A stretch of DNA of 64,000 bases from assembly GCF_014205845.1 (NCBI RefSeq), contig NZ_JACHCR010000016.1, forward strand, positions 98,519 to 162,518. The letters are read 5' to 3'. The DNA is from Mucilaginibacter cryoferens (GTDB lineage: Bacteria; Bacteroidota; Bacteroidia; Sphingobacteriales; Sphingobacteriaceae). The translations under genes and the position numbers were made by a program. The notes below the pieces were generated by a model. The model saw only the letters and a program-made list of their open reading frames with translations. It ran no database searches and was not told the DNA's origin. Shown in pieces: positions 1-64,000 of this stretch (positions within the stretch are counted from its first letter, which is position 1; every line of letters starts with the position of its first letter).

Positions 1-343
1 TACAAAGGTGATGGAGTTAAATAACATATATTTTTTAAAGCAACTATTAAATGCCTTTGCAAAGGTTTTACAAGTATAAAGCTGCGGCCAGTTTAACCGC
101 TTTTTGCTATTTATTACTTATAGGCCCAATGAATAGGAAATAAAAATGCGCAGATAAGATAGCGCCGATATAACCGGCATCTTAAATGCAGCTTTTGCAG
201 AAGCGTTGTGAAGGGCATTGTGTAGGGGGTGTTATTGTTTTTTTTTAATATTAGGCAGCTGATAAATTGAAACTAATATATTAAAATTTATTTAAGAGCC
301 TGTTTAAATTTCTTGCAAGAATATTTCCATACACATATACAGC
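1..343. other. Intergenic, no gene seen
   Basis: No open reading frame with coding character lies here. The stretch is AT-rich and has one 12-bp perfect palindrome, CCTTTGCAAAGG at 54-65. It may be the upstream region of a gene beyond the left edge, but no convincing promoter could be assigned. Confidence 0.5.
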
Positions 344-1086
344 CGTTACTGAGTGACAACCAGGGTTAAACTGGAAAAACAGTAATGACATCTTAAAAAA
401 AGATCGTCAATTGCGAGGAGGTACGACGAAGCAATCCCCAAATTACAGGGCGGATTTGCGCAGCGGCTCTGTAACTCGGGGATTCCTTCGTACCTTATAA
501 TGACATGGTTGTAAAGTATTGATTATCAGTGTAAATTTTTTCAAGCACAACACCATCGCCACCGTCATTGCGAGGTACGAAGCAATCCCCGACTTACAGA
601 GTTGCTATGCAAATCCGCCCTGTAAGTAGGGGATTGCTTCGTCGTACCTCCTTATAATGACATGCTTTTAAAGTATTGATTATCAGTATTTATTTTTTCA
701 AATATAACACCCTCGCCACCGTCATTGCGAGGTACGAAGCAATCCCCTACTTACAGAGTAGCTGTGCAAATCCGCTCTGTAAGTAGGGGATTGCTTCGTC
801 GTACCTCCTTATAATGACATACTTTTAAAGTATTGATTATCAGTATGCATTTTTTTCAAACACAACACCCTCGCCACCGTCATTGCTAGGCACGAAGCAA
901 TCCCCCTACTTACAGAGTAGCTGTGCAAATCCGCTCTGTAAGTAGGGGATTGCTTCGTCGTACCTCCTCGCAAGGACGGTCTTTCTTTAAGATGTCATTA
1001 CTGTCTTTTACAGCACAGCTGGTGATTACTCGCAATGACGATGGCGAGGGTATTGTGCATGAAAAACATACACTGATAATCAATTA
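344..1086. repeat. Composite palindromic repeat array, four units
   Basis: About four copies of a palindrome of roughly 100 bp (near 410, 564, 721 and 879) recur every 155-158 bp. Each copy opens with GTCATTGCGAGGTACGAAGC or a variant and closes with the complementary GCTTCGTCGTACCTCC. The spacers are alike and include ATTGATTATCAGT. The array is bounded by an 18-bp perfect inverted repeat, CAGTAATGACATCTTAAA at 380-397 against its complement at 986-1003. Outside that, weaker inverted sequence runs to a TGATAATCAA-like end, a few bases from the stop codon of the next gene. The same family recurs at 14604-14994 with two units. It carries no coding sequence and looks like a non-autonomous palindromic (REP- or MITE-like) element. 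Confidence 0.85.
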
Positions 1087-1091
1087 TTTAT

Positions 1092-4000
1092 TTACTTAAA
1101 ATCCAGGTCGCCAATGTACACGGCACCTTTCGATTCTTTTTTCATTTGCAATACAATCAGCTCTTTCTTTTCCTGCGGGGTACCGTAATGGGTAAACATT
1201 TCGGCCATAATGGTGGTTGGCCCCGCAAGGGTAGCGTGCGTATCGCCATAGTAATTGATCTCTATTTTATAACTGCCGTTAATAGCCTTTTTAAGCAAAA
1301 ACTGCTCGGGACCAAAACCACGGGTCATGTCGTGCGAGATACGGCCGCCAATTTTAGTACGGTTGTGGCTAAAAAAACATTTTTCGCCGTTAGGGTCGGT
1401 TACCCACAGGTCTATATCGGTATTATTCATGTTCCAGTCCATCACTATGCGAATATCTGTTGGCAATGGTTTTATAATGGATTTAGGGATAGCCTTAAGA
1501 TTAAGTTTACCTTTATTTAAAGCGATGATGCGGTTTACTTCTGGCAAAAATACTTCCTGAATACCGCTATAAAGGCCGTCGGCATCGGCGGTATAGCTTT
1601 TTGTCATGGCGGTATATAGTATATCTAAAGCTTGCTGATGCTCACCCATATCTTCCAGGGCCAGGCCATAATCGCGGTAACTTTGCGGATCGAGCGGGCG
1701 CAGTTCGGTTACTTTTTTAAAGGCAAATACTTCGCCCTCGTAATCGCCCAGTTGCTTTAATTTATAGCCCAGCATTTTGTAAAGTTCATAGCTGCCCAGG
1801 TCAAGCTCGGCCAGGTTGCTTAGTATACGCCTGCCAATTTCTTTATTACCTGTTTTTATAAAATAGTCGGCCACATCAAAATAGTAAACAGGGTTACTGC
1901 TAAATGTCTGCCTTAAATCCAGATACTTTTGGTATTGGCCGGCTTTAGGTTCCATTTGTATAACCTTTAAATAATTGGTTAATGCCGGGTTATAAGTAAC
2001 ATTTATACCGCTGCTTTGGCTTGCGGGGTTAGTGGCAGAATCGGCCAGGCCTGCTCTTCTTCTTCCTGCCCTGGTTGTTACTACAACAACCCCGTTAGCA
2101 GCCCGCGCTCCATAAACCGCCGTAGCGCCGGCATTTTTTAATACATTAACCGAGGCAATATCATTAGGGTTGATGTTTGGCATATGGCTGGTTATTACCC
2201 CATCTACAACGTACACCGGCTGCGCATTAGCTCCAGTTGAAGTACCACGAATACGGATATCCGCGTTGCCTCCCGGCGTACCTTGGTTAACTAACGAATT
2301 TCCGTACATGGTTGATACCGCTCCTGTAACATCCCTATTTCTTGAAGTTGTAGTGGAAACAACAACCTCGGCCAAATTATTGGAGTTTGCCTGCGGCGAA
2401 TTAGCAACTATACCCGCTACCCGACCTGCCAAACTATTTGCTACAGTAGGCTCGGCAATGCTTTTATCTGCCTCTGGCTCTGCCGATGCATCTGCCACCG
2501 GCTCTACAACTTGCATGCTCTGGCTTACTGAGGCTACCGAACCGGTAACACTTTTTCTTTTTTGAGCACTATAGCCAACAACCACAACCTCATTAAGCTG
2601 GTTAGCCGACGAAGTTAAGGCTACATCGATATTCGCGTGGTTTCGCACGGTAACTTCCTGCCTGTTGTATCCTATAAACAGAAATTGCAATACAGCTTTT
2701 TGGGGAGCGTTAAGCAGGTAACTCCCCTGTTGATTGGTTTGCGTACCCATGTTTGTACCTTTTATAATTACAGATACGCCTGGTATGGGTTGGCCGTCGT
2801 CCTTACCTGTAACTACGCCACTTATGGTGCGGCCTTGTGCGGAGGGTGTTATTAACCGGGGGTGGGTTGAATTTTGCCTTTGTGGCTGTACCGGAGGTTG
2901 GGCAGTAACCTTTTCGGGTTTAGGCTCTGGCGCAATATCGGCATTCCACCATTGCGTTAAATCTCGCTGCATATTTTCGGCGGCGCTTAGGTTTTCGCGC
3001 CGGGCGGGTAAATCGGTATTAACCCGCTGCTTCATTATGGCATCATATTGCGCACGTAGTTCGGCAGGTGGTTCAATATCATATTGAATGTAGTCGCTTA
3101 CGGTTTCTAACACAATAAGCGAGGTATTGCGGGTAACTATGCCAAAACGTTTACCCAGCGATTCAATATCCTGCCGATTGGCCTCGTAATTAATATCCAG
3201 CTCGCTTATCTTTTTTTGAGCCCATAGTTTAGCTACGTCAACATCATCTACCCCATTGGCCGCCAAATCCAGTGTTACTTCTTTTTGGTAGCTTACCCTA
3301 TCTCCATAGCCATATTGCAGGGTAATAGTTTGATTAGGCTCCCGGGTTACGCCGGCTATCGAAAATGTACCGCTCACGGCAACCGGTAACGATGGGTAAT
3401 TTTCTTCAACAGATGCGCCTGCCTTTACACCTAAAAAATGCAATGGCTGATTGGTTAAGCTGGTGAGCGCTTTTTCGGTATCGTCTTTATTGAGGTCGAT
3501 AAGCTCGCCATGTGTTTTAAGGGCAATCAGTTTCAAGTTACTATAATCTGCCGATGCCGACGAATTGATACAATACACCGGTTTATTATTAAGTTTGATG
3601 CCTTTTTCGCCAAAAGTTTGATGGCCGTCGCTCATTAATAAAAACTCGTCTGCGGGGTATTGCGCCAGGTTAATATTGCCAAAATTGGTAGCGCCATCAT
3701 AAGTAACATGCTCCAGGTCGGCTTTAAGCGCAGCCCAGTTACCATTGGTAACAGTATAGCTTTTGGTATTTAAAATTGTATTGCTAAAGGTTATCAAAGT
3801 AACCTCGGTATTGCCCGTCTTTTTTAAATAAGCATCCAGCAATGCAAATTCTTTTTTGGTATCCCGGTTTGCCCCGCTCAGGGAAGCATCCCACAATAAA
3901 CCAATACGATGCGGCAACGGCTTGCTGATACTGTGCGGTTGCAGGGTAGTATTAATAAAGTAATAATACTTATTGCCCTGTTGCTGTATCATCACCTCTG

Positions 4001-4706
4001 CCGCATCCAGTGGCTTCGGGATCAAAAACGACAGGGAATGATCGGGCACATAATTACTTTTATCTATAGATGCCGCGTAGGTATTCTGACGCTTATCAAA
4101 TTTAAGATCATCGTTATTATTGTTGTCTGCAACCGGCGCCGTAGCGCTCTGAATTACCGAAGCCGTGAGCGAAAATTGCGCTACTGTATCTTTTACATTA
4201 AGGGGCAGGGTAAACTTAAGGTTGCCATTACCGGCCAGCGGAATCTCTTCCTCGTAACCAATAATTACCGTACGTGTAGCGTGCGGATTGATAGGATAAA
4301 TACGGGTGCGAAAAGTATTACCTTCTACTTTTTCCAGCAAACCGGGATCAACACGCCTGCGTTCTATCGATTCAAAAACCACGGTGCCCTTCCCCCTGTC
4401 TACCGGTACCGCTTCGCGCATTTTGCCGTTAATATCCAACGCGTAGCGGCTTACGCTTACACCATCTTTTAGCGGAAAGGTAAGTGTACCTTCCAATACC
4501 CGCGAGGTGGAGTTATAAAAAGTCATTTGCCATGTGGTACGACTGATATTGCCATAAATAGCCACATCTATTTTAAGCTGTTGCAGCCTTACGCCGTTAT
4601 TGCTTTTACCATCCACAGTAAGCTGCGGCGTTTGGGCACTGGCTACAGAAAGTTGTAATACAGTTAATATTACTATGGATAAAAGGAAAGGGATTAATTT
4701 TTTCAT
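1092..4706 (-). CDS. VIT/vWA protein with SusC-like plug and DUF2135
   Basis: This is a large secreted or envelope protein of about 1204 residues, starting at MKKLIPFLL with a signal peptide ending near ASAQ. An upstream in-frame ATG at 4751 is possible but would bury the signal peptide. In longer-form numbering the domains are: a VIT domain at about 45-170; a vWA domain at about 280-440 with MIDAS residues D288-A-S-L-S292, T355 and D375; a CarboxypepD_reg-like domain at 641-712; a TonB-plug-like segment at about 717-897 ending in the SusC-type GARAANG; a TPR-like stretch at about 930-1090; and a C-terminal DUF2135-type domain. No outer-membrane beta-barrel follows the plug, which is unusual. 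VIT/vWA proteins are usually metal-dependent adhesion or assembly factors; the role here is unknown. It is monocistronic as far as can be seen. Confidence 0.85.
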
Positions 4707-4895
4707 GGATCGCTTATTTCCTGTAGGATGCAGGATGGAAAGAGATTCCATAATGGGGATGGAAAAAAGTTGAAGGCGGAAAGCTACTTGTATTGTTTAC
4801 TTACGGACTGCTTTGAAAAAGTCCTCTATACCAGCTGATAAATAATGACCGATGCAAATTTTTAAGCTTTTTGCCTCCGGTTTTAAGCCTTAAGC

Positions 4896-5678
4896 TTATT
4901 TGCTCGCCTTAAACGCGTAATCCATTGCCTGCATAAAAGTTGGTACCCATATCTGATCGCGGTTATTTTCAAGGTAGGTGATCAGTTGTTGATGCGCTGC
5001 CGCGGATATGGTAATATAATCGCCGCCAATGCCGTGCAGCATAATAATACCCATGCCACCACTTTGCTGTACCTTTTTTACAAACCCGATAAGCTGATCG
5101 CCGGTAGTGTTATCCTCTAAGCCATAAGATGGGATCTGCAGGGGATCGAGGTGTTTAAAATCTTTAATTACGGCTTCATTAACGTCGCCGCCAACACGGG
5201 CATACTTTATAAGGCCGTATTTACGCAGGGTATCCACATAATCTTTACCGCCAACGGTTGTTTCGGTACAGGGATAGGCGTAGGTGCGCAAAGTTTTGCC
5301 ATCGAGCGCGTACAAAAAGTGGTTCATTACCTCAATTTCGCGGATGATACTATACGGCGTATAACCCTCCGAATGTACCGGGTTATCGTCTGTTGATAAA
5401 CAAGGATGAAACAGGGTGTGATTACCCATTTCAAATCCTTTTTTACCCAGCGCGCGCCATTTACCAATGGTTTCACCGTTAATATCGCCCGTTAAAAAAA
5501 ATGTCGCCTTTAAATGAGCCGCCTCCAGTTGCGGTACGGCAACCTTTAATTGCGACAGCAGCGCATCATCGTAAGTTAATACAATAACAGCCTTTTTATT
5601 ATTTGGCCATATCAATTGCTGGGCCTGTAAACCTGTTTGTAAAATGAATAGAAAGAAAAAAATTACGAGCGTTTTCAT
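4896..5678 (-). CDS. Secreted polysaccharide deacetylase (NodB family)
   Basis: A 260-residue protein starting at MKTLVIFFFLF with a signal peptide ending near LQAQ; an upstream start at 5714 would only add a non-signal leader. The NodB homology domain is clear: TYDDAL supplies the paired aspartates and NHTLFHPC the HxxxH metal ligands. The family removes acetyl groups (CE4) from chitin-like, xylan or peptidoglycan substrates using a divalent metal. It lies 56 bp downstream of the GH35-like gene on the same strand, so the two may be co-transcribed and act on the same glycan. The substrate cannot be told from sequence. Confidence 0.85.
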   Translation of the reverse strand: MKTLVIFFFLFILQTGLQAQQLIWPNNKKAVIVLTYDDALLSQLKVAVPQLEAAHLKATFFLTGDINGETIGKWRALGKKGFEMGNHTLFHPCLSTDDNPVHSEGYTPYSIIREIEVMNHFLYALDGKTLRTYAYPCTETTVGGKDYVDTLRKYGLIKYARVGGDVNEAVIKDFKHLDPLQIPSYGLEDNTTGDQLIGFVKKVQQSGGMGIIMLHGIGGDYITISAAAHQQLITYLENNRDQIWVPTFMQAMDYAFKASK

Positions 5679-5734
5679 ATTTGTATAGTACGGTAGTTTA
5701 CAAAGCACAAACATAAAACACCGGCAACTGTTTT

Positions 5735-7354
5735 TTACCTTACCCCCACCGTTATTTGTAATACAGTTGGCGTTACACCAAAACGAGGGCCACCAAAATC
5801 GGTTTCGTCGCCGTTTAATATCCGTAACGGCACAAAAGCACCATCCTTATAGCTGCCTTCTTCTACTTTAATATATTGCCATGCTTTGCCTGTGTTGTTG
5901 CCAACAGGCTTAAAAGTAATATGGCTTTGCGTGCCAACAACTACAAACTTATTTTTATCCAGCTGTACCACCATTGCTTTACCTACGGGCGGCTTTTTGG
6001 CTTCTGCGGCATTATCGTGCCGGGTACCAAACGAGACGGTGGCCTGCCATTCGCCCAGGTCAAGTGTTTGTTCGGCATGGTCTTCGTGCTCAACAACGGC
6101 TTTAATTTTTCCTTCAAAGCTCCATTTAGCCAGTTCGCGCATCATAGGGGCAGCCATGGCAAACTCCTGCGCGTAGGGTGCAAGGCGGTCGCTTATAGCC
6201 TCCGGTGTAGAACCCTGGCCATTATCATCTATCCCAAAGGGCGAAAAGCCTATGCCGCCGTGGGCCAGTACCGGATATATATATTTAGCATTTTCGGCAA
6301 TTAAACCAGCTTCAGGTACAAACAAAGCGTTATCCGGTCTGTCGTACAGGTCCAAAACCTTCAGCACACGCTCGCTTCCGTCCAGGTAAATATCCGGTGC
6401 CAGTAAATCAATGGCGGGCGCGGCAACTTTCCATATCGGAATCACATTATCGGTGGGGCCACCACTTTCGTAGCTGGTAGCCATAGGGTTGGTAAGGGGA
6501 TCGCGCAGGGCTGCGTTAACATATAAAGGCAAGCTGTATTCTGCTTTGCCGGCTGCTGCAACCTGCCCTATAAAGCGCGCTATAGACCAGGCCTGAAAAT
6601 ATTCGTCGGCCCTGTCGCCAAAAACCTTTTGCCAGTTGCCCTGGCTACCCGCAGGTACATTTAAAGCTTTCAGCACATTGGTTTTCAGCAGTTCGGCAGG
6701 TACCGGGCCTTCAAAAAGCTTTTGGGCAGCAGCCGAATAATCGCGCATGGTATCCCACGAGCCAGCTTCGTTTTCTACCTGTACCATAATCACGGTGTGT
6801 TGCGGATCGGCTTTTTTAAGATGGCCCATAATAGCTGTAAAAGCTTTTATATCGGCTTCCAGCGTAGCCTTTGAGTGTGGCGACGGCGAATCTTTAGGCG
6901 TACCGGTTTTGCCGGTTATATTAGGGTATTTGGCGGCATCGGTTTTCATCCATTCGGGCATGTAGTGATTACTCCCGTTTTTCCAGGTGCCAAACCAAAG
7001 CAATACCAGGTGTACCTTGTGTTCCCTTGCCTGGCTTAGCAACATATCTACTATCGAAAAATCAAACTTGCCGGGCTGCGCCTCAATTTGTTCCCAGTAT
7101 AAAGGCACTTCAAGGGTATTAAGGTGCATGGTTTCAACGGCAGTCCATAGCTGGGGCATCATACCCGGCCATGCGCTTGAGTTGTGCGCTTGCCCGCCAA
7201 GCATTAAAAAAGGCTGCCCATCTACCATAAACGCGTGGCGGCCATCCTTTTCTATCAGCTTAGGCATAGCCACATCTGTACTTTGACCAAATGATTTACC
7301 AATGGCCAGCAAAACTATGCCTATACCTAAAGCTATTGTTTGAGTTGTTTTCAT
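5735..7354 (-). CDS. GH35-like beta-galactosidase with DUF5597
   Basis: A 539-residue secreted glycosidase with a signal peptide ending near SFGQ. The N-terminal two thirds is a clan GH-A TIM barrel (LLWFGTWKNG, PLYWEQIE). E196 in VQVENEAG is the likely acid/base and E348 in FVPEAG the likely nucleophile. The C-terminal part matches the DUF5597 module that follows GH35/GH42-like domains in Bacteroidota and Proteobacteria. It should release beta-galactosyl residues from an oligosaccharide in the periplasm. It is upstream of, and probably co-transcribed with, the polysaccharide deacetylase. No SusC/SusD pair is adjacent, so this is not a classical polysaccharide utilisation locus. Confidence 0.87.
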   Translation of the reverse strand: MKTTQTIALGIGIVLLAIGKSFGQSTDVAMPKLIEKDGRHAFMVDGQPFLMLGGQAHNSSAWPGMMPQLWTAVETMHLNTLEVPLYWEQIEAQPGKFDFSIVDMLLSQAREHKVHLVLLWFGTWKNGSNHYMPEWMKTDAAKYPNITGKTGTPKDSPSPHSKATLEADIKAFTAIMGHLKKADPQHTVIMVQVENEAGSWDTMRDYSAAAQKLFEGPVPAELLKTNVLKALNVPAGSQGNWQKVFGDRADEYFQAWSIARFIGQVAAAGKAEYSLPLYVNAALRDPLTNPMATSYESGGPTDNVIPIWKVAAPAIDLLAPDIYLDGSERVLKVLDLYDRPDNALFVPEAGLIAENAKYIYPVLAHGGIGFSPFGIDDNGQGSTPEAISDRLAPYAQEFAMAAPMMRELAKWSFEGKIKAVVEHEDHAEQTLDLGEWQATVSFGTRHDNAAEAKKPPVGKAMVVQLDKNKFVVVGTQSHITFKPVGNNTGKAWQYIKVEEGSYKDGAFVPLRILNGDETDFGGPRFGVTPTVLQITVGVR

Positions 7355-7545
7355 TAACGATGCAGTAAAAGGGTGTAATTGGATTTTAACGTCCCTAATT
7401 TACCACATCTGCCCAATTTTCTAAAAAATACCGGCCTAAGGGCAGAATAGTATTGGCAAGTGCAAAAAGAGTATTGATAACACATCAATCCCGGAGAATC
7501 TTAAATAAGTGTCATCAATACTTTTACCAGAGCGTTGTTAGCTTG

Positions 7546-8496
7546 TTATATAACTTCGGCCATTTCAAGCACAATATCTTCTTTAATGGGCTGCGCTATC
7601 AAACCATTTATAGAAAAATGCATCTTTAAACATTCCAAAAAGTTTTGAATAGCGGGTGTTTGCTTAATTGTAGCGGCGTACCAGGTGCGTTGTGCAATAG
7701 AATGATGTAAGGGTTTTGTCACAATGTTGCGACCATTGAGGTATGGTTTCACTATCCAGTCGGCCATAACACTAATTCCGAGGCCCGCGTTTACCATCTC
7801 AATAGTAGCATCGGTGTAGTGAATACGGTGCAAAGTTTTGGGCCTTACCTGCTGTGCCTGGATGAGCGCTTCTATCACCGGCGTATCCTGGTAAGATGGA
7901 TCATACAACGGTAAAATGAGCTCCTGATCCTGAAAATCTGTAACGTCTATAACGTCCTTTTTTGCCAGTGGATGATCGTTACAGATCACCGCTACCAGCT
8001 GATCTTCGAAGATAGGATCGTACACAATTTTGGTGTTTATCATCTGCGTACGCACGATGCCAATATCCAGTTCGCCACGCATCAAATACTCCAGCGGACG
8101 GCGCGTTGCATCCGATAAAATGTGGATATTGATATCAGGCCAGCGGTTTTTGTAATATTTGATGATGCCCGGCAACCAGTGATAAGCCGTGTAACATTGC
8201 ATGCTGATGGTAAGTTTTCCGGTTTTACCGTTCTTATAATTCTGGATATCTTCCTCCAAAGAATTGATCTCTGCGAGGATCTTTTCGGCACTCCGCAGGA
8301 AGCGGTAACCCTGCTCAGAAAGATGGAGTTTTTTGCCCTGCCGATGAAAAACTTCAATGTCCATTTCACGCTCTAATTCTTTCAATTGGTGGCTTAATGC
8401 CGACTGCGTTAAGTGCAAAGTTGCGGCCGCTTTGGTGAGCGATCCCTCCTTCGAAATGGTATCAACCAAACGGAAATGATGGAGTGCAATATTCAT
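7546..8496 (-). CDS. LysR-family regulator, MetR-like
   Basis: A 316-residue LysR-type regulator. The N-terminal winged helix-turn-helix (about 1-62) has the MetR-like signature LTQSALSHQLKELE. The substrate-binding domain spans about 90-300 (KLTISMQCYTAYHWLPG onward). It is divergent from the TolC-RND-adaptor operon, with start codons 91 bp apart. The gap holds two T-N11-A-type sites, a perfect ATTAG-N5-CTAAT just upstream of this gene and an imperfect copy at the -33 region of the efflux promoter. The protein is therefore a likely autoregulator and controller of that operon. The inducer is unknown; the MetR resemblance is in the DNA-binding part only. Confidence 0.9.
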   Translation of the reverse strand: MNIALHHFRLVDTISKEGSLTKAAATLHLTQSALSHQLKELEREMDIEVFHRQGKKLHLSEQGYRFLRSAEKILAEINSLEEDIQNYKNGKTGKLTISMQCYTAYHWLPGIIKYYKNRWPDINIHILSDATRRPLEYLMRGELDIGIVRTQMINTKIVYDPIFEDQLVAVICNDHPLAKKDVIDVTDFQDQELILPLYDPSYQDTPVIEALIQAQQVRPKTLHRIHYTDATIEMVNAGLGISVMADWIVKPYLNGRNIVTKPLHHSIAQRTWYAATIKQTPAIQNFLECLKMHFSINGLIAQPIKEDIVLEMAEVI

Positions 8497-8498
8497 GT

Positions 8499-8544
8499 AT
8501 TAGTTTTTCTAATGATTATGACAAAATTAATTCATTTTTCTAAT
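8499..8544. promoter_or_regulatory. Paired LysR-type operator sites
   Basis: ATTAG-N5-CTAAT at 8499-8513 is a perfect 15-bp dyad. ATTCA-N5-CTAAT at 8530-8544 keeps one half-site and the same five T spacer. They are 31 bp apart, about three helical turns, which suits a LysR tetramer. The second overlaps the expected -33 region of the tolC-like promoter. The assignment is inferred from position and T-N11-A form. Confidence 0.6.
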
Positions 8545-8558
8545 ATATCCGATAAATC

Positions 8559-8566
8559 TACATTTG
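8559..8566 (+). promoter_or_regulatory. -7 box of the efflux operon promoter
   Basis: TACATTTG fits the Bacteroidota -7 consensus TAnnTTTG. The run of five T at 8535-8539 sits 19 bp upstream in the -33 position, a weak match to TTTG, and overlaps the second putative operator. A weak -33 fits a promoter that needs an activator. Confidence 0.55.
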
Positions 8567-8587
8567 CAGTGTACAAATTACACCACA

Positions 8588-9988
8588 ATGTTACAAATAC
8601 CTTCAAAACAATTACTTCTGTTTTTAGGTGTTTTTTATGTCGTTCAGGCTCAGGCTCAGCAAAAAGTTCTCAATATCAAAGATGCTGAACAAATGGCACT
8701 CGCTAATTACGGTACCATTAAGTCGAAAGCTAACCAGCTAAATGCTGCAAAGGCATATTTAAAAGAAACACGTACAGAGTATCTACCAGATGTAAGCATC
8801 TCGGCACAACAAGACTACGGAACCGCCAATGGCCAAAACGGCCCGCTGTATGGTTATCATGGTTTATCAGTGGCATCATCGGGCCCTGCACTACCTAAGC
8901 AAAACTGGAACGCCGCCTTTGGTTCTCTTTACCTGAGCAACGTAAGCTGGGATTTTTTTAGCTTCGGCAAGGCCAAAGAGAGAGTTAAGGTACAAAGCAA
9001 CGTGGTAAACCGCGAAGCAAGCGATCTTAACCAGGAGCAGTTTCAGCATCAGATTAGGGTGGCAAGCACTTATCTTAACCTGTTGGCTGCCCAGCAACTG
9101 CAAAAAGCACAAACCGATAACCTTAAACGCGCTATCGACCTGCAAACTGTAGTGGTTGCCCGTGTAAAAAACGGCCTTAACGCCGGCGTCGACTCGGCTT
9201 TGGCAAATGCCGAAGTATCAAACGCCAAAATTGCTTTAACCAATACCGATCAAACGGTACAGGAGCAAAGTAACCAGCTTTCTATTTATTTAGGTATCCC
9301 GGCACAGGAGTTTCAGCTGGATAGCGCCTTTATTACCAAGGCACCTACCGATTTAGCTGCACAAAGCGCCGTTTCTATTAATGATCATCCTACGCTTCGC
9401 TATTTCCAAAACAGGTTGGGTGTAAGCGACGAACAGGTTAAATACCTTAAAACCTTCGCGCTGCCAACATTTAGTTTGTTTGGGGTTTACCAGGGCCGTG
9501 GTTCGGGCTTTAATGCCGATTACGTTACCAACCAAAACAGCTATAGCGGCAGCTATGGCGCAGGAGCCGATCCAACGCGGTACAACTACCTGTTTGGTGT
9601 AGCTATGGTTTGGAATTTTACCACCATATTTAGAACGCATTACCAGGTACAATCGCAAAAATTTACCTCGGCACAGTATAAGAACGACTATGACCTAGTA
9701 GAACAGCAATTACAGGCACAGCAGGTACTGGCAGAAACCCGCATCAGCAATTCGCTTAAAAACTACAACGAAGTACCTGTTGAAGTAAAAGCAGCCGGGG
9801 ATGCCTATACCCAAAAATACGCCCTATACAAAAACGGACTATCAAACATTGTTGATTTTACACAGGCGCTTTACACGCTAAACCGTGCCGAGGTTGACAA
9901 GTACATAGCATCCAACAACGTATGGCAGGCCCTGCTTTACAAGGCAGCAGCTACCGGCGATTTTGGCTTATTCATCAATAATTTTTAA
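8588..9988 (+). CDS. TolC-family outer membrane efflux protein
   Basis: A 466-residue outer membrane factor. The ATG at 8588 is chosen because it gives a signal peptide ending near VQAQAQ; an in-frame TTG at 8564 lies inside the -7 box. Two OEP repeats of mostly helical, Gln/Ala-rich sequence are visible, such as QQLQKAQTDNLKRAI and LVEQQLQAQQVLAETR. It forms the trimeric channel through which the RND pump and adaptor encoded next export substrates. It is first in a three-gene operon; only 19 bp separate its stop from the RND start. The order TolC-RND-adaptor is the reverse of that in most proteobacterial operons. Confidence 0.92.
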   Translation: MLQIPSKQLLLFLGVFYVVQAQAQQKVLNIKDAEQMALANYGTIKSKANQLNAAKAYLKETRTEYLPDVSISAQQDYGTANGQNGPLYGYHGLSVASSGPALPKQNWNAAFGSLYLSNVSWDFFSFGKAKERVKVQSNVVNREASDLNQEQFQHQIRVASTYLNLLAAQQLQKAQTDNLKRAIDLQTVVVARVKNGLNAGVDSALANAEVSNAKIALTNTDQTVQEQSNQLSIYLGIPAQEFQLDSAFITKAPTDLAAQSAVSINDHPTLRYFQNRLGVSDEQVKYLKTFALPTFSLFGVYQGRGSGFNADYVTNQNSYSGSYGAGADPTRYNYLFGVAMVWNFTTIFRTHYQVQSQKFTSAQYKNDYDLVEQQLQAQQVLAETRISNSLKNYNEVPVEVKAAGDAYTQKYALYKNGLSNIVDFTQALYTLNRAEVDKYIASNNVWQALLYKAAATGDFGLFINNF

Positions 9989-10007
9989 TAACAGATACAC
10001 ATATATA

Positions 10008-13000
10008 ATGGGAATGATAAAAGGGGCGCTTCAAAAACCAATTACCATATTGGTTATAGTAGCCGGGTTGTTTTTTTTCGGGATAAATGCGGTACGTACC
10101 ATCAAGATCGATATTTTTCCGGATCTTAACTTACCGGTTATCTATGTATCCCATCCTTACGGCGGTTTTACCCCAAACCAGATGGAGGCTTACTTTGGTA
10201 AGCAATATGTTAACTTGTTGCTGTTTGTTTCGGGCGTTAAAAGTATCGAAACCAAAAACATACAGGGTTTAACATTAATAAAAGTAACTTTTTACGAGGG
10301 TACCAACATGGCCCAGGCCGCGGCCGAGGTAACGAGTTATACCAACCGGGCGCAGGCTTCCTTCCCGCAAGGGTCGCAGCCTCCGTTTATTTTGAGGTTT
10401 GATGCCTCTACATTACCGGTTGGTCAGTTAGTTTTAAGCAGCGCCACCCGTTCTAATAACGAGTTGCTGGATTATGCCCTGGTATATGTACGTTCGTCGT
10501 TTACATCAATACCTGGTTTGGTTGCGCCGGCTCCTTTTGGAGGTAACCAGCGTACCATTGTTATTAAGATAGATCCAAACGCGCTGCGTGCCCACAACCT
10601 AACGCCAGACCAGATTGTTGCCGCCCTGCGCGAAAACAACCAAAACACACCGGCAGGTAACGTACGTATTGGCGATTATAACTACTTAGCACCATCAAAC
10701 ACCACCATTAAAAAGGTTGCAGACTTTGGCAATATCCCTTTGTATAAAAATGGCATACAAACCGTGTTTATGCACGATGTAGCCACTGTTGAAGATGCGG
10801 CGGATATAACTAACGGTTACGCATTAATTAACGGCAAACGGTCTGTATACCTGCCTATCACCAAGTCGGCAACGGCATCAACCTGGGATGTGGTACAAAA
10901 CTTAAAGAAGGCTATTCCCCGCTTCCAGGCGCTATTACCTCCCGATGTGAAATTGTCATTCGTATTTGATCAATCCATCTATGTAATAAACGCTGTTAAA
11001 AGTTTGGCCGAAGAAGGAGCCATAGGCGCGGTACTTACCGGCTTAATGGTATTACTTTTCCTTGGCGACAGGCGCGGCGCGTTAATTGTAATATTAACTA
11101 TCCCAACCTGTATCATCTCGGCTATATTTTTCCTGTCGCTGTTTCATCAAACCATCAACATCATGACGCTGAGCGGTCTTTCGCTGGCTATTGGTATCCT
11201 GGTAGATGAATCCACAGTTACTATCGAGAATATCCACCAGCACTTTGATATGGGCAAACCCAAGGCATTAGCCATCTGGGATGCCTGTAAGGAAATCGCC
11301 TTCCCTAAATTACTGATCCTGTTTTGTATCCTGGCGGTATTTGCGCCGGCCTTTACCATGACGGGGATTCCGGGAGCATTGTTTTTGCCGCTGGCATTGG
11401 CCATCGGTTTCTCCATGATCATATCTTACCTGCTTGCCCAAACCTTTGTGCCTATTATGGCCAACTGGATGATGGTAAACAAACACGAAGACCATAGCCA
11501 TGCAGATGGTTTTGCTTTAGAGGACGAAGGTGAGCCCTGGGAACAAAAAGAAAAAGCCATGAAAAAGGCTTTGGAACATACAGAAGGTAAAGCAACCCGT
11601 TTTGATAAGTTTAGGGACAGCTTTATGGTATTGATGGATAAGATGCTGCCCCGGCGTAAATTACTGGTTACCGTGTACGTAATTGGCGCGTTTGGCTTAG
11701 CTTTTTTACTATTTAACATTATTGGCAGGGATGTATTGCCAAAAGTAAACTCGGGCACGTTCCAGGTACGTTTACGCGCACCGGATGGTACCCGTTTAGA
11801 GCGTACCGAAGTTGTGGCCATTAAAGCACAGGATATACTGGGGCAGATAGTTGGTAAAAACAATATTGCCATTACCTCTACATTTGTAGGTTCGCACCCA
11901 TCTTCATTCTCTACCAACCCTATATACTTGTTTATGGCAGGTCCGCAGGAAGCCGTAATGCAAGTAAGTTTAGCTGAAGATTATAAGGTAAACCTGGATG
12001 ATTTGAAAGAAAAATTCAGGTACCAGGTAGCTAAACAATTACCGGGCATAAAACTTTCTTTTGAGCCGATAGAGCTTACCGATAAAATTTTGAGCCAGGG
12101 ATCGCCTACCCCAATTGAGATAGCTTTATCGGGCAAAAACAAAAAACAAAACCAGGAGTATGCCTTTAAGGTGCTTGATAAACTAAAAGAGATCAAATAC
12201 CTGCGCGACGCGCAGATAGGACAATCATTTAACTACCCTACTATCGATATTAATATCGACAGGCAACGGGCGGCACAATTGGGTGTTGGTTTAAATGATA
12301 TATCACGGTCGTTAGTTGCCTCTACATCATCATCAAGATTCACCGAAAAAAATAACTGGATTGATGAAAAAGCAGGTTTAAGTTACCAGGTGCAGGTACA
12401 GGTACCAGAGTACCAGATGGCGAGCCTTAACGATATCAGGGAGATTCCGGTATCGGCCGATAGAGCCCGCCCGGTATTGGGTGATGTTGCCGACGTTAAA
12501 ACAGGCGTATCTAATGGCGAAAATGATAATATTGGAGCCATCCCTACCCTATCTGTTACCGCCAACATCAACAAAAAAGATTTGGGCACCGCCACAGATG
12601 ATGTGCAAAAAGCTATCGCCTCTTTAGGCGCACTGCCCCGTGGCTTAACAATTGAGCTGCGTGGGATGAGCCAGACATTAACAGCTACGCTGGATAGCTT
12701 ACAATCGGGACTGATAGTAGCCATTTTGGTTATCTTCCTCATGTTGGCGGCCAACTTCCAATCGTTTAAAATGTCGCTCGTGGTATTATCTACTGTACCG
12801 GCTGTATTGTTTGGATCGCTGTTCCTGGTAAAAATTACCGGTGCTACATTAAACTTACAATCATACATGGGTATGATCATGTCTGTAGGTGTATCCATCT
12901 CTAACGCGGTGTTATTGATAACCAATGCCGAAGAACTACGCATGCACAACGGCGATGCCTTAAAATCGGCCCGCGAAGCCGTTGCCTTGCGTTTGCGTCC

Positions 13001-13253
13001 AATTTTGATGACCAGTTTGGCCATGATAGTTGGTATGATTCCGATGGCATCTGGCTTAGGCGAGGGTGGCGATCAAACATCGCCATTAGGTCGCGCAGTT
13101 ATTGGCGGGCTTATAGCCTCAACCTTTGCAGCATTGCTTATATTACCATTGGTTTTTGCCTGGGTACAAGGTAATACCACCACCCAATCTGTTTCATTAG
13201 ACCCTGAAGATAAAGAAAGTAAATTTTATGTCCCTTTGCATCATCATGAATAA
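10008..13253 (+). CDS. RND efflux transporter permease
   Basis: A 1081-residue inner-membrane RND pump of the AcrB/HAE1 type, started at the ATG at 10008 (MGMIKGALQKPITIL). Two sets of six membrane segments flank two large periplasmic loops. The proton-relay motif in TM4 reads GILVDESTVTIEN, with Asp-Glu where AcrB has Asp-Asp. A cytoplasmic linker between TM6 and TM7 is longer than usual and charged, with HEDHSHADG near residue 493, and the C-terminus reads PLHHHE. The pump works with the TolC-like and adaptor proteins encoded on either side, and its last codons overlap the adaptor start by 8 bp. The substrate is unknown; the histidines hint at metal sensing but do not show it. Confidence 0.92.
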   Translation: MGMIKGALQKPITILVIVAGLFFFGINAVRTIKIDIFPDLNLPVIYVSHPYGGFTPNQMEAYFGKQYVNLLLFVSGVKSIETKNIQGLTLIKVTFYEGTNMAQAAAEVTSYTNRAQASFPQGSQPPFILRFDASTLPVGQLVLSSATRSNNELLDYALVYVRSSFTSIPGLVAPAPFGGNQRTIVIKIDPNALRAHNLTPDQIVAALRENNQNTPAGNVRIGDYNYLAPSNTTIKKVADFGNIPLYKNGIQTVFMHDVATVEDAADITNGYALINGKRSVYLPITKSATASTWDVVQNLKKAIPRFQALLPPDVKLSFVFDQSIYVINAVKSLAEEGAIGAVLTGLMVLLFLGDRRGALIVILTIPTCIISAIFFLSLFHQTINIMTLSGLSLAIGILVDESTVTIENIHQHFDMGKPKALAIWDACKEIAFPKLLILFCILAVFAPAFTMTGIPGALFLPLALAIGFSMIISYLLAQTFVPIMANWMMVNKHEDHSHADGFALEDEGEPWEQKEKAMKKALEHTEGKATRFDKFRDSFMVLMDKMLPRRKLLVTVYVIGAFGLAFLLFNIIGRDVLPKVNSGTFQVRLRAPDGTRLERTEVVAIKAQDILGQIVGKNNIAITSTFVGSHPSSFSTNPIYLFMAGPQEAVMQVSLAEDYKVNLDDLKEKFRYQVAKQLPGIKLSFEPIELTDKILSQGSPTPIEIALSGKNKKQNQEYAFKVLDKLKEIKYLRDAQIGQSFNYPTIDINIDRQRAAQLGVGLNDISRSLVASTSSSRFTEKNNWIDEKAGLSYQVQVQVPEYQMASLNDIREIPVSADRARPVLGDVADVKTGVSNGENDNIGAIPTLSVTANINKKDLGTATDDVQKAIASLGALPRGLTIELRGMSQTLTATLDSLQSGLIVAILVIFLMLAANFQSFKMSLVVLSTVPAVLFGSLFLVKITGATLNLQSYMGMIMSVGVSISNAVLLITNAEELRMHNGDALKSAREAVALRLRPILMTSLAMIVGMIPMASGLGEGGDQTSPLGRAVIGGLIASTFAALLILPLVFAWVQGNTTTQSVSLDPEDKESKFYVPLHHHE

Positions 13254-14373
13254 ATTTAAAAGTAAATCGATACTGATACTTGCCGCTTTTGCTATTGCTG
13301 TAAGCTCATTGAGTGCATGCCACTCAGACGATAAAGACAAAAAAGAACAAGAAGCCGAAGAGCAAACACAAGAAGCAGCAGAAAATCCTACTGTTGAGCT
13401 TGTGCCGGTAACCAAGGGCAAACTAAGCAACAGCATTGCCATTCCGGGCGAGCTGATACCTTATCAACAGGTTGATCTGTATGCAAAGGTAAACAGCTAT
13501 GTAAAAAAACTTTTGGTTGATATAGGGTCACAAGTGCATGCAGGGCAGTTGCTTGTTGTACTGGAAGCCCCAGAGATAAACTCTCAGCTTGCCGGTGCGC
13601 AATCACGTATTAAACAATACGAAGCAGTTTACTTTGCCAGCAAAGCTACATACGATAGATTAGTAAGCACCAGCAAAACTCCTGGTACCATTTCATTAAA
13701 TGACCTAGAACAGGCAGAAGCTAAAAAGAACGCCGACATGGCCAACGTAGAAGCCGCTAAATCGGCCTTAAAAGAGGTATCGGCTAACCTGGCTTACCTG
13801 GAGATACGAGCACCGTTTGACGGCGTTATAACCAGCCGTAACGTAAACCTTGGAGCCTATGTTGGTCCGGGTGGCAAGGGAACCGATCCGCTGTTTACCC
13901 TTCAGGATCAAAACAGGCTGCGTTTGGTAGTATCTATACCAGAAAACTATACCGGTTCGTTAAGCAGCAAAAGCGAAGTGGATTTCACGGTAAAAGCTTT
14001 GCCAAACGAGAAATTTACCGCACAGGTAAAACGTATGGCCGGCGCGCTCGACGAAAAGCTAAGGGCCGAACGCCTGGAAATGGATGTATATAACAAAAGC
14101 AAAAAGTTATTGCCCCACATGTTTGCCGAGGTTAACGTACCCCTGCCAGCTGGCGACAGTACTTTTGTTGTGCCTAAAACCGCTGTGGTAACATCTACCG
14201 AAAGGGTATTTGTGATTAAAGTTGTAAATGATAAAGCCCAATGGGTAGATGTAAAAAAAGGCATCACCAATGGCGATATGGTAGAGATCTTCGGCGGTTT
14301 AAAAGCCGACGACCAACTTGTTAAAATAGCCAGCGAAGAGGTAAGAGACGGCGCTACCGTAAAGAAAAAATAA
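13246..14373 (+). CDS. RND periplasmic adaptor (membrane fusion protein)
   Basis: A 375-residue HlyD/AcrA-type adaptor lipoprotein. The start at 13246 overlaps the RND stop and yields a lipoprotein signal with Cys25 in SLSAC; an upstream ATG at 13228 would spoil the signal. An acidic, Glu/Gln-rich linker (about 26-50) is followed by lipoyl halves (VDLYAKVNSYVKKLLVDIG and LEIRAPFDGVITSRN), an alpha-hairpin and beta-barrel domains. It links the RND pump to the outer membrane channel. It is last in the operon; a strong terminator hairpin follows within 45 bp. Confidence 0.92.
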   Translation: MNKFKSKSILILAAFAIAVSSLSACHSDDKDKKEQEAEEQTQEAAENPTVELVPVTKGKLSNSIAIPGELIPYQQVDLYAKVNSYVKKLLVDIGSQVHAGQLLVVLEAPEINSQLAGAQSRIKQYEAVYFASKATYDRLVSTSKTPGTISLNDLEQAEAKKNADMANVEAAKSALKEVSANLAYLEIRAPFDGVITSRNVNLGAYVGPGGKGTDPLFTLQDQNRLRLVVSIPENYTGSLSSKSEVDFTVKALPNEKFTAQVKRMAGALDEKLRAERLEMDVYNKSKKLLPHMFAEVNVPLPAGDSTFVVPKTAVVTSTERVFVIKVVNDKAQWVDVKKGITNGDMVEIFGGLKADDQLVKIASEEVRDGATVKKK

Positions 14374-14415
14374 GCCCATGATGGGTGATTGAAGGAGTTT
14401 ATGTTTTTTCTATAT

Positions 14416-14450
14416 ATCCCGTTTTGCGAAAGCAAGGCGGGATTTTTTGT
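14416..14450 (+). terminator. Rho-independent terminator of the efflux operon
   Basis: ATCCCG at 14416-14421 pairs with CGGGAT at 14438-14443. An inner TTGC/GCAA stem closes on a GAAA tetraloop, and a run of T follows on the plus strand. It lies 43 bp after the adaptor stop codon. Confidence 0.9.
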
Positions 14451-14603
14451 TTAGGGGGATCAGCGGTTATTTACAATACCATCATAATGCTGATTGCAAA
14501 ATCCGGGGACTCTGAAAGAGAAATGACATTATTTGAACTTTGAGATCCTGAATGGTAAAATTTAGGGGAAAATTCTGAAGGAGAAATAACAATATAAAGC
14601 TAT

Positions 14604-14994
14604 GTCATTGCGCGACAGCGTGGCAACCGGAGGGAACCCAGAAAAAACAGTAATGACATCCTAAAAAGACCGTCCTTGCGAGGAGGTACGACGAAGCAAT
14701 CCCCGACTTACAGAGTAGCTGTGCAAATCCGCCCTGTATTTTGGGGATTGCTTCGTCGTACCTCCTTATAATGACATGCTTTTAAAGTATTGATTATCAG
14801 TGTGTGTTTTTTCAAGCACAACACCATCGCCGCCGTCATTGCGAGGTACGAAGCAATCCCCGACTTACAGAGTCGCTATGCAAATCAGCCCTGTAAGTCG
14901 GGGATTGCTTCGTCGTACCTCCTCGCAAGGACGGTCTTTTTAGGATGTCATTACTGTTTTTTCTGGGTTACCCCCGGTTGTCACTCGCAATGAC
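14604..14994. repeat. MITE-like element with 79-bp perfect inverted arms
   Basis: The left arm at 14635-14713 is perfectly complementary to the right arm at 14891-14969 (79 bp each, 177 bp apart). Outside the arms, imperfect inversion continues to GTCATTGCG at 14604 and CGCAATGAC at 14986-14994, and beyond that to TTGATAATCAA near 15030. Inside are two copies of the palindromic unit also found in four copies at 344-1086. No coding sequence is present. The rest of the 14451-15211 gap holds only degenerate fragments of similar sequence. It lies between two terminators of converging operons, a site where insertion does little harm. Confidence 0.85.
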
Positions 14995-15211
14995 GGCGGC
15001 GAGAGTATTGAGTATAAAAAAATAAGTTGATAATCAACAACTTACAATTATGTCATTATAAGGAACGCAGCAATGACAAATGTTTTTAAAGATGTCATGG
15101 GTAACTACGAAAGATGACAAACTTGAATAATATCATTCCACTTTAGAGTTCCCGGATTGTAACCGCCAGGATGACACAACCTTAAGGGACACCGCACAAA
15201 TCACAACGCAC

Positions 15212-15250
15212 AAAAAAACGCCCTGCTCGAAAGAACAGGGCGTTTTTTAT
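15212..15250 (-). terminator. Terminator at the end of the ribosomal superoperon
   Basis: CGCCCTG at 15219-15225 pairs with CAGGGCG at 15236-15242. A-tracts and T-tracts flank both sides, so the hairpin can work in both directions. On the minus strand it follows rplQ by about 20 bp. Confidence 0.9.
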
Positions 15251-15269
15251 ATCGGAAAAGAGGAATTAA

Positions 15270-15812
15270 TTATTCTCCTTTTTCTTCTGTTTCTGGAGCG
15301 TTTGCTGCAGGAGCTTCAGCAACTGGTGCTTTAGTTTCTTCAACAACTACTGCTTCTTCGGCTGCAACTGGTGCTGCTGTTTTAGCTTTTACAGAACCAC
15401 CACGACGACGGGTTGATTTTTTAGCTGCTGCTGCAGTATCAACACCATAAACAGTGTTGTAATCAACTAACTCAATGATCGCCATTTCGGCGTTATCGCC
15501 TAAACGGTTCTCTAATTTAATGATACGGGTGTAACCACCTGGACGGTTAGCTATTTTCTCAGCGATCTCGCGGAAAAGGATAGTTGTTGCGTCTTTATCT
15601 TGCAGGTAGCTAAACACTGTACGACGAGAGTGTGTAGTATCGTTTTTTGATTTTGTTAAAAGTGGCTCAACATAACCGCGTAAAACTTTTGCTTTAGCTA
15701 ATGTTGTAGTGATGCGCTTGTGTAAGATAAGCGAAGTTGCCATGTTCGACAGCATCGCTTTGCGATGGCTGGTAGTACGGCCTAAGTGATTGTTTTTTTT
15801 TCCGTGTCTCAT
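15270..15812 (-). CDS. rplQ: 50S ribosomal protein L17
   Basis: A 180-residue protein beginning [20 protein letters not shown], the hallmark of L17, which binds 23S rRNA near the peptide exit tunnel. The folded core ends near residue 125. A further 55 residues form a basic patch (STRRRGG) followed by an Ala/Val/Glu-rich tail. The E. coli protein has about 127 residues, so the tail is an extension of a kind common in Bacteroidota. It is the last gene of the operon, 215 bp after rpoA, and that gap holds a heptamer-repeat element. Confidence 0.97.
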
Positions 15813-15890
15813 TGTTATTAAATTATTTCACGTGCATACCGTCTGGTGATTAACTCAAACCTTCGGAATTATGCCTTCGCTATTTTTATT

Positions 15891-16025
15891 AGATTTGAGA
15901 TGTTAGATTTGAGATATGAGACAAAATGCTCAGCAATCAATTCCTGATCCCGTTTATTGTTAAATAAAAAATGTTAGATTTTAAGAGCGAGAATAATCTC
16001 ATGTCTCAAAATCTAACATCTCTTA
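15891..16025. repeat. Heptamer-repeat inverted pair, rpoA-rplQ gap
   Basis: The left arm at 15891-15922 reads as period-7 units AGATTTG, AGATGTT, AGATTTG, AGATATG. The right arm at 15998-16025 is the reverse complement of similar units (TCTCAAAATCTAACATCT). A third partial copy, ATGTTAGATTTT, lies between them at 15971. The RNA could fold into one long hairpin between rpoA and rplQ. Confidence 0.75.
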
Positions 16026-16027
16026 CC

Positions 16028-17020
16028 TTATTCTTCGTCTAACTTAAATTTAGACAGGTTCATACCAAAAGATAAGCCTTTTGATTTAACCAGGTCCTGA
16101 ATTTCAGTTAATGATTTTTTACCAAAGTTTCTGAATTTCAACATATCAGCAACATCATACGATACTAAATCGGCAAGGCTACGGATATCTGCAGCTTTAA
16201 GGCAATTTAATGCACGTACAGAAAGGTCAAGATCAACTAATTCTGTTTTAAGGATCTTACGCATGTGTAAAATTTCCTCATCAACTTCTTTAGTTTCTTC
16301 CTTAGCCTGAGCCTCAAGCATCATGTTCTCATCGCTGAACAACATAAAGTGCTGGATAAGGATCTTTGCAGCTTCCTTTAAAGCATCTTCAGGATGAACA
16401 GATCCATCGGTAGCAATATCCAATACTAATTTCTCATAGTCGGTTTTTTGCTCAACACGATAGTTTTCGATGGTATATTTAACGTTCTTTATCGGCGTAA
16501 ATATAGAGTCGATAGCGATAACGCCAACATTTGCATCAGGGTTTTTGTTCTCTTCGCTTGGAACGTAACCACGGCCTTTACCAACTGTAAGCTCAATTTC
16601 AAGCGTTACAGATGAGTCCATGTTACATAAAACCAGATCAGGATTTAATACTGTAAAGTTGTTAGAGAACTTTGTGATGTCTCCGGCTTTAAAAGCATCC
16701 TGGCCATTTATAATAACAAATATTTTCTCGTTGTCGCCAGATTCACCAGTCTTTTTAAAACGAACTTGTTTAAGGTTCAAGATGATTTCGGTTACGTCTT
16801 CAACAACACCTTTGATGGTTGAAAACTCATGCGTTACTCCTGAGAAACGTACAGAAGTAATTGCATAACCTTCGAGTGATGAAAGTAAGATACGACGTAG
16901 AGCATTACCAATGGTTACACCAAAACCTGGTTCTAACGGACGAAATTCAAACGTACCATCAAAATCATTTGCTTTTTGCATGATAACCTTGTCTGGTTTT
17001 TGAAATGCTAAAATTGCCAT
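16028..17020 (-). CDS. rpoA: RNA polymerase subunit alpha
   Basis: A 330-residue alpha subunit. The N-terminal assembly domain (about 1-235) carries [20 protein letters not shown] and [12 protein letters not shown], typical of the dimer interface. The C-terminal domain (about 255-330) has [16 protein letters not shown] and FGKKSLTEI, which contact UP elements and activators. It sits between rpsD and rplQ, as in most bacteria. Both flanking gaps (187 and 215 bp) are unusually long for this operon and contain heptamer repeats. Confidence 0.98.
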
Positions 17021-17052
17021 TTATATCCTTTATTTATTGTTTACTTGATTAT

Positions 17053-17210
17053 AGATTTGAGATGTGAGATTTGAGGTGTGAGACTTTACTCACGTTATTC
17101 CGAAATCCTATATCTAAACTCTCTTACTTATTTCCTATTGCAATTATATGAAACCAGAAAAGAGATTTGAAAAAAACTCTCAAATCTCATATCTTATGTC
17201 TCATATCTTA
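17053..17210. repeat. Heptamer-repeat inverted pair, rpsD-rpoA gap
   Basis: The left arm at 17053-17084 reads AGATTTG, AGATGTG, AGATTTG, AGGTGTG, AGAC. The right arm at 17177-17210, read on the other strand, gives AGATATG, AGACATA, AGATATG, AGATTTG. The words are nearly those of the rpoA-rplQ element, so the two are related. Confidence 0.8.
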
Positions 17211-17816
17211 TTTAGAATACAACTCGACGATTAGGTTTTCCTTGATGTTCTCAGGGATCTCATCGCGGTTAGGATAATTAAGGAATGTACCTGTTAATTC
17301 ATTTGCATCCCAAGCTAACCAGCTGTATTTGTTGATTCTTCTTCCAGCCACTGATGTAGCAATAGCTTCAAGTGATTTTGATTTCTCACGTACAGATATT
17401 ACGTCACCAGCTTTTAATGCGTATGATGCGATGTTTACAACAGCACCGTTAACATTAATGTGTTTGTGGTTAACCAGTTGGCGAGCTCCTGAACGTGTAG
17501 GTGATATACCTAAACGATAAACAGCGTTATCTAAACGGGCTTCTAAAAATTTCAGCAGGTTTTCGCCTGTGATACCTTCTTTAGCCGAAGCACGGTGAAA
17601 CAAGTTTTCGAACTGACGCTCTAATACACCGTAAGTGTATTTAACTTTTTGTTTCTCCATTAACTGGGTCGAATATTCTGATTGTTTTCCACGACGTTTG
17701 GAAGCACCGTGCATTCCTGGCGGGTAGTTTTTACGTTCTAACGCTTTATCCGGACCGAAAATAGGCTCACGGAAACGACGGGCAATTTTGGACTTTGGTC
17801 CTGTATATCTGGCCAT
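17208..17816 (-). CDS. rpsD: 30S ribosomal protein S4
   Basis: A 202-residue S4, one of the first proteins to bind 16S rRNA and a translational repressor in many bacteria. The N-terminal domain ([15 protein letters not shown]) lacks the CxxC zinc cysteines of other S4 forms. The S4 RNA-binding fold spans about 92-155 ([20 protein letters not shown]). It lies 65 bp after rpsK and 187 bp before rpoA. Confidence 0.97.
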
Positions 17817-17881
17817 TTTTGTGTATTTTTAAAGTATCATACAGCCTTTCGCTGTAGAATCTTAGCTTTAAAATCTGTTAA

Positions 17882-18271
17882 TTAAACTCTTCTTCTTTTA
17901 GACGGACGGCAACCATTGTGTGGAAGCGGTGTAATATCTCTGATTGTGGTAACTTCGATACCTGCAGTTTGCAAAGTACGGATAGCTGACTCACGACCGG
18001 CACCAGGGCCTTTTACAAACACTTCAACTTTACGTAAACCTAAGTCGTACGCAACTTTACCGCAATCGCCGGCAGCTTGACCTGCAGCATACGGAGTGTT
18101 TTTCTTAGAACCTTTAAAGCCCATTTTACCAGCAGATGACCATGAAATAGCCTGGCCGGTTTTGTTGGTAAGGGTGATGATAATGTTGTTAAAAGTTGCA
18201 TTGATGTGTGCTTCGCCAACAGGCTCTACAATTACAATGCGCTTTTTGGTAACTTTTTTACTTTTAGCCAT
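17882..18271 (-). CDS. rpsK: 30S ribosomal protein S11
   Basis: A 129-residue S11 of the 30S platform. The conserved stretches are [18 protein letters not shown], the glycine-rich [12 protein letters not shown] and the C-terminal [13 protein letters not shown]. The length matches the family. It follows rpsM after 129 bp, a gap holding an octamer-repeat stretch. Confidence 0.98.
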
Positions 18272-18278
18272 TTTTTTA

Positions 18279-18313
18279 ATTATTGAATTAATGAATTACT
18301 GAGTTATAGAATA
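18279..18313. repeat. Octamer-repeat stretch, rpsM-rpsK gap
   Basis: Units GAATTAAT, GAATTACT, GAGTTATA, GAATAA follow one another with a period of 8. The same word family occurs in the rpmJ-rpsM gap. No clear second arm was found here. Confidence 0.6.
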
Positions 18314-18400
18314 ACCCGGACCCACTAATCGTGATTATAATTTTTTGTTCCTGGTAAGCTTAAAGTATATAACTACCCGCCGCTAACCAATCGTCATTTA

Positions 18401-18778
18401 CTACTTAGTAGCTTTCTTTTTGTTAGCAACTGTTTTACGTTTTCCTTTACGGGTACGTGAGTTGTTTTTAGTACGCTGACCACGTAATGGTAAACCTTTA
18501 CGGTGACGGGTACCACGGTAACAACCGATATCCATTAAACGTTTGATGTTCAATTGCACTTCTGAACGAAGTGAACCTTCTACCTTAATCTGATCGTTAA
18601 TGATCCCACGAATAGAGGCTAACTGATCATCACTCCAGTCTTGAACTTTAGTGTTAAAATCGATACCTGCCTCAGTCAAAATCTTTTGAGCTGTTGAGCG
18701 GCCTATACCGAAGATGTACGTAAGTCCGATTTCTCCTCTTTTATTTTTTGGTAAATCAATACCTGATATCCTTGCCAT
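18401..18778 (-). CDS. rpsM: 30S ribosomal protein S13
   Basis: A 125-residue S13 of the 30S head, which contacts the 50S subunit and P-site tRNA. It starts [19 protein letters not shown] and keeps [15 protein letters not shown] (helix-hairpin-helix) and [19 protein letters not shown]. The basic C-terminal tail is Lys/Arg-rich. It follows rpmJ after 89 bp. Confidence 0.98.
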
Positions 18779-18791
18779 ATTTTATCTTAAT

Positions 18792-18864
18792 TTATTGAGT
18801 TATCGAATTATTGAATTATCGAATCCTATTAATCAGCAATTCAATATTCTCCAATTCAAAATTG
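18792..18864. repeat. Octamer-repeat inverted pair, rpmJ-rpsM gap
   Basis: The left arm at 18792-18826 reads GAGTTATC, GAATTATT, GAATTATC, GAATCC with a period of 8. The right arm at 18835-18864 (CAATTCAATATTCTCCAATT) is roughly the inverse. It fills nearly the whole 89-bp gap. Confidence 0.65.
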
Positions 18865-18867
18865 TTC

Positions 18868-18984
18868 TTAGCCCTGGCGTTGTTTGTACTTAGGATTCTT
18901 TTTGTTAATAACGTAAAGTTTCCCGTTACGGCGAATGATTTTACAATCTGCGCTGCGTTTTTTAATGGATGCTCTAACTTTCAT
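18868..18984 (-). CDS. rpmJ: 50S ribosomal protein L36, zinc-free form
   Basis: A 38-residue protein translated by hand from 18984: [20 protein letters not shown], then [18 protein letters not shown]. The length and the ends MKVRAS and KYKQRQG identify L36. Of the four usual zinc ligands (C11, C14, C27, H33) only Cys14 remains; the others are Ser11, Asn27 and Tyr33. This is therefore the C-minus form that does not bind zinc. It lies 7 bp after infA, the usual order. Confidence 0.95.
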
Positions 18985-18991
18985 CTCGTGT

Positions 18992-19210
18992 TTATTTATA
19001 TCTATAGGTTATTCTACCTTTACTTAAATCGTATGGGCTCATTTCTAATTTCACTCTGTCGCCAGGTAAAATTTTGATATAGTGCATACGCATCTTGCCG
19101 GAAATGTGCGCAATAATCTCGTGACCATTTTCAAGTTCAACCCTGAACATTGCATTTGACAATGCCTCCCTAATTGTACCGTCTTGCTCAATCGAAGATT
19201 GTTTAGCCAT
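18992..19210 (-). CDS. infA: Translation initiation factor IF-1
   Basis: A 72-residue S1/OB-fold protein ([20 protein letters not shown], then [20 protein letters not shown] and the conserved [20 protein letters not shown]). It binds the 30S A site and helps IF-2 and IF-3 select the initiator tRNA. It is 63 bp downstream of map. That gap contains TAATTTTG on the minus strand (19255-19262), a possible internal -7 box without a good -33 partner. Confidence 0.98.
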
Positions 19211-19273
19211 ATTTTGTTGATTATTACTTAATTATCCGCCCTAAAACCGGGATGCAAAATTAATAAAAATTAT

Positions 19274-20065
19274 TTAATTATTATTCTTTTCTTTTAAAAC
19301 ATTATCAACAAATTCAAACGTTGATAAAATGTCTGGTTTACCTTTGCCTATTGCAACGGTATGCTCGTAATGCGCTGATGGTTTTTTATCCACTGTTGAT
19401 ACCGTCCAGCCATCATCCCAAAACTTAACACCGGCACGGCCGGCGTTTATCATGGGTTCGATAGCTATCACCATCCCCTCTTCAAGCTTAATACCGGCTC
19501 CACGTTTACCGTAGTTAGGTACTTCGGGCTTCTCATGCAGTTTAACACCAACACCGTGCCCTACAAGCTCTTTAACTACGCCAAAGCCATTCTTCTCCGC
19601 ATGTTCCTGTATCGCGTAGCCTATATCACCTATACGCATGCCAACAACCGCTTTAGCAACACCCAGGTCTAAACACTCTTTGGTTACCCTCATGAGTTTT
19701 TTAACCATGTCACTTACTTCACCAATGGCAAAAGTATAAGCCGAGTCGCCAACAAAACCGTTTAGAATAGCTCCGCAATCAACAGAAACCAAATCTCCTT
19801 CTACCAATACATGCTTTCCGGGGAAACCATGTACAACCTGGTCATTTAAAGATATGCAAAGGGAATAAGGGAAACCGCCGTAGTTTAAAAAGGCGGGGAT
19901 ACCGCCGTTATCGCGTATAAAGGTTTCTGCAAGTCTGTCGAGTTGAATAGTAGTAACACCAGGGCCTATTATTTTTGCAACCTCAGCGTGTGTTCTGGAC
20001 ACCAGCAGGGCGCTTTCCCTAATGAGCTCTATCTCCTCGGCAGACTTATAAATTATTTTTGACAT
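19274..20065 (-). CDS. map: Methionine aminopeptidase, type I
   Basis: A 263-residue type I enzyme that removes the N-terminal methionine of new proteins. The metal-ligand motifs are in order: VVHGFPG, VDCGAILNGFVGDSAYTF (two aspartates), GHGVGVKLHEKP (histidines), AIEPMI and YEHTVAI (glutamates). It lies 6 bp after secY and before infA. The adk gene often found next to secY is absent, as is common in this phylum. Confidence 0.97.
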   Translation of the reverse strand: MSKIIYKSAEEIELIRESALLVSRTHAEVAKIIGPGVTTIQLDRLAETFIRDNGGIPAFLNYGGFPYSLCISLNDQVVHGFPGKHVLVEGDLVSVDCGAILNGFVGDSAYTFAIGEVSDMVKKLMRVTKECLDLGVAKAVVGMRIGDIGYAIQEHAEKNGFGVVKELVGHGVGVKLHEKPEVPNYGKRGAGIKLEEGMVIAIEPMINAGRAGVKFWDDGWTVSTVDKKPSAHYEHTVAIGKGKPDILSTFEFVDNVLKEKNNN

Positions 20066-20071
20066 TACTAA

Positions 20072-21412
20072 TTAGATCACTGTCGGACTTGTTCCGGCAG
20101 CAGCAGGCATTGCTGTACGTCCTTTAATTCGTCCGGTTTTCATTAAACCATCGTAATGGCGCATCAACAGGTGGCTTTCTATTTGTTGCAGTGTATCTAA
20201 CACAACACCCACCAGGATGATCAACGATGTACCACCAAAAAATCTTGCGAATATTGGAGACACACCAACCAAACTGGCAATTGCAGGTATAATTGCTACA
20301 ATAGCAAGGAAAATAGATCCTGGTAAGGTAATTCTCGATATCACCGCGTCAATATAATCGGCAGTTGATTTACCTGGTTTAACGCCGGGGATAAAGCCGC
20401 CATTCTTCTTCATATCATCAGCCATTTGGTTAGGGTTAACCGTAATAGCAGTGTAGAAGTAAGTAAACAAGATGATCAGAATACCAAACAGCGTATTATG
20501 CTGCCATGAATTATAATTTGATAACGCAATTAAAATACCGTTTGATGATATGCTTGGCATAAACTGTTGTACAGTTTGAGGTATAAACATTAATGCCTGG
20601 GCAAAAATGATTGGCATAACACCGGCAGCATTAACCTTTAAAGGTATATACTGACGTACGCCGCCATATTGTTTATTACCTACTATGCGTTTAGCATATT
20701 GTACCGCAATTTTACGTGTACCCTGTACAATCATGATAGTGAACATTACCACACCAATAAGACCCACGATTTCAACAATAAAAGATACTAAACCTCCTGC
20801 ACCACTGGTACGGGAGTTAAACTCTGTTAAAAACGCACCTGGCAACTGGGCAATAATACCAACCATAATGATAAGTGATATACCATTACCAATACCTTTG
20901 TCTGTAATTTTTTCGCCCAGCCACATTACAAATAATGTACCTGCGGTTAAAACAAACATGTTAAGTATGGTAAAAAATGGGTTGCTTATCAGCATTGCTT
21001 CCGGAGAGATCTGCGATTTAAGGTAACCTATAGCCTGCAGAGCAGTGATACCTATGGTTAGGTAACGTGTCCACTGGTTAAGTTTGTTACGGCCGCTTTC
21101 GCCCTCTTTTTGCAATTTGGTAAAGTATGGAACTGCGATACCTAATAATTGCACCACAATTGAAGCCGAGATATAAGGCATTACACCCAATGCAAAAATA
21201 GAGGAACGCGAAAACGATCCTCCTGCAAACATATTCAGCAATCCTACTAATCCTTCTGCTTTTTGGTTAGCTACTGACGCAGGATTAACCCCCGGTAGTA
21301 CCACAAAGGAACCTACGCGATATATTAAAAGAAATAAGAGTGTGTTTAAAATACGCACTCTCAGATCTTCGATTTTCCAGATATTGGATAATGTGGTGAA
21401 AAATTTCTTCAT
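20072..21412 (-). CDS. secY: Protein translocase subunit SecY
   Basis: A 446-residue polytopic inner membrane protein with ten predicted membrane segments, the channel of the Sec translocon. Typical stretches are FLLIYRVGSFVVLPGVNP (TM1), YISASIVVQLLGIAVP (TM2), GNGISLIIMVGIIA and the C-terminal LLMRHYDGLMKTGRIKGR. It is co-transcribed with rplO (7 bp apart) and map (6 bp), so translocon supply follows ribosome synthesis. Confidence 0.98.
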   Translation of the reverse strand: MKKFFTTLSNIWKIEDLRVRILNTLLFLLIYRVGSFVVLPGVNPASVANQKAEGLVGLLNMFAGGSFSRSSIFALGVMPYISASIVVQLLGIAVPYFTKLQKEGESGRNKLNQWTRYLTIGITALQAIGYLKSQISPEAMLISNPFFTILNMFVLTAGTLFVMWLGEKITDKGIGNGISLIIMVGIIAQLPGAFLTEFNSRTSGAGGLVSFIVEIVGLIGVVMFTIMIVQGTRKIAVQYAKRIVGNKQYGGVRQYIPLKVNAAGVMPIIFAQALMFIPQTVQQFMPSISSNGILIALSNYNSWQHNTLFGILIILFTYFYTAITVNPNQMADDMKKNGGFIPGVKPGKSTADYIDAVISRITLPGSIFLAIVAIIPAIASLVGVSPIFARFFGGTSLIILVGVVLDTLQQIESHLLMRHYDGLMKTGRIKGRTAMPAAAGTSPTVI

Positions 21413-21419
21413 CCTAAAA

Positions 21420-21866
21420 TTATAGCTTAACTATGGTACCACCAGCTGCTTCAATAGCTTTTTGAGCCGTAGCAGTAAATGCATGTGCCTTAACTTCTAA
21501 TTTGGCAGTTAATTCGCCACGACCAAGGATTTTAACCAGATCGTTACGAGACACCAAACCGTGCAATTTCAAAGTATCAAAATCGACAACATCAAGTGTG
21601 TATTTTGTTACTAATTCTTGCAATACATCAAGGTTTACACCTGTGTATTCAATACGGTTAGGATTTTTAAAACCAACCTTAGGCACACGGCGCTGCAAAG
21701 GCATCTGACCGCCTTCAAAACCAACCTTAGTGCTTGTACCTGAACGTGAACCGGCACCTTTATGGCCCCGGGTTGACGTACCGCCACGGCCAGAACCTGT
21801 ACCACGGCCAATTCTTTTTCTATTTTTAGTAGAACCTTCTGCAGGTTTTAAATTACTTAAATTCAT
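21420..21866 (-). CDS. rplO: 50S ribosomal protein L15
   Basis: A 148-residue L15, a late-assembly 23S rRNA-binding protein. The N-terminus is the usual Gly/Arg-rich extension (KRIGRGTGSGRGGTSTRGHK), followed by FEGGQMPLQRRVPKVGF. It lies between rpmD (4 bp) and secY (7 bp), the standard spc order. Confidence 0.98.
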   Translation of the reverse strand: MNLSNLKPAEGSTKNRKRIGRGTGSGRGGTSTRGHKGAGSRSGTSTKVGFEGGQMPLQRRVPKVGFKNPNRIEYTGVNLDVLQELVTKYTLDVVDFDTLKLHGLVSRNDLVKILGRGELTAKLEVKAHAFTATAQKAIEAAGGTIVKL

Positions 21867-21870
21867 GATA

Positions 21871-22050
21871 TTAAATATTTTCTACCGCTACCAGGTGGTT
21901 AACTTTTCTAACCATACCAATTATAGCTGCAGTTGCCTCAACTTCCACACTGTGGTTAATTTTACGCAAGCCTAATGCTTCGACAGTCCTTTTTTGGCGC
22001 TCACTTCTGTCGATCACGCTCTTAATCTGAGTTATTTTGATTTTGGCCAT
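21871..22050 (-). CDS. rpmD: 50S ribosomal protein L30
   Basis: A 59-residue protein translated by hand: MAKIKITQIKSVIDRSERQK, then TVEALGLRKINHSVEVE and IIGMVRKVNHLVAVE. The length and the motif LGLRKINHSVE identify L30. It lies 5 bp after rpsE and 4 bp before rplO. Confidence 0.96.
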   Translation of the reverse strand: MAKIKITQIKSVIDRSERQKRTVEALGLRKINHSVEVEATAAIIGMVRKVNHLVAVENI

Positions 22051-22055
22051 GACGA

Positions 22056-22574
22056 TTATCCGTTAAATACTTTACCTAAACTAATGCCACGTTGCTGTGC
22101 TACTGTATGTGCATCACGTAATTGTGATAACGCAGATACGGTTGCTTTAACCACGTTGTGCGGATTTGATGAACCTTTTGATTTTGCTAACACGTTGTGG
22201 ATACCTGCAGACTCTAACACTGCACGCATTGCACCACCTGCGATAACACCGGTACCATTTGCTGCTGGTTTCAAGAAAACGAAACCGCCGCTAAATTTAC
22301 CAATTTGCTCGTGAGGGATAGTGTTGTTGATAATAGGAACTTTAACTAAGTTCTTTTTAGCATCATCAATACCTTTTGCAATTGCTTCAGTAACCTCTTT
22401 TGCTTTACCTAATCCGTAACCTACAACACCGTTCTCATCGCCTACAACCACAATGGCTGAAAAGCTGAAAGTACGACCACCTTTGGTTACTTTGGCAACA
22501 CGTTGTATGCTTACCAAGCGGTCTTTTAATTCGATCTCGCTTGTTTTTACTCTTTTTATGTTGATTGTTGACAT
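22056..22574 (-). CDS. rpsE: 30S ribosomal protein S5
   Basis: A 172-residue S5, important for decoding fidelity. The N-terminal dsRNA-binding-like domain ([38 protein letters not shown]) is followed by the C-terminal domain with [17 protein letters not shown] and [11 protein letters not shown]. It lies in the usual spc order between rplR and rpmD. Confidence 0.98.
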
Positions 22575-22586
22575 TTCTCTGTTCGA

Positions 22587-22937
22587 TTAAAAGTTTAAAC
22601 CACCTTCACGTGCACCTTCGGCCAGTGACTTAACACGACCATGGTACAAATAACCGTTTCTGTCGAAAACCACATCTTTGATACCTGCTGCGATAGCTTT
22701 TTGAGCTACCAGTTTGCCTACGGCTACTGATTGATCAGATTTTGTGCCATCAGCTGCAAAGTCTTTTGATAAAGATGATGCTGATACGATAGTTTTACCG
22801 GTTAAATCGTCAATGATCTGCGCGTAAATACCTTTATTGCTCCTAAATACTGACAGGCGAGGACGCTCTGTTGATCCTGAAAGGCGTTTTCTAATACCTT
22901 TTTTAATCCTGTCTCTTCTTGATAATTTAGCTCCCAT
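22587..22937 (-). CDS. rplR: 50S ribosomal protein L18
   Basis: A 116-residue L18, which with L5 binds 5S rRNA. It shows the basic N-terminus [20 protein letters not shown], then [18 protein letters not shown] and the C-terminal [18 protein letters not shown]. It lies 5 bp after rplF and 12 bp before rpsE. Confidence 0.98.
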
Positions 22938-22942
22938 GACGA

Positions 22943-23500
22943 TTATTTTTTAGATGCTGATTTACCTGCTTTTCTTCTCAATATCTCGCCTACAAACTTA
23001 ATACCTTTACCTTTGTAAGGCTCTGGAGTACGTAATGAGCGTATTTTTGCAGCTACCTGGCCAATTAACTGTTTGTCAATTGATTCAAGTATGATAGTTG
23101 GGTTTTTACCCTTATCAGCAGTGGTTGTAACTTTAATTTCTGTTGGCAATTCAAATACATAGTGGTGAGAGTAACCCAACACTAAATCTAATGTATTACC
23201 GGTATTGGTAGCACGGTAACCTACACCAACTAATTCTTGCTGTATTTTGTAACCATCTGTTACACCTGTTACCATGTTATTTAAAAGCGAACGGTATAAA
23301 CCGTGTAATGCTTTGTGACGTTTCTGATCAGACGGGCGTTGAACCAGTAACTGACCATCTTCCTGTGCAATGGTGATATCGCTATCAACCGCTTGCTGCA
23401 ACTCACCTTTAGGGCCTTTTACAGTAACAACATTCTCTGCTGATACGGTAATAGTAACTCCTGCTGGTATTGCTATCGGTGCTTTTCCTACTCTTGACAT
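22943..23500 (-). CDS. rplF: 50S ribosomal protein L6
   Basis: A 185-residue L6 near the factor-binding site. It has two related domains ([27 protein letters not shown]; then LVGVGYRA and [15 protein letters not shown]) and a basic C-terminus. It lies 16 bp after rpsH. Confidence 0.98.
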
Positions 23501-23516
23501 TGCTTAATTTCTCCTA

Positions 23517-23915
23517 TTAATAAACGTAGCATAAAACTTCGCCACCAACATTTAACTGACGGGCTTCTTTATCAGACATTACGCCTTTAGAAGTTGACAG
23601 GATGGCGATACCTAAACCATTTAATACTCTTGGCATTTTTTCCATGCCTGCGTATTTCCTCAAACCTGGTTTACTGATGCGCGTAATGCTACGGATAGCA
23701 GAAATTTTAGTTATTGGGTGGTATTTTAAAGCCACTTTAATAGTGCCTTGTACTGTACCATCTTCAAACTTGTAATTGGCAATGTAACCTTTGTCGAAAA
23801 GCACCTTAGTGATTTCCTTTTTCAGATTTGATGCAGGAATTTCAACAACCCTATGGTTGGCTTTAATAGCATTCCTTACTCTTGTAAGATAATCTGCGAT
23901 TGGATCTGTATTCAT
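23517..23915 (-). CDS. rpsH: 30S ribosomal protein S8
   Basis: A 132-residue S8, a primary 16S rRNA binder and, in E. coli, repressor of the spc operon. It shows DPIADYLTRVRNAIKANH, SKPGLRKYAG and the C-terminal GLGIAILSTSKGVMSDKEAR. It is 190 bp downstream of rpsN, the second longest gap within the operon, and that gap contains a heptamer-repeat pair. Confidence 0.98.
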   Translation of the reverse strand: MNTDPIADYLTRVRNAIKANHRVVEIPASNLKKEITKVLFDKGYIANYKFEDGTVQGTIKVALKYHPITKISAIRSITRISKPGLRKYAGMEKMPRVLNGLGIAILSTSKGVMSDKEARQLNVGGEVLCYVY

Positions 23916-23990
23916 TTTATTGGGTTATGATAGTGGTTTCCTCCCCGTAACATCCGGGCCGACCTTCCATCGGTTAATTCTTTTTTTGTA

Positions 23991-24093
23991 TCTCGGATTT
24001 GGAATGTTCGATTTCGGATTTATCCCCTCAAACTACAATTTCCGATTTAACACAAAATATCAAATTCCGAAATGAAATTCCGAAATCCGATAT
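23991..24093. repeat. Heptamer-repeat inverted pair, rpsN-rpsH gap
   Basis: The left arm at 23991-24021 reads GGATTTG, GAATGTT, CGATTTC, GGATTT. The right arm (about 24038-24093) holds the inverse words AATTCCGAAAT and TTCCGAAATCCGATAT with one phase slip. Almost the same left-arm sequence occurs at 42198-42230 in an unrelated gap. Confidence 0.75.
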
Positions 24094-24105
24094 TTTATTT
24101 TTTGC

Positions 24106-24375
24106 TTACCAGCTTGCTTTCTTTACTCCCGGGATCTTGCCATCAAGAGCCATTTCACGGAATGTAACGCGTGAAATACCAAACTGACGCATGTAACCAC
24201 GTGGGCGACCGGTTAATTTACAACGGTTGTGTAATTTTACCGGAGATGATGCTTTAGGTAATTTATCTAAACCAACGTAATCGCCGGCTTCTTTAAGGGC
24301 TGCTCTTTTCTCTGCGTATTTAGCAACCAATTTAGCGCGCTTTACTTCACGAGCTTTTACACCTTCTTTAGCCAT
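24106..24375 (-). CDS. rpsN: 30S ribosomal protein S14, zinc-free form
   Basis: An 89-residue S14 started at [16 protein letters not shown]; the ATG at 24375 overlaps the rplE stop by 8 bp, and an upstream start at 24405 would only add residues lying inside rplE. The C-terminal [20 protein letters not shown] is the C-minus type: only one cysteine of the zinc motif is present. The family sits in the 30S head. Confidence 0.97.
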
Positions 24376-24931
24376 TGCTATTTTGATTTTTAAATGGTAA
24401 TCCAAATTGTTTCAACAACTCCAATGCTTCAACATCGTTTGTTGCGGAGGTTACAAAGGTAATATCCATACCTTGGATTTTATTGATTTTGTCAATATTT
24501 ATCTCAGGGAATATAATTTGCTCTGTAATACCTAAAGTATAGTTACCTCTTCCGTCAAAACCTTTATCGTTGATGCCTTTAAAATCACGGATACGTGGCA
24601 GGGCAACTGCGATTAAACGATCTAAAAACTCGTACATTGTGTTGTCACGCAAGGTAACACGTACGCCTACCGGCATATTTTTACGCAATTTAAAGTTAGA
24701 GATATCTTTTTTAGATTTTGAAGATACTGCTTGCTGGCCAGTGATGGTTGTAAGCTCGGTGATTGTGTTCTCGATAAGTTTTTTATCGGTAGTAGCACCG
24801 CCAACACCCTGGTTAATGGCAATTTTCTCCAATTTAGGAACTTGCATTACGCTTTTGTACTGAAATTTATCTTTCAGCGCGGTGCGAATTTCGTCCTTGT
24901 ATTTTGTTTTTAATCTCGGTATGTAAGTCAT
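24368..24931 (-). CDS. rplE: 50S ribosomal protein L5
   Basis: A 187-residue L5, which binds 5S rRNA and contacts S13 and P-site tRNA. It shows [31 protein letters not shown] and the C-terminal [10 protein letters not shown] and [10 protein letters not shown]. Its start ATG shares one base with the rplX stop, and its end overlaps rpsN, so translation of the three is probably coupled. Confidence 0.98.
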
Positions 24932-25275
24932 TACTTAATTTCCTCCCCTGATTTTTTTGCTACCCTTACTAATTTGCCGGCATCGTTCAATTTACGGCCA
25001 ACACGGGTTGTATTACCTGTTTTAGGATCAACCAGCATTAGGTTTGAAATATGTATAGCAGCTTCTTGTTTAACAATTCCGCCGTTAGGATTAGCAGCAT
25101 TAGGTTTAGTATGTTTTGATACCATATTGGCACCTTCAACAATAGCTCTGCCTTTGTCAACTAATACTTCAACAATTTTGCCTTGTGTTCCTTTTGAATC
25201 ACCGGCCATAACCTTTACTAAATCACCTTTACGGATCTTTAATTTGGTTGGTTGTACGTGTTTTTTCTTTTCCAT
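24931..25275 (-). CDS. rplX: 50S ribosomal protein L24
   Basis: A 114-residue L24, an assembly initiator with a KOW motif ([40 protein letters not shown]). It lies 2 bp after rplN and overlaps rplE by one base. Confidence 0.98.
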
Positions 25276-25277
25276 GA

Positions 25278-25646
25278 TTACAATACCTCTGGTGCTAATG
25301 ATACAATTTTCATAAATTGTTTCTCACGCAGTTCTCTTGCAACCGGGCCAAAGATACGTGTGCCTCTTGGCTCATCCTGGTTATTTAACAAAACAGCTGC
25401 GTTATCGTCGAAACGGATGTATGAACCATCTTTTCTGCGGATTTCTTTTTTGGTGCGTACTACTACGGCTTTTGATACAGTACCTTTTTTAACGTTACCT
25501 GAAGGTAAAGCGCTTTTTACGGTTACTACTATCTTATCGCCGATAGATGCATACCTTTTACCGGTACCACCTAACACACGGATCACTAAAACTTCTTTAG
25601 CGCCACTGTTATCGGCTACGTTTAATCTTGATTCCTGTTGTACCAT
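25278..25646 (-). CDS. rplN: 50S ribosomal protein L14
   Basis: A 122-residue L14 ([57 protein letters not shown]), which forms an intersubunit bridge. The length is standard. One base separates it from rpsQ. Confidence 0.98.
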
Positions 25647-25647
25647 C

Positions 25648-25902
25648 TTATTTAGCCCTTTCTAAAATTTGAACTAATCTCCAGTTTTTGCTCTTGCTAA
25701 GCGGGCGGGTTTCCATAATCAATACGGTATCGCCAATTCCACAAGTGTTGGTCTCATCATGAGCCATAAATTTTGTGGTTTTTTTCACGAATTTACCGTA
25801 GATAGGGTGTTTTACTTTACGCTCAACAGCCACTACAATAGATTTCTCCATCTTATTGCTAACCACCAGGCCGGTACGTGTTTTTCTTAAATTTCTTTCC
25901 AT
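25648..25902 (-). CDS. rpsQ: 30S ribosomal protein S17
   Basis: An 84-residue OB-fold protein ([53 protein letters not shown]), a primary 16S rRNA binder. It lies 20 bp after rpmC. Confidence 0.98.
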
Positions 25903-25922
25903 TTTTCTGAATGCTTAAAAAA

Positions 25923-26132
25923 TTAATTCTTTTCAGAAGCCGACGCCGCTTTGCGTTTTGTTAATTCAGTATTTAACTGAGCAATTCCCTTGCGTACCTT
26001 TGTTATACGGGTTGGATTCTCAATAGCCGACACTGCGTGCGCAAATTTCAATTTGGTTAGGGTTGACCTCTCCTCGCTTAGTTTTGCATTCAATTCTTCG
26101 GTTGATAGCTCCAAAATTTCTGAGTTTTTCAT
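25923..26132 (-). CDS. rpmC: 50S ribosomal protein L29
   Basis: A 69-residue two-helix protein (LSTEELNAKLSEERSTLTKL, then FAHAVSAIENPTRITKVRK) at the tunnel exit, where signal recognition particle and trigger factor dock. It follows rplP after 81 bp, a gap that contains a heptamer-repeat pair. Confidence 0.97.
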   Translation of the reverse strand: MKNSEILELSTEELNAKLSEERSTLTKLKFAHAVSAIENPTRITKVRKGIAQLNTELTKRKAASASEKN

Positions 26133-26144
26133 TTTCTTATTATT

Positions 26145-26209
26145 GTTTTGAGTTTTTAGTTCTAAGCCTACTATACCAAACTGATAACCGCAAACTCAAA
26201 ACCGCTGAC
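26145..26209. repeat. Heptamer-repeat inverted pair, rplP-rpmC gap
   Basis: The left arm at 26145-26166 reads GTTTTGA, GTTTTTA, GTTCTAA. The right arm at 26178-26209, read on the other strand, gives GTCAGCG, GTTTTGA, GTTTGCG, GTTATCA. The arms share an 11-bp perfect inversion, GTTTTGAGTTT at 26145-26155 with its complement at 26192-26202. Confidence 0.75.
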
Positions 26210-26213
26210 TTAT

Positions 26214-26636
26214 TTATGCTTCTACGTAATCCCTACGTACTATAAATCTTGTTTGTACAGGAAGCTTGGCAGCTGCAAGGCGTAAAGCCTCTTTAGCAAT
26301 TTCCAAGGACACTCCTTCGGCTTCAAAGATGATCCGTCCGGGGCGTACTACCGCTACCCAATACTCTGGAGCACCTTTACCTTTACCCATACGTACCTCT
26401 GCTGGTTTTTTGGTTACAGGCTTGTCAGGAAAAATCCTGATCCACACCTGGCCTTCACGTTTCATAAAACGTGTCACAGCGATACGTGCAGCCTCGATCT
26501 GGCGGCTGGTAATCCATGCCGCTTCGAGTGATTTTACACCGAAAGATCCGAATGAAAGTTCAGCACCACGAGTGGCTAAACCTTTCATCCTGCCTTTTTG
26601 CATCTTTCTGAACTTCGTTCTTTTTGGCTGTAGCAT
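26214..26636 (-). CDS. rplP: 50S ribosomal protein L16
   Basis: A 140-residue L16 ([24 protein letters not shown]-like [38 protein letters not shown]), which positions A-site tRNA at the peptidyl transferase centre. It follows rpsC after 49 bp. Confidence 0.98.
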
Positions 26637-26685
26637 TTTCTTAAGCTTTTATATCGTTACGATATCTGTCTTCTACTTGTAATTA

Positions 26686-27597
26686 TTATCTCTTTCCTGG
26701 GCCACCTGGACGGTTACCGCCTCCTTGACCACCTGGACGGTTGCCACCTGGACCACCCGGACGGCTGTTACCGCCACCACGAGGACCATTGTTGCCACCT
26801 GCACCCGGGCCACCTCTGCGATCGCCACCTGGTTTCCTGTCATTTCTGCGTTCGCCACCACGTTCGCCACCGCGAGCGTTGTCACGACCACCGAATGCCG
26901 GAGCACCATCTGGTCTGCCACCTTTACCGCTTGCGCTGCTTGCACCACCAATGTTTGGTGATAAATCGCGTTTGCCGTAAACTTCGCCTTTACAGATCCA
27001 TACTTTAACACCTATTTTACCATAAGTAGTTAATGCTTCTGCTAATGCGTAGTCGATATCAGCACGGAAAGTGTGCAAAGGAATCCTTCCTTCTTTGTAT
27101 TGTTCGCTACGTGCCATCTCAGCGCCACCTAAACGGCCTGATGTCATGATCTTGATTCCTTCAGCACCCATTCTCATGGTTGAAGCAATTGTAGTTTTCA
27201 TGGCACGACGGAAAGAGATACGTGCTTCTAATTGTTTTGCGATACCTTCTGCAACTAATTGTGCATCAAGCTCCGGGCGTTTGATCTCGAATATGTTGAT
27301 CTGAACTTCCTTTTTGGTAAGTTTTTTCAACTCTTCTTTGATCTTATCAACCTCGGCACCGCCTTTACCAATCACAATACCCGGACGGGCAGTGTGGATA
27401 GTTACAGTGATGCGTTTTAAAGTACGTTCGATAACTACTTTTGATACACCACCTTTAGCGATACGTGCTGAAAGATATTTGCGGATTTTTTCGTCTTCAA
27501 CTAATTTGTCGGCATAATGATTGCCACCGAACCAATTAGAATCCCAACCTCTGATGATTCCTAATCTGTTACCTATTGGATGTGCTTTCTGTCCCAT
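26686..27597 (-). CDS. rpsC: 30S ribosomal protein S3 with long RGG-rich tail
   Basis: A 303-residue S3. The type II KH domain spans about 38-107 with [14 protein letters not shown] as the GxxG loop, and the C-terminal domain runs to about 215 ([19 protein letters not shown]). A tail of roughly 85 residues follows, built of Gly, Arg, Pro, Asn and Asp with repeated RGG and RPGG motifs ([20 protein letters not shown]). E. coli S3 has 233 residues, so the tail is a low-complexity extension, probably disordered and able to bind RNA. S3 lines the mRNA entry channel and has helicase activity in E. coli. Confidence 0.97.
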
Positions 27598-27603
27598 TTC
27601 AAA

Positions 27604-28032
27604 TTAATTGTTATCGTTTTTACTATCCACAACCAGTGTTACGTGGTTTGAGCGTTTACGGATACGGTATCCTCTTCCTTGCGGAGCAGGGCGTAATCTT
27701 TTTAGCTGACGGCCACCGCCTACTGAAATCTCTTTCACAAATAAACCTGCTTCTTCAACACGTTTGCCTTCGTTTTTTGCTTCCCAGTTTTTGATGGCTG
27801 ATAACAAAAGTTTCTCTACACGTATAGCAGCTTCTTTATTTGTAAATTTTAGTATAGCTAACGCTTTCTCAACGTTTTCGCCACGGATCAGGTCAACTAC
27901 CAAACGCATTTTGCGTGGTGAAGTTGGGCAATCCTGTAGTTTAGCAACTGAAGCGCCACCTACAACGGCTTTTGCAGCTTCTTTTTGCTGTCTGATCAGT
28001 ACAGACTTTTTGATTTTAGTTGTTGCTTCCAT
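27604..28032 (-). CDS. rplV: 50S ribosomal protein L22
   Basis: A 142-residue L22, whose beta-hairpin lines the exit tunnel. The core shows [17 protein letters not shown], the central [12 protein letters not shown] and the hairpin [20 protein letters not shown]. About 30 extra, Lys/Ala-rich residues precede the core compared with E. coli. It lies 3 bp after rpsS and 6 bp before rpsC. Confidence 0.98.
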
Positions 28033-28035
28033 GCC

Positions 28036-28302
28036 TTATTTTTTCTTTTCTGCGTGACCGCGGAATGTACGGGTTGGAGCAAATTCTCCCAACTTGTGAC
28101 CAACCATGTTTTCTGTTACATACACAGGGATAAACTTGTTACCATTGTGTACTGCGAATGTGTGACCAACGAAATCAGGAGAGATCATGGAACGACGTGA
28201 CCATGTTTTTACAACTGATTTTTTGCTTGATTCATTCAAGGTAAGAACTTTTCTTTCCAGGTTATGATCAATATAAGGTCCTTTTTTAATTGAACGTGCC
28301 AT
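28036..28302 (-). CDS. rpsS: 30S ribosomal protein S19
   Basis: An 88-residue S19 ([55 protein letters not shown]) of the 30S head, paired with S13. It overlaps the rplB stop by one base. Confidence 0.98.
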
Positions 28303-29129
28303 TATTTTTTCCTTCTTTCAATGATATAACGATCAGACCCTTTTTTCTTGTCACGTGTTTTGTAGCCTTTAGCTAACAAACCTTTACGTGAACGTGGATG
28401 ACCACCTGAGGCTCTACCCTCACCACCACCCATAGGGTGATCTACCGGGTTCATGGCAACACCACGAACACGCGGCCTGCGGCCTAACCAACGTTTGCGG
28501 CCTGCTTTACCTAACACCGCGTTTGCTCTTTCGCCATTTGAAACGGTACCGATAGTTGCCAAACAAGTTGACAGTATCATACGTGTTTCGCCTGAAGGCA
28601 ATTTAATAATGGCATATTTACCATCGCGGGCTGAAAGCTGAGCGTAAGTACCGGCGCTGCGGGCAATAACACCACCCTGGCCTGGGTTTAACTCAATATT
28701 GTGGATGATAGAACCTAACGGGATGTTCTTCAAAGGCATGGTATTACCAACCTCTGGAGCAGCGCTCTCGCCGGCTACAACTACCGTACCAACTGTTAAG
28801 CCTTCCGGAGCTATCATATAACGTTTTTCACCATCAACAAAGTGTAACAGCGCTATACGTGCAGATCTGTTAGGATCATACTCAATAGTTGCAACTTTTG
28901 CCGGGATATCAAACTTATTACGTTTAAAATCAATCAACCTATATGCTTGTTTATGACCACCACCCATGTAGCGCATAGTCATTTTACCGGTGTTGTTACG
29001 ACCGCCCGATCTAGTGTTGGCTGATACAACCAACGACTTTTCAGGAACGTTTGTTGTAATATCAGAGTTAGATACATCAACTCTGAAGCGGGTACCCGGG
29101 GTAACCGGTTTAAATCTCTTTACTGCCAT
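28302..29129 (-). CDS. rplB: 50S ribosomal protein L2
   Basis: A 275-residue L2, the most conserved large-subunit protein, needed for subunit joining and peptidyl transfer. Conserved stretches include [29 protein letters not shown] and the C-terminal [20 protein letters not shown] loop near the peptidyl transferase centre. It lies 7 bp after rplW. Confidence 0.98.
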
Positions 29130-29136
29130 GTCTTAA

Positions 29137-29427
29137 TTATATATTGCTGTAAAAATCAATTGTTTGCCCGTCATTTAACGTAATGATCGCTTTTTTATAC
29201 GTAGCAGCACGGCCAGAAACGGCGCCTGCTTTAGTATTGCGAGTTTTAAGTTTGCCGACGTATTTCATAGTGTTTACCGCTTTAACGTTAACACCATACA
29301 TTGCCTCAATGGCGCCTTTTATCTGAATTTTGTTTGCTCTGTGATCAACTTTGAAAGCATAACGGTTAAGTTTCTCGGTTAATTGAGTTACTTTTTCAGT
29401 AAGTAAGGGTTTCTTTAAAATTTCCAT
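29137..29427 (-). CDS. rplW: 50S ribosomal protein L23
   Basis: A 96-residue L23 (LLTEKVTQLTEKLNRYAFKV, KGAIEAMYGVNVKAVNTM), the docking site of trigger factor and SRP at the tunnel exit. It lies 2 bp after rplD and 7 bp before rplB. Confidence 0.97.
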   Translation of the reverse strand: MEILKKPLLTEKVTQLTEKLNRYAFKVDHRANKIQIKGAIEAMYGVNVKAVNTMKYVGKLKTRNTKAGAVSGRAATYKKAIITLNDGQTIDFYSNI

Positions 29428-29429
29428 AA

Positions 29430-30062
29430 TTACTTAGCTAATGCTTCCTCCAAAGTTTTTACAGCGCCTGTAGTTAATAACAGTTTACCAGCGTTTAACA
29501 CATCATAAGTGTTTAGCTGCTCAACTGAGATCACTTTCGTTTTCTTCAGGTTTCTGCTTGATAAATACACATTGTTATTTTCGGCAGCAGCTACTACTAA
29601 TAATGTTTTGTCATTAGTAACATTCAAATCTGCCTCCATTTTAATGTAGGTTTTAGTTTTGATGTTATCAAAATTAAAATCTTCCAATACTAAAATGTTG
29701 TTATCTTTTGCTTTGTATGATAAAGCCGATTTACGGGCCAGTGATTTTAACTTCTTGTTTAATTTGAAGCTATAATCGCGGGGCTGCGGACCGAAAACGC
29801 GACCACCACCATTAAATAATGGAGATTTAACGCTACCTGCACGGGCACCACCTGTACCTTTTTGTTTATATAACTTGCGGGTTGAACCTGCAATCTCGTT
29901 ACGCTGTTTTGATTTGTGTGTTCCCTGACGTTGGTTAGCTAAAAACTGCTTAACATCAAGATAAATCGCGTGATCGTTTGGTTCAATACCGAATACCGAC
30001 TCAGGAAGTTGCACCTTGGCACCTGTTTCTTTACCTGATACGTTTAATACGTTTACTTCCAT
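29430..30062 (-). CDS. rplD: 50S ribosomal protein L4
   Basis: A 210-residue L4. The extended loop that reaches into the exit tunnel is visible as [20 protein letters not shown] and [20 protein letters not shown]. The C-terminal domain is [20 protein letters not shown]. In E. coli L4 represses its own operon; no matching leader is evident here because rpsJ is not upstream. It lies 1 bp after rplC. Confidence 0.98.
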
Positions 30063-30063
30063 C

Positions 30064-30681
30064 TTATTTATCCACTATTACGAATGAACCCTTAGCTCCG
30101 GGGATGGAACCTTTAACAACCAACAGATTCTGCTCAGCGAAAACCTTTACAACTTGTAAATTTTGTGTTTTAACGCGTACGTTTCCGGTTTGACCCGCCA
30201 TGCGCATGCCTTTAAATACACGAGATGGCCATGATGACGCACCCAAAGATCCTGGCGCACGTAAACGATTGTGTTGACCGTGAGTTTGCATACCCACACC
30301 ACTAAAACCGTGACGCTTTACCACACCCTGAAATCCTTTACCTTTTGAAGTACCAACTACATCAACAAAATCTCCCGCAGCGAAAATCTCAACAGTGATT
30401 GTATCACCTAATGATTTTTCGTCCTCGAAAGATTTAAATTCAACAAGCTTACGCTTTGGAGTTGTACCGGCTTTTTGGAAGTGTCCTTTTAACGGACCAG
30501 AAGTGTTTTTTTCCTTTTTGTCGCCATATGCCAGCTGTACTGCAGCATATCCGTCTGTATCCACAGACTTAACTTGTGTTACCACGCAAGGGCCAGCTTC
30601 GATTACTGTACAAGGAATGTTTTTCCCTGTTTCATCGAAAATGCTGGTCATTCCTACTTTTTTACCAATAATTCCTGACAT
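30064..30681 (-). CDS. rplC: 50S ribosomal protein L3
   Basis: A 205-residue L3 ([60 protein letters not shown]), one of the two assembly-initiating 50S proteins. It is the first gene of the cluster here: a strong promoter lies directly upstream and rpsJ, its usual upstream neighbour, is absent. Confidence 0.98.
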
Positions 30682-30755
30682 TTTCTTAATTTGTTTGTGT
30701 CCATCGAAGCAGTAGGGCTTCGTTCAAGACATATTATTCCCCCCGAAAGGGACGG

Positions 30756-30786
30756 CAAAGATAGAAACTTTGTAGTAATAATCAAA
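30756..30786 (-). promoter_or_regulatory. Promoter of the ribosomal superoperon
   Basis: On the minus strand TTTG (30786-30783), a 19-bp spacer and TATCTTTG (30763-30756) match the Bacteroidota consensus TTTG-N19-TAnnTTTG exactly. The predicted leader to the rplC ATG is about 70 bp. The rest of the 30682-31014 gap shows no gene, only AT-rich sequence; TATATTTA at 30992-30999 may serve the plus-strand gene but has no good -33 box. Confidence 0.85.
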
Positions 30787-31014
30787 TAGTTAGTGAGTTA
30801 TTTTTTTATAAATTTTACACACGTGTTTTGCGAATCTGTTTTGAGGTATTTAGTTGGGAACTAATTGGTTCAATTTGGCGCAAAAAGAGTGCAACTTGAA
30901 GCACCCTGCCAAACGTTAAGATAACCACGCCTGGTTTTAAAAATCTGATGTCGCATTATCCGGGACACCCCACTTTTATTTTAATAAAACCTATATTTAT
31001 AAAAATTCAACATT

Positions 31015-32037
31015 ATGCCCGCAATATCACTCCGCCGTAACCTGATTTTGATCTGCGTGATCGCAATTTTGATATTTTGTGGTGGAGAGCTTATACTGCA
31101 TAACGTAGCATCAACCGTAAAAAATAAAGTTGCCGATGGCTTATTGGCCGATTTTACAATCACTTTTCCGGCATTATACTACTTTATTATTATTCGCCCT
31201 TCCCGGGCATCGGCAAGGCGGCTCCTATTTGTTATCAGTATATGCCTGGCTATTGCCTACCTGGTACTCCCGGCACAGCAAAAAGCATATATATTGCAGA
31301 TCCGTAAACTATCGGCCCTTGCCGAACTGCTGTTTATAGTTTACGCTTTCACTAAATTTAATAAGCTAAGACTGGCCTACAATGCTCAAAAAGCAGTATT
31401 ACCCGATCCTATCTATAATTTACGACTGGCAATGGCCAACACCATGGGCGATTCGCTGGGTGTAAAAATTGTGGCCTCGGAACTGGCCGTTTTAAAATAC
31501 GGCTTGTTTTCATGGAAAAAAGAACAACCGGCACTTGCCAACAGTCGCTCATTCACTACCCATAAAGATTTTGGCTACATCGCGATATGGTGTATACTGT
31601 TGGTTGCTGTAATGGTAGAAACATTTGCATTTCACCTGCTACTATTAAAATGGAGCCATTTAGCGGCCATGATAATTACCGGGCTTACGCTATACGGCGT
31701 TATTTTTTTCATTGCCGATCTTTCGGCAATAATTAAAAGAAAAGTGGAGATAAATCAAACTACCCTGCTATTACGCACGGGCTTACGCTGGCGGGCAATA
31801 GTTGATATAGCCAACATTCAATCTGTAAATAAAATTATTAACGATTATAATTCAGATGATGCTTATCTTCAAGGGGGGATAATAAAAAGTAGCGGTAACC
31901 TGCTTATTACTTTTAAAACCCCTGTACAGGTAGATAAGCTTTATGGCAAAAGTAAAATGGTAAGCAGCATACTGATGAATATTGATGATTACGAAACGTT
32001 TGCTGCAACGATAAATATTGCACTTACTCCTTCCTAA
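31015..32037 (+). CDS. Membrane protein of unknown function
   Basis: A 340-residue protein I do not recognise. It has about six hydrophobic segments: four in the first 110 residues (LILICVIAILIFCGGELIL, LLFVISICLAIAYLVL and others), then two around 190-235 (FGYIAIWCILLVAVMVETFA, HLAAMIITGLTLYGVIFFIA). A soluble C-terminal domain of about 100 residues has alternating strands that could be a PH-like fold (GLRWRAIVDIANIQSV, GNLLITFKTPVQV); that is a guess. Its last 14 bp overlap the end of the convergent protease gene. Confidence 0.75.
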   Translation: MPAISLRRNLILICVIAILIFCGGELILHNVASTVKNKVADGLLADFTITFPALYYFIIIRPSRASARRLLFVISICLAIAYLVLPAQQKAYILQIRKLSALAELLFIVYAFTKFNKLRLAYNAQKAVLPDPIYNLRLAMANTMGDSLGVKIVASELAVLKYGLFSWKKEQPALANSRSFTTHKDFGYIAIWCILLVAVMVETFAFHLLLLKWSHLAAMIITGLTLYGVIFFIADLSAIIKRKVEINQTTLLLRTGLRWRAIVDIANIQSVNKIINDYNSDDAYLQGGIIKSSGNLLITFKTPVQVDKLYGKSKMVSSILMNIDDYETFAATINIALTPS

Positions 32038-33193
32038 CCTCAATCTTTTTCACATTTCCTTGTTCGTCTCTAATAGTAAACGTTGCCGATTCCTTTGCAC
32101 CTAGGATTGATCTTCCATTATTAAGCATGTAGCAAAAATCAACCTTTGAAAAATCCCGGTCATCAACAGCAATAATTTGTTGCCCCGGTTTTACCAGGGT
32201 CGTCGCCTTTTCAAAAACAACGCCAACTACCAGCTTATCGCCAATTATAGCCGGTTCAAACGGCCATTGCTTTGCGCTAAGATCATTAACCTCGTTGTAT
32301 GCATCAACATAAAATCTGCCGTGTATAAAATCAAGTGTAACGGTGCCATAATCAAATAGCTTACTGCCAATGGCGGGGTTGCTTACCTTGTTGGTAGTGG
32401 CTATTGTATTATCAAAGCGGGTGCTGCCTATTTTTAAGTTTGGGATCTTGATAAGATATTTCTCTGCATTTTGCTGCAGCCCCATAACCCCAAACTGGTT
32501 GGCACCAAATCCTTTTGATAAAATTTCATAAGCATTGTATTTGGTAAGCTGGTTCATGATATCCTCTGTCATCCTTAAAAAGGCATTGTCGCCCGAGTCA
32601 AATTCCAGGTACAGGTTAACTTTGTTGTTTAACTTTACAGTGATGATAGGGTCGCTTTGCCCCCCAGAGCTTCTTAGCGATACACTGTGTTTGGGGTTTA
32701 ATGCCAGCTTATCGGGCTCATCGGTAATAATAAGCACATGCCTGTCATTGGCTATCTGTATAATGGAGTTGCGTAACATGTTACTGCCAATAACGCCGTC
32801 AATTTCCCAGCATTTATACATTTGGGCCTCCAGGGTTCCGGCAGGTATATTGTTAAATACAAGGTTGCCCAATTTAATCTCGTTCAGATTTACCACCGTT
32901 ACAGAATCTTTGTTCCCGTTTGAATCCCTCATCAGGTTTTTATTGATAACCGGGGCTGCAAGTTCGGCAGCCAGGGCTTTACTGATATTAGTAGGCGAGC
33001 CCGTATCAAAAATAAATTTACGTTTTTTACCGGCCACCTCGGGGTAAATAAAAATCCGCCCGTTAACATTTTCAAAAGGAATCTCCTCGTAATAACCCGA
33101 AGTTTTGATGCCACCCTGGTTAAACGAAAAACTTTGCGCAAAGCAAACAGATGTGGTTAATAGCGCAAAAAGGCAACTGGCAATAATTTTCAT
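32024..33193 (-). CDS. Secreted retropepsin-like aspartic protease with PDZ-like domain
   Basis: A 389-residue exported protein with a signal peptide ending near VCFAQ. Two retropepsin-like lobes are seen: FIFDTGSPTNIS with the catalytic-type D63-T-G65, and a second lobe with LYLEFDSGDNAF (D199-S-G). A C-terminal PDZ-like segment starts near residue 305 (LVVGVVFEKATTLVKPGQQI). Proteins of this two-lobe type are common in Bacteroidota and are thought to be periplasmic or outer-membrane proteases; the substrate is unknown. It converges on, and overlaps by 14 bp, the preceding membrane protein gene. Confidence 0.85.
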   Translation of the reverse strand: MKIIASCLFALLTTSVCFAQSFSFNQGGIKTSGYYEEIPFENVNGRIFIYPEVAGKKRKFIFDTGSPTNISKALAAELAAPVINKNLMRDSNGNKDSVTVVNLNEIKLGNLVFNNIPAGTLEAQMYKCWEIDGVIGSNMLRNSIIQIANDRHVLIITDEPDKLALNPKHSVSLRSSGGQSDPIITVKLNNKVNLYLEFDSGDNAFLRMTEDIMNQLTKYNAYEILSKGFGANQFGVMGLQQNAEKYLIKIPNLKIGSTRFDNTIATTNKVSNPAIGSKLFDYGTVTLDFIHGRFYVDAYNEVNDLSAKQWPFEPAIIGDKLVVGVVFEKATTLVKPGQQIIAVDDRDFSKVDFCYMLNNGRSILGAKESATFTIRDEQGNVKKIEVRKE

Positions 33194-33314
33194 GATGGTA
33201 TTTAGCTGTACAAGCTACAAAATTTAATTAGGTGCATAAAACGCGATGACCGTTTAGCTATTTCAGCTTTATTTTATTACCTTGAACCATCTAATAATTA
33301 AGCCATTAACTGCA

Positions 33315-34724
33315 ATGAGATATTTCGCCAAAACACTTGCTCTTTTTATTGTAGCAACAATATTATTTGCCTGCAAACAAAAAACTACGGTAGTGCATGA
33401 CAGATTAGGCAAGGCCACCCGCGAAGATAAAAACGGTTGGATATATGTGCACCTTGCCGGCTCCCCTGCCGATATTGGTTACCAGCACGGCTACCTACTC
33501 TCTAAAGAGATTGATACCCTAATAAAGGTGATGGCATATTATCTGCCCTATACCAGTAAAAAAGACTGGGCTTTTTATCGCAAAGCATCGGCCCGCTTTA
33601 TGTGGACCAAGATTGACAAAGAATACCAGGACGAGATACGTGGTATTGCCGAAGGCTTACAGGCCAGGGGTATGAAATACGATACCCTGGATATTGTAGC
33701 CCTGAATGCCAATATAGAGCTTTCGCAATATTATGTACCCCAATTAATGGATAAGATAAAACCCGGCAGTGGCGATAACAAAGCGCCCGGTAATTGCAGC
33801 GCCTTTATAGCCACCGGCAAATACACCAAAGATGGCAAGATAGTTATTGGCCATAATAACTGGACGGATTATATTGAAGGCGAAAGATGGAACGTAATTG
33901 CCGACATTGTACCCGAAAAAGGCAATCACATATTGATGGACACCGCGCCGGGTTTTATTCATAGCGGCGATGATTTTGTGGAAACCAGCACCGGCATACT
34001 GATCACCGAAACTACCATTACCGGCTTTAAAGGATTTGATACTACCCGCACGCCAGAATTTGTACGGGCCCGTAAAGCAGCCCAATACAGCAGCAGTATT
34101 GATGATGTGATAAAAATTATGACCACCGATAACAACGGCGGTTACGCCAACGACTGGCTGATAGGCGATACCAAAACCAACGAAGTTGCCAAACTGGAAC
34201 TGGGTCTTAAAACCCAAAAAGTATGGCGGTCGAAAGATACGGCCATGATAGGCTCCAATTTCCCTTCCGACCCGAACCTGATAAAACAGGAAACTAATTT
34301 TAATGTGAATGATAAAACAACTTCGCCCAATGCCCGTAAACTGCGCATGGAGAAACTGGTTTGCATTAATTACAAAGGCAAACTGGATGCCGAAAACGGA
34401 AAAACAATTGAAGGTGACACTTTTGATGCCCTTAACGGTAAACAAGCCTTAAACCGCTGCGTAATAGATGGCCATATAGATGAAGACCCCAAAGGCTGCC
34501 CCGAGTGGAGTGAAGGCCCCTACTACCCTATGGGCGCCGTACAAGGCAAAGTAGCCACTGCTGATATGGCCTCCAAAATGCAGCTATGGGCACACATGGG
34601 GCACCCGGGCGGTACCGATTTTTTAGCAGCGCCTTTCTTTAAAAAACACCCGGAGTATAGTTACCAGGCCAAATACCTGAGAGATATGAAGGCATACCCG
34701 TGGACGTTGTTTGCGGCTAAGTAA
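33315..34724 (+). CDS. C45-family acyltransferase/hydrolase lipoprotein
   Basis: A 469-residue exported lipoprotein; the ATG at 33315 gives a signal ending in LFAC, whereas the upstream in-frame start at 33282 does not. The likely Ntn nucleophile is Cys161 in GNCSAFIATG, which would be freed by autoproteolysis, followed by GKIVIGHNNWTDY. The downstream ANDWLIGDTKTNEVAKLELG also resembles phospholipase B-like proteins. The C45/PLB-like superfamily cleaves amide or ester bonds of acylated substrates; the substrate here is unknown. A possible promoter (TACCTTGA near 33281) is weak. An inverted repeat follows the gene. Confidence 0.82.
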   Translation: MRYFAKTLALFIVATILFACKQKTTVVHDRLGKATREDKNGWIYVHLAGSPADIGYQHGYLLSKEIDTLIKVMAYYLPYTSKKDWAFYRKASARFMWTKIDKEYQDEIRGIAEGLQARGMKYDTLDIVALNANIELSQYYVPQLMDKIKPGSGDNKAPGNCSAFIATGKYTKDGKIVIGHNNWTDYIEGERWNVIADIVPEKGNHILMDTAPGFIHSGDDFVETSTGILITETTITGFKGFDTTRTPEFVRARKAAQYSSSIDDVIKIMTTDNNGGYANDWLIGDTKTNEVAKLELGLKTQKVWRSKDTAMIGSNFPSDPNLIKQETNFNVNDKTTSPNARKLRMEKLVCINYKGKLDAENGKTIEGDTFDALNGKQALNRCVIDGHIDEDPKGCPEWSEGPYYPMGAVQGKVATADMASKMQLWAHMGHPGGTDFLAAPFFKKHPEYSYQAKYLRDMKAYPWTLFAAK

Positions 34725-34731
34725 GAGCAGC

Positions 34732-34782
34732 GTATAAAGAAGACATATAAAACTTTAAAAGCCCTGTAAGTCTTCTTTATAC
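34732..34782. terminator. Inverted repeat between convergent genes
   Basis: GTATAAAGAAGAC at 34732-34744 and GTCTTCTTTATAC at 34770-34782 form a 13-bp perfect inverted repeat with a 25-base loop. The right arm covers the toxin stop codon. There is no T-run, so the role as a bidirectional terminator is inferred only from position. Confidence 0.45.
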
Positions 34783-35034
34783 ATAATGATACCTGCACTG
34801 TAAAATATGTAACCAACCATCCTTAACTTTATATATTAAGCGGTGTTCGTCAGTAATTCTTCGGCTCCAGCAACCTGCAAAATTTCCCTTCAGAGGTTCG
34901 GGTTTACCAATGCCTTTAAATGGCGAACGTAAGCATTCTTTAATAAGAGCGTTAATTCGCTCCAATACCTTTCTATCGGCTTGCTGCCAATATAAGTAAT
35001 CATCCAAGCCCTGGGTTTGCCAAACCAATTCCAA
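34777..35034 (-). CDS. yoeB: YoeB-type mRNA interferase toxin
   Basis: An 85-residue RelE-superfamily toxin that cleaves mRNA in the ribosomal A site. The four YoeB catalytic residues fall at the same numbers as in E. coli: E46 (KPEP), R65 (EHRLIY), H83 and Y84 (RYHYV at the C-terminus). WSRRITDEHRL is also conserved. The start codon is TTG: no ATG exists in frame, and the TTG at 35034 aligns with the E. coli start. One base separates it from the antitoxin stop, so translation is probably coupled and inefficient. Confidence 0.95.
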   Translation of the reverse strand: MELVWQTQGLDDYLYWQQADRKVLERINALIKECLRSPFKGIGKPEPLKGNFAGCWSRRITDEHRLIYKVKDGWLHILQCRYHYV

Positions 35035-35035
35035 G

Positions 35036-35290
35036 TTAATCTTCTATTAATTTGTGTTGATGAAAGGTTCCGTTATCCATTTCGTCAATAGCATCCTGCA
35101 AACGTTTCCTGTTAGCTTCACTTTTAACAATATGTAATGTTTCGGTCATGGCATTATATTCATCCAAACCAATCACCACAACATTTTTCCCTTTGCTGCG
35201 CGACACAATAACAACTTCGGCATCATCATTCACTTTATCTAAATTCCGGGCAAGGTTTTTCCGAAACTCTGTATAATTTAAAACCTCCAT
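35036..35290 (-). CDS. yefM: YefM-type antitoxin
   Basis: An 84-residue Phd/YefM-family antitoxin. The N-terminal DNA-binding part is MEVLNYTEFRKNLARNLDKV, then VVIVSRSKGKNVVVIGLDEY. The C-terminal half (LQDAIDEMDNGTFHQHKLIE) should wrap around and neutralise YoeB. It is first in a two-gene operon and likely represses its own promoter through the palindrome directly upstream. Confidence 0.94.
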   Translation of the reverse strand: MEVLNYTEFRKNLARNLDKVNDDAEVVIVSRSKGKNVVVIGLDEYNAMTETLHIVKSEANRKRLQDAIDEMDNGTFHQHKLIED

Positions 35291-35297
35291 ATATTGA

Positions 35298-35344
35298 GTA
35301 CTTAATTAAGTACAAATTTAAGTATTTTAAATTGAATTTACCAA
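35298..35344 (-). promoter_or_regulatory. Promoter and operator of the yefM-yoeB operon
   Basis: On the minus strand TAAATTTG (35320-35313) is a -7 box, with TTG (35344-35342) 21 bp upstream. The 16-bp perfect palindrome GTACTTAATTAAGTAC (35298-35313) abuts the -7 box and covers the likely transcription start, as expected for autorepression. The core GTAC resembles the TGTACA core of E. coli YefM operators. Confidence 0.65.
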
Positions 35345-35390
35345 CCATTTAGATTATCCCAACTATACAATGACTTAAGTAAAAAAATAA

Positions 35391-35434
35391 ATAGTACTAT
35401 GTTATAAATAGTACTATACAAAACAATATATTTG
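35391..35434 (+). promoter_or_regulatory. Promoter with twin ATAGTACTAT palindromes
   Basis: The 10-bp palindrome ATAGTACTAT occurs perfectly at 35391-35400 and 35408-35417 (17 bp apart, within TAAATAGTACTAT). TATATTTG at 35427-35434 is a -7 box for the aminopeptidase. The second palindrome takes the place of the -33 element, so a regulator probably binds there. Confidence 0.6.
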
Positions 35435-35455
35435 TTTGTATTAAATCAAACGAAT

Positions 35456-37921
35456 ATGAAAAAGTTACATACCTCCCTATTATTTTGTGTTTGTTTAGCC
35501 GCTATTGGTGGGCTTACTCCGTTAAGGGCCCAGGAAAAACCGGCAGATGGCATATCAAAAATATACCGGGAAACACCGGTTAAGATCAATGATCTGGTAC
35601 ATACCAAACTCGATGTAAGCTTCGACTATAAAAAACGCTACTTATATGGCAAGGAGTGGATAACGTTAAAGCCTCACTTTTATCCTACCGATACTTTAAG
35701 ATTAGACGCTAAAGGGATGGACCTGAAGAATATTTCGGTTATAAAATATGGCAAAAAGCTTCCCCTTAAATTTGCTTACGACAGCCTTACCGTAGCCATT
35801 CAGTTAGATAAAGTTTACCGTAACAATGAGAGTTATACAATATACATCGATTATACAGCAAAACCCAACGAGTTAAAAACTTCCCGCAAACACGGTAAAG
35901 GCCTATACTTTATTAATCCTGATGGCACCGAAAAAGACAAGCCTACCCAGATATGGACGGAAGGCGAACCCGAAAGCTCATCGGCCTGGTTCCCTACTAT
36001 TGATAAGCCTAATCAAAAAACCACCAGTGAAATAAGCATGACGGTTCCGGCTAAATATGTTACTTTATCAAATGGCCGACTTGCATCACAAAAAAACAAC
36101 CCCAACCATACCCGTACCGATACCTGGAAAATGGAATGGCCCAACGCGCCTTATCTGTTTATGATGGCCGTTGGCGATTTTGGCATTTACCGTGATAGCT
36201 GGCACGGCAAGGACGTAAGCTATTACGTAGAGCCAAAATTTGCCCCCTATGCAAAGGATATATTTGGCTTTACGCCCGAGGCTATCGGCTTCTTCTCGAA
36301 AATTACGGGTGTCGATTATCCTTGGAACAAGTATGCGCAAATTACGGTGCGTGATTATGTAAGCGGTGCTATGGAAAATACCACAGCCATGATGACCGGC
36401 GATGGTGCCCAGGCCACCAAACGCGAACTGGTGGATAGGATACACTATGATTTTGGGAGCATACATGAGCTGTTTCACCAATGGTTTGGAGATTATGTAA
36501 CCACCGAAAGCTGGAGCAACCTAACCCTCAACGAATCATTTGCCGACCTGGGCGAAATACTTTGGGCCGAGCATCGTTATGGGCAGGATGCAGCCGATGA
36601 GCACGTTCGCGAAGGTTTGCAGGGCTATCTCAACAATCCTCAAAACGCCGCAAAGTGCCTGGTTCGTTTTTATTATAATGATAGTCAGGATGTATTTGAT
36701 GGCGTTACCTACCAAAAGGGTGGCCGCATATTAAATATGCTGAGGCACTATTTAGGTAACGATGCTTTTTATAAAGGCTTGAATATTTACCTTAAAACAA
36801 ATGCACTTAAAAACGCCGAAGCCCAGCAGCTCCGCCTGGCTATGGAAGACGCCAGCGGGCTTGATCTAAACTGGTTTTTCAATCAATGGTATTATGGTGC
36901 CGGTCACCCGGTACTAAATATCAGTTATAAGTGGAACGAGGCCAGCAAAACCCAAACCATTTACCTGCAACAGACCCAACCCGGGCAAACCTTTATTTTG
37001 CCGATGGCGGTTGATATTTATGCTAATGGCAAAAAGAACCGCCAGCAGGTTTGGATGCGCGAAAAAGCAGATACCCTGGTTTTTCATGCAGATAAAAAAC
37101 CCGATCTGGTAAATGTAGATGCCGACAAAATATTAGTTGCAAAAAAGAATGATAACAAAACGCAGGAAGAATATGCTTTTCAATACGCCAATGCCCCTTT
37201 ATACCTCGACAGATATGAAGCTATTGACGCAGCGGTCCAGCAAAAAACAGCAGCCGGGCACCAGATCTTAATAAAGGCATTAAAAGATAAATACTATGGC
37301 TTACGCCTTAAAGCAATGCAGGCCCTAAATATGGATAACGATACAATCCGCACCGCTGCTTACCCCTTAATAGTTGAAATGGCCCAAAAGGATAGCATTA
37401 GCTTAAGCCGTGCGCAGGCTATTGTAATTCTGGGCAAATTCAAAAAGCCTGAAAACATGGGTTTATTGAAACAAGCCCTAAAAAGTGACTCATATGCAGT
37501 GCAGGGTGCAGCTTTGTGGGCAATAAACCAGATAAACCCAACCGAGGCAATGGCGCTTGCTCCTTTGTACGAAAAAGATAACAAAGGCGACCTTACCGAT
37601 GCTTTATATACTGTATACACCGCCAACGCCGGCGACGATAAATGGGATTTTGTATTCCGCTTTTACATGAGTCGTTTTGAAGAATCGCGGTACAACCTAA
37701 CCGAAAAGTTTGCAGGTTATATTGGCAGAATAAAAAACCAGGCCAATGTACAGCAAGGCATTACCGAGATCAAAAAACTTGGAGTTGAATATAAAAAGTA
37801 TATAGGCTCAAAAATCATCGGCATATTAACACAGATAAAAACACACCGTGCAGCAATGCTGGATACAGCATCGGTAAAAGTGGCTGATGATGCTATTGAA
37901 GAGATTAATAAGGCGAAGTAG
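35456..37921 (+). CDS. M1-family zinc aminopeptidase with HEAT-like C-terminus
   Basis: An 821-residue exported protease; the ATG at 35456 gives a signal peptide ending near PLRAQ. The exopeptidase motif GAMEN is at 304-308. The zinc site HELFH (337-341) is followed after 18 residues by E360 (NESFAD), the exact M1 spacing. After the catalytic and beta domains, residues from about 590 on form helical repeats of HEAT type (LRLKAMQALNMDNDTI, ARAIVILGKF-like). It removes N-terminal residues from peptides, probably in the periplasm. The promoter carries twin palindromes and so may be regulated. Confidence 0.93.
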   Translation: MKKLHTSLLFCVCLAAIGGLTPLRAQEKPADGISKIYRETPVKINDLVHTKLDVSFDYKKRYLYGKEWITLKPHFYPTDTLRLDAKGMDLKNISVIKYGKKLPLKFAYDSLTVAIQLDKVYRNNESYTIYIDYTAKPNELKTSRKHGKGLYFINPDGTEKDKPTQIWTEGEPESSSAWFPTIDKPNQKTTSEISMTVPAKYVTLSNGRLASQKNNPNHTRTDTWKMEWPNAPYLFMMAVGDFGIYRDSWHGKDVSYYVEPKFAPYAKDIFGFTPEAIGFFSKITGVDYPWNKYAQITVRDYVSGAMENTTAMMTGDGAQATKRELVDRIHYDFGSIHELFHQWFGDYVTTESWSNLTLNESFADLGEILWAEHRYGQDAADEHVREGLQGYLNNPQNAAKCLVRFYYNDSQDVFDGVTYQKGGRILNMLRHYLGNDAFYKGLNIYLKTNALKNAEAQQLRLAMEDASGLDLNWFFNQWYYGAGHPVLNISYKWNEASKTQTIYLQQTQPGQTFILPMAVDIYANGKKNRQQVWMREKADTLVFHADKKPDLVNVDADKILVAKKNDNKTQEEYAFQYANAPLYLDRYEAIDAAVQQKTAAGHQILIKALKDKYYGLRLKAMQALNMDNDTIRTAAYPLIVEMAQKDSISLSRAQAIVILGKFKKPENMGLLKQALKSDSYAVQGAALWAINQINPTEAMALAPLYEKDNKGDLTDALYTVYTANAGDDKWDFVFRFYMSRFEESRYNLTEKFAGYIGRIKNQANVQQGITEIKKLGVEYKKYIGSKIIGILTQIKTHRAAMLDTASVKVADDAIEEINKAK

Positions 37922-37959
37922 CTTGTATGTATGAGCAAAGCTGATGTCTATACATCGTG

Positions 37960-39822
37960 CTACTCTCCATCTTTCTTTCCGGTCATTTCATCAATCAATT
38001 GCTGCGTTTCGGCTTCTGCATCTACTTCGCGCGCACGCCGTTTTAAGGATGGATACAATGCATAACCAATTATTAAACCGCTTATCAGTCCACCAATGTG
38101 GGCGGCATTATCAATGCCTCCCGCCAACCCATTTAAAAGATTGTATCCCACAAAAACAGATGTACTTATTAGAAAAGATTTTTTAAATGTTGAAGGGAAC
38201 AAATTGGTAGTAAGCAAAGCCAAAAATATGCCGTACATGCCAAATATAGCCCCGGAGGCTCCAATACTTACTGTAGCCGGATGCCACCATGCACTGGCAA
38301 TGCTGGCCAAAATACCGGTAAACAAATACGCCGACAGGTACCTTTTTCCGCCCATTAAGGATTCAAGAAAAATACCTACAAACATTAATCCATACATGTT
38401 AAATAAAACGTGTAAAAGACCGCCATGTAAAAACACGTTAGTTAAAAGACGCCAGTATTCGCCATTTTGTATTGCAGGACGATAATTAGCACCCCATTTT
38501 AAAAGATCGGCGCTGCTAAAGGTTATAAAACCCAGACCTGCACATACCATTACAATATAAATAAGCAAGTTTAGGTTGATAATAATGGGCGTAAAATAAT
38601 AACCCTCCCTTGGCACAAAGATATTTTTGAGGTCATCCATTGCAGAAGAGGGCTTATCAGCTGTTAAATAACTATCAATATTTTCAATGTCTCTTAATGG
38701 AATAAACAAGAGTATGATCAGAAACAATGTAGCTCCGATACCAAATGAGCCAAATATCCACGGAAGCTTGGTTCCAAATCTGGCTTCAAAAGCTTCATTT
38801 ACAGGTTTCAAAATAGTAAGATCTGTAATACTATTCTCTTTAGAATTAACGGCCTCAACATACTTTTTCCTATCCTTGCTCACTCCCATCCTGTCCAAGT
38901 AAATGAAATCATTCAGCGGCTTGCTATCAAAATCCTTCTGGCTTTCGGCAGCGAAGGCCTTAAACCTATCTTCCTTTTCACTTTGCGACAATCTATTATT
39001 AATAGTTTTCTGATACTTTAACGCTATCCACGCAGATGGAATTACGGGTACTAAAACGATGGGGGGATCAATCGAATTAACATCAAAAGGTTTTTTGGTT
39101 TTAATCAGTAATGCGCCATGCGCAGCTCGGGCTCCAAATAGTGCAGAGGCAGCCTTCCCTTTTATTGATTGTAAAGACTCAATTTTTTCGGGTGATATTT
39201 TAGAAAGATCGGTAAAAGATATAGGCTTGCCGTTTAGTACGATCAATATTTTTTTTATACTATCGGGCAACATGATATGTGCACTATTACCGGAAGCACC
39301 AGAGCTTGGTTGTTTATCAAAAACCGGAATAGCCGTATATATTGCCATATCGAAGTCTTCGTTATGCTTCCCGCTTATCTCAAAATTTGTTTTTACGCGT
39401 ACCTGCTTCTTATCAATATAAAAATGCTTAACCTCGTAATATTTAGTTTTAGGCAATTTGGCAATCTCGCTAATACTATCAAGATTGGTTAGTTTCCCTG
39501 TGGCCACTTCCAGGTATGTTTGTGCAATGCAGTTAGATGCCAATATAGATGCCCAGGCAAGCATCATCATTCCACTGAGCGGATCTCCACGACCTTTGGT
39601 TTTAAATTTAAGTAATTTTAACCTCGGGCGTAGCCAAATAAAAACAGGGACAAAAACAAGCCCCATCGGTATAAAAAATAAAATGAAATCTTCATCAAGT
39701 GCAAACAGGTTGAGTTTGATGATTAACAGCCAGTTTAAAAAGGTGTAACTACCAATAGTGCCAATGGCAACAAACACAAATGGTAGAAATATTAATTTAA
39801 GCTTAGATTGAAATTGCTTCAT
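37960..39822 (-). CDS. Rhomboid protease with plug-like insert
   Basis: A 620-residue membrane protein. The C-terminal part (about 410-590) is a rhomboid serine protease: catalytic Ser523 in GASGAIFG, His575 in DNAAHIGG, and HGGLLHVLFNMYGL with the conserved H/N residues. The N-terminal 400 residues are unusual. They hold two or three membrane segments, then a soluble segment (about 105-245) whose end, IESLQSIKGKAASALFGARA followed by AHGALLIKTKK, closely resembles the SusC TonB-plug motif. A further hydrophobic segment lies at about 355-375. Rhomboids cut membrane proteins within or near the bilayer; what the plug-like insert does is unknown. Confidence 0.9.
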   Translation of the reverse strand: MKQFQSKLKLIFLPFVFVAIGTIGSYTFLNWLLIIKLNLFALDEDFILFFIPMGLVFVPVFIWLRPRLKLLKFKTKGRGDPLSGMMMLAWASILASNCIAQTYLEVATGKLTNLDSISEIAKLPKTKYYEVKHFYIDKKQVRVKTNFEISGKHNEDFDMAIYTAIPVFDKQPSSGASGNSAHIMLPDSIKKILIVLNGKPISFTDLSKISPEKIESLQSIKGKAASALFGARAAHGALLIKTKKPFDVNSIDPPIVLVPVIPSAWIALKYQKTINNRLSQSEKEDRFKAFAAESQKDFDSKPLNDFIYLDRMGVSKDRKKYVEAVNSKENSITDLTILKPVNEAFEARFGTKLPWIFGSFGIGATLFLIILLFIPLRDIENIDSYLTADKPSSAMDDLKNIFVPREGYYFTPIIINLNLLIYIVMVCAGLGFITFSSADLLKWGANYRPAIQNGEYWRLLTNVFLHGGLLHVLFNMYGLMFVGIFLESLMGGKRYLSAYLFTGILASIASAWWHPATVSIGASGAIFGMYGIFLALLTTNLFPSTFKKSFLISTSVFVGYNLLNGLAGGIDNAAHIGGLISGLIIGYALYPSLKRRAREVDAEAETQQLIDEMTGKKDGE

Positions 39823-40015
39823 ATAAAGGTTAAGGTATTATTGAATCAAGGCTACAATATAAGAGATTTAATAGCACCATTGAACAATAAAATAACTAAT
39901 AGAAAAGCAGTCCAAAAAACTTATAGAGCATCCAGATGCTTTCGGCTTAATAACACGCTACAGCCAATGGTGCTGATATCGGCCCCTTAATACAGGTTAT
40001 AGGCAGAACGCTATC

Positions 40016-40051
40016 GATCCGAAATCGAAATTCCCAATTCAAAAATCAAAA
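40016..40051. repeat. Heptamer-repeat stretch after the prephenate dehydrogenase gene
   Basis: Read on the minus strand, directly after the stop codon: GATTTTT, GAATTGG, GAATTTC, GATTTCG, GAT, an exact period of 7. The words match the GATTTCG family at 23991 and 42198. No second arm was seen; the remaining 39823-40015 gap shows nothing else. Confidence 0.65.
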
Positions 40052-41311
40052 CTACTCCATCATCAACCTTCTGATCAACTCGGCGCTTTGTGCCTTACCT
40101 TCTTCCAGCCTGTCGCTAAAAAAGGCTTGTACGGCGTTAAAGTGCTTTTTGTAGCCCTCCATATCGCCATAACCTATTATAGCCGACCATTCTCTAACCG
40201 CCGAGTGAAATTCCAGATCGTCGCCACGGATGGTTTTATCGTACAGGGCGGTTTCGATGGATTCTTCCAGCAACTGCTCATTTTTAAACAAATATTCGGC
40301 AATACCCAAACGCAGGCGGAATGGCGGGGTTTGGCAAATAAGGTTATCATACGGATTTACGCCCAGATGGTACCAGGCATCAACCATACTTAAAATACTC
40401 AGGTGCGAATTGGGCTTCTGATGATCGGCATTGGGGGAAAGCGAAAACTCTTTCATCACCACATCGTTCAGCAGAATAGGCTTACGGCTCTCATGAAAAA
40501 CAAAATCACGAGCCTTGTACAACCGCTCCCTAAAGGTTTGGGCTTCCTCTTTGATCATCAGCTTAAACAACTCCGACTCCGACTCCGAATAACGTTTTAC
40601 CTGCTGCCTGGCATAAGGATTTAATATGGCCAACCCGGCATAAACGTGCGCCTTGTAACTAAAAATACGCAATGTGGTGAGGATCTTCACATTATCTATA
40701 CCGCCCAGATACGATGCATTTTCCCATGGGAAAAAACCGGCAGCCTTCCACGCGGTACCCATGCTTTCAAAACCAACATGGGTTACAGCCTGGGTATCGG
40801 CAACAATTTTATCATGCTCGTGATAATCTGCAATTTCAACAATATCGCTGCCAACGGCGGCAAACAGGTCGTACATGCGCTGGTAGGCCTCGGATTTGGC
40901 GCGGTGCGGTATCAGTATAAGGGTTTGGCCTTTAGGTTCAAAACCCGGCCCGTGCATGGCATGAAAGGTAATGATCTGCACATCGGCGGGCAGATATTTT
41001 TCAAATATGGCAATTTCGGGGTGCTTAACGGATGTTTGCCCTGCAACAATAGCCCCAAATTTGGTAAGCGGACCACACTCGGCCACTACCTGTTCTAATT
41101 TATCGGCCTCAACCGAGTAAATAACAAGGTCGTTGGTGCGCGAAACATCGCGCGCACTATCCATTACGGTAATGCCGTGGGGAGTAAGTTCTTCCTCCAG
41201 TTTACTACGATTTTCGGGCAAATCGCAGCCGCAAACGGTGTAACCTGCTTTTGCAAAAGCCTTTGCGTATAAACGCCCCATATCGCCCAAACCAATGATG
41301 CCTATATTCAT
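40052..41311 (-). CDS. Prephenate dehydrogenase, TYR1-like
   Basis: A 419-residue NAD(P)-dependent dehydrogenase. The Rossmann fold begins at once with GIIGLGDMG (4-12). The central TFHAMHGPGFEPKGQTLILI resembles the prephenate dehydrogenase of yeast (TYR1), including the HxxHGP-like motif, rather than the short bacterial TyrA. It would make 4-hydroxyphenylpyruvate for tyrosine synthesis. A general 6-phosphogluconate or 3-hydroxyisobutyrate dehydrogenase was considered, but the length and the HGPGF motif fit TYR1 better. No other aromatic amino acid gene is near. Confidence 0.75.
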   Translation of the reverse strand: MNIGIIGLGDMGRLYAKAFAKAGYTVCGCDLPENRSKLEEELTPHGITVMDSARDVSRTNDLVIYSVEADKLEQVVAECGPLTKFGAIVAGQTSVKHPEIAIFEKYLPADVQIITFHAMHGPGFEPKGQTLILIPHRAKSEAYQRMYDLFAAVGSDIVEIADYHEHDKIVADTQAVTHVGFESMGTAWKAAGFFPWENASYLGGIDNVKILTTLRIFSYKAHVYAGLAILNPYARQQVKRYSESESELFKLMIKEEAQTFRERLYKARDFVFHESRKPILLNDVVMKEFSLSPNADHQKPNSHLSILSMVDAWYHLGVNPYDNLICQTPPFRLRLGIAEYLFKNEQLLEESIETALYDKTIRGDDLEFHSAVREWSAIIGYGDMEGYKKHFNAVQAFFSDRLEEGKAQSAELIRRLMME

Positions 41312-41438
41312 GGCGCTAATATAACTATGAGTAGCAAAATTCCGTATGAAAGCTTACATTAGCGATCAGAAACGTACAGGATAAGATAATAAAAACCATT
41401 AAAATCCTTTTTTGTTAATTACAGGTACCTAATTTTAC

Positions 41439-42191
41439 ATGATGAACAAGCATTTTATTTTCCGTATCTCTGTTTTAATGCTCATTATTTTAGGCATTAG
41501 CCGTATTGGATTTGCCCAGGATAGTGTAAAAAGAACGGTTGCTAAACCGCCCGCGGTAAAGGCTACCTATGCAAAACCGGTGGTAAAATACAATGCCGCT
41601 GCTTCGGCAGGTGCCAAACCAGCTACAACTTATCCTTCAAAATACGCCTACCCTCCAAAAGAAACTGCGGCCGATTCGGCATTGGCGAAAGATAAAAGCC
41701 TCAATGGCCAATATCAATATTTGCTGAGTAAATTATATCATTATCAGCAACCGCTTGCTTCGGCATTGTGGAAAAACATGCGCGATACCCTTAATTCCGA
41801 ACGGACAAAGCTTAAAGCCGCCCAAGCTAAATTAACGGCACAAACACAGGATATTACCAGCCTTAAAACGGATGTAACTACCAAAACGCAAACCCTTTCA
41901 GAATCTAACGCCAAGCGCGATGAGATAAATTTTATAGGCATCAGCTTTACCAAAGCCACTTATAATTTAATGATGTGGGGCTTGGTTATAGTTTTCGGTT
42001 TAGCCGCTGCCATTGTGATTGCCCGCTCGGGAGCTTACAGCCACGAAGCTAAATACCGTATTAAACTATACAACGAGCTTGACGAAGAATACAAAACCTA
42101 CAAAGCAAAAGCCAACGAAAAAGAAAAGAAACTGGCCCGCGAACTGCAAACCGAACGCAACAAGCTGGATGAGCTTTTAGGCAGAGGATAG
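41439..42191 (+). CDS. Exported membrane-anchored coiled-coil protein, unknown function
   Basis: A 250-residue protein I do not recognise. It has a signal peptide ending near GFAQ, a Pro/Ala/Lys-rich low-complexity segment (about 28-75), a coiled-coil region (about 115-160, RTKLKAAQAKLTAQTQDITS), one membrane segment (about 175-195, LMMWGLVIVFGLAAAIVIA) and a second charged coiled coil at the C-terminus (NEKEKKLARELQTERNKLDE). The layout suggests a periplasmic rod tied to the inner membrane with a cytoplasmic coil. It stands alone on the plus strand. Confidence 0.75.
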   Translation: MMNKHFIFRISVLMLIILGISRIGFAQDSVKRTVAKPPAVKATYAKPVVKYNAAASAGAKPATTYPSKYAYPPKETAADSALAKDKSLNGQYQYLLSKLYHYQQPLASALWKNMRDTLNSERTKLKAAQAKLTAQTQDITSLKTDVTTKTQTLSESNAKRDEINFIGISFTKATYNLMMWGLVIVFGLAAAIVIARSGAYSHEAKYRIKLYNELDEEYKTYKAKANEKEKKLARELQTERNKLDELLGRG

Positions 42192-42197
42192 CTTTTT

Positions 42198-42230
42198 GAT
42201 TTCGGATTTGGGATGTTCGATTTCGGATTT
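42198..42230. repeat. Heptamer-repeat stretch, single arm
   Basis: GATTTCG, GATTTGG, GATGTTC, GATTTCG, GATTT run in perfect period 7 beginning 7 bp after the stop codon of the coiled-coil protein. It is nearly identical to the left arm in the rpsN-rpsH gap. No inverted partner is seen before the NUDIX gene. Confidence 0.75.
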
Positions 42231-42310
42231 AATTGATTTATTATTCTCGTTTGCTACCTTGGATCATAGCAGAGAACATGCCCGCTAATGTTTTATAATC
42301 CCCCTTTCTG

Positions 42311-42934
42311 ATGAACGATACCGAGCTTTTAACCCTGATAACCCGCTTGCGCTCTGTAGCCGATGTTGGCCTTTTATACGCCAAAAACGAATACGATATT
42401 GAACGCTATACCGAAATGCAGCACATTGCCATAGCCATGCTGGATAATGTTACCGGCTGGGGTGTAGAGGATATAAAATTTAACTTCCCCATAGCTGCCG
42501 ACTACCCTACCGTAAAGGTGGACGTACGCGGCATACTGTTAAATGCCGAAAACAAAATATTATTGGCTAAAGAAAGTGCCGACGGCAAATGGAGTTTGCC
42601 CGGCGGCTGGGCCGATATTGGATACAGCGCCAAAGAGGTAATTGTTAAAGAGTTTGAGGAAGAAACCGGCCTCCAGATTGTTCCAGAAAGGTTACTGGCG
42701 GTCTTTGATAAAAAGATGCATCCTCACCCACCCCAACCATTTTACGTTTATAAAATGGTATTTTATTGCAAAGCGATATCAACCATGCTAAACAAAGGTT
42801 TTGATGTACTTGATGTGGCTTACTTTGATATCAACAACCTGCCCGAACTTTCTGAAGACAGGATACTCAAAAGCCAGATAGAACTATTGTATCAAAAAAT
42901 AGTTGACGGAGATTTAACTGCGGATGCAGATTAA
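42311..42934 (+). CDS. NUDIX hydrolase, ADP-ribose pyrophosphatase type
   Basis: A 207-residue protein with an N-terminal helical domain (about 1-60, ALLTLITRLRSVADVGLLYA-like) seen in COG1051-type NUDIX enzymes, then a NUDIX fold. The NUDIX box spans G99-L121: GWADIGYSAKEVIVKEFEEE, then TGL. The first Glu of the general consensus is Tyr and the Arg is Lys, as is usual in this subgroup. It hydrolyses a nucleoside diphosphate linked to another moiety; ADP-ribose is the likeliest substrate. A promoter of the form TTG-N19-TACCTTGG lies about 45 bp upstream. Confidence 0.87.
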   Translation: MNDTELLTLITRLRSVADVGLLYAKNEYDIERYTEMQHIAIAMLDNVTGWGVEDIKFNFPIAADYPTVKVDVRGILLNAENKILLAKESADGKWSLPGGWADIGYSAKEVIVKEFEEETGLQIVPERLLAVFDKKMHPHPPQPFYVYKMVFYCKAISTMLNKGFDVLDVAYFDINNLPELSEDRILKSQIELLYQKIVDGDLTADAD

Positions 42935-42950
42935 AGCAGCCCCACCCAAA

Positions 42951-43010
42951 CCTTCCCCGGAAGGGAGGGCTTAAAAAAAGAAGTCAAAAGTCTCCCCTAC
43001 CCGGGGGAGA
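42951..43010. repeat. Short GC-rich palindromes between convergent genes
   Basis: CCTTCC-CC-GGAAGG (42951-42964) and TCTCCCC-N6-GGGGAGA (42991-43010) lie in the gap between two convergent genes. The same kind of palindrome with similar flanks occurs at 57721-57900. These are dispersed Bacteroidota-type repeats that may also end transcription. Confidence 0.6.
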
Positions 43011-43027
43011 TTTATAGGAGGCTCAAT

Positions 43028-43729
43028 TTACTGCAAACTTGTAGGCGCAGCACCTAATTTAGGCAATACCTTTTTATTAGCCGGCAGTGCCTGGTATTTT
43101 TTGTAGGCATCGTTAATATAAGCCGTCATACTGGGGGCATTGTTGTTTTTGAGAAAAGCATAGCTTGGGCGATAAAGCGACATGAAGTTTTCCAATTCGG
43201 CGCCACGCAGCGGCACTACGCTTTTTACATAGTCGACGTTAAAGGCCTCATCAATTTGGCTTTCTTCCTCAGCGTGTTGAAAATATCTTTTTAGGCGGCG
43301 GGCATCTTTCCCCTCTTTACTAAACCAGGTTGATGGCGACATTACCGAAACCCTGCTTTTTGTATAAACCTCGGGATATTCTTTATGCGGATCAAAGGCT
43401 TCTTTGCTTGCCGTAACATTTACCTGCCTTAAGGAGATGGTTTGCGATACCATTTCTATACGCTTAGGGCGCATATCTGTTACATACAAGGTATCGGATA
43501 CATAGCCGGGGCAGTTTAAAACAAGGGTGTGCCCGGTAGCAGTATGTATACCAAAATTTCCATTATCGTCTGTAATCGTGATCTGCTTGTTGGTTAAATC
43601 CTTTACAAACACATTAGGTACCTTTTCGCTTTTGTTTTTTTCGTAAACCGTACCTTTTAACACATCCTGCGCGTTCGCCGCGCTAACAATAAATAAGGCA
43701 ATAATCAATATAAAATAAGTCGGTTTCAT
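43028..43729 (-). CDS. CarboxypepD_reg-like domain protein
   Basis: A 233-residue exported protein; the ATG at 43729 (MKPTYFILIIALF) gives a signal peptide ending in ANAQ. The carboxypeptidase-regulatory-like beta-sandwich spans about 22-110 (LKGTVYEKNKSEKVPNVFVK, TDDNGNFGI, LNCPGYVSDTLYV). The rest is a helical region of unknown role (EGKDARRLKRYFQHAEEESQ, AFNVDYVKSVVPLRGAELEN). Such proteins are widespread in Bacteroidota without a known function. Confidence 0.82.
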   Translation of the reverse strand: MKPTYFILIIALFIVSAANAQDVLKGTVYEKNKSEKVPNVFVKDLTNKQITITDDNGNFGIHTATGHTLVLNCPGYVSDTLYVTDMRPKRIEMVSQTISLRQVNVTASKEAFDPHKEYPEVYTKSRVSVMSPSTWFSKEGKDARRLKRYFQHAEEESQIDEAFNVDYVKSVVPLRGAELENFMSLYRPSYAFLKNNNAPSMTAYINDAYKKYQALPANKKVLPKLGAAPTSLQ

Positions 43730-43910
43730 AGTAGTAGGATTTGGCTGTAAAATAAACCTTTTTATAACACTTATGGTTTTGAATTTAACATTTTTAAATA
43801 CGAACAGGGATTTAATGACAAAAAACTGAGTGTTGGTCAATAGTAAGCAAACACCTATTAGATAGTAGCTCCAAAAATTTCATTTTAGGTATACCTAAAT
43901 TCCTCCCACA

Positions 43911-43940
43911 AAAAAACCGCTCCATTTTAATGAAGCGGTT
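43911..43940 (-). terminator. Terminator after the PspC/LiaF-like pair
   Basis: AACCGCT (43915-43921) pairs with AGCGGTT (43934-43940). On the minus strand the hairpin is followed by a T-run (the A-tract at 43911-43916). It lies 43 bp after the LiaF-like stop. Confidence 0.85.
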
Positions 43941-43983
43941 AATAGATATATGTTAGCAACTGTCCCGGTAACGGTTGGGAGGT

Positions 43984-44976
43984 TTAATAACGGTTCACTT
44001 TAAAATCAGATATACCACCACTCATGTGAATATATATCTTGTTTTTGGCGGCATCAAAGCCTGCGGTTTCGTAGGTGTTGTTATCCTTTTTATCGAAGCC
44101 CTGAAACTCATTTGATGACAAGCCTGTATTGGCATTAATACTGCAAGCGGCATCTTTAGGTACACTAATGGTAACTTCTGATACACCTGTAGATACCTCT
44201 ACATTGGTTTTTTCAAGCGGGGCTCCAAGCTTAACACTCATGGATGCGGCACCACCGCTTAAAGTTACACTTTTAATTTTAAACTTGGTTAAATCAAAGT
44301 CTAATTTTGTTGCGCCTGTTTTTACATAAATATCCCAGATAGGATTAGGGTTAAGTTGAATGTTGGCCAGGTTTGATTTGTTGTTATCAGAATCAAAGTG
44401 CCAGCCCTTGTTATTCTTCATATTAAGATCAACCACGTATACCGAATCATCTTTACTGGTATTAAACTCGTATTTGCCATAAAACTCTTTTGTTTTTGCC
44501 TTAAACAGTTCGGTTGTAGTATCGCTTAATGTATAAGTGGTAGCACCACCGCTGATGTTTAAGCGAGCATATTTGGCATCGGGTGTATATTCTTTATTAA
44601 ATACGCTACTGCCTTCAATTTTCACTACGCCATTGTTGGTGCTTGTACTGTCGCTGTCATCATCGCTGCTGTTATCGTCGTTATTGTCGGTGTCGTCAAA
44701 ATGTACAAATGTGCTTGGCCAAAAATGATAGCGGTTGCCAAAGTTGCCAAATAACAGCAGCGCGAAGCCGCCAATTACCACAGCAAGTTTTACTACCGTT
44801 GCCAATGGCGACCGGTTACCTGCAAAAACCAGGTTTACGCCACCTATAATTAAAAATATTGGCCATAGGTATAAAATGTTCATCCAGTCGAAATGGATAA
44901 CGTTAAAGTTATGGAGCAAAAAAATGCCCCCTATGCACACCAGGATAGCGCCCGGAATTAATTTATCGCTTCTCAT
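43984..44976 (-). CDS. LiaF-like membrane protein (DUF5668 type)
   Basis: A 330-residue protein with three or four membrane segments in the first 80 residues (LIPGAILVCIGGIFLLHNF, YLWPIFLIIGGVNLVF, LAVVIGGFALLLFG). An extremely acidic Asp/Asn/Ser linker follows at about 94-115 (DDTDNNDDNSSDDDSDS). The C-terminal half is a beta-rich domain like that of cell-envelope stress protein LiaF (KIYIHMSGGISDFKVNRY). It lies 4 bp after the PspC-domain gene, so the pair probably acts together in sensing envelope damage. Confidence 0.83.
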   Translation of the reverse strand: MRSDKLIPGAILVCIGGIFLLHNFNVIHFDWMNILYLWPIFLIIGGVNLVFAGNRSPLATVVKLAVVIGGFALLLFGNFGNRYHFWPSTFVHFDDTDNNDDNSSDDDSDSTSTNNGVVKIEGSSVFNKEYTPDAKYARLNISGGATTYTLSDTTTELFKAKTKEFYGKYEFNTSKDDSVYVVDLNMKNNKGWHFDSDNNKSNLANIQLNPNPIWDIYVKTGATKLDFDLTKFKIKSVTLSGGAASMSVKLGAPLEKTNVEVSTGVSEVTISVPKDAACSINANTGLSSNEFQGFDKKDNNTYETAGFDAAKNKIYIHMSGGISDFKVNRY

Positions 44977-44980
44977 AATA

Positions 44981-45574
44981 TTATATAGTTGGAGGGGTGT
45001 TATTTAAACTATCGTCTTTTTTCTCTTCCTGGGTCAAAGGCCCGTCGGTTGTTGGTGCCTGTTGTCCGGCATCAGCATTGTGCCAACCTTCTTTTTCCCA
45101 TGGTTGTTTCTTTTGGCCCGATACCATCATCGCTAAACCTGCAATTACCAAAATAGCCGGCCATGCTTTAGCTACGTGCCAAAAGCGAAAGATATCCAAT
45201 TCGTGCAATAAAAAGATGGCACCAAAGCATATTAATATCATCCCGATGATAACGCCTGCCGGCGAAGATGATTTTTTGGGAGGTATAGCTTCAAACGGAG
45301 CGCCTGCAGCTGTAGGCCCGCTTGCATCAAAAGGGTTATAAGGCTGCTGCGGGTGTACCCTGTAATCAACACCCGGATTGAAGTAACCTATATTTTTTTT
45401 AGGTATCACAATCCAAAGCACTATGTAGGCCATAAAGCCAGTGCCCATAAATATAAAGGTGAGTAAAAACAAGGCGCGTACAATGGCTATATCCATATCA
45501 AAGTACTCTGCAAGGCCGGCGCAAACACCGCCTATAGATTTTCGGGATTCATCCCGGTAAAGTTTCTTTTCCAT
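44981..45574 (-). CDS. PspC-domain membrane protein
   Basis: A 197-residue protein started at MEKKLYRDESRKSIGGVCAG. The PspC domain is at about 1-60 (GGVCAGLAEYFDMDIAIVRA, then a membrane segment GFMAYIVLWIVIPKK). Two more membrane segments at about 115-155 resemble the LiaI/LiaF N-terminal region (GVIIGMILICFGAIFLLHEL). PspC proteins take part in the phage-shock and envelope-stress response. It is first in a two-gene operon with the LiaF-like gene. Confidence 0.88.
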   Translation of the reverse strand: MEKKLYRDESRKSIGGVCAGLAEYFDMDIAIVRALFLLTFIFMGTGFMAYIVLWIVIPKKNIGYFNPGVDYRVHPQQPYNPFDASGPTAAGAPFEAIPPKKSSSPAGVIIGMILICFGAIFLLHELDIFRFWHVAKAWPAILVIAGLAMMVSGQKKQPWEKEGWHNADAGQQAPTTDGPLTQEEKKDDSLNNTPPTI

Positions 45575-45725
45575 AATGTGATTTAAATATCGTTCAAGTT
45601 TGTGTTTGTTTGATGATATAAAAGTACAATGGTTAGCTAAAAACACCTATACAATATAGGTTAGCAGGTACAACAAGTCGGTGAATTACCTTGTTTTGGC
45701 GGTGAAACTCCCGGGGCTAAGCCCT

Positions 45726-45867
45726 AAGTCAGAAGTCTTAAGTCGGAAGTTTTAAGTGTTAAGTCAAAAAACGCCTCAGATATAAGGTTCCTCCAAAGTT
45801 CCGGGTCATTAAATCTAAAATAACGAAATCAGACTTTGAACTTTAGCCTTAGCACTTTCCACTTAAA
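45726..45867. repeat. Heptamer-repeat inverted pair, AAGT family
   Basis: The left arm at 45726-45766 reads AAGTCAG, AAGTCTT, AAGTCGG, AAGTTTT, AAGTGTT, AAGTC without a slip. The right arm at 45831-45867, read on the other strand, gives AAGTGGA, AAGTGCT, AAGGCTA, AAGTTCA, AAGTCT. It lies between the PspC and SDR genes. The same words recur at 50491-50636. Confidence 0.85.
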
Positions 45868-45871
45868 AATA

Positions 45872-46576
45872 CTACAACTGCCCTGGCGCCGGTTTGATGA
45901 TAATCTCATCAACATTTGCTCCGGCGCTCATATGGTATATATTGATGATGGCCGATGCTATATCCTCCGGTAAAACCATTGTATTTTTATCAACCACCGC
46001 GTCTTTCCACGAATCTGTTAGCGTAGAACCCGGAATTACGGCGGTTACTTTTACGCCATGCTCCTGCATTTCTAACCGCATAACCTTGGTTAAACCCAAC
46101 AACGCATACTTTGTTACGCTATAACTACCGGCCTGTACAACCGGGTTTAAGGCCGCTACCGAGCAGATATTAAAAAAGTGCCCCGTACGTGCGCCCATCA
46201 TGGTTTTACCAAAAAAACGATATAATTCATAGGTGGGCATCAGGTTGGTATTTAGCTGCCTGGTAAAAGTATCATCGGCGTCATCAAGTATACTTGTTGG
46301 TATAAATGTACCCAGGTTGTTTACTACCACATCAATAAAGCCAAGCTGCTGTTGCGCGGCTGCAGCAAAATCAATTAGCTGAACTTTGTTACTGCCATCG
46401 GCCACCTGGGCAAAAACCTTAATCCCGGCGTTAATGCCAAGCAGCTCGTTCTTAAAATCCAATAATTCTTTTTCATTTCGAGAACAAATTGCCACGTTTA
46501 ATCCTTCATTAGCAAAAGCTATGGCAATGGCACGGCCCATGCCTTTTGTTGAACCGGTAATAAGGGCGTTTTTCAT
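45872..46576 (-). CDS. Short-chain dehydrogenase/reductase
   Basis: A 234-residue classical SDR. The cofactor motif is TGSTKGMG (8-15), NNLG follows in the fold, the catalytic Ser is in NICSVAALN and YSVTK supplies Tyr and Lys. R34 in ICSRNEKEL suggests NADP(H). It resembles FabG-type 3-oxoacyl-ACP reductases, but the substrate cannot be fixed. It stands alone, divergent from the MlaEF operon. Confidence 0.88.
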   Translation of the reverse strand: MKNALITGSTKGMGRAIAIAFANEGLNVAICSRNEKELLDFKNELLGINAGIKVFAQVADGSNKVQLIDFAAAAQQQLGFIDVVVNNLGTFIPTSILDDADDTFTRQLNTNLMPTYELYRFFGKTMMGARTGHFFNICSVAALNPVVQAGSYSVTKYALLGLTKVMRLEMQEHGVKVTAVIPGSTLTDSWKDAVVDKNTMVLPEDIASAIINIYHMSAGANVDEIIIKPAPGQL

Positions 46577-46792
46577 ATTGATGTGTATTATTTTAATTAA
46601 ATATTCGTTATTGCAGCAACCGGGTTAACAGCGCCGGTATTTTATTTTGCAAGCTATTAAAGCTTAAAGGCACTAATTTACGTAAGCTATATTATTAGCG
46701 TGTAAAATGCGCCTATTTTAGGTAATTAAACAATAGCAAATGATAAGCTAAATTTAAAAATGTAATTTTATCCCAATTTTTAACACATCCCT

Positions 46793-47524
46793 ATGATTCA
46801 AAGTTTAGGCAGATATATACTTTTATTACGTTTAAGTTTTCGAAAACCCGAGAAGTTTCAGGTGTACTGGGCCGAAGTAATGCGCGAGATGGTTTCGGCA
46901 GGTATCGGCTCCCTCGGTATCATCATGATCATTTCGGTATTTATAGGCGCTGCGGTAACTATCCAAACCGCATTCCAGTTAATCAGTCCGCTTATCCCAA
47001 AATCAGTTGTGGGCGGTATTACCCGCGATAGTATGGTGCTGGAGTTTAGTCCAACCATATCATCCCTGGTACTGGCTGGCCGTATCGGCTCAAGTATGGC
47101 CTCACAAATAGGCACCATGCGCGTTACCGAGCAGATAGACGCCTTAGAGATCATGGGCGTAAATGCCCCCGGATATTTGATATCGCCTAAGGTAATTGCC
47201 GGTGTCACCATGTTTCCGCTGCTGGTTATCGTATCTATATTATTAGGCTTTGCAGGTGGTTACATCGCCTGCTTCTCATCAAGCGAAGTTACCACCCATG
47301 ATTTTATGGTTGGTCTTTCTGATGGTTTTAACCCGGTAATTATTACTGTATGTATGGTTAAAGCCGTAATTTTTGGATTTATCATCACCACTATTTGTAG
47401 TTACCAGGGCTTTTATACCAAGGGTGGCGCGCTTGAAGTGGGCCAGTCTGCAACACGTGGCGTAGTTTACAGTTGCGTAATGATATTAATGTTCGATTTA
47501 ATTATCTCCCGCCTCTTCTTATGA
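46793..47524 (+). CDS. mlaE: MlaE-family ABC transporter permease
   Basis: A 243-residue permease with five or six membrane segments (VSAGIGSLGIIMIISVFIGA, MFPLLVIVSILLGFAGGYIA) and the conserved EFSPTISSLVLAGRIGSSMA and VTEQIDALEIMGVNAPGYL. The MlaE family moves phospholipids between the membranes to keep the outer membrane asymmetric. Its TGA overlaps the ATG of the ATPase gene. No MCE-domain (MlaD) gene is adjacent, which is unusual. Confidence 0.93.
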   Translation: MIQSLGRYILLLRLSFRKPEKFQVYWAEVMREMVSAGIGSLGIIMIISVFIGAAVTIQTAFQLISPLIPKSVVGGITRDSMVLEFSPTISSLVLAGRIGSSMASQIGTMRVTEQIDALEIMGVNAPGYLISPKVIAGVTMFPLLVIVSILLGFAGGYIACFSSSEVTTHDFMVGLSDGFNPVIITVCMVKAVIFGFIITTICSYQGFYTKGGALEVGQSATRGVVYSCVMILMFDLIISRLFL

Positions 47525-48273
47525 TCGAGATACAAGACATCCATAAAAAATTTGGAGATAACGAAGTACTTAAAGGTATCAGCTCCGTATTTAAACCAGG
47601 CGTTAACAACCTTATTATAGGTGGCTCCGGTTCTGGTAAAACAACATTGCTAAAGTGTATTGTTGGCCTGCACGAACCTTCTGAAGGCGATGTGCTTTTT
47701 AATGGCGAAAACTTTACCGATATGGGCTTTGAACAACGGGTACCTATCCGTACCCACATCGGGATGCTTTTCCAAAACTCGGCCCTGTTTGATAGCATGA
47801 CGGTTGAGGAAAACATTATGTTCCCCCTTAACCTGTTCACCAGCCAATCCAAAGCCGAAAAACGCGACCGAGCCAATTTTTGCCTGGAGCGGGTTAACCT
47901 TGCCGGTAAAAATAAACTGTTCCCCTCAGAACTATCGGGCGGGATGAAAAAGCGTGTAGGTATTGCCCGTGCCATATCTATGCAGCCCAAATATCTTTTT
48001 GTTGATGAGCCCAACTCCGGCCTCGACCCAGTGACTTCTATCCTGATAGATGACCTCATCAGCGAACTTACCGTTGAGTATAACATGACCACCGTTGTGG
48101 TTACCCACGATATGAACTCGGTAATGGGTATAGGCGACCATATCCTGTTCCTGCATCAAGGCAAAAAATGGTGGGAAGGCAGCAACAAAGAAATTGCCCA
48201 CACCGATAACAAAGAGCTTAACGAATTTGTATTTGCCAGCCGGTTTATGAGGGCAGCGAAGGCAAAATTGTAG
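47521..48273 (+). CDS. mlaF: MlaF-family ABC transporter ATPase
   Basis: A 250-residue ATPase started at the ATG at 47521 that overlaps the permease stop (ATGA). It has Walker A GGSGSGKTT (34-42), the signature LSGGMKKR, Walker B LFVDEP followed by NSGLD, and the switch His in VVTHDMNS. It drives the MlaE permease. Confidence 0.94.
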   Translation: MIEIQDIHKKFGDNEVLKGISSVFKPGVNNLIIGGSGSGKTTLLKCIVGLHEPSEGDVLFNGENFTDMGFEQRVPIRTHIGMLFQNSALFDSMTVEENIMFPLNLFTSQSKAEKRDRANFCLERVNLAGKNKLFPSELSGGMKKRVGIARAISMQPKYLFVDEPNSGLDPVTSILIDDLISELTVEYNMTTVVVTHDMNSVMGIGDHILFLHQGKKWWEGSNKEIAHTDNKELNEFVFASRFMRAAKAKL

Positions 48274-48347
48274 AGTAGTTGCGAGGATCGTGTAGCGTGT
48301 TACGGGATACACTTTTATATATGGTACAGTGCGAAGTGGAAAATTAG

Positions 48348-48355
48348 TACATTTG
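48348..48355 (+). promoter_or_regulatory. -7 box upstream of the methyltransferase gene
   Basis: TACATTTG matches the -7 consensus TAnnTTTG and lies about 50 bp before the start codon. No good -33 TTTG was found. Confidence 0.45.
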
Positions 48356-48405
48356 CAACTTTTAAATCCGGCCACCGGCAACGCGAACCACGAACCCGAT
48401 AAAAA

Positions 48406-49296
48406 ATGATTCAACTACTTACCCCAACACACTGGAAAGATTACGAGCTGATTGATTGCGGCGATTTTGAAAAGCTGGAACGTTTTGGGAATACCATATT
48501 GATACGCCCCGAGCCGCAGGCTGTGTGGAGCAAAAACCTGTCGCCGGCCGAGTGGCAGCGTTTACACCATATTAAGTTTAAAGGCCGCTCTGCCACCGCG
48601 GGCGACTGGGTGAAAAAAGACCCTAAAACTCCCGATCGCTGGCACATCGAATACAAAAACAATGATGCGGCCATCAAGTTCCGTTTAGGTTTAACTTCGT
48701 TTAAGCACCTGGGCATTTTCCCAGAGCAGGCTGTTAACTGGGATTATATAACCCAAAACATCAAACGTTTTAAAACGCCACAACCAAAAGTACTTAACCT
48801 GTTTGCCTATACCGGCGGTGCATCGCTTATTGCGCAGGCTGCCGGTGCCGATACCACGCACGTTGATTCTATTAAGCAGGTGGTTACCTGGGCAAATGAA
48901 AACCAGGAGATCTCGGGCTTAAGCAACATCCGTTGGGTGGTTGAGGATGCCTTAAAATTTGTAAAACGCGAACTGAAACGAGGCAAAAAATATAACGGTA
49001 TCATCCTCGATCCGCCGGCTTATGGCAACGGACCAAATGGCGAAAAGTGGAAACTGGAAGATAACATTAACGAGATGATGGCCGATGTGGCCCAACTACT
49101 TGATCCTGAAGAGCATTTCCTGATCCTGAACACCTATTCGCTAGGTTTTTCGTCGGTAATAATCGAAAACCTCATCAAAAGCGCTTTCCCGAAAGTAGAG
49201 AACCTGGAAATTGGCGAACTTTATTTACAGGCAACAGCAGGCTCCAAATTGCCACTAGGCGTTTTTGGAAAGTTTCATAAAGTTAAAAGTAATTAA
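48406..49296 (+). CDS. Class I SAM-dependent methyltransferase, RlmI-like fold
   Basis: A 296-residue methyltransferase. Motif I is LNLFAYTGGASLIAQAAGA, and motif IV is LDPPAYGNGPNG, as in the RlmI/RlmK group of rRNA methyltransferases. An N-terminal region of about 100 residues replaces the PUA domain. The C-terminal strand that reads SCS in m5C enzymes reads NTYSLGF here, so the catalytic cysteine of RlmI appears to be missing. It may modify a different atom or target. It follows MlaF after about 130 bp with its own -7 box. Confidence 0.82.
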   Translation: MIQLLTPTHWKDYELIDCGDFEKLERFGNTILIRPEPQAVWSKNLSPAEWQRLHHIKFKGRSATAGDWVKKDPKTPDRWHIEYKNNDAAIKFRLGLTSFKHLGIFPEQAVNWDYITQNIKRFKTPQPKVLNLFAYTGGASLIAQAAGADTTHVDSIKQVVTWANENQEISGLSNIRWVVEDALKFVKRELKRGKKYNGIILDPPAYGNGPNGEKWKLEDNINEMMADVAQLLDPEEHFLILNTYSLGFSSVIIENLIKSAFPKVENLEIGELYLQATAGSKLPLGVFGKFHKVKSN

Positions 49297-49307
49297 TTTT
49301 CAATATC

Positions 49308-49315
49308 TATATTTG
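49308..49315 (+). promoter_or_regulatory. -7 box upstream of the lipoprotein gene
   Basis: TATATTTG fits TAnnTTTG. It lies about 100 bp before the start codon; the -33 region lacks TTTG. Confidence 0.4.
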
Positions 49316-49417
49316 CGCCAAATTAAACCGGCTTTATCTGCTTTATAAGTAGCTGAAAATTAGTTTACATTTACAATACATCTTACACACCTGCCATTTA
49401 CGGATCATCATTAAAAC

Positions 49418-50491
49418 ATGAAATTAAAAAACATTCTACTATCTGCTACCCTGCTTTTATCGTCTATTATACTATTACCCGGCTGCTCGCACAGCGACAA
49501 GGTCGGAACAACAGATAGTAAGAAAACTGCCCCTAAAACCGCCGCCGATTCGGCAAAGGCCGAAGCTGCAGATACACTGAGCGTAAAAAAATCAGAATAT
49601 CCTCCGGTAGATAAAAAACTATACGATTCGTTATTGAAATTTAATGCTCATGGCGATACTACCGGCAGATGGCCCGTTAAAAACGCACCATACCCTGTAG
49701 GCGGCGCTATTTTGCCATTTAAACGCGTGGTTGCTTTTTACGGTAACCTATACAGCAAAAAGATGGGTATTTTAGGCGAGTTACCTCCTAAGGAAATGTT
49801 GGCCAAACTAAAAGGCGAAGTTAAACATTGGGAAAAAGCCGATCCTAAAACTCCTGTACAACCAGCCTTGCATTACATTGCGGTTGTTGCACAGGGCGAT
49901 GGTGGTAAAGATGGCAAGTTCCGTTACAGGATGCCGTTTAAACAGATAGACAGCGTATTGGTATTAGCTAAAAAAGCGCATGCCATTGTATTTTTGGATG
50001 TACAGGTTGCTTTAAGCAACATACAGGCCGAATTGCCTTTGTTAGATAAATACCTGGCTATGCCACAAGTACACTTTGGTATGGACCCAGAATTTTCGAT
50101 GAAAGATGGTACCAAACCAGGCCGCAAAATTGGAACTTATGATGCTGCTGATATCAATTTTGTATCAGACCATTTGGCTAAAATTGTAAAGAAAAATGGC
50201 TTGCCGGCAAAAATTTTAATTATTCACCGCTTTACCAAAAAAATGGTGACCAACTACAAAAGCATCAAACTGCACCCGGAAGTTCAATTGGTAATGGATA
50301 TGGACGGCTGGGGTGAGCCAGACCTTAAAACAGGCACTTACCGCTACTTTATTAACCAGGAGCCGGTACAGTTTACTGGCTTTAAACTGTTTTACAAAAA
50401 CGACATCAAAAAAGCCCCTCACCACATGCTAACGCCAGAGGAGGTTTTATCAAGATACAAACCGTATCCTATTTACATTCAATACCAATAA
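49418..50491 (+). CDS. Lipoprotein of unknown function, TIM-barrel-like
   Basis: A 357-residue lipoprotein (signal ending in LLPGC, Cys23), followed by an Ala/Lys/Asp-rich linker to about residue 60. The conserved-looking body has VVAFYGNLYSKKMGILGE, HAIVFLDVQVALSNIQAELP, HFGMDPEFSMKDGTKPGRKI and LIIHRFTKKM. The DPEFSM-x5-KPG pattern recalls a family of secreted proteins in Actinobacteria with DPEWRM-like motifs; that comparison is from memory. The alternation of strands and helices suggests a TIM barrel, perhaps a glycosidase. Function unknown. Confidence 0.72.
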   Translation: MKLKNILLSATLLLSSIILLPGCSHSDKVGTTDSKKTAPKTAADSAKAEAADTLSVKKSEYPPVDKKLYDSLLKFNAHGDTTGRWPVKNAPYPVGGAILPFKRVVAFYGNLYSKKMGILGELPPKEMLAKLKGEVKHWEKADPKTPVQPALHYIAVVAQGDGGKDGKFRYRMPFKQIDSVLVLAKKAHAIVFLDVQVALSNIQAELPLLDKYLAMPQVHFGMDPEFSMKDGTKPGRKIGTYDAADINFVSDHLAKIVKKNGLPAKILIIHRFTKKMVTNYKSIKLHPEVQLVMDMDGWGEPDLKTGTYRYFINQEPVQFTGFKLFYKNDIKKAPHHMLTPEEVLSRYKPYPIYIQYQ

Positions 50492-50636
50492 GTCTTAAGT
50501 GAGAAGTTCTAAGTCTTAAGTAAAAAGTCTCAGGTCAGAAATATTTATATTTTTGGTCTGAGACTTTTTACTTTTAGTATACTTTTGATTACGGACTAAC
50601 TACCGACTTAAGACTCAGAACTACAGACTTAAAAAA
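50491..50636. repeat. Heptamer-repeat inverted pair, AAGT family
   Basis: The left arm reads AAGTCTT, AAGTGAG, AAGTTCT, AAGTCTT, AAGTAAA, AAGTCTC, AGGTCAG. The right arm carries the inverse words. The two arms meet in a 16-bp perfect stem, AAGTAAAAAGTCTCAG (50518-50533) with its complement at 50558-50573. It begins on the last base of the lipoprotein stop codon and fills the whole gap to the next gene. Confidence 0.85.
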
Positions 50637-50637
50637 G

Positions 50638-51603
50638 ATGATCAAATTTGGAATAATCGGCTGCGGGCGTATTGCCCAAAGGTTTATGCAGGGCTTTGCA
50701 GCAATTGATGATGTTGCGCTGGTGGCGTCCTACTCGCGCCGGGCTGTTACTGTTGATGATTTTGTGGCCAAATACGGAGGCAAGGCCTGCTATACTTTAG
50801 AAGGTCTGCTGGCCAGTGATATTGATGCCGTTTATATTGCCACCCTGCCCGATAGCCATGCCGCTTACTCCATTGCAGCGCTTAAAGCCGGGAAGCATGT
50901 ACTTTGCGAAAAGCCTGCAACGGTAAACCTTGCCGAACTTGATGAGGTTTTAAAAGCAGTTAAAGAAACAGGGCTGCTATTTATGGAGGGAATGAAGCCT
51001 CCCTTCTACCCCCTATACACCAAACTCAAAGCATATATTGCTAATGATCCCATTGGCCCGGTGGGCTACGTACGTGCAGGATCGGCAGTTGCCGATTGCC
51101 CGCCCGACCATCCAAACTATACCCTCGACCTGGTTGGTGGCAGCCTGATGGGTATAGGCATTTACGAAGCTTTTTTGGCGATAGACTGGCTGGGCGACTT
51201 ACAGGATATTCAAACGATGGGCCGCTTTGGCGATACCGGGATTGATATGTTTGCCATATTCCAAACCCTGCATACCGGCGGCTATGCCCAATTATATGCC
51301 GGATTCGATATGCACGGTAAAGGCGACGCCCTCATTGTTGGCACCCTGGGCCACATTACCATTCACAAAAACTGGTGGAACCCGGCAAAGGCCACTATCG
51401 ACTATCTGGATGGCCGCTCGGTAGAGATCAATGAACCATTTACAGCAGGCGGTTTAAACTACGAAATTGTTCATTTTTGCCACCTCATCAAATCCGGTGC
51501 TACAGAAAGCCCCATCATCCCGCACCAAATGTCGCGCCAGATGATTGGTATGATCGACCGCGCAAGGGCACAGGTGGGATTGGTTTACCCGTCGGAGAAA
51601 TAG
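50638..51603 (+). CDS. Gfo/Idh/MocA-family oxidoreductase
   Basis: A 321-residue NAD(P)-dependent dehydrogenase. The Rossmann motif is IIGCGRIAQRFM (7-15) and the family's catalytic EKP is in HVLCEKPATVNL. The C-terminal alpha/beta domain follows from about residue 125 (GFDMHGKGDALIVGTLGHI). It most resembles dehydrogenases acting on trans-dihydrodiols or sugars; the substrate is unknown. Confidence 0.88.
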   Translation: MIKFGIIGCGRIAQRFMQGFAAIDDVALVASYSRRAVTVDDFVAKYGGKACYTLEGLLASDIDAVYIATLPDSHAAYSIAALKAGKHVLCEKPATVNLAELDEVLKAVKETGLLFMEGMKPPFYPLYTKLKAYIANDPIGPVGYVRAGSAVADCPPDHPNYTLDLVGGSLMGIGIYEAFLAIDWLGDLQDIQTMGRFGDTGIDMFAIFQTLHTGGYAQLYAGFDMHGKGDALIVGTLGHITIHKNWWNPAKATIDYLDGRSVEINEPFTAGGLNYEIVHFCHLIKSGATESPIIPHQMSRQMIGMIDRARAQVGLVYPSEK

Positions 51604-51656
51604 AATAAAGAGATTTAAAATTTCGTTATCCAGAAGCATGACACATTTTAAATAAG

Positions 51657-51866
51657 CAGTTTGTCATTCTGAACGTAGTGAAGAATCTATTAGCCGCTAT
51701 GCTTATTCGCCCTGTAAAGTCTGCGAATAGGTTCTTCGTACCTACCCACGACAAATTAGAAAATACCCAGTTTGTCATTCTGAACGTAGTGAAGCATCTA
51801 TTATCCGCTATGCCCATTCGTCTGCATAGTCTGCGAATAGATGCTTCGTACCTCAGCATGACAAAC
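51657..51866. repeat. Two tandem palindromic repeats, GTCATTCTGAACG type
   Basis: Two units of about 98 bp (starting at 51657 and 51769, period 112) each open with GTCATTCTGAACGTAGTGAA and close with inverse sequence ending TTCTTCGTACCT or GCTTCGTACCT. The arms of the second unit, GAAGCATCTAT and ATAGATGCTTC, are exact inverses. The design matches the GTCATTGCGAGG family at 344 and 14604, so they are probably related classes. Confidence 0.75.
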
Positions 51867-51882
51867 TTTTTTAACGTCTTAC

Positions 51883-51978
51883 CTCCCGCGAGGTCGTAGC
51901 CCTTTATTGTTATTGTACGTAAGCTGGAAGCTTACTCCATATCTACCCACGAGTTACGCTGCGCTAACCTCGCGGGAG
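51883..51978. repeat. Inverted repeat with 12-bp arms
   Basis: CTCCCGCGAGGT at 51883-51894 and ACCTCGCGGGAG at 51967-51978 are perfect inverses. They enclose about 70 bp, including AAGCTGGAAGCTT. It lies in the 438-bp gap 51604-52041, which contains no gene, between two convergent genes. Confidence 0.65.
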
Positions 51979-51983
51979 TTAAA

Positions 51984-52035
51984 TCCTTGTTCCAATTATC
52001 CTTGCTCCTTATTCCAAATATCCTTGTTCCTTACC
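51984..52035. repeat. Short tandem repeat, AAGGA family
   Basis: On the minus strand the sequence reads AAGGAAC, AAGGATA, TTTGGAA, TAAGGAG, CAAGGAT, AATTGGA, ACAAGG, with GG recurring every 7 or 8 bases. It lies directly downstream of the phosphodiesterase gene. Confidence 0.6.
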
Positions 52036-52041
52036 TTCTCC

Positions 52042-53286
52042 CTACTTCACCACTACCCACCTGTTTACCGTATTCAATTCGCCTTCAATAACAATTTTAT
52101 AAAAGGTTGATGGCGTATCTTTTACATCAAGTAAAGCGTGTTGGTTACCAACGGGCACTTCGGCAAGTAACTTGTATTCGTCTGGTTTGCCTTCTTTAAA
52201 GTTATTGGTGGCGGCTACCCATATCTTTACTTTACCTCTGTTATCCATCGCTTTCCAGCTTACATCAAGTGCGCCCTGCACCAAATTGGCTTCGGGTTGG
52301 GCAATAGAAATGGCTCCTATTATCGAAATACCGTCAACCTCGCGCAATTGCGCCTGTGGTACTTTTACATTTAAAAATGTGTTGATAGATGGTGTAATAT
52401 CTATAATGCCCGGCGTGTAATATTTAGCGTAATTATTTAGCGGCTTGTAATTGGTAACCATCCAGGTGCTGCGCTGACGGGTGCTTTGGCCACCGTGGCC
52501 CTTGCCGGTTTGCTCATCACGACCATGATCTGTAGTGATAAATATTACCCAGTCTTCCTTAAAGTTTTTCTGGCGATATTGGATAGCCTGCCAAATACGG
52601 CCAACCTGTGCATCCATTTTCTCTATAGCATCGTAATACTGCGGACTATCGCCATACCTATGCCCCATATCATCAGTATACTCCAAATAAACCCACGATA
52701 AATCCGGCGCTTTATCTTTTATACAAGCAGCTGCCGAAGTGATTACCTGCTCATCTATCAGGTGCATATAATTACCTGCCTTATCATGCGGAAACTTCAC
52801 CGTATCCAGTTCAAAGCCATCATAGGCATAATCCGGGTGGATGTTGCCGGCATCGGGCAGGTTATCGCCAATAAGCTTGGTTCGGTTATCCGTCCAGCTG
52901 GAAAAAATGCCGGTCTTTTTATTTGGATAAGCATTTTTAAACATCCGGAAAATGTTCCAGTAATTATAGTTGGGCGCTTTAATATCGTTACCCCAAACGT
53001 TGTGCTTATTAACCCAGGTAGCTGTAAGCAGGCTGTTATACCCATTGGCAGATATAGTAGGTGTTTGCGAATAGCCGCCTTTTTCGCCACCAACATGTGC
53101 GCGTAAATAGGTGCCTTGGGCGGCTATCAGTTTTAGGTTTGGCGTATTTAATTTTTCAATTACATCCGCCGGGATACCATCGGCAATAATAAAAACCGCT
53201 TTTTTAACACGGGGTTGTGCATTTACGGTAACAGCAGCTATGCAAAGCAGGCACAGCGTAAATATTTTAAGAGTTTTTTGCATCAT
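52042..53286 (-). CDS. Secreted nucleotide pyrophosphatase/phosphodiesterase-like protein
   Basis: A 414-residue member of the alkaline phosphatase superfamily with a signal peptide ending near TVNAQ. The metal-site motifs are in order: FIIADGIP, the nucleophile region [34 protein letters not shown] and KGHGG. A fibronectin-like domain follows from about residue 325. It likely hydrolyses phosphodiesters or phosphate esters in the periplasm. It starts MM; either ATG is possible. Confidence 0.87.
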
Positions 53287-53371
53287 ACAATATTAATTTG
53301 CGAAGCTAAGATGAATAAAAAACCGCTGAGTTAATAAATTGTTATGTTTTGGCTTTGCATATATCGTTGGC

Positions 53372-53401
53372 TTTGGGCAAAGCATGTTTTCTTTATCTTT
53401 A
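53372..53401 (+). promoter_or_regulatory. Promoter of the GT39 glycosyltransferase gene
   Basis: TTTG at 53372-53375, an 18-bp spacer and TATCTTTA at 53394-53401 match the Bacteroidota promoter in seven of eight -7 positions. The start codon at 53415 implies a very short leader. Confidence 0.6.
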
Positions 53402-53414
53402 CCGCACCAACCTC

Positions 53415-55085
53415 ATGAATGTTAACAATACCGCTAACCAACAAAAATGGCTTTGCTTATTTATAGGCATTGCTGTTGTTATTAATTTTAGTGGCTTGTT
53501 TACTACCATTATGGGTCCCGATGGAAACCTGTATGCCACCATCGCCAAAAACATGGTGCAGCGCAACAACTACACCGATCTGTTTGCCTGGGGCACCGAC
53601 TGGCTGGATAAACCGCATTTCCCGTTTTGGGTTGCCGCCTTATTTTTTAAATGCTTTGGCTTTAAAACATGGGCTTATAAACTGCCTGGTATTTTATTTA
53701 TGATGATGGGAGTAGTATACACCTATTATTTTGCCAAAAGCCTATATAATAAACAAATAGCCCTTTGGTCGGTGTTGATACTGCTTACCGCCCAGCACAT
53801 CATCCTCTCCAACACCGATGTACGTGCCGAACCTTATTTAACCGGGCTTATTATTGCCGCGGTATATCATTTTTATAAAACCATTACCGGCAATAGCTTT
53901 TTACATTTGTTACTGGCTTGCCTGTTTACTGCCTGCGCCCTCATGACCAAGGGAATGTTTGCCCTCATTACCATAGGTGGGGCAATTGTTGGTCACCTGA
54001 TAATTACCCGGCAATGGAAACAATTATTTCACTGGCGATGGTTGCTTGCCATAGTACTCATATTGGTGTTTATACTGCCCGAGATCTGGTGCCTGTATCA
54101 ACAGTTTGATTTGCATCCCGAAAAGGTTGTGTTTGGGCATACCGGGGTATCGGGTATTAAATTCTTTTTTTGGGATAGCCAGGTTGGCCGCTTTTTTAAT
54201 ACCGGCCCTATTACAGGCAGCGGCGATCCGTTCTTTTTTGTACATACCCTATTATGGGCTTTTTCACCCTGGTCGCTATTGCTATTTGTGGCATTGTTCT
54301 GGTTTATTAAAAAGGGAGTAAAAAATGTATACAACCAGCAATGGTACTGTATCTGCGGAGCTTTAATTACTTTTCTGCTGTTTTCTGCATCGCAGTTTCA
54401 ATTGCCGCATTACCTTAATATTGTATTCCCCTTCTTCTCTATTATTACAGCGCAGTACCTGTATGGCTTATCATCGCCAAAAAGCATTAACGCGGTACGT
54501 GTTACTCAAACAGTGGTGGTGATTTTAATGCTGTTTATAATTGCTGCTTTGGCCTACTTTTACCGGCCCGAAACACTAAACTGGTTCAACGGCATTGTTA
54601 TTTTAGCCTTTGTACTGATACTGCTGTTTTTACCCGCCCTAATTTCTACAGGAATGCAACGGATAATTTACCGTACACTGCTGGCATCATTTATTGTAAA
54701 CCTGTTTTTAAACGGCTTCTTTTACCCCTCACTACTGCGTTACCAGGCAGGCAGCCAGGCCGCTTTCTGGATCAATTATAACAACCTTAACAAACTGCCG
54801 GTTTATGTAGATGCAGGCCAGTTTCATGATGATTTTAACTTTTACCTTAATGCCCCCTTTACGCAAACTACCCCCGATAGTGTTAATGCGCTTCCCAAAT
54901 CGCTGATGTTGTATACCGATGCCGCTAGTTTAAACATTTATACAAAAAAGGGCTGTACGGTAACTATCATTAAACGCTTTAAAGCTTATGCCGTAACCCG
55001 CCTCAGTTCCGATTTTTTGAATAAAAACACGCGCGACAAAGAGTTGTCTGAAATGGATATTGCCATCATCAACACAAAAAAATAA
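53415..55085 (+). CDS. GT39/ArnT-like glycosyltransferase
   Basis: A 556-residue polytopic protein of the GT-C fold; the ATG at 53415 lies just after the promoter and gives MNVNNTANQQKW followed by the first membrane segment. The first periplasmic loop carries MGPDGNLYATIAKNM, where the Asp is the expected catalytic residue, and WLDKPHFPFWVAA. About eleven membrane segments follow, then a soluble C-terminal part. The family moves a sugar from a polyprenyl-phosphate carrier to lipid A or protein; the acceptor is unknown. Confidence 0.87.
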   Translation: MNVNNTANQQKWLCLFIGIAVVINFSGLFTTIMGPDGNLYATIAKNMVQRNNYTDLFAWGTDWLDKPHFPFWVAALFFKCFGFKTWAYKLPGILFMMMGVVYTYYFAKSLYNKQIALWSVLILLTAQHIILSNTDVRAEPYLTGLIIAAVYHFYKTITGNSFLHLLLACLFTACALMTKGMFALITIGGAIVGHLIITRQWKQLFHWRWLLAIVLILVFILPEIWCLYQQFDLHPEKVVFGHTGVSGIKFFFWDSQVGRFFNTGPITGSGDPFFFVHTLLWAFSPWSLLLFVALFWFIKKGVKNVYNQQWYCICGALITFLLFSASQFQLPHYLNIVFPFFSIITAQYLYGLSSPKSINAVRVTQTVVVILMLFIIAALAYFYRPETLNWFNGIVILAFVLILLFLPALISTGMQRIIYRTLLASFIVNLFLNGFFYPSLLRYQAGSQAAFWINYNNLNKLPVYVDAGQFHDDFNFYLNAPFTQTTPDSVNALPKSLMLYTDAASLNIYTKKGCTVTIIKRFKAYAVTRLSSDFLNKNTRDKELSEMDIAIINTKK

Positions 55086-55147
55086 AACATAAAAGCCTGT
55101 AGCAATATAATTTACCGTTGCGTAATAGTATTATAAACCATCATAAT

Positions 55148-56377
55148 ATGATTCGCAAAGCTATCACCTTACTTAGTTTATCGGCACTAACTATTACCGC
55201 CTGCAAAAAGGTTGATAGCAAACCCGATACCGGTAAAGACCTTTCACTAACTGCTGCCGAGCAACAAAAAGTTGCCGCCGACAATGCCTTTTCGCTTAAG
55301 CTTTTTAATGCCACGTTAACCGGCAATGCGGATGCTGATAACCTCTTCCTGTCGCCCCTGAGTGTGAGCATGGCCGTAGGCATGACCAGCAACGGCGCAT
55401 TTGGCCAAACCCTGCACGATATTCGCAACACCATGAATTTTAACGGCTTTACCGAAGACCAGGTGAACAGCTATTACCACAAAATGATAACCGAGCTGCC
55501 GCAGCTTGATCCTAAAACCACGTTAAAATTTGCCAACTCTATCTGGTACGCCAATACTTTTACTCCTATACCTGCTTTTTTACAGGCAAATGCCTCAAAT
55601 TACAACGCCAGGGTACAATCGGCCGATTTTACAAGTGCTGCTACCCGCGATGATATCAATAACTGGGTTAGCAACGCCACCGATGGCAAAATCACCAATA
55701 TCATTGATAACAATATTCCTACCAACGCCAGAATGTATCTTATTAACGCCATATACTTTAAAAGTGGCTGGGCTACCAAATTTGATGCTACACAAACCAA
55801 AACAGACACTTTTTATTTACCATCGGGCGGTACGGTACAAACGCCCCTGATGAACGGTGAGGGCGATTTTAACTCTGCAAATGCCGCAGACGCGCGTATT
55901 TTAGAGCTGCCTTATACCAACAACAAATTCAGTATGGTAATATTAATGCCTACCCAAAAATCGGTTAAGGAATATGCGGCAGGCCTCGATTCTGCAAAAT
56001 GGCAAACACTGATGGCCGGTTTAGGAAAAACCCATGCCACTGTTACCATGCCAAAATTCAAATTCAGTTACGATACAGATCTGAAAAACATTTTAAGCAA
56101 TATGGGCATGGCCAACGCCTTTAGTGATATTGCCGATTTTACACGTATAAATGCAGCCGGCGGCCTTTCCATTACCGAAGTAAAACACAAGGCCTATGTT
56201 GAAGTAAATGAAGACGGAACAACGGCCGCGGCGGTAACATCAGTAAGCGTTGGTGCAACAGTTGCCGCGCCCAACTATTTCAAATTCGACCATCCCTTTA
56301 TCTTCGCCATCAGGGAAATGAAAACAGGGTTGGTGTTATTTACCGGCGTGGTTAATAACCCAACCCTATCGCAATAG
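55148..56377 (+). CDS. Serpin-family lipoprotein
   Basis: A 409-residue serpin with a lipoprotein signal ending in TITAC; the ATG at 55148 is chosen for it over an upstream start at 55118. Serpin signatures include NLFLSPLSVSMAVGMTSNGA, FANSIWYAN, FKSGWATKFDATQT and the C-terminal FKFDHPFIFAIRE. The hinge of the reactive loop reads E355-D-G-T-T-A-A-A-V-T, the small-residue pattern of inhibitory serpins. It probably traps a serine or cysteine protease at the cell surface. The gene ends 3 bp before the convergent esterase gene. Confidence 0.93.
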   Translation: MIRKAITLLSLSALTITACKKVDSKPDTGKDLSLTAAEQQKVAADNAFSLKLFNATLTGNADADNLFLSPLSVSMAVGMTSNGAFGQTLHDIRNTMNFNGFTEDQVNSYYHKMITELPQLDPKTTLKFANSIWYANTFTPIPAFLQANASNYNARVQSADFTSAATRDDINNWVSNATDGKITNIIDNNIPTNARMYLINAIYFKSGWATKFDATQTKTDTFYLPSGGTVQTPLMNGEGDFNSANAADARILELPYTNNKFSMVILMPTQKSVKEYAAGLDSAKWQTLMAGLGKTHATVTMPKFKFSYDTDLKNILSNMGMANAFSDIADFTRINAAGGLSITEVKHKAYVEVNEDGTTAAAVTSVSVGATVAAPNYFKFDHPFIFAIREMKTGLVLFTGVVNNPTLSQ

Positions 56378-56380
56378 CGG

Positions 56381-57271
56381 CTAATGTAATATCTTTTTTC
56401 GCTCCCTGCTTGCCGGGGTAAGGTAGTTATTATCGGCCAGCCAGTCGGCCATGCGTTGCGGCCAGGTGCTTATAGTTTGCAGTTTCGATCGGTTGCCCAT
56501 GTTAAAACCATGGCCACCCTGTGTAAAAATATGCACCTCTATAGGCACCTTTGCTTCGCGATACTTTTGCAGCAAGCTTACAACCGGTACCGCGCAGCAA
56601 GGATCGTCATTGGCAGCCAATAAAAATGCAGGCGGTGCATCGGCCGGTATCACATCCGGAATATAAAGCGGACCAGGATATATCTGGATCACAAACTTAG
56701 GCCTGGCACTTAACCTATCAATAGGGTCGGGCGCGTTGGCGTCTCCTTTACCCTCGCCAAAAGCCACCATATCTACCACCTCCCCACCGGCCGAAAAGCC
56801 CATCATTCCAATGCGGCTGGTATCCAGCCCATATTCTGCAGCTTTACTGCGCACCAGGCGCATGGCGCGGTAACCATCTTGCTTAGCATGTACATCAATT
56901 TTATAGGGCGAAAGCGTATCGCGCCCCAAACGATATTTTAATACAAATACAGTTACACCCAGACTGTTTAGGTATTTGGCCGGCTCAATCCCTTCGGCAG
57001 TATAAACCAGCAAACGATGACCACCACCCGGGCAAATAACCACGGCTGCTCCATTGGCTTTACCCGCAGGTGGTGTAAATACAGTAAGCGAAGGATTATG
57101 GATATTTTTTACCCAATAATCTTTAGCCTGCTCCGGCTCATTACGCCGGCTTTCGAAACCTGGCGCGCCATTGGGCCAAAGCGGTATTACAATTGGCTTC
57201 TCCTGTGCCAAGGCTGTATACCCGGCGATAAATAGCAGCAACGATAAGCAAGTGGTGAGTTTTGTTTGCAT
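56381..57271 (-). CDS. Secreted alpha/beta hydrolase, acetyl-xylan-esterase-like
   Basis: A 296-residue exported hydrolase; the ATG at 57271 gives a signal peptide ending in ALAQ. The oxyanion region is VVICPGGGHRLL, the nucleophile Ser sits in GFSAGGEV and the catalytic His in QGGHGFNMG. Proteins of this kind are often annotated as endo-1,4-beta-xylanase or acetylxylan esterase; deacetylation of plant or microbial glycans is likely. It is convergent with the serpin gene. Confidence 0.87.
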   Translation of the reverse strand: MQTKLTTCLSLLLFIAGYTALAQEKPIVIPLWPNGAPGFESRRNEPEQAKDYWVKNIHNPSLTVFTPPAGKANGAAVVICPGGGHRLLVYTAEGIEPAKYLNSLGVTVFVLKYRLGRDTLSPYKIDVHAKQDGYRAMRLVRSKAAEYGLDTSRIGMMGFSAGGEVVDMVAFGEGKGDANAPDPIDRLSARPKFVIQIYPGPLYIPDVIPADAPPAFLLAANDDPCCAVPVVSLLQKYREAKVPIEVHIFTQGGHGFNMGNRSKLQTISTWPQRMADWLADNNYLTPASRERKKILH

Positions 57272-57405
57272 AAAGTAAATATAGCCGATATGCCGCTGCT
57301 TAGTTGCTATAGCCATAAACTTTTACGTAACTTAATGGTTATAAATAGCGGCGACGGTAAATACTTTAAACAACTATCGTTCATCAACTTAAAATAGAAA
57401 ATCCG

Positions 57406-57702
57406 ATGGCAAACTTTCAGGATATAATAGCATCAGAGATCCCGGTACTGGTCGATTTTTCGGCCGAGTGGTGTGGCCCGTGTAAAATGATGCCCCCCAT
57501 ATTGCAGGACGTAAAACACGCACTTGGCGATAAGGTAAAGATCATCAAAATAGATATTGACAAAAACCCGCAGGCCGCAAGCGCCTACCGGGTACAAAGC
57601 GTACCAACGCTCATGATATTTCAGAAAGGGCAAACCAAATGGCGCCAGGCAGGTGTAGTACAAGCAAGGGATCTGCAGCGTACTATCGAGATGTTTTTAT
57701 AA
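57406..57702 (+). CDS. Thioredoxin
   Basis: A 98-residue thioredoxin with the redox site WCGPCK (C23, C26), the cis-proline in SVPTLMIF, and no signal peptide, so it is cytoplasmic. It reduces disulphides in enzymes such as ribonucleotide reductase. Several thioredoxins are usual in this phylum, so trxA is not assigned. Confidence 0.93.
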   Translation: MANFQDIIASEIPVLVDFSAEWCGPCKMMPPILQDVKHALGDKVKIIKIDIDKNPQAASAYRVQSVPTLMIFQKGQTKWRQAGVVQARDLQRTIEMFL

Positions 57703-57720
57703 AGAACAGAAGCCCCGAAG

Positions 57721-57897
57721 CCCCTCTAAATCTCCCCTGAAGGGGAGAATTTTGATTAACATGCAGGTTTTCCTCATCGGGCAAAGATTAAAATCGAGGC
57801 GAAATAAAACACTACTATTTAGAGTTTAAATAAAGTACAACATAACCAACAGGCAAATCAAAAGCCCTCTCCTTTGGAGAGGATTTAGGTGAGGCTC
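57721..57897. repeat. Inverted pair of GC-rich palindromes
   Basis: TCTCCCCT-GA-AGGGGAGA (57731-57748) and CCTCTCC-TTT-GGAGAGG (57866-57882) have flanks that are themselves inverse (CTCTAAATC against GGATTTAGGTGAGG). The family matches 42951-43010. It separates thioredoxin from the TetR-like gene. Confidence 0.6.
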
Positions 57898-57912
57898 TTA
57901 ATTTTAACCATC

Positions 57913-58548
57913 ATGGCAACTATCGAAAGCATCCAGAACGCGTATATTGATTATGTACTTACCGAAGGTTCGCAACCAAAATCGGTATACATTTTTGCTA
58001 AACAAAACGAAATGACCGAAGCTGAGTTTTACCAGTTCTTTGGTTCGTTTGAAGCCGTTGAACAAGCAATTTGGGCCGGCTTTGCCAACAAAACCATTGC
58101 CGAGATCAAAACGCAGGAAGTTTGGGCCGAATATTCGGCACGGGAAAAAGCACTATCATTTTTTTATGGCTTCTTTGAATTGCTGAAAAGCAGTCGCAGC
58201 TTTGCCATTTATACTATTAACAAACAACCTAAGGGTTTTACTACGCCGCGTGTGTTTGAACCCTTGAAAGATATTTATGAGGGCTTTGCCGATGAGATCC
58301 TGAAAGAAGGTATCGAATCAACCGAGCTTACCGACCGTAAGTTTTTTAGCAAACGCTATAAAGATGCTCTTTGGATTCAGTTTGTATTTGTATTAAACTT
58401 TTGGGTAAATGATAACTCGGCAGGTTTCGAAAAAACCGATGAGGCGATAGAAAAAGGCGTGAATGTAACTTTCGATCTGTTTCAGCGCTCACCAATTGAT
58501 AACCTTTTTGAGTATGGTAAATTTCTGGTAAAAAACTCCAGAAATTAA
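57913..58548 (+). CDS. TetR-like protein next to an ABC1 kinase
   Basis: A 211-residue protein with a TetR-type helical layout, started at MATIESIQNAYIDYVL (ATG at 57913). The helix-turn-helix zone (about 22-46) is poor: KSVYIFAKQNEMTEAEFYQF replaces the usual TxxxIAxxxGxSxxxxYxHF. The C-terminal ligand-binding part is helical (FFYGFFELLKSSRSFAIYTI). It lies 26 bp before the AarF/ABC1 kinase gene and is probably co-transcribed with it. This mirrors eukaryotic COQ9 (TetR fold, lipid-binding) and COQ8 (ABC1 kinase). It may be a lipid-binding partner rather than a repressor. Confidence 0.75.
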   Translation: MATIESIQNAYIDYVLTEGSQPKSVYIFAKQNEMTEAEFYQFFGSFEAVEQAIWAGFANKTIAEIKTQEVWAEYSAREKALSFFYGFFELLKSSRSFAIYTINKQPKGFTTPRVFEPLKDIYEGFADEILKEGIESTELTDRKFFSKRYKDALWIQFVFVLNFWVNDNSAGFEKTDEAIEKGVNVTFDLFQRSPIDNLFEYGKFLVKNSRN

Positions 58549-58574
58549 GTGAAGATGGGATTTTAGAGATCATT

Positions 58575-59942
58575 ATGATAGATAACAAAAATGACCTTTC
58601 ATCGGCTGATGGGGGAGATTTACAGGGAGGTACTCCCGCACAAAATAGTATACCAACCACCAAAGTAGAACGCAGCGCCAAATTTGTAAAAACAGGCTTT
58701 AAAATTGGCGGCAATTACATTAAGCATTATTCAAAAAAACTGTTTAATCCCGATATGGATAAATCGGAGTTAAATGAGGATAATGCTGCAGACATTTACC
58801 AATCGCTGAGCGAATTAAAAGGCAGCGCGCTTAAAGTAGCGCAAATGCTTAGCATGGATAAAAACCTGCTGCCGCAGGCTTATGTAGATAAATTCACCCA
58901 ATCGCAATATAATGCGCCGCCCCTTTCGGGACCGCTGATAGTACAAACGTTTAAAAAGTATTTCGGCAAAAATCCCGATCAGATCTACGATAAGTTTAAT
59001 ATCCGCTCTACCAATGCCGCATCTATTGGGCAGGTTCACCAGGCCGAGCTTAATGGTAAAAAGCTGGCGGTAAAAATACAGTATCCCGGCGTTGGCGATT
59101 CTATTTCGTCAGACCTTAAACTCATCAAACCCTTTGCTTTCCGCATGTTGGGCATGAGCGAAAAAGAGCTGAACGTATACATGAGCGAAGTTGAAGAACG
59201 CCTGCTGGAAGAAACCGACTACGAGCTGGAAGTACGCCGCTCTATAGAGTTTTCTACCGCCTGCGCCAATCTTGATAACGTGGTATTCCCTACCTATTAT
59301 CCGGAGTTAAGCCGCAAACGTATTATTACGATGGATTGGCTGGAAGGTAAACACCTTAAAGAGTTTTTGGCCACCAGCCCTTCGCAGCAGCTGCGTAACC
59401 AGATAGGCCAGGCCCTGTGGGATTTTTACAACTTTCAACAGCACGAACTCCGTGCCGTACATGCCGACCCGCATCCCGGCAACTTTATGATAACGCCCGA
59501 AGGAAAACTTGGATGTATTGATTTTGGATGTATTAAAGAGATGCCCGAGGATTTTTATTACCCTTTCTTTTCGCTTACATCAACCAATCTGCTGGATAAT
59601 AAGGACGAAACCATTAAGGCATTCCGCTTGCTGGATATGATCCGCAAGGATGATACCCCGGCACAGATTGAGTTTTTTTACGGTCAGTTTAAAGAAATGA
59701 TAAGCCTATTTGCCTTGCCTTATATTGACAATCATTTTGACTTTAGTAAAACCGAGTTTTTTGACAAGCTGTTTGCCTTTGGCGAACGCCTATCTAAAAT
59801 GCCCGAATTTAAACAGGCCCGCGGCGTAAAGCATTTTATATATGTAAACCGTACCAACTTTGGCCTTTACAATATACTGCACGAACTAAAAGCCGAAGTA
59901 AAAACGGATACTTTTAAACCACATGTGGTGCTGGAGTATTAG
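58575..59942 (+). CDS. ABC1/AarF/COQ8-family atypical kinase
   Basis: A 455-residue atypical kinase of the UbiB/ADCK family. The N-terminal motif GSALKVAQMLS (84-94) stands where KxGQ is usual, with Ala for Gly. The Ala-rich loop is TNAASIGQVHQAEL, the ATP lysine is in LAVKIQYPGV, and the catalytic loop VHADPHPGNF and IDFGCIKE are intact. There is no C-terminal membrane anchor. The family supports isoprenoid-lipid (quinone) metabolism. It is paired with the TetR-like gene 26 bp upstream. Confidence 0.92.
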   Translation: MIDNKNDLSSADGGDLQGGTPAQNSIPTTKVERSAKFVKTGFKIGGNYIKHYSKKLFNPDMDKSELNEDNAADIYQSLSELKGSALKVAQMLSMDKNLLPQAYVDKFTQSQYNAPPLSGPLIVQTFKKYFGKNPDQIYDKFNIRSTNAASIGQVHQAELNGKKLAVKIQYPGVGDSISSDLKLIKPFAFRMLGMSEKELNVYMSEVEERLLEETDYELEVRRSIEFSTACANLDNVVFPTYYPELSRKRIITMDWLEGKHLKEFLATSPSQQLRNQIGQALWDFYNFQQHELRAVHADPHPGNFMITPEGKLGCIDFGCIKEMPEDFYYPFFSLTSTNLLDNKDETIKAFRLLDMIRKDDTPAQIEFFYGQFKEMISLFALPYIDNHFDFSKTEFFDKLFAFGERLSKMPEFKQARGVKHFIYVNRTNFGLYNILHELKAEVKTDTFKPHVVLEY

Positions 59943-60026
59943 TTTACAAAGAGCTATCAGTTCAAAATATTTGATAAAAATTCCATTTTATACTTATATT
60001 TAAGTAAAATTGAATGAGTATTAGTA

Positions 60027-60506
60027 ATGCTAAATAAAAAACTTAAGTATAAACAATTTTTAGAAAATTACACTGACTGTCCATCAGAGGATTTCAAAGA
60101 GATTTCAGGTAATTTCTGTCGTTGGATTAGCATTAATGATTACGAAAATAATTTTAAGCCATTAAACATTATTACTAATCCGCCTCAAAGGCTATTAAAT
60201 GATTCTGATAAACTTTGTATGGGTTATGGCCTTTCATTTTTTGATAGTCCCCAAAATGCATTAAACAGATATAGTACGTTATTTGAAAAACAAAAAAGAG
60301 CTCATTTAAAAGAGATATTTAAAACAGATAAGGGAACTCAAATTGCTGTTATAAAAATTGAACACGAAGATGGACTGGCAAACGAGCCAAATGCCACTAA
60401 CGGGCATTTTACTTTTCATGAATATGAGCTAGTTGAATTTAAAGAAAAAATAAAAAGCAGAATAAATATTTTTGCAGACGATGGAACAATTAACATTGAA
60501 ATATAA
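60027..60506 (+). CDS. Unknown protein, first gene of AT-rich trio
   Basis: A 159-residue soluble protein I do not recognise. It is rich in Lys, Asn, Phe and Ile, with no signal or membrane segment (FCRWISINDYENNFKPLNII, LCMGYGLSFFDSPQNALNRY, LKEIFKTDKGTQIAVIKIEH). Its base composition is clearly more AT-rich than its neighbours. It overlaps the next gene by 26 bp, which implies coupled translation. Confidence 0.75.
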   Translation: MLNKKLKYKQFLENYTDCPSEDFKEISGNFCRWISINDYENNFKPLNIITNPPQRLLNDSDKLCMGYGLSFFDSPQNALNRYSTLFEKQKRAHLKEIFKTDKGTQIAVIKIEHEDGLANEPNATNGHFTFHEYELVEFKEKIKSRINIFADDGTINIEI

Positions 60507-61134
60507 AAACCCAGTCTTTAATAACTCATTGGTAAGAATCGGTGATTTGATTAATTACGATGGGCCAATACTTTCATTATTTGAAGACGTGAGAAACGGT
60601 TATTTGTACTTATTTGACTGGGTTGATAGAATAGAGCAGTACAACAGATGGCTAATTTTTCAAATAAGATCGAAAGATATTTTAGAGTTTATACAAAAAA
60701 AGATCACATATCTTGAGTTATTTAAAAACACAGTAAAAAACACATATTATTTTACTGACATCATAAACAACAACTTAAATAACTATAGAGTTATTCAGTT
60801 AGAAATTGTTCCGGAAAAATATTACCCCAATGCAAACGATTATTTTGACAAAACAGACTGCCCAAGTTATGATAAAATAGTATCTTTTCTTCTTAACAAA
60901 AAATCGGAAAATCTTTACTTGCCTAATACATCAATTTCTTCGATAAATAATCATCGCACACAATCCCAAACGGTTATCAGAAAAAAGAGTAGAAATTTAA
61001 ATGAAATGCAAGTAAATAGTAACTCGCCAAGATTAACTAGACACCCGCTTACCGCCCCCAATAAAAACAGATATGATATAACTGGCATAACTATCATAAG
61101 AAGATCTGAATTTAATTATAAAAAACATGCTTGA
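60481..61134 (+). CDS. Unknown protein (possibly DUF6575-like), second gene of AT-rich trio
   Basis: A 217-residue protein started at the ATG at 60481 (MEQLTLKYKNPVFNN), inside the end of the previous gene. The N-terminal half (YDGPILSLFEDVRNGYLYLF, NRWLIFQIRSKDILEFIQ) resembles a small domain of unknown function seen in scattered bacteria, perhaps DUF6575; this is from memory. The C-terminal third is low-complexity, rich in Asn, Ser and Arg. AT-rich composition. It overlaps the YbjN-like gene by 8 bp. Confidence 0.75.
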   Translation: MEQLTLKYKNPVFNNSLVRIGDLINYDGPILSLFEDVRNGYLYLFDWVDRIEQYNRWLIFQIRSKDILEFIQKKITYLELFKNTVKNTYYFTDIINNNLNNYRVIQLEIVPEKYYPNANDYFDKTDCPSYDKIVSFLLNKKSENLYLPNTSISSINNHRTQSQTVIRKKSRNLNEMQVNSNSPRLTRHPLTAPNKNRYDITGITIIRRSEFNYKKHA

Positions 61135-61594
61135 ATTACTTAAATCATATTTTGAGCAACAAAACTGGAAATACTCTTATGGAGAAGACGAAACCAGGTT
61201 AAATGTGACGATTAATGGTGAAAATGGAAGTTTTGAATGTATAGCTGGTTATTTTAATGAAGAAACTCAAGGTGGATTTATTTTTCTTTCTATAGCAGGA
61301 AGCGATTGCCCTGATGATAAAAGGCTTCAAATGGCTGAATTATTAACGAGATTAAATTTTGATCAATATTTAGGTAATTTTGAACTTGACTTTGAAGCAG
61401 GAGAAGTTAGATATAAAACTAGTATAGTATACAATAAAATACAGCCTAGTTTAGAAGTGATTGATAACTTAATAAAGTTTAATTTAACTATTATGGATAA
61501 ATCACTCCCTGGAATAATTGGATTAATCTATAACGACTTAACTCCATTGGAGGCCTATAAATTAGCAAACGAGGACAATCTAAAAACTGAGTAA
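61127..61594 (+). CDS. YbjN-domain protein, third gene of AT-rich trio
   Basis: A 155-residue protein resembling the YbjN fold, a CesT/secretion-chaperone-like alpha/beta domain (WKYSYGEDETRLNVTINGEN, GFIFLSIAGSDCPDDKRLQM, RLNFDQYLGNFELDFEAGEV). No signal peptide. Its start lies in the last codons of the previous gene (ATGCTTGA overlap), so the three genes form a tight unit of likely foreign origin. CesT-like proteins often act as chaperones for partner proteins. Confidence 0.75.
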   Translation: MLELLKSYFEQQNWKYSYGEDETRLNVTINGENGSFECIAGYFNEETQGGFIFLSIAGSDCPDDKRLQMAELLTRLNFDQYLGNFELDFEAGEVRYKTSIVYNKIQPSLEVIDNLIKFNLTIMDKSLPGIIGLIYNDLTPLEAYKLANEDNLKTE

Positions 61595-61616
61595 ATTAAA
61601 AATCGATAAACGCCCC

Positions 61617-61931
61617 ATGCCACTACTCACAAACACCTTCGTTCATCACGTACATTTCTGGCTTAATAACAAAGCCGATAAGGATAAGCTGATAGAAGGC
61701 TTAAATATACTTAAGCCGATAGCACATATCCGCGATATACATATTGGCATACCGGCCGATACAAACCGCGATGTGATAGACCGTTCTTATGATGTTTCAC
61801 TATTAATTTTGTTCGATTCGCCGGAGTTACAGCAGGCCTACCAGGTTGACCCTACTCATCTTATTTTTGCAGAGCAGTATGCCAAACCGTTATGCAGTAA
61901 GGTTGTGGTGGTTGATAGCGTAAACGTTTAG
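61617..61931 (+). CDS. Dabb-family (stress-responsive A/B barrel) protein
   Basis: A 104-residue protein matching the Dabb dimeric ferredoxin-like barrel: FVHHVHFWLNNKADKDKLIE, IAHIRDIHIGIPADTNRDVI, YDVSLLILFDSPELQQAYQV, then HLIFAEQYAKPL. Members are linked to stress responses and small-molecule cyclisation; no substrate is known here. The GC content returns to the genome norm after the AT-rich trio. Confidence 0.85.
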   Translation: MPLLTNTFVHHVHFWLNNKADKDKLIEGLNILKPIAHIRDIHIGIPADTNRDVIDRSYDVSLLILFDSPELQQAYQVDPTHLIFAEQYAKPLCSKVVVVDSVNV

Positions 61932-62024
61932 CGGGGTGCAAAATACCTTCTTTTTGTCGGGTTTGTACATTCTTAACACGAGTGCAAACGCCAATTTTTG
62001 TATAAACCAATTAAAATAACGGCT

Positions 62025-62375
62025 ATGACAAATAAAGAAATTATAGCGCAGGTTATTGAAGCTTTTGATAACAGCGACGGAGCAACCATTACCAGCCACA
62101 TGACCGATGATGTGGAATGGCACATGCTGGGAGACCAGGTATACAGCGGTATAGAAACCGTTAAAAAATTCTTTAATGATAACCAGGATATGAAGGTAAC
62201 ATCGAGCCTTAAAAACCACATTATTGCAGATGGCGATACGATAGTGGTTAACGGCGAGATAACCTGTACCATAAGCAACGGCGATTTGTGTAATATGTAC
62301 TACTGCGACATATACGAATTGGAGAATTTTAGGATCAAAAAGCTTACCTCGTATATTGTTGATAAAAAGGGGTAG
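62025..62375 (+). CDS. NTF2-like (SnoaL-type) protein
   Basis: A 116-residue protein of the NTF2-like superfamily (IIAQVIEAFDNSDGATITSH, DDVEWHMLGDQVYSGIETVK, DTIVVNGEITCTISNGDLC). The ATG at 62025 is preferred over a TTG at 61998. Such proteins bind or isomerise small hydrophobic ligands; the substrate is unknown. Confidence 0.8.
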   Translation: MTNKEIIAQVIEAFDNSDGATITSHMTDDVEWHMLGDQVYSGIETVKKFFNDNQDMKVTSSLKNHIIADGDTIVVNGEITCTISNGDLCNMYYCDIYELENFRIKKLTSYIVDKKG

Positions 62376-62462
62376 AACCGTGTTATTGCCTTTACATAAT
62401 AAAATCCCCCTAAAGGTGTAAGCTATTTAAAACAGCCGGCCTGTTAGGTTGTTGTGCCTGTT

Positions 62463-63908
62463 ATGAAGGTGTTACTTGCCGGTGCTAATGGTTATATAGG
62501 AACAAGGCTTATCCCGGTTTTGCTGGCGAAAGGCCATGAGGTTGTTTGCCTGGTACGCGATAAGCGGCGTTTTCATGAGCACAGCGACTTTTGCGCCAAA
62601 GTAACCCTGATAACCGGCGACCTGCTCCGCGAACAAAGCATCGAGGATTTCCCCACTGATATTGATGCTGCCTACTACCTGGTACACTCCATGTCGCAGG
62701 CACAGGATTTTGCGGCATTGGAGGCTCTTTCGGCCTATAATTTTGTGCATGCGCTGGATAAAACCAATTGCCGCCAAACTATATATCTAAGCGGCATCAC
62801 CAATGACGATAAACTCTCTAAACACCTCCAATCGCGCAGGCATGTAGAGGATGTTTTAAAAGAAAGCAAATCGGCATTAACGGTATTGAGGGCTGCCATT
62901 ATCATCGGCTCGGGCAGTGCATCGTTCGAGATCATCCGCGACCTTACCGAAAAGCTACCCGTAATGACCGTTCCCCGCTGGGTAAATACCCGTTGCCAGC
63001 CCATAGGCATCCGCGATGTACTGGGCTACCTGGAAGGGGTAATGCTTAACGAAAAAGCATTTAATAAAACCTTCGACATTGGCGGACCGGATATTTTATC
63101 GTTTAAAGATATGATGCTGGTATACGCCAAAGTACGTAAGCTTAAAAGGCATATATTTATTATTCCGTTTCTCTCGCCCAAAATCTCATCGTATTGGTTG
63201 TATTTTGTTACTTCTACCAGCTACACCCTTGCACAAAGCCTGGTAAATAGCATGAAGAACGAAACCATTATGCGGGATCATAGCATTGATGATGTGGTAT
63301 CCCGCCAATGTTTAACTTACCAGGAAGCCCTTAACCTGGCATTTGTCAAAATTGAGCAAAACTCTATCGTATCCAGCTGGAAAGATGCCCTTAACATGGG
63401 CTACCTTAATTCGGGTTTTATGGACCAGATAAAGGTGCCGCAAAATGGCACGCTGGAGTACAAGGTAAAAATTCCCTTTGAGCGCGATACCCAGGATGTG
63501 TTTACCAATTTTATGTCGATAGGCGGTAACCGGGGCTGGTACTATTGGGACTGGATCTGGAACGTACGTGGCTTTCTGGATAAGTTATTTGGCGGCGTAG
63601 GCATACGCCGGGGCCGTACCAGCAGCATCAACATAGCACCGGGTGATGTAATTGATTTTTGGCGGGTGTTACTTGCCGATAAAGAAAACAAACGCCTGCT
63701 CTTATACGCCGAAATGAAACTACCGGGCGAAGCCTGGCTCGAATTTAAAATAATTGAACGCAATGGCATCAAAAACCTGAGCCAGGTAGCTACCTTTAGG
63801 CCCAGTGGCTTATGGGGCCGCCTGTACTGGTATACCATGTGGCCTTTCCACCTGTTTATTTTTAACGGAATGGCCAAAGAGATCATCCATTACGGGGAGG
63901 GAGTATAG
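62463..63908 (+). CDS. NAD(P)-binding epimerase-like protein with DUF2867
   Basis: A 481-residue two-domain protein started at the ATG at 62463 (MKVLLAGANGYIGTRLIPVL); a GTG at 62454 would add three residues. The N-terminal atypical SDR (1-about 290) has GANGYIG as cofactor motif and the partner segment YYLVHSMSQAQDF. The C-terminal DUF2867 domain (about 320-481) has GDVIDFWRVLLADKENKRLL and AEMKLPGEAWLEFKI. This fusion is widespread; its reaction is not established. It is followed at once by the heptamer repeat at the window end. Confidence 0.87.
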   Translation: MKVLLAGANGYIGTRLIPVLLAKGHEVVCLVRDKRRFHEHSDFCAKVTLITGDLLREQSIEDFPTDIDAAYYLVHSMSQAQDFAALEALSAYNFVHALDKTNCRQTIYLSGITNDDKLSKHLQSRRHVEDVLKESKSALTVLRAAIIIGSGSASFEIIRDLTEKLPVMTVPRWVNTRCQPIGIRDVLGYLEGVMLNEKAFNKTFDIGGPDILSFKDMMLVYAKVRKLKRHIFIIPFLSPKISSYWLYFVTSTSYTLAQSLVNSMKNETIMRDHSIDDVVSRQCLTYQEALNLAFVKIEQNSIVSSWKDALNMGYLNSGFMDQIKVPQNGTLEYKVKIPFERDTQDVFTNFMSIGGNRGWYYWDWIWNVRGFLDKLFGGVGIRRGRTSSINIAPGDVIDFWRVLLADKENKRLLLYAEMKLPGEAWLEFKIIERNGIKNLSQVATFRPSGLWGRLYWYTMWPFHLFIFNGMAKEIIHYGEGV

Positions 63909-64000
63909 TCATTGGTCATTGGTCATTGGTCATTGGTCATTGGTCATTGGTCATTGGTCATTGGTCATTGGTCATTGGTCATTGGTCATTGGTCATTGGT
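63909..64000. repeat. Perfect TCATTGG heptamer tandem repeat, open at the window end
   Basis: TCATTGG is repeated without a mismatch for the last 92 bases, about 13 copies, starting 1 bp after the stop codon of the SDR/DUF2867 gene and running off the window. The period matches the degenerate heptamer elements elsewhere in the window, so this may be a young, unmutated member. Confidence 0.95.

Follow-up and report, generated by a model that had tools for sequence, protein, structure and literature searches.

Inverted heptad arrays in gaps of a Mucilaginibacter ribosomal superoperon: proposed interchangeable intergenic cassettes that may span from stop to start codon

Several classes of short bacterial repeats offer a term of comparison for the sequences described here. 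Correia and RUP elements are miniature inverted-repeat transposable elements with TA duplication and TA flanks, the cyanobacterial STRR heptanucleotide repeats are direct repeats of fixed words with a 7-base period and are not known to have inverted arms, and in horizontal regulatory transfer intergenic alleles are replaced while the flanking genes remain nearly identical. To our knowledge, no known element matches stop-to-start inverted heptad stems without a fixed sequence, and the open-licence PMC literature, among the matches listed, yielded no account of degenerate heptad arrays in inverted pairs. The BrickBuilt elements of Porphyromonas gingivalis, which belongs to the same phylum, combine tandem repeats with inverted ends, contain a 23-nt tandem unit and lie 49-591 nt from genes (PMC4596501). 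Heptamers have been reported as TAACTGA direct repeats in Beggiatoaceae, cyanobacteria and some Bacteroidetes; these arrays are intergenic, also in ribosomal protein operons, and in one genome most lie no more than several nucleotides upstream of starts, other heptamer assemblages being noted in Bacteroidetes intergenic regions (MacGregor 2015, PMC4679880). In addition, switched intergenic regions detected by Piggy are alleles replaced between nearly identical flanking genes (PMC5890482), and ribosomal protein leader RNAs of Bacteroidia and Flavobacteria, for example the S4 leaders before rpsD, are operon-gap hairpins with a conserved consensus (PMC7247131).

Like Correia, RUP and BrickBuilt, the elements described here are small and intergenic, with inverted ends and interspersed copies. 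Unlike MITEs and BrickBuilt, however, each inverted end is itself an array of heptads in which one position is free, a single plan is shared by many unrelated word families, the loops are unconserved and the arms stand at stop and start codons. The 7-base period is shared with STRR, the inverted arms are not. Tandem copies of one fixed word are not the pattern, as there are many words, inverted pairs and, in the family studied, a free position in each unit; the TAACTGA system has one fixed word in direct repeats (one indirect) and is not known to include a partner arm in inverse orientation or a span from stop to start. REP/BIME and the GTAG/CGTC-tagged palindromes are likewise short and many-copy, with proposed mRNA roles, but are sorted by sequence (PMC3733652), whereas here only the grammar is conserved. 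Unlike the Piggy cases, the alleles swapped here are heptad cassettes, exchanged between species inside a ribosomal protein operon, and unlike the leaders with their consensus, heptad elements match no Rfam model.

A sequence-only reading of the window, that is, the whole analysed stretch of 64,000 nucleotides from the soil bacterium Mucilaginibacter cryoferens, had described words of 7 or 8 bases in six gaps of the ribosomal superoperon, five of them with a second arm of inverse words. The periodicity holds in all six, each being above its dinucleotide shuffles (500 per gap). Specifically, rpoA-rplQ, rpsD-rpoA and rplP-rpmC are periodic at lags 7 and 14, with a lag-7 score reached by 0/500 shuffles, and rpsM-rpsK and rpmJ-rpsM at lag 8, with 0/500 as high; rpsN-rpsH is the weakest (lag-7 p 0.03, any-lag p 0.014). 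A repeat scan recovered the second arm in five gaps, and the repeat tool reported no inverted pair in rpsM-rpsK. The lengths given for the six gaps are right, but rpsK-rpsD, map-infA and rpsC-rplP, at 65, 63 and 49 bp, are likewise longer than the 25 bp named as the limit for nearly all others. The mapped parts are collected in Table 1.

Table 1. Arrays, arms and adjoining features in the window. The superoperon mRNA corresponds to the minus strand, and 5' and 3' arms are named after the mRNA.
Feature	Position	Strand	Remark
rpoA-rplQ gap, outer arm (3' arm of mRNA), AGATTTG/GATNTGA heptads	15891..15921	.	
rpoA-rplQ gap, partner arm adjoining the rpoA stop (5' arm of mRNA)	15995..16024	.	
rpoA-rplQ gap, short alternative hairpin, arms 15965-15986 / 16004-16025, then T run on mRNA	15965..16025	-	terminator-like
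Leader-like core before rplQ, GCATAATTCC..GACGGTATGC on mRNA	15829..15874	-	common across Mucilaginibacter; outside heptad element
rpsD-rpoA gap, GATNTGA arm adjoining rpoA	17053..17083	.	
rpsD-rpoA gap, partner arm immediately past the rpsD stop	17178..17207	.	
rpsM-rpsK gap, array of GAATTANT-type 8-base words preceding rpsK	18278..18312	.	
rpmJ-rpsM gap, array of TTATTGAA-type 8-base words preceding rpsM	18792..18824	.	
rpmJ-rpsM gap, degenerate inverse arm past the rpmJ stop	18830..18859	.	
rpsN-rpsH gap, GGATTTC-type arm on the rpsH side	23990..24022	.	
rpsN-rpsH gap, partner arm on the rpsN side	24062..24094	.	
Leader-like core before rpsH, ACCGATNGNAGGTC..GGAAACCACTATC on mRNA	23922..23981	-	conserved; outside heptad element
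rplP-rpmC gap, GTTTTGA-type arm	26145..26166	.	
rplP-rpmC gap, partner arm	26181..26202	.	
Lag-7 array of GATTTCG type at another site of the window	42193..42230	.	same class
Lag-7 array of AAGTCNN type at a second such site	45717..45764	.	same class
Arrays of AAGTCTT type at a third such site	50489..50573	.	same class; co-directional gap with end-to-end stem

The signal is not confined to these gaps. The intergenic DNA of the Mucilaginibacter genome, 174 kb as delimited with a simple gene caller by which small genes are missed, contains 43 lag-7 and 22 lag-8 arrays, against 0.5 and 1.0 in shuffles, and coding DNA scaled to the same 174 kb gives 0.64 and 0.32. The lag-7 excess over shuffled intergenic DNA is genome-wide, and the spread and family sharing suggested earlier are found again in arrays dispersed over the genome and in word families that recur among gaps and among species. 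Of 201 genomes from the order, 102 (in 8/15 genera) contain the GATNTGA trimer, the one word searched in this way, as do 13/296 genomes of a phylum sample, namely 4/8 family members and 9/288 others. When the GATNTGA unit rule was used as a filter, genome G122 had the G arm first in 4/4 inverted pairs, and zero inverted pairs passed in the 200 kb of genome G266.

The plan of the elements is constant: both arms carry the same word family, with the G strand inward and about four heptads (or octads) per arm. More than a dozen words, including GATNTGA, GTATCAA, GAATCAA, TTAGNGA, GGATTTC and GTTGNAA, follow this one anatomy. In the best-studied family the arms are about 28-31 nt long, and among 311 GATNTGA units position 4 is free (A101 T126 G74 C10) and the remaining positions are 79-97% fixed, in arrays selected by those six positions. 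Loops differ in length and sequence among 20 elements compared side by side by eye, and a core is shared among orthologous copies at one gap, unlike copies at different loci. With a strict filter, the G-rich arm lies 5' in 25/25 periodic inverted repeats, against 39:29, with 5 ties, for the other inverted repeats; with a looser filter the G-bearing strand is inward in 26/30 outside the operon, and the operon gaps show it in 197/203 distinct gaps, identical gaps being counted once (two species are present twice, L003/L186 and L011/L199). GATNTGA-dimer matches in the own genome (100 of 106 listed) form 20/20 plus-then-minus pairs among opposite-strand neighbours less than 600 nt apart, and a looser rule for neighbouring array pairs gives 41 plus-then-minus and 4 minus-then-plus. 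N-containing gaps were excluded from the operon-gap polarity count, the gap-identity comparison and the free-base and T-run hairpin counts given below, short or long gaps from both the operon and looser-filter polarity counts, the gap-identity comparison and the gap-closing-stem counts; the concatenated operon set excludes L010.

The arms also have a definite position with respect to genes. In the loci analysed, some of which were chosen from listed array pairs, 44 GATNTGA stems comprise 35 in co-directional gaps, 2 in convergent gaps, 2 in divergent gaps and 5 without assigned gap type, the baseline being 381 co-directional gaps out of 661 in the genome. The co-directional stems span 46-634 nt; the stop codon lies at most 18 nt from the 5' arm in 31/35 and in 8/35 overlaps the arm's first G, and the next start follows the other arm within 40 nt in 29/35, in a count that detects stops only up to 80 nt and starts only up to 150 nt away. 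Stems closing the gap (end limits 40 nt, score of at least 26) occur in 41/267 co-directional gaps against 8 in shuffles, in 24/85 convergent gaps against 1, a count that takes in ordinary terminators, and in 8/115 divergent gaps against 7. Narrower end limits for some gap types agree, with co-directional and convergent gaps enriched and divergent ones hardly; wider limits with a higher threshold place divergent gaps slightly above shuffles (8 vs 3), and the looser polarity filter retains 7 stems in divergent gaps, 5 of them G-first.

Comparison between species reveals turnover of these sequences. The words differ from one sister species to the next although the genes on either side are almost the same: in 37 operon pairs whose core genes are 95-99.95% identical, gap identity falls below 70% in 74/223 comparisons with a periodic array and in 0/108 without one. 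The proposal that elements had been inserted agrees with their behaviour, as they are present or absent, or replaced, between close species, and base-for-base conservation in relatives, named beforehand as evidence to the contrary, is not what the same gaps show, their words being different. Import of neighbouring genes is a possible cause of the swaps; 100-nt stretches on either side of rpoA-rplQ, compared in 12 pairs, show 86-100% identity and no clear mosaic. Two other orthologous gaps, the only non-operon ones for which relatives were compared at such depth, are filled in 13/13 genomes each, the genome of the window included, with three word families each.

As for the ends, TA precedes the first unit in 56/92 GATNTGA arrays (background 9.3%). 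With loose word matching, it precedes 30/95 GTATCAA-like and 32/107 GAATCAA-like arrays, and 12/90 of the GTGATTA family, near background. In the map-infA gap the empty alleles of L184 and L185 end CAGTAAAAT, and the filled alleles of L188, L190 and L202 read ..TA[GAT..ATC]TAAAA, which is consistent with a TA duplication, in species too far apart for a clean demonstration; in the rpsC-rplP alleles the whole gap is replaced, with no clean insertion. As in MITEs, terminal inverted repeats are present, in the form of inverted arms of one word family with the G strand inward; unlike in ordinary MITEs, no common interior is found among copies at different loci. An IS630-type parent (PF13358), the one transposase family searched, was rejected: the genome has a single such gene, whose ends lack heptad arrays, and no mobilising enzyme or long autonomous copy was found among genes of this type.

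At the RNA level, covariation at the free position was sought as proof of selection on pairing and is absent, the free base matching between arms in 35/97 (0.36), equal to the rate with arms swapped between loci; in 47 hairpins, mostly from related operon gaps, it matches less often than in randomly swapped arms. Without such covariation, pairing is therefore not refined beyond the common core. RNAalifold, run with no control comparison, gave 21 pairs for the large stem of rpsC-rplP, 6 of them changed on both sides, and 43 pairs in all for one rpoA-rplQ class, 3 changed on both sides; long rpsD-rpoA alleles gave only 9 pairs with zero double changes, and the large stem is absent in rpsM-rpsK. 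Known RNA families were rejected, as Rfam has only six matches in the window, every one below the gathering score, and no family at that score in the operons of 7 relatives. Conserved cores next to some heptad elements may be of the ribosomal protein leader kind; as a source of the words, however, conserved leaders were discarded, since the cores before rplQ, rpsH, rpsM and rpsK adjoin the arrays and the words vary.

The reading we prefer, and to which we give about an even chance, builds on the observed anatomy, polarity, geometry, turnover and TA flanks of the GATNTGA family: the elements would be TA-flanked, MITE-like inverted cassettes that fold in the mRNA into a stem from stop to start. 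The six gaps would then hold members of one large superfamily of small intergenic cassettes, whose grammar would be TA, an arm of about four heptads (or octads), a loop of any sequence, an inverse arm of the same family and TA. Such cassettes may come and go at TA sites in the vicinity of stop or start codons, in the manner of miniature inverted-repeat elements, through a postulated enzyme, and may also be exchanged between species as intergenic alleles. In the mRNA, the arms would pair through their common cores. The resulting stem would bridge the distance between the upstream stop codon and a point about 10 nt ahead of the next start, and would either keep a gap of 80-600 nt functionally short or let the terminating ribosome open the downstream start. 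The geometry, as read from the sequences, fits such translational coupling. In E. coli and Haloferax experiments, about 20 nt is reported almost to abolish coupling by reinitiation (PMC10666635). Points against this reading are the missing covariation of the free base, the unrelated loops, the lack of an autonomous element of IS630 type, the near-background TA of the GTGATTA family, the whole-gap replacement in rpsC-rplP and the stems in divergent gaps; in addition, a review cites one screen in which coupling was lower where structure was predicted immediately 3' of the stop codon, the correlation being negative (PMC12548453).

The same observations can be read without any RNA function. Purely selfish MITE-like elements, in which the four heptads per end serve as binding subsites for a TA-targeting recombinase, each word family having its own specificity, and RNA pairing is incidental, are possible though in our judgement unlikely: they would owe their geometry to insertion at the stop-codon TA of tightly spaced genes, where TA followed by G preserves a TAG stop, and they would account for the overlap of stop codon and first arm G, the TA flanks, the arm length near four units, the free loops, the presence or absence among relatives and a position-specific degeneracy that, without arm-arm covariation, resembles protein recognition. 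Selfish insertion alone, however, predicts neither two slots occupied in every genome examined despite family change nor gap-closing stems near shuffled level in divergent gaps, and neither enzyme nor long copy emerged from the one family searched. A role as attenuators or terminators is improbable; in it, the 5' arm would pair with a short anti-arm inside the element to give a T-tract hairpin, and the outer 3' arm would be the alternative partner, or anti-terminator, that sets read-through within the superoperon. In its favour, the initial 95 nt contain a hairpin with a T run behind it in 22/30 long and 17/17 short rpsD-rpoA alleles and 36/49 rpoA-rplQ alleles, against 3, 0 and 3 in shuffles (one mononucleotide shuffle each, identical gaps counted once). 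Because the operon sequences are related and two species occur twice, comparison with shuffles overstates significance. In several ribosomal protein gaps the element includes a T-tract hairpin where relatives carry a plain terminator-like hairpin, and an inner anti-arm with T run is found at C3:67927; this feature is not general in the class, though, many of the 20 elements compared lacking T run or inner arm, and convergent stems do not need a three-part design.

Alternatively, each word family could be recognised by a DNA- or RNA-binding regulator of its own at inverted arrays of sites. This would explain a core with a free position and the inward orientation, but it is highly improbable given that a single anatomy serves over a dozen words, which stand at gene ends and are exchanged between species at the same gene pair. 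Least credible of all is the growth in place by slippage initially proposed, here taken together with template switching between arms as the source of inverse copies. Direct and inverse arrays do both exist, and the 7 arrays of more than 6 units contain runs of identical units, with a slippage-like signal (adjacent identity 0.66 vs 0.55). For normal arrays the model was rejected because neighbouring units avoid identity and neither arm is a copy of the other. In the 71 arrays with 3-6 units, the free base is equal in 38/212 (0.18) adjacent units against 0.29 expected, in operon arrays in 23/239 against 0.25 expected, and units two apart agree above chance (0.41 vs 0.30 shuffled). Moreover, array length peaks at 4 units (47/78).

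A further step from the preferred reading of stop-to-start cassettes, rather unlikely and offered tentatively, is that they constitute grammar-defined RNA operon elements, in which interchangeable heptad cassettes bridge stop and start over up to about 600 nt and couple neighbouring genes, accept or favour a mismatch in every seven pairs, are swapped allelically between species and have each word family sustained by its own TA-targeting recombinase. A class common in Sphingobacteriaceae could stay unannotated because sequence-free elements escape homology-based repeat finders. If purely mobile, the elements would represent an inverted-repeat design with four degenerate heptads per end, a free interior and family replacement at fixed slots, which calls for an enzyme of unknown kind. 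If the stem is functional, they would offer a convenient test system in a harmless genus and reveal by what means an operon can accommodate insertions of 80-600 nt despite the reported limit of about 20 nt on coupling by reinitiation.

The tandem 7/8-base periodicity claimed by the sequence-only reading for six gaps of the ribosomal protein superoperon (rpoA-rplQ, rpsD-rpoA, rpsM-rpsK, rpmJ-rpsM, rpsN-rpsH and rplP-rpmC) is borne out by a shuffle test, all six being periodic at 7, 8 or 14 nt and rpsN-rpsH being the weakest. These gaps are six members of a class spread genome-wide. Specifically, 1.264 Mb of the 6.95-Mb genome were sampled (the window, C16:98519-162518, and 1.2 Mb beyond it), genes were called by a simple model and 174 kb of intergenic DNA were scanned for lag periodicity. 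An excess is found there too: 43 arrays have lag 7 (0.5 in shuffles) and 22 have lag 8 (1.0 in shuffles), further harmonics appear at 14, 16 and 21, and coding DNA scaled to 174 kb yields 0.64 and 0.32 arrays.

The commonest word is GATNTGA. Among 311 units in 77 arrays, selected by similarity at the six defined positions, these same positions are 79-97% fixed, and position 4 accepts A, T and G almost freely and C rarely (101, 126, 74 and 10 units, respectively). Arrays are four units long in 47 of 78 cases; 20 elements placed side by side display about four units, often then GAC, a loop and the inverse arm, with loop sequences unrelated to one another. The first unit is preceded by TA in 56 of 92 GATNTGA arrays, against a background of 9.3%; under loose word matching, the same is seen in 30/95 and 32/107 arrays of two further families and, at about background, in 12/90 of a fourth. 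The map-infA gap is empty in two loci of relatives (L184 and L185), where it reads CAGTAAAAT, and filled in three others (L188, L190 and L202) by TA, element and TAAAA, the pattern that a TA duplication would be expected to give.

Inverted repeats number 108 among 607 gaps of at most 600 nt, 98 of them with arms of at least 20 nt. The G-rich arm lies 5' in all 25 of the latter with a periodic arm, against a ratio of 39:29, with 5 ties, in the 73 without. Outside the operon the count is 26/30 under a looser filter, and across 52 Mucilaginibacter loci the G-rich arm of superoperon gaps lies 5' in 197 cases and 3' in 6. Since an inverted repeat is identical on either strand, this polarity belongs to the element, whose G-bearing arrays face inward. 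In a view free of selection by the inverted-repeat filter, neighbouring opposite-strand GATNTGA dimers of the genome lying less than 600 nt apart are plus-then-minus in 20 of 20 cases, among the 100 of 106 matches listed. A looser rule for array neighbours, applied to loci in part chosen for having pairs, yields 41 plus-minus, 9 minus-minus, 6 plus-plus and 4 minus-plus.

When the same gaps are compared across species, their words differ and are not conserved base for base, in line with the sequence-only reading. For example, two loci (L178 and L179) have unrelated rpoA-rplQ gaps although their rplE, rpsN, rpsH and rpsE genes agree at 99.8-100%; in another pair (L173 and L174), with 98.5% identity in rpoA, this gap is unrelated except for its last 70 nt, which are 100% identical. 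Over nine gaps in 37 operon pairs, which are not independent and whose core genes are 95-99.95% identical, gap identity falls below 70% in 74/223 comparisons with a periodic array vs 0/108 without. Two co-directional gaps outside the operon, each followed in 12 relatives, are always filled, the first by GATNTGA, GTATCAA or GAATCAA and the second by GATNTGA, GTATCAA or GTTGTAC. The rpsC-rplP gap measures 47-56 nt in most species and 158-172 nt in those with an element allele, and at rpsD-rpoA a plain hairpin in the short allele occupies the site of the long allele's heptad hairpin, the 3' flank being common to both. Three loci (L376, L381 and L384) carry an element of which one half is tandemly duplicated, the 3' arm or the 5' half being present twice, possibly as replacement intermediates.

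How the arrays arose is a separate matter. Growth by slippage, as initially suggested, predicts similar neighbouring units; however, adjacent units share the free base in only 38/212 cases, where 0.29 is expected, and in operon arrays in 23/239, where 0.25 is expected, and units two apart agree. Neighbours thus avoid identity, which contradicts slippage as the origin of arrays of normal length. Copying of one arm from the other, or selection on every pair, would instead predict a match of the free base between arms, which is not found: it matches at 35/97 positions (26 pairs), the same rate as in arms swapped between loci, and slightly below chance in 47 hairpins, mostly from operon gaps. In other words, the arms have the word in common, not the letters at the free position.

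The 44 GATNTGA stems in the sampled loci comprise 35 between co-directional genes, 2 in convergent and 2 in divergent gaps and 5 without assignment, co-directional gaps being 381/661 in the sampled genome. In a search that reached 80 nt for stop codons and 150 nt for starts, the 5' arm of the co-directional stems, which span 46 to 634 nt, starts at most 18 nt from the upstream stop codon in 31/35, the stop overlapping its first G in 8/35, and the 3' arm ends at most 40 nt from the next start in 29/35. Independently of the word, end-to-end stems are found in 29/267 co-directional (3.3 expected), 12/85 convergent (0.3) and 3/115 divergent gaps (3.7). Gap-closing stems number 41, 24 and 8, respectively, with equal 40-nt limits at both ends (8, 1 and 7 in shuffles), and 33, 26 and 8 with 60-nt limits and a higher threshold (4, 0 and 3), the convergent counts including ordinary terminators. 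Superoperon stems begin at a median of 0-9 nt past the stop codon and end at a median of 10-14 nt from the start in four gaps and 32 nt in rpsD-rpoA; in rpsN-rpsH and rpoA-rplQ an additional conserved leader, about 70 nt in length, lies behind the element. In six of seven superoperon gaps stems enclose a larger share of the gap than shuffled-gap stems, the rpsN-rpsH stem enclosing no more. Word families may also favour particular gap types, as the four long inverted repeats with GGAGCAAGGATTTTTGG words all lie in convergent gaps.

GATNTGA trimers occur in 102/201 genomes of the order, from 8/15 genera (reversed control pattern, 2/201), and in 13/296 genomes across the phylum, 9 of these among 288 outside the family; this word family is therefore mainly one of Sphingobacteriaceae. 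The identical plan, built from different words, recurs in gaps of Pedobacter, Daejeonella, Olivibacter and Parapedobacter. The rpoA product of the window, 99% identical to its M. aquaedulcis counterpart, marks the source genome as a Mucilaginibacter. Far outside the family, a genome of another class of the phylum (G496, locus L360) holds an inverted GATNTGA element that is degenerate and whose long 3' arm consists of nearly identical units, possibly through transfer or old age. Literature searches of open-licence PMC papers found no description of a class of inverted degenerate heptad arrays; the nearest elements among the papers found are MacGregor's TAACTGA direct repeats (PMC4679880) and the BrickBuilt MITE (PMC4596501).

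Further features were noted (see table). The cores before rplQ, rpsH, rpsM and rpsK are candidate ribosomal protein leaders; Rfam searches of the window and of seven operons gave no match. The rpmJ-rpsM core (GTACAACGGTGGCCCGCCGTTC) is absent from this genome, where an 8-base element occupies its place, and in L202 both are present. The assembly of C16, the contig of the window, breaks off within the GTCATTG array. In a relative (G103), one GTCATTGCGAGGTACGAAGCAATC-type palindrome copy lies within the orthologue of the element at C3:67927.

Conserved cores and other repeats (positions without contig are those of the window; C, contigs of the same genome)
Feature	Position	Context	Distribution or detail
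Conserved leader-like core	15829-15874	before rplQ	across Mucilaginibacter, partly Pedobacter
Conserved leader-like core	23922-23981	before rpsH	across Mucilaginibacter, partly Pedobacter
Conserved leader-like cores		gaps before rpsM and rpsK in L002-L012, L172-L211	Mucilaginibacter, partly Pedobacter
Perfect GTCATTG array	63908-64000	exactly at C16 end (position 162518)	13.3 copies
GTCATTGCGAGGTACGAAGCAATC-type interspersed palindrome	493-968, 14841-14924		also many intergenic sites
Long non-periodic palindromes, CCCCCTAAATCTCCCCC-type arms	e.g. C1:135217, C2:72747	intergenic	
Long inverted repeats with GGAGCAAGGATTTTTGG words	C2:88014, C3:247521, C3:250864, C7:74046		loops of 134-436 nt

In anatomy, with TA on its flanks, inverted ends that vary little in length, a free interior and presence/absence, the class reads like a miniature inverted-repeat element. 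The stop/start geometry, together with the scarcity of gap-closing stems in divergent gaps, reads like an RNA role at gene ends, and from this geometry we infer a function. Published work on coupling makes the stop-to-start geometry meaningful: one experimental study reports that a stop and start separated by as little as about 20 nt nearly lose reinitiation coupling (PMC10666635), and in the RNA-unfolding model the upstream ribosome opens structure over the downstream start, the rpmI-rplT pair (+52 nt) being among the examples (PMC12548453, a review). In a screen cited by the same review, structure directly past the stop accompanied less coupling, which favours gating over bridging, or counts against either. 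Combining the two readings, we propose that TA-flanked cassettes may be kept inside operons because, in the RNA, they would fold the stop codon of one gene against the start of the next.
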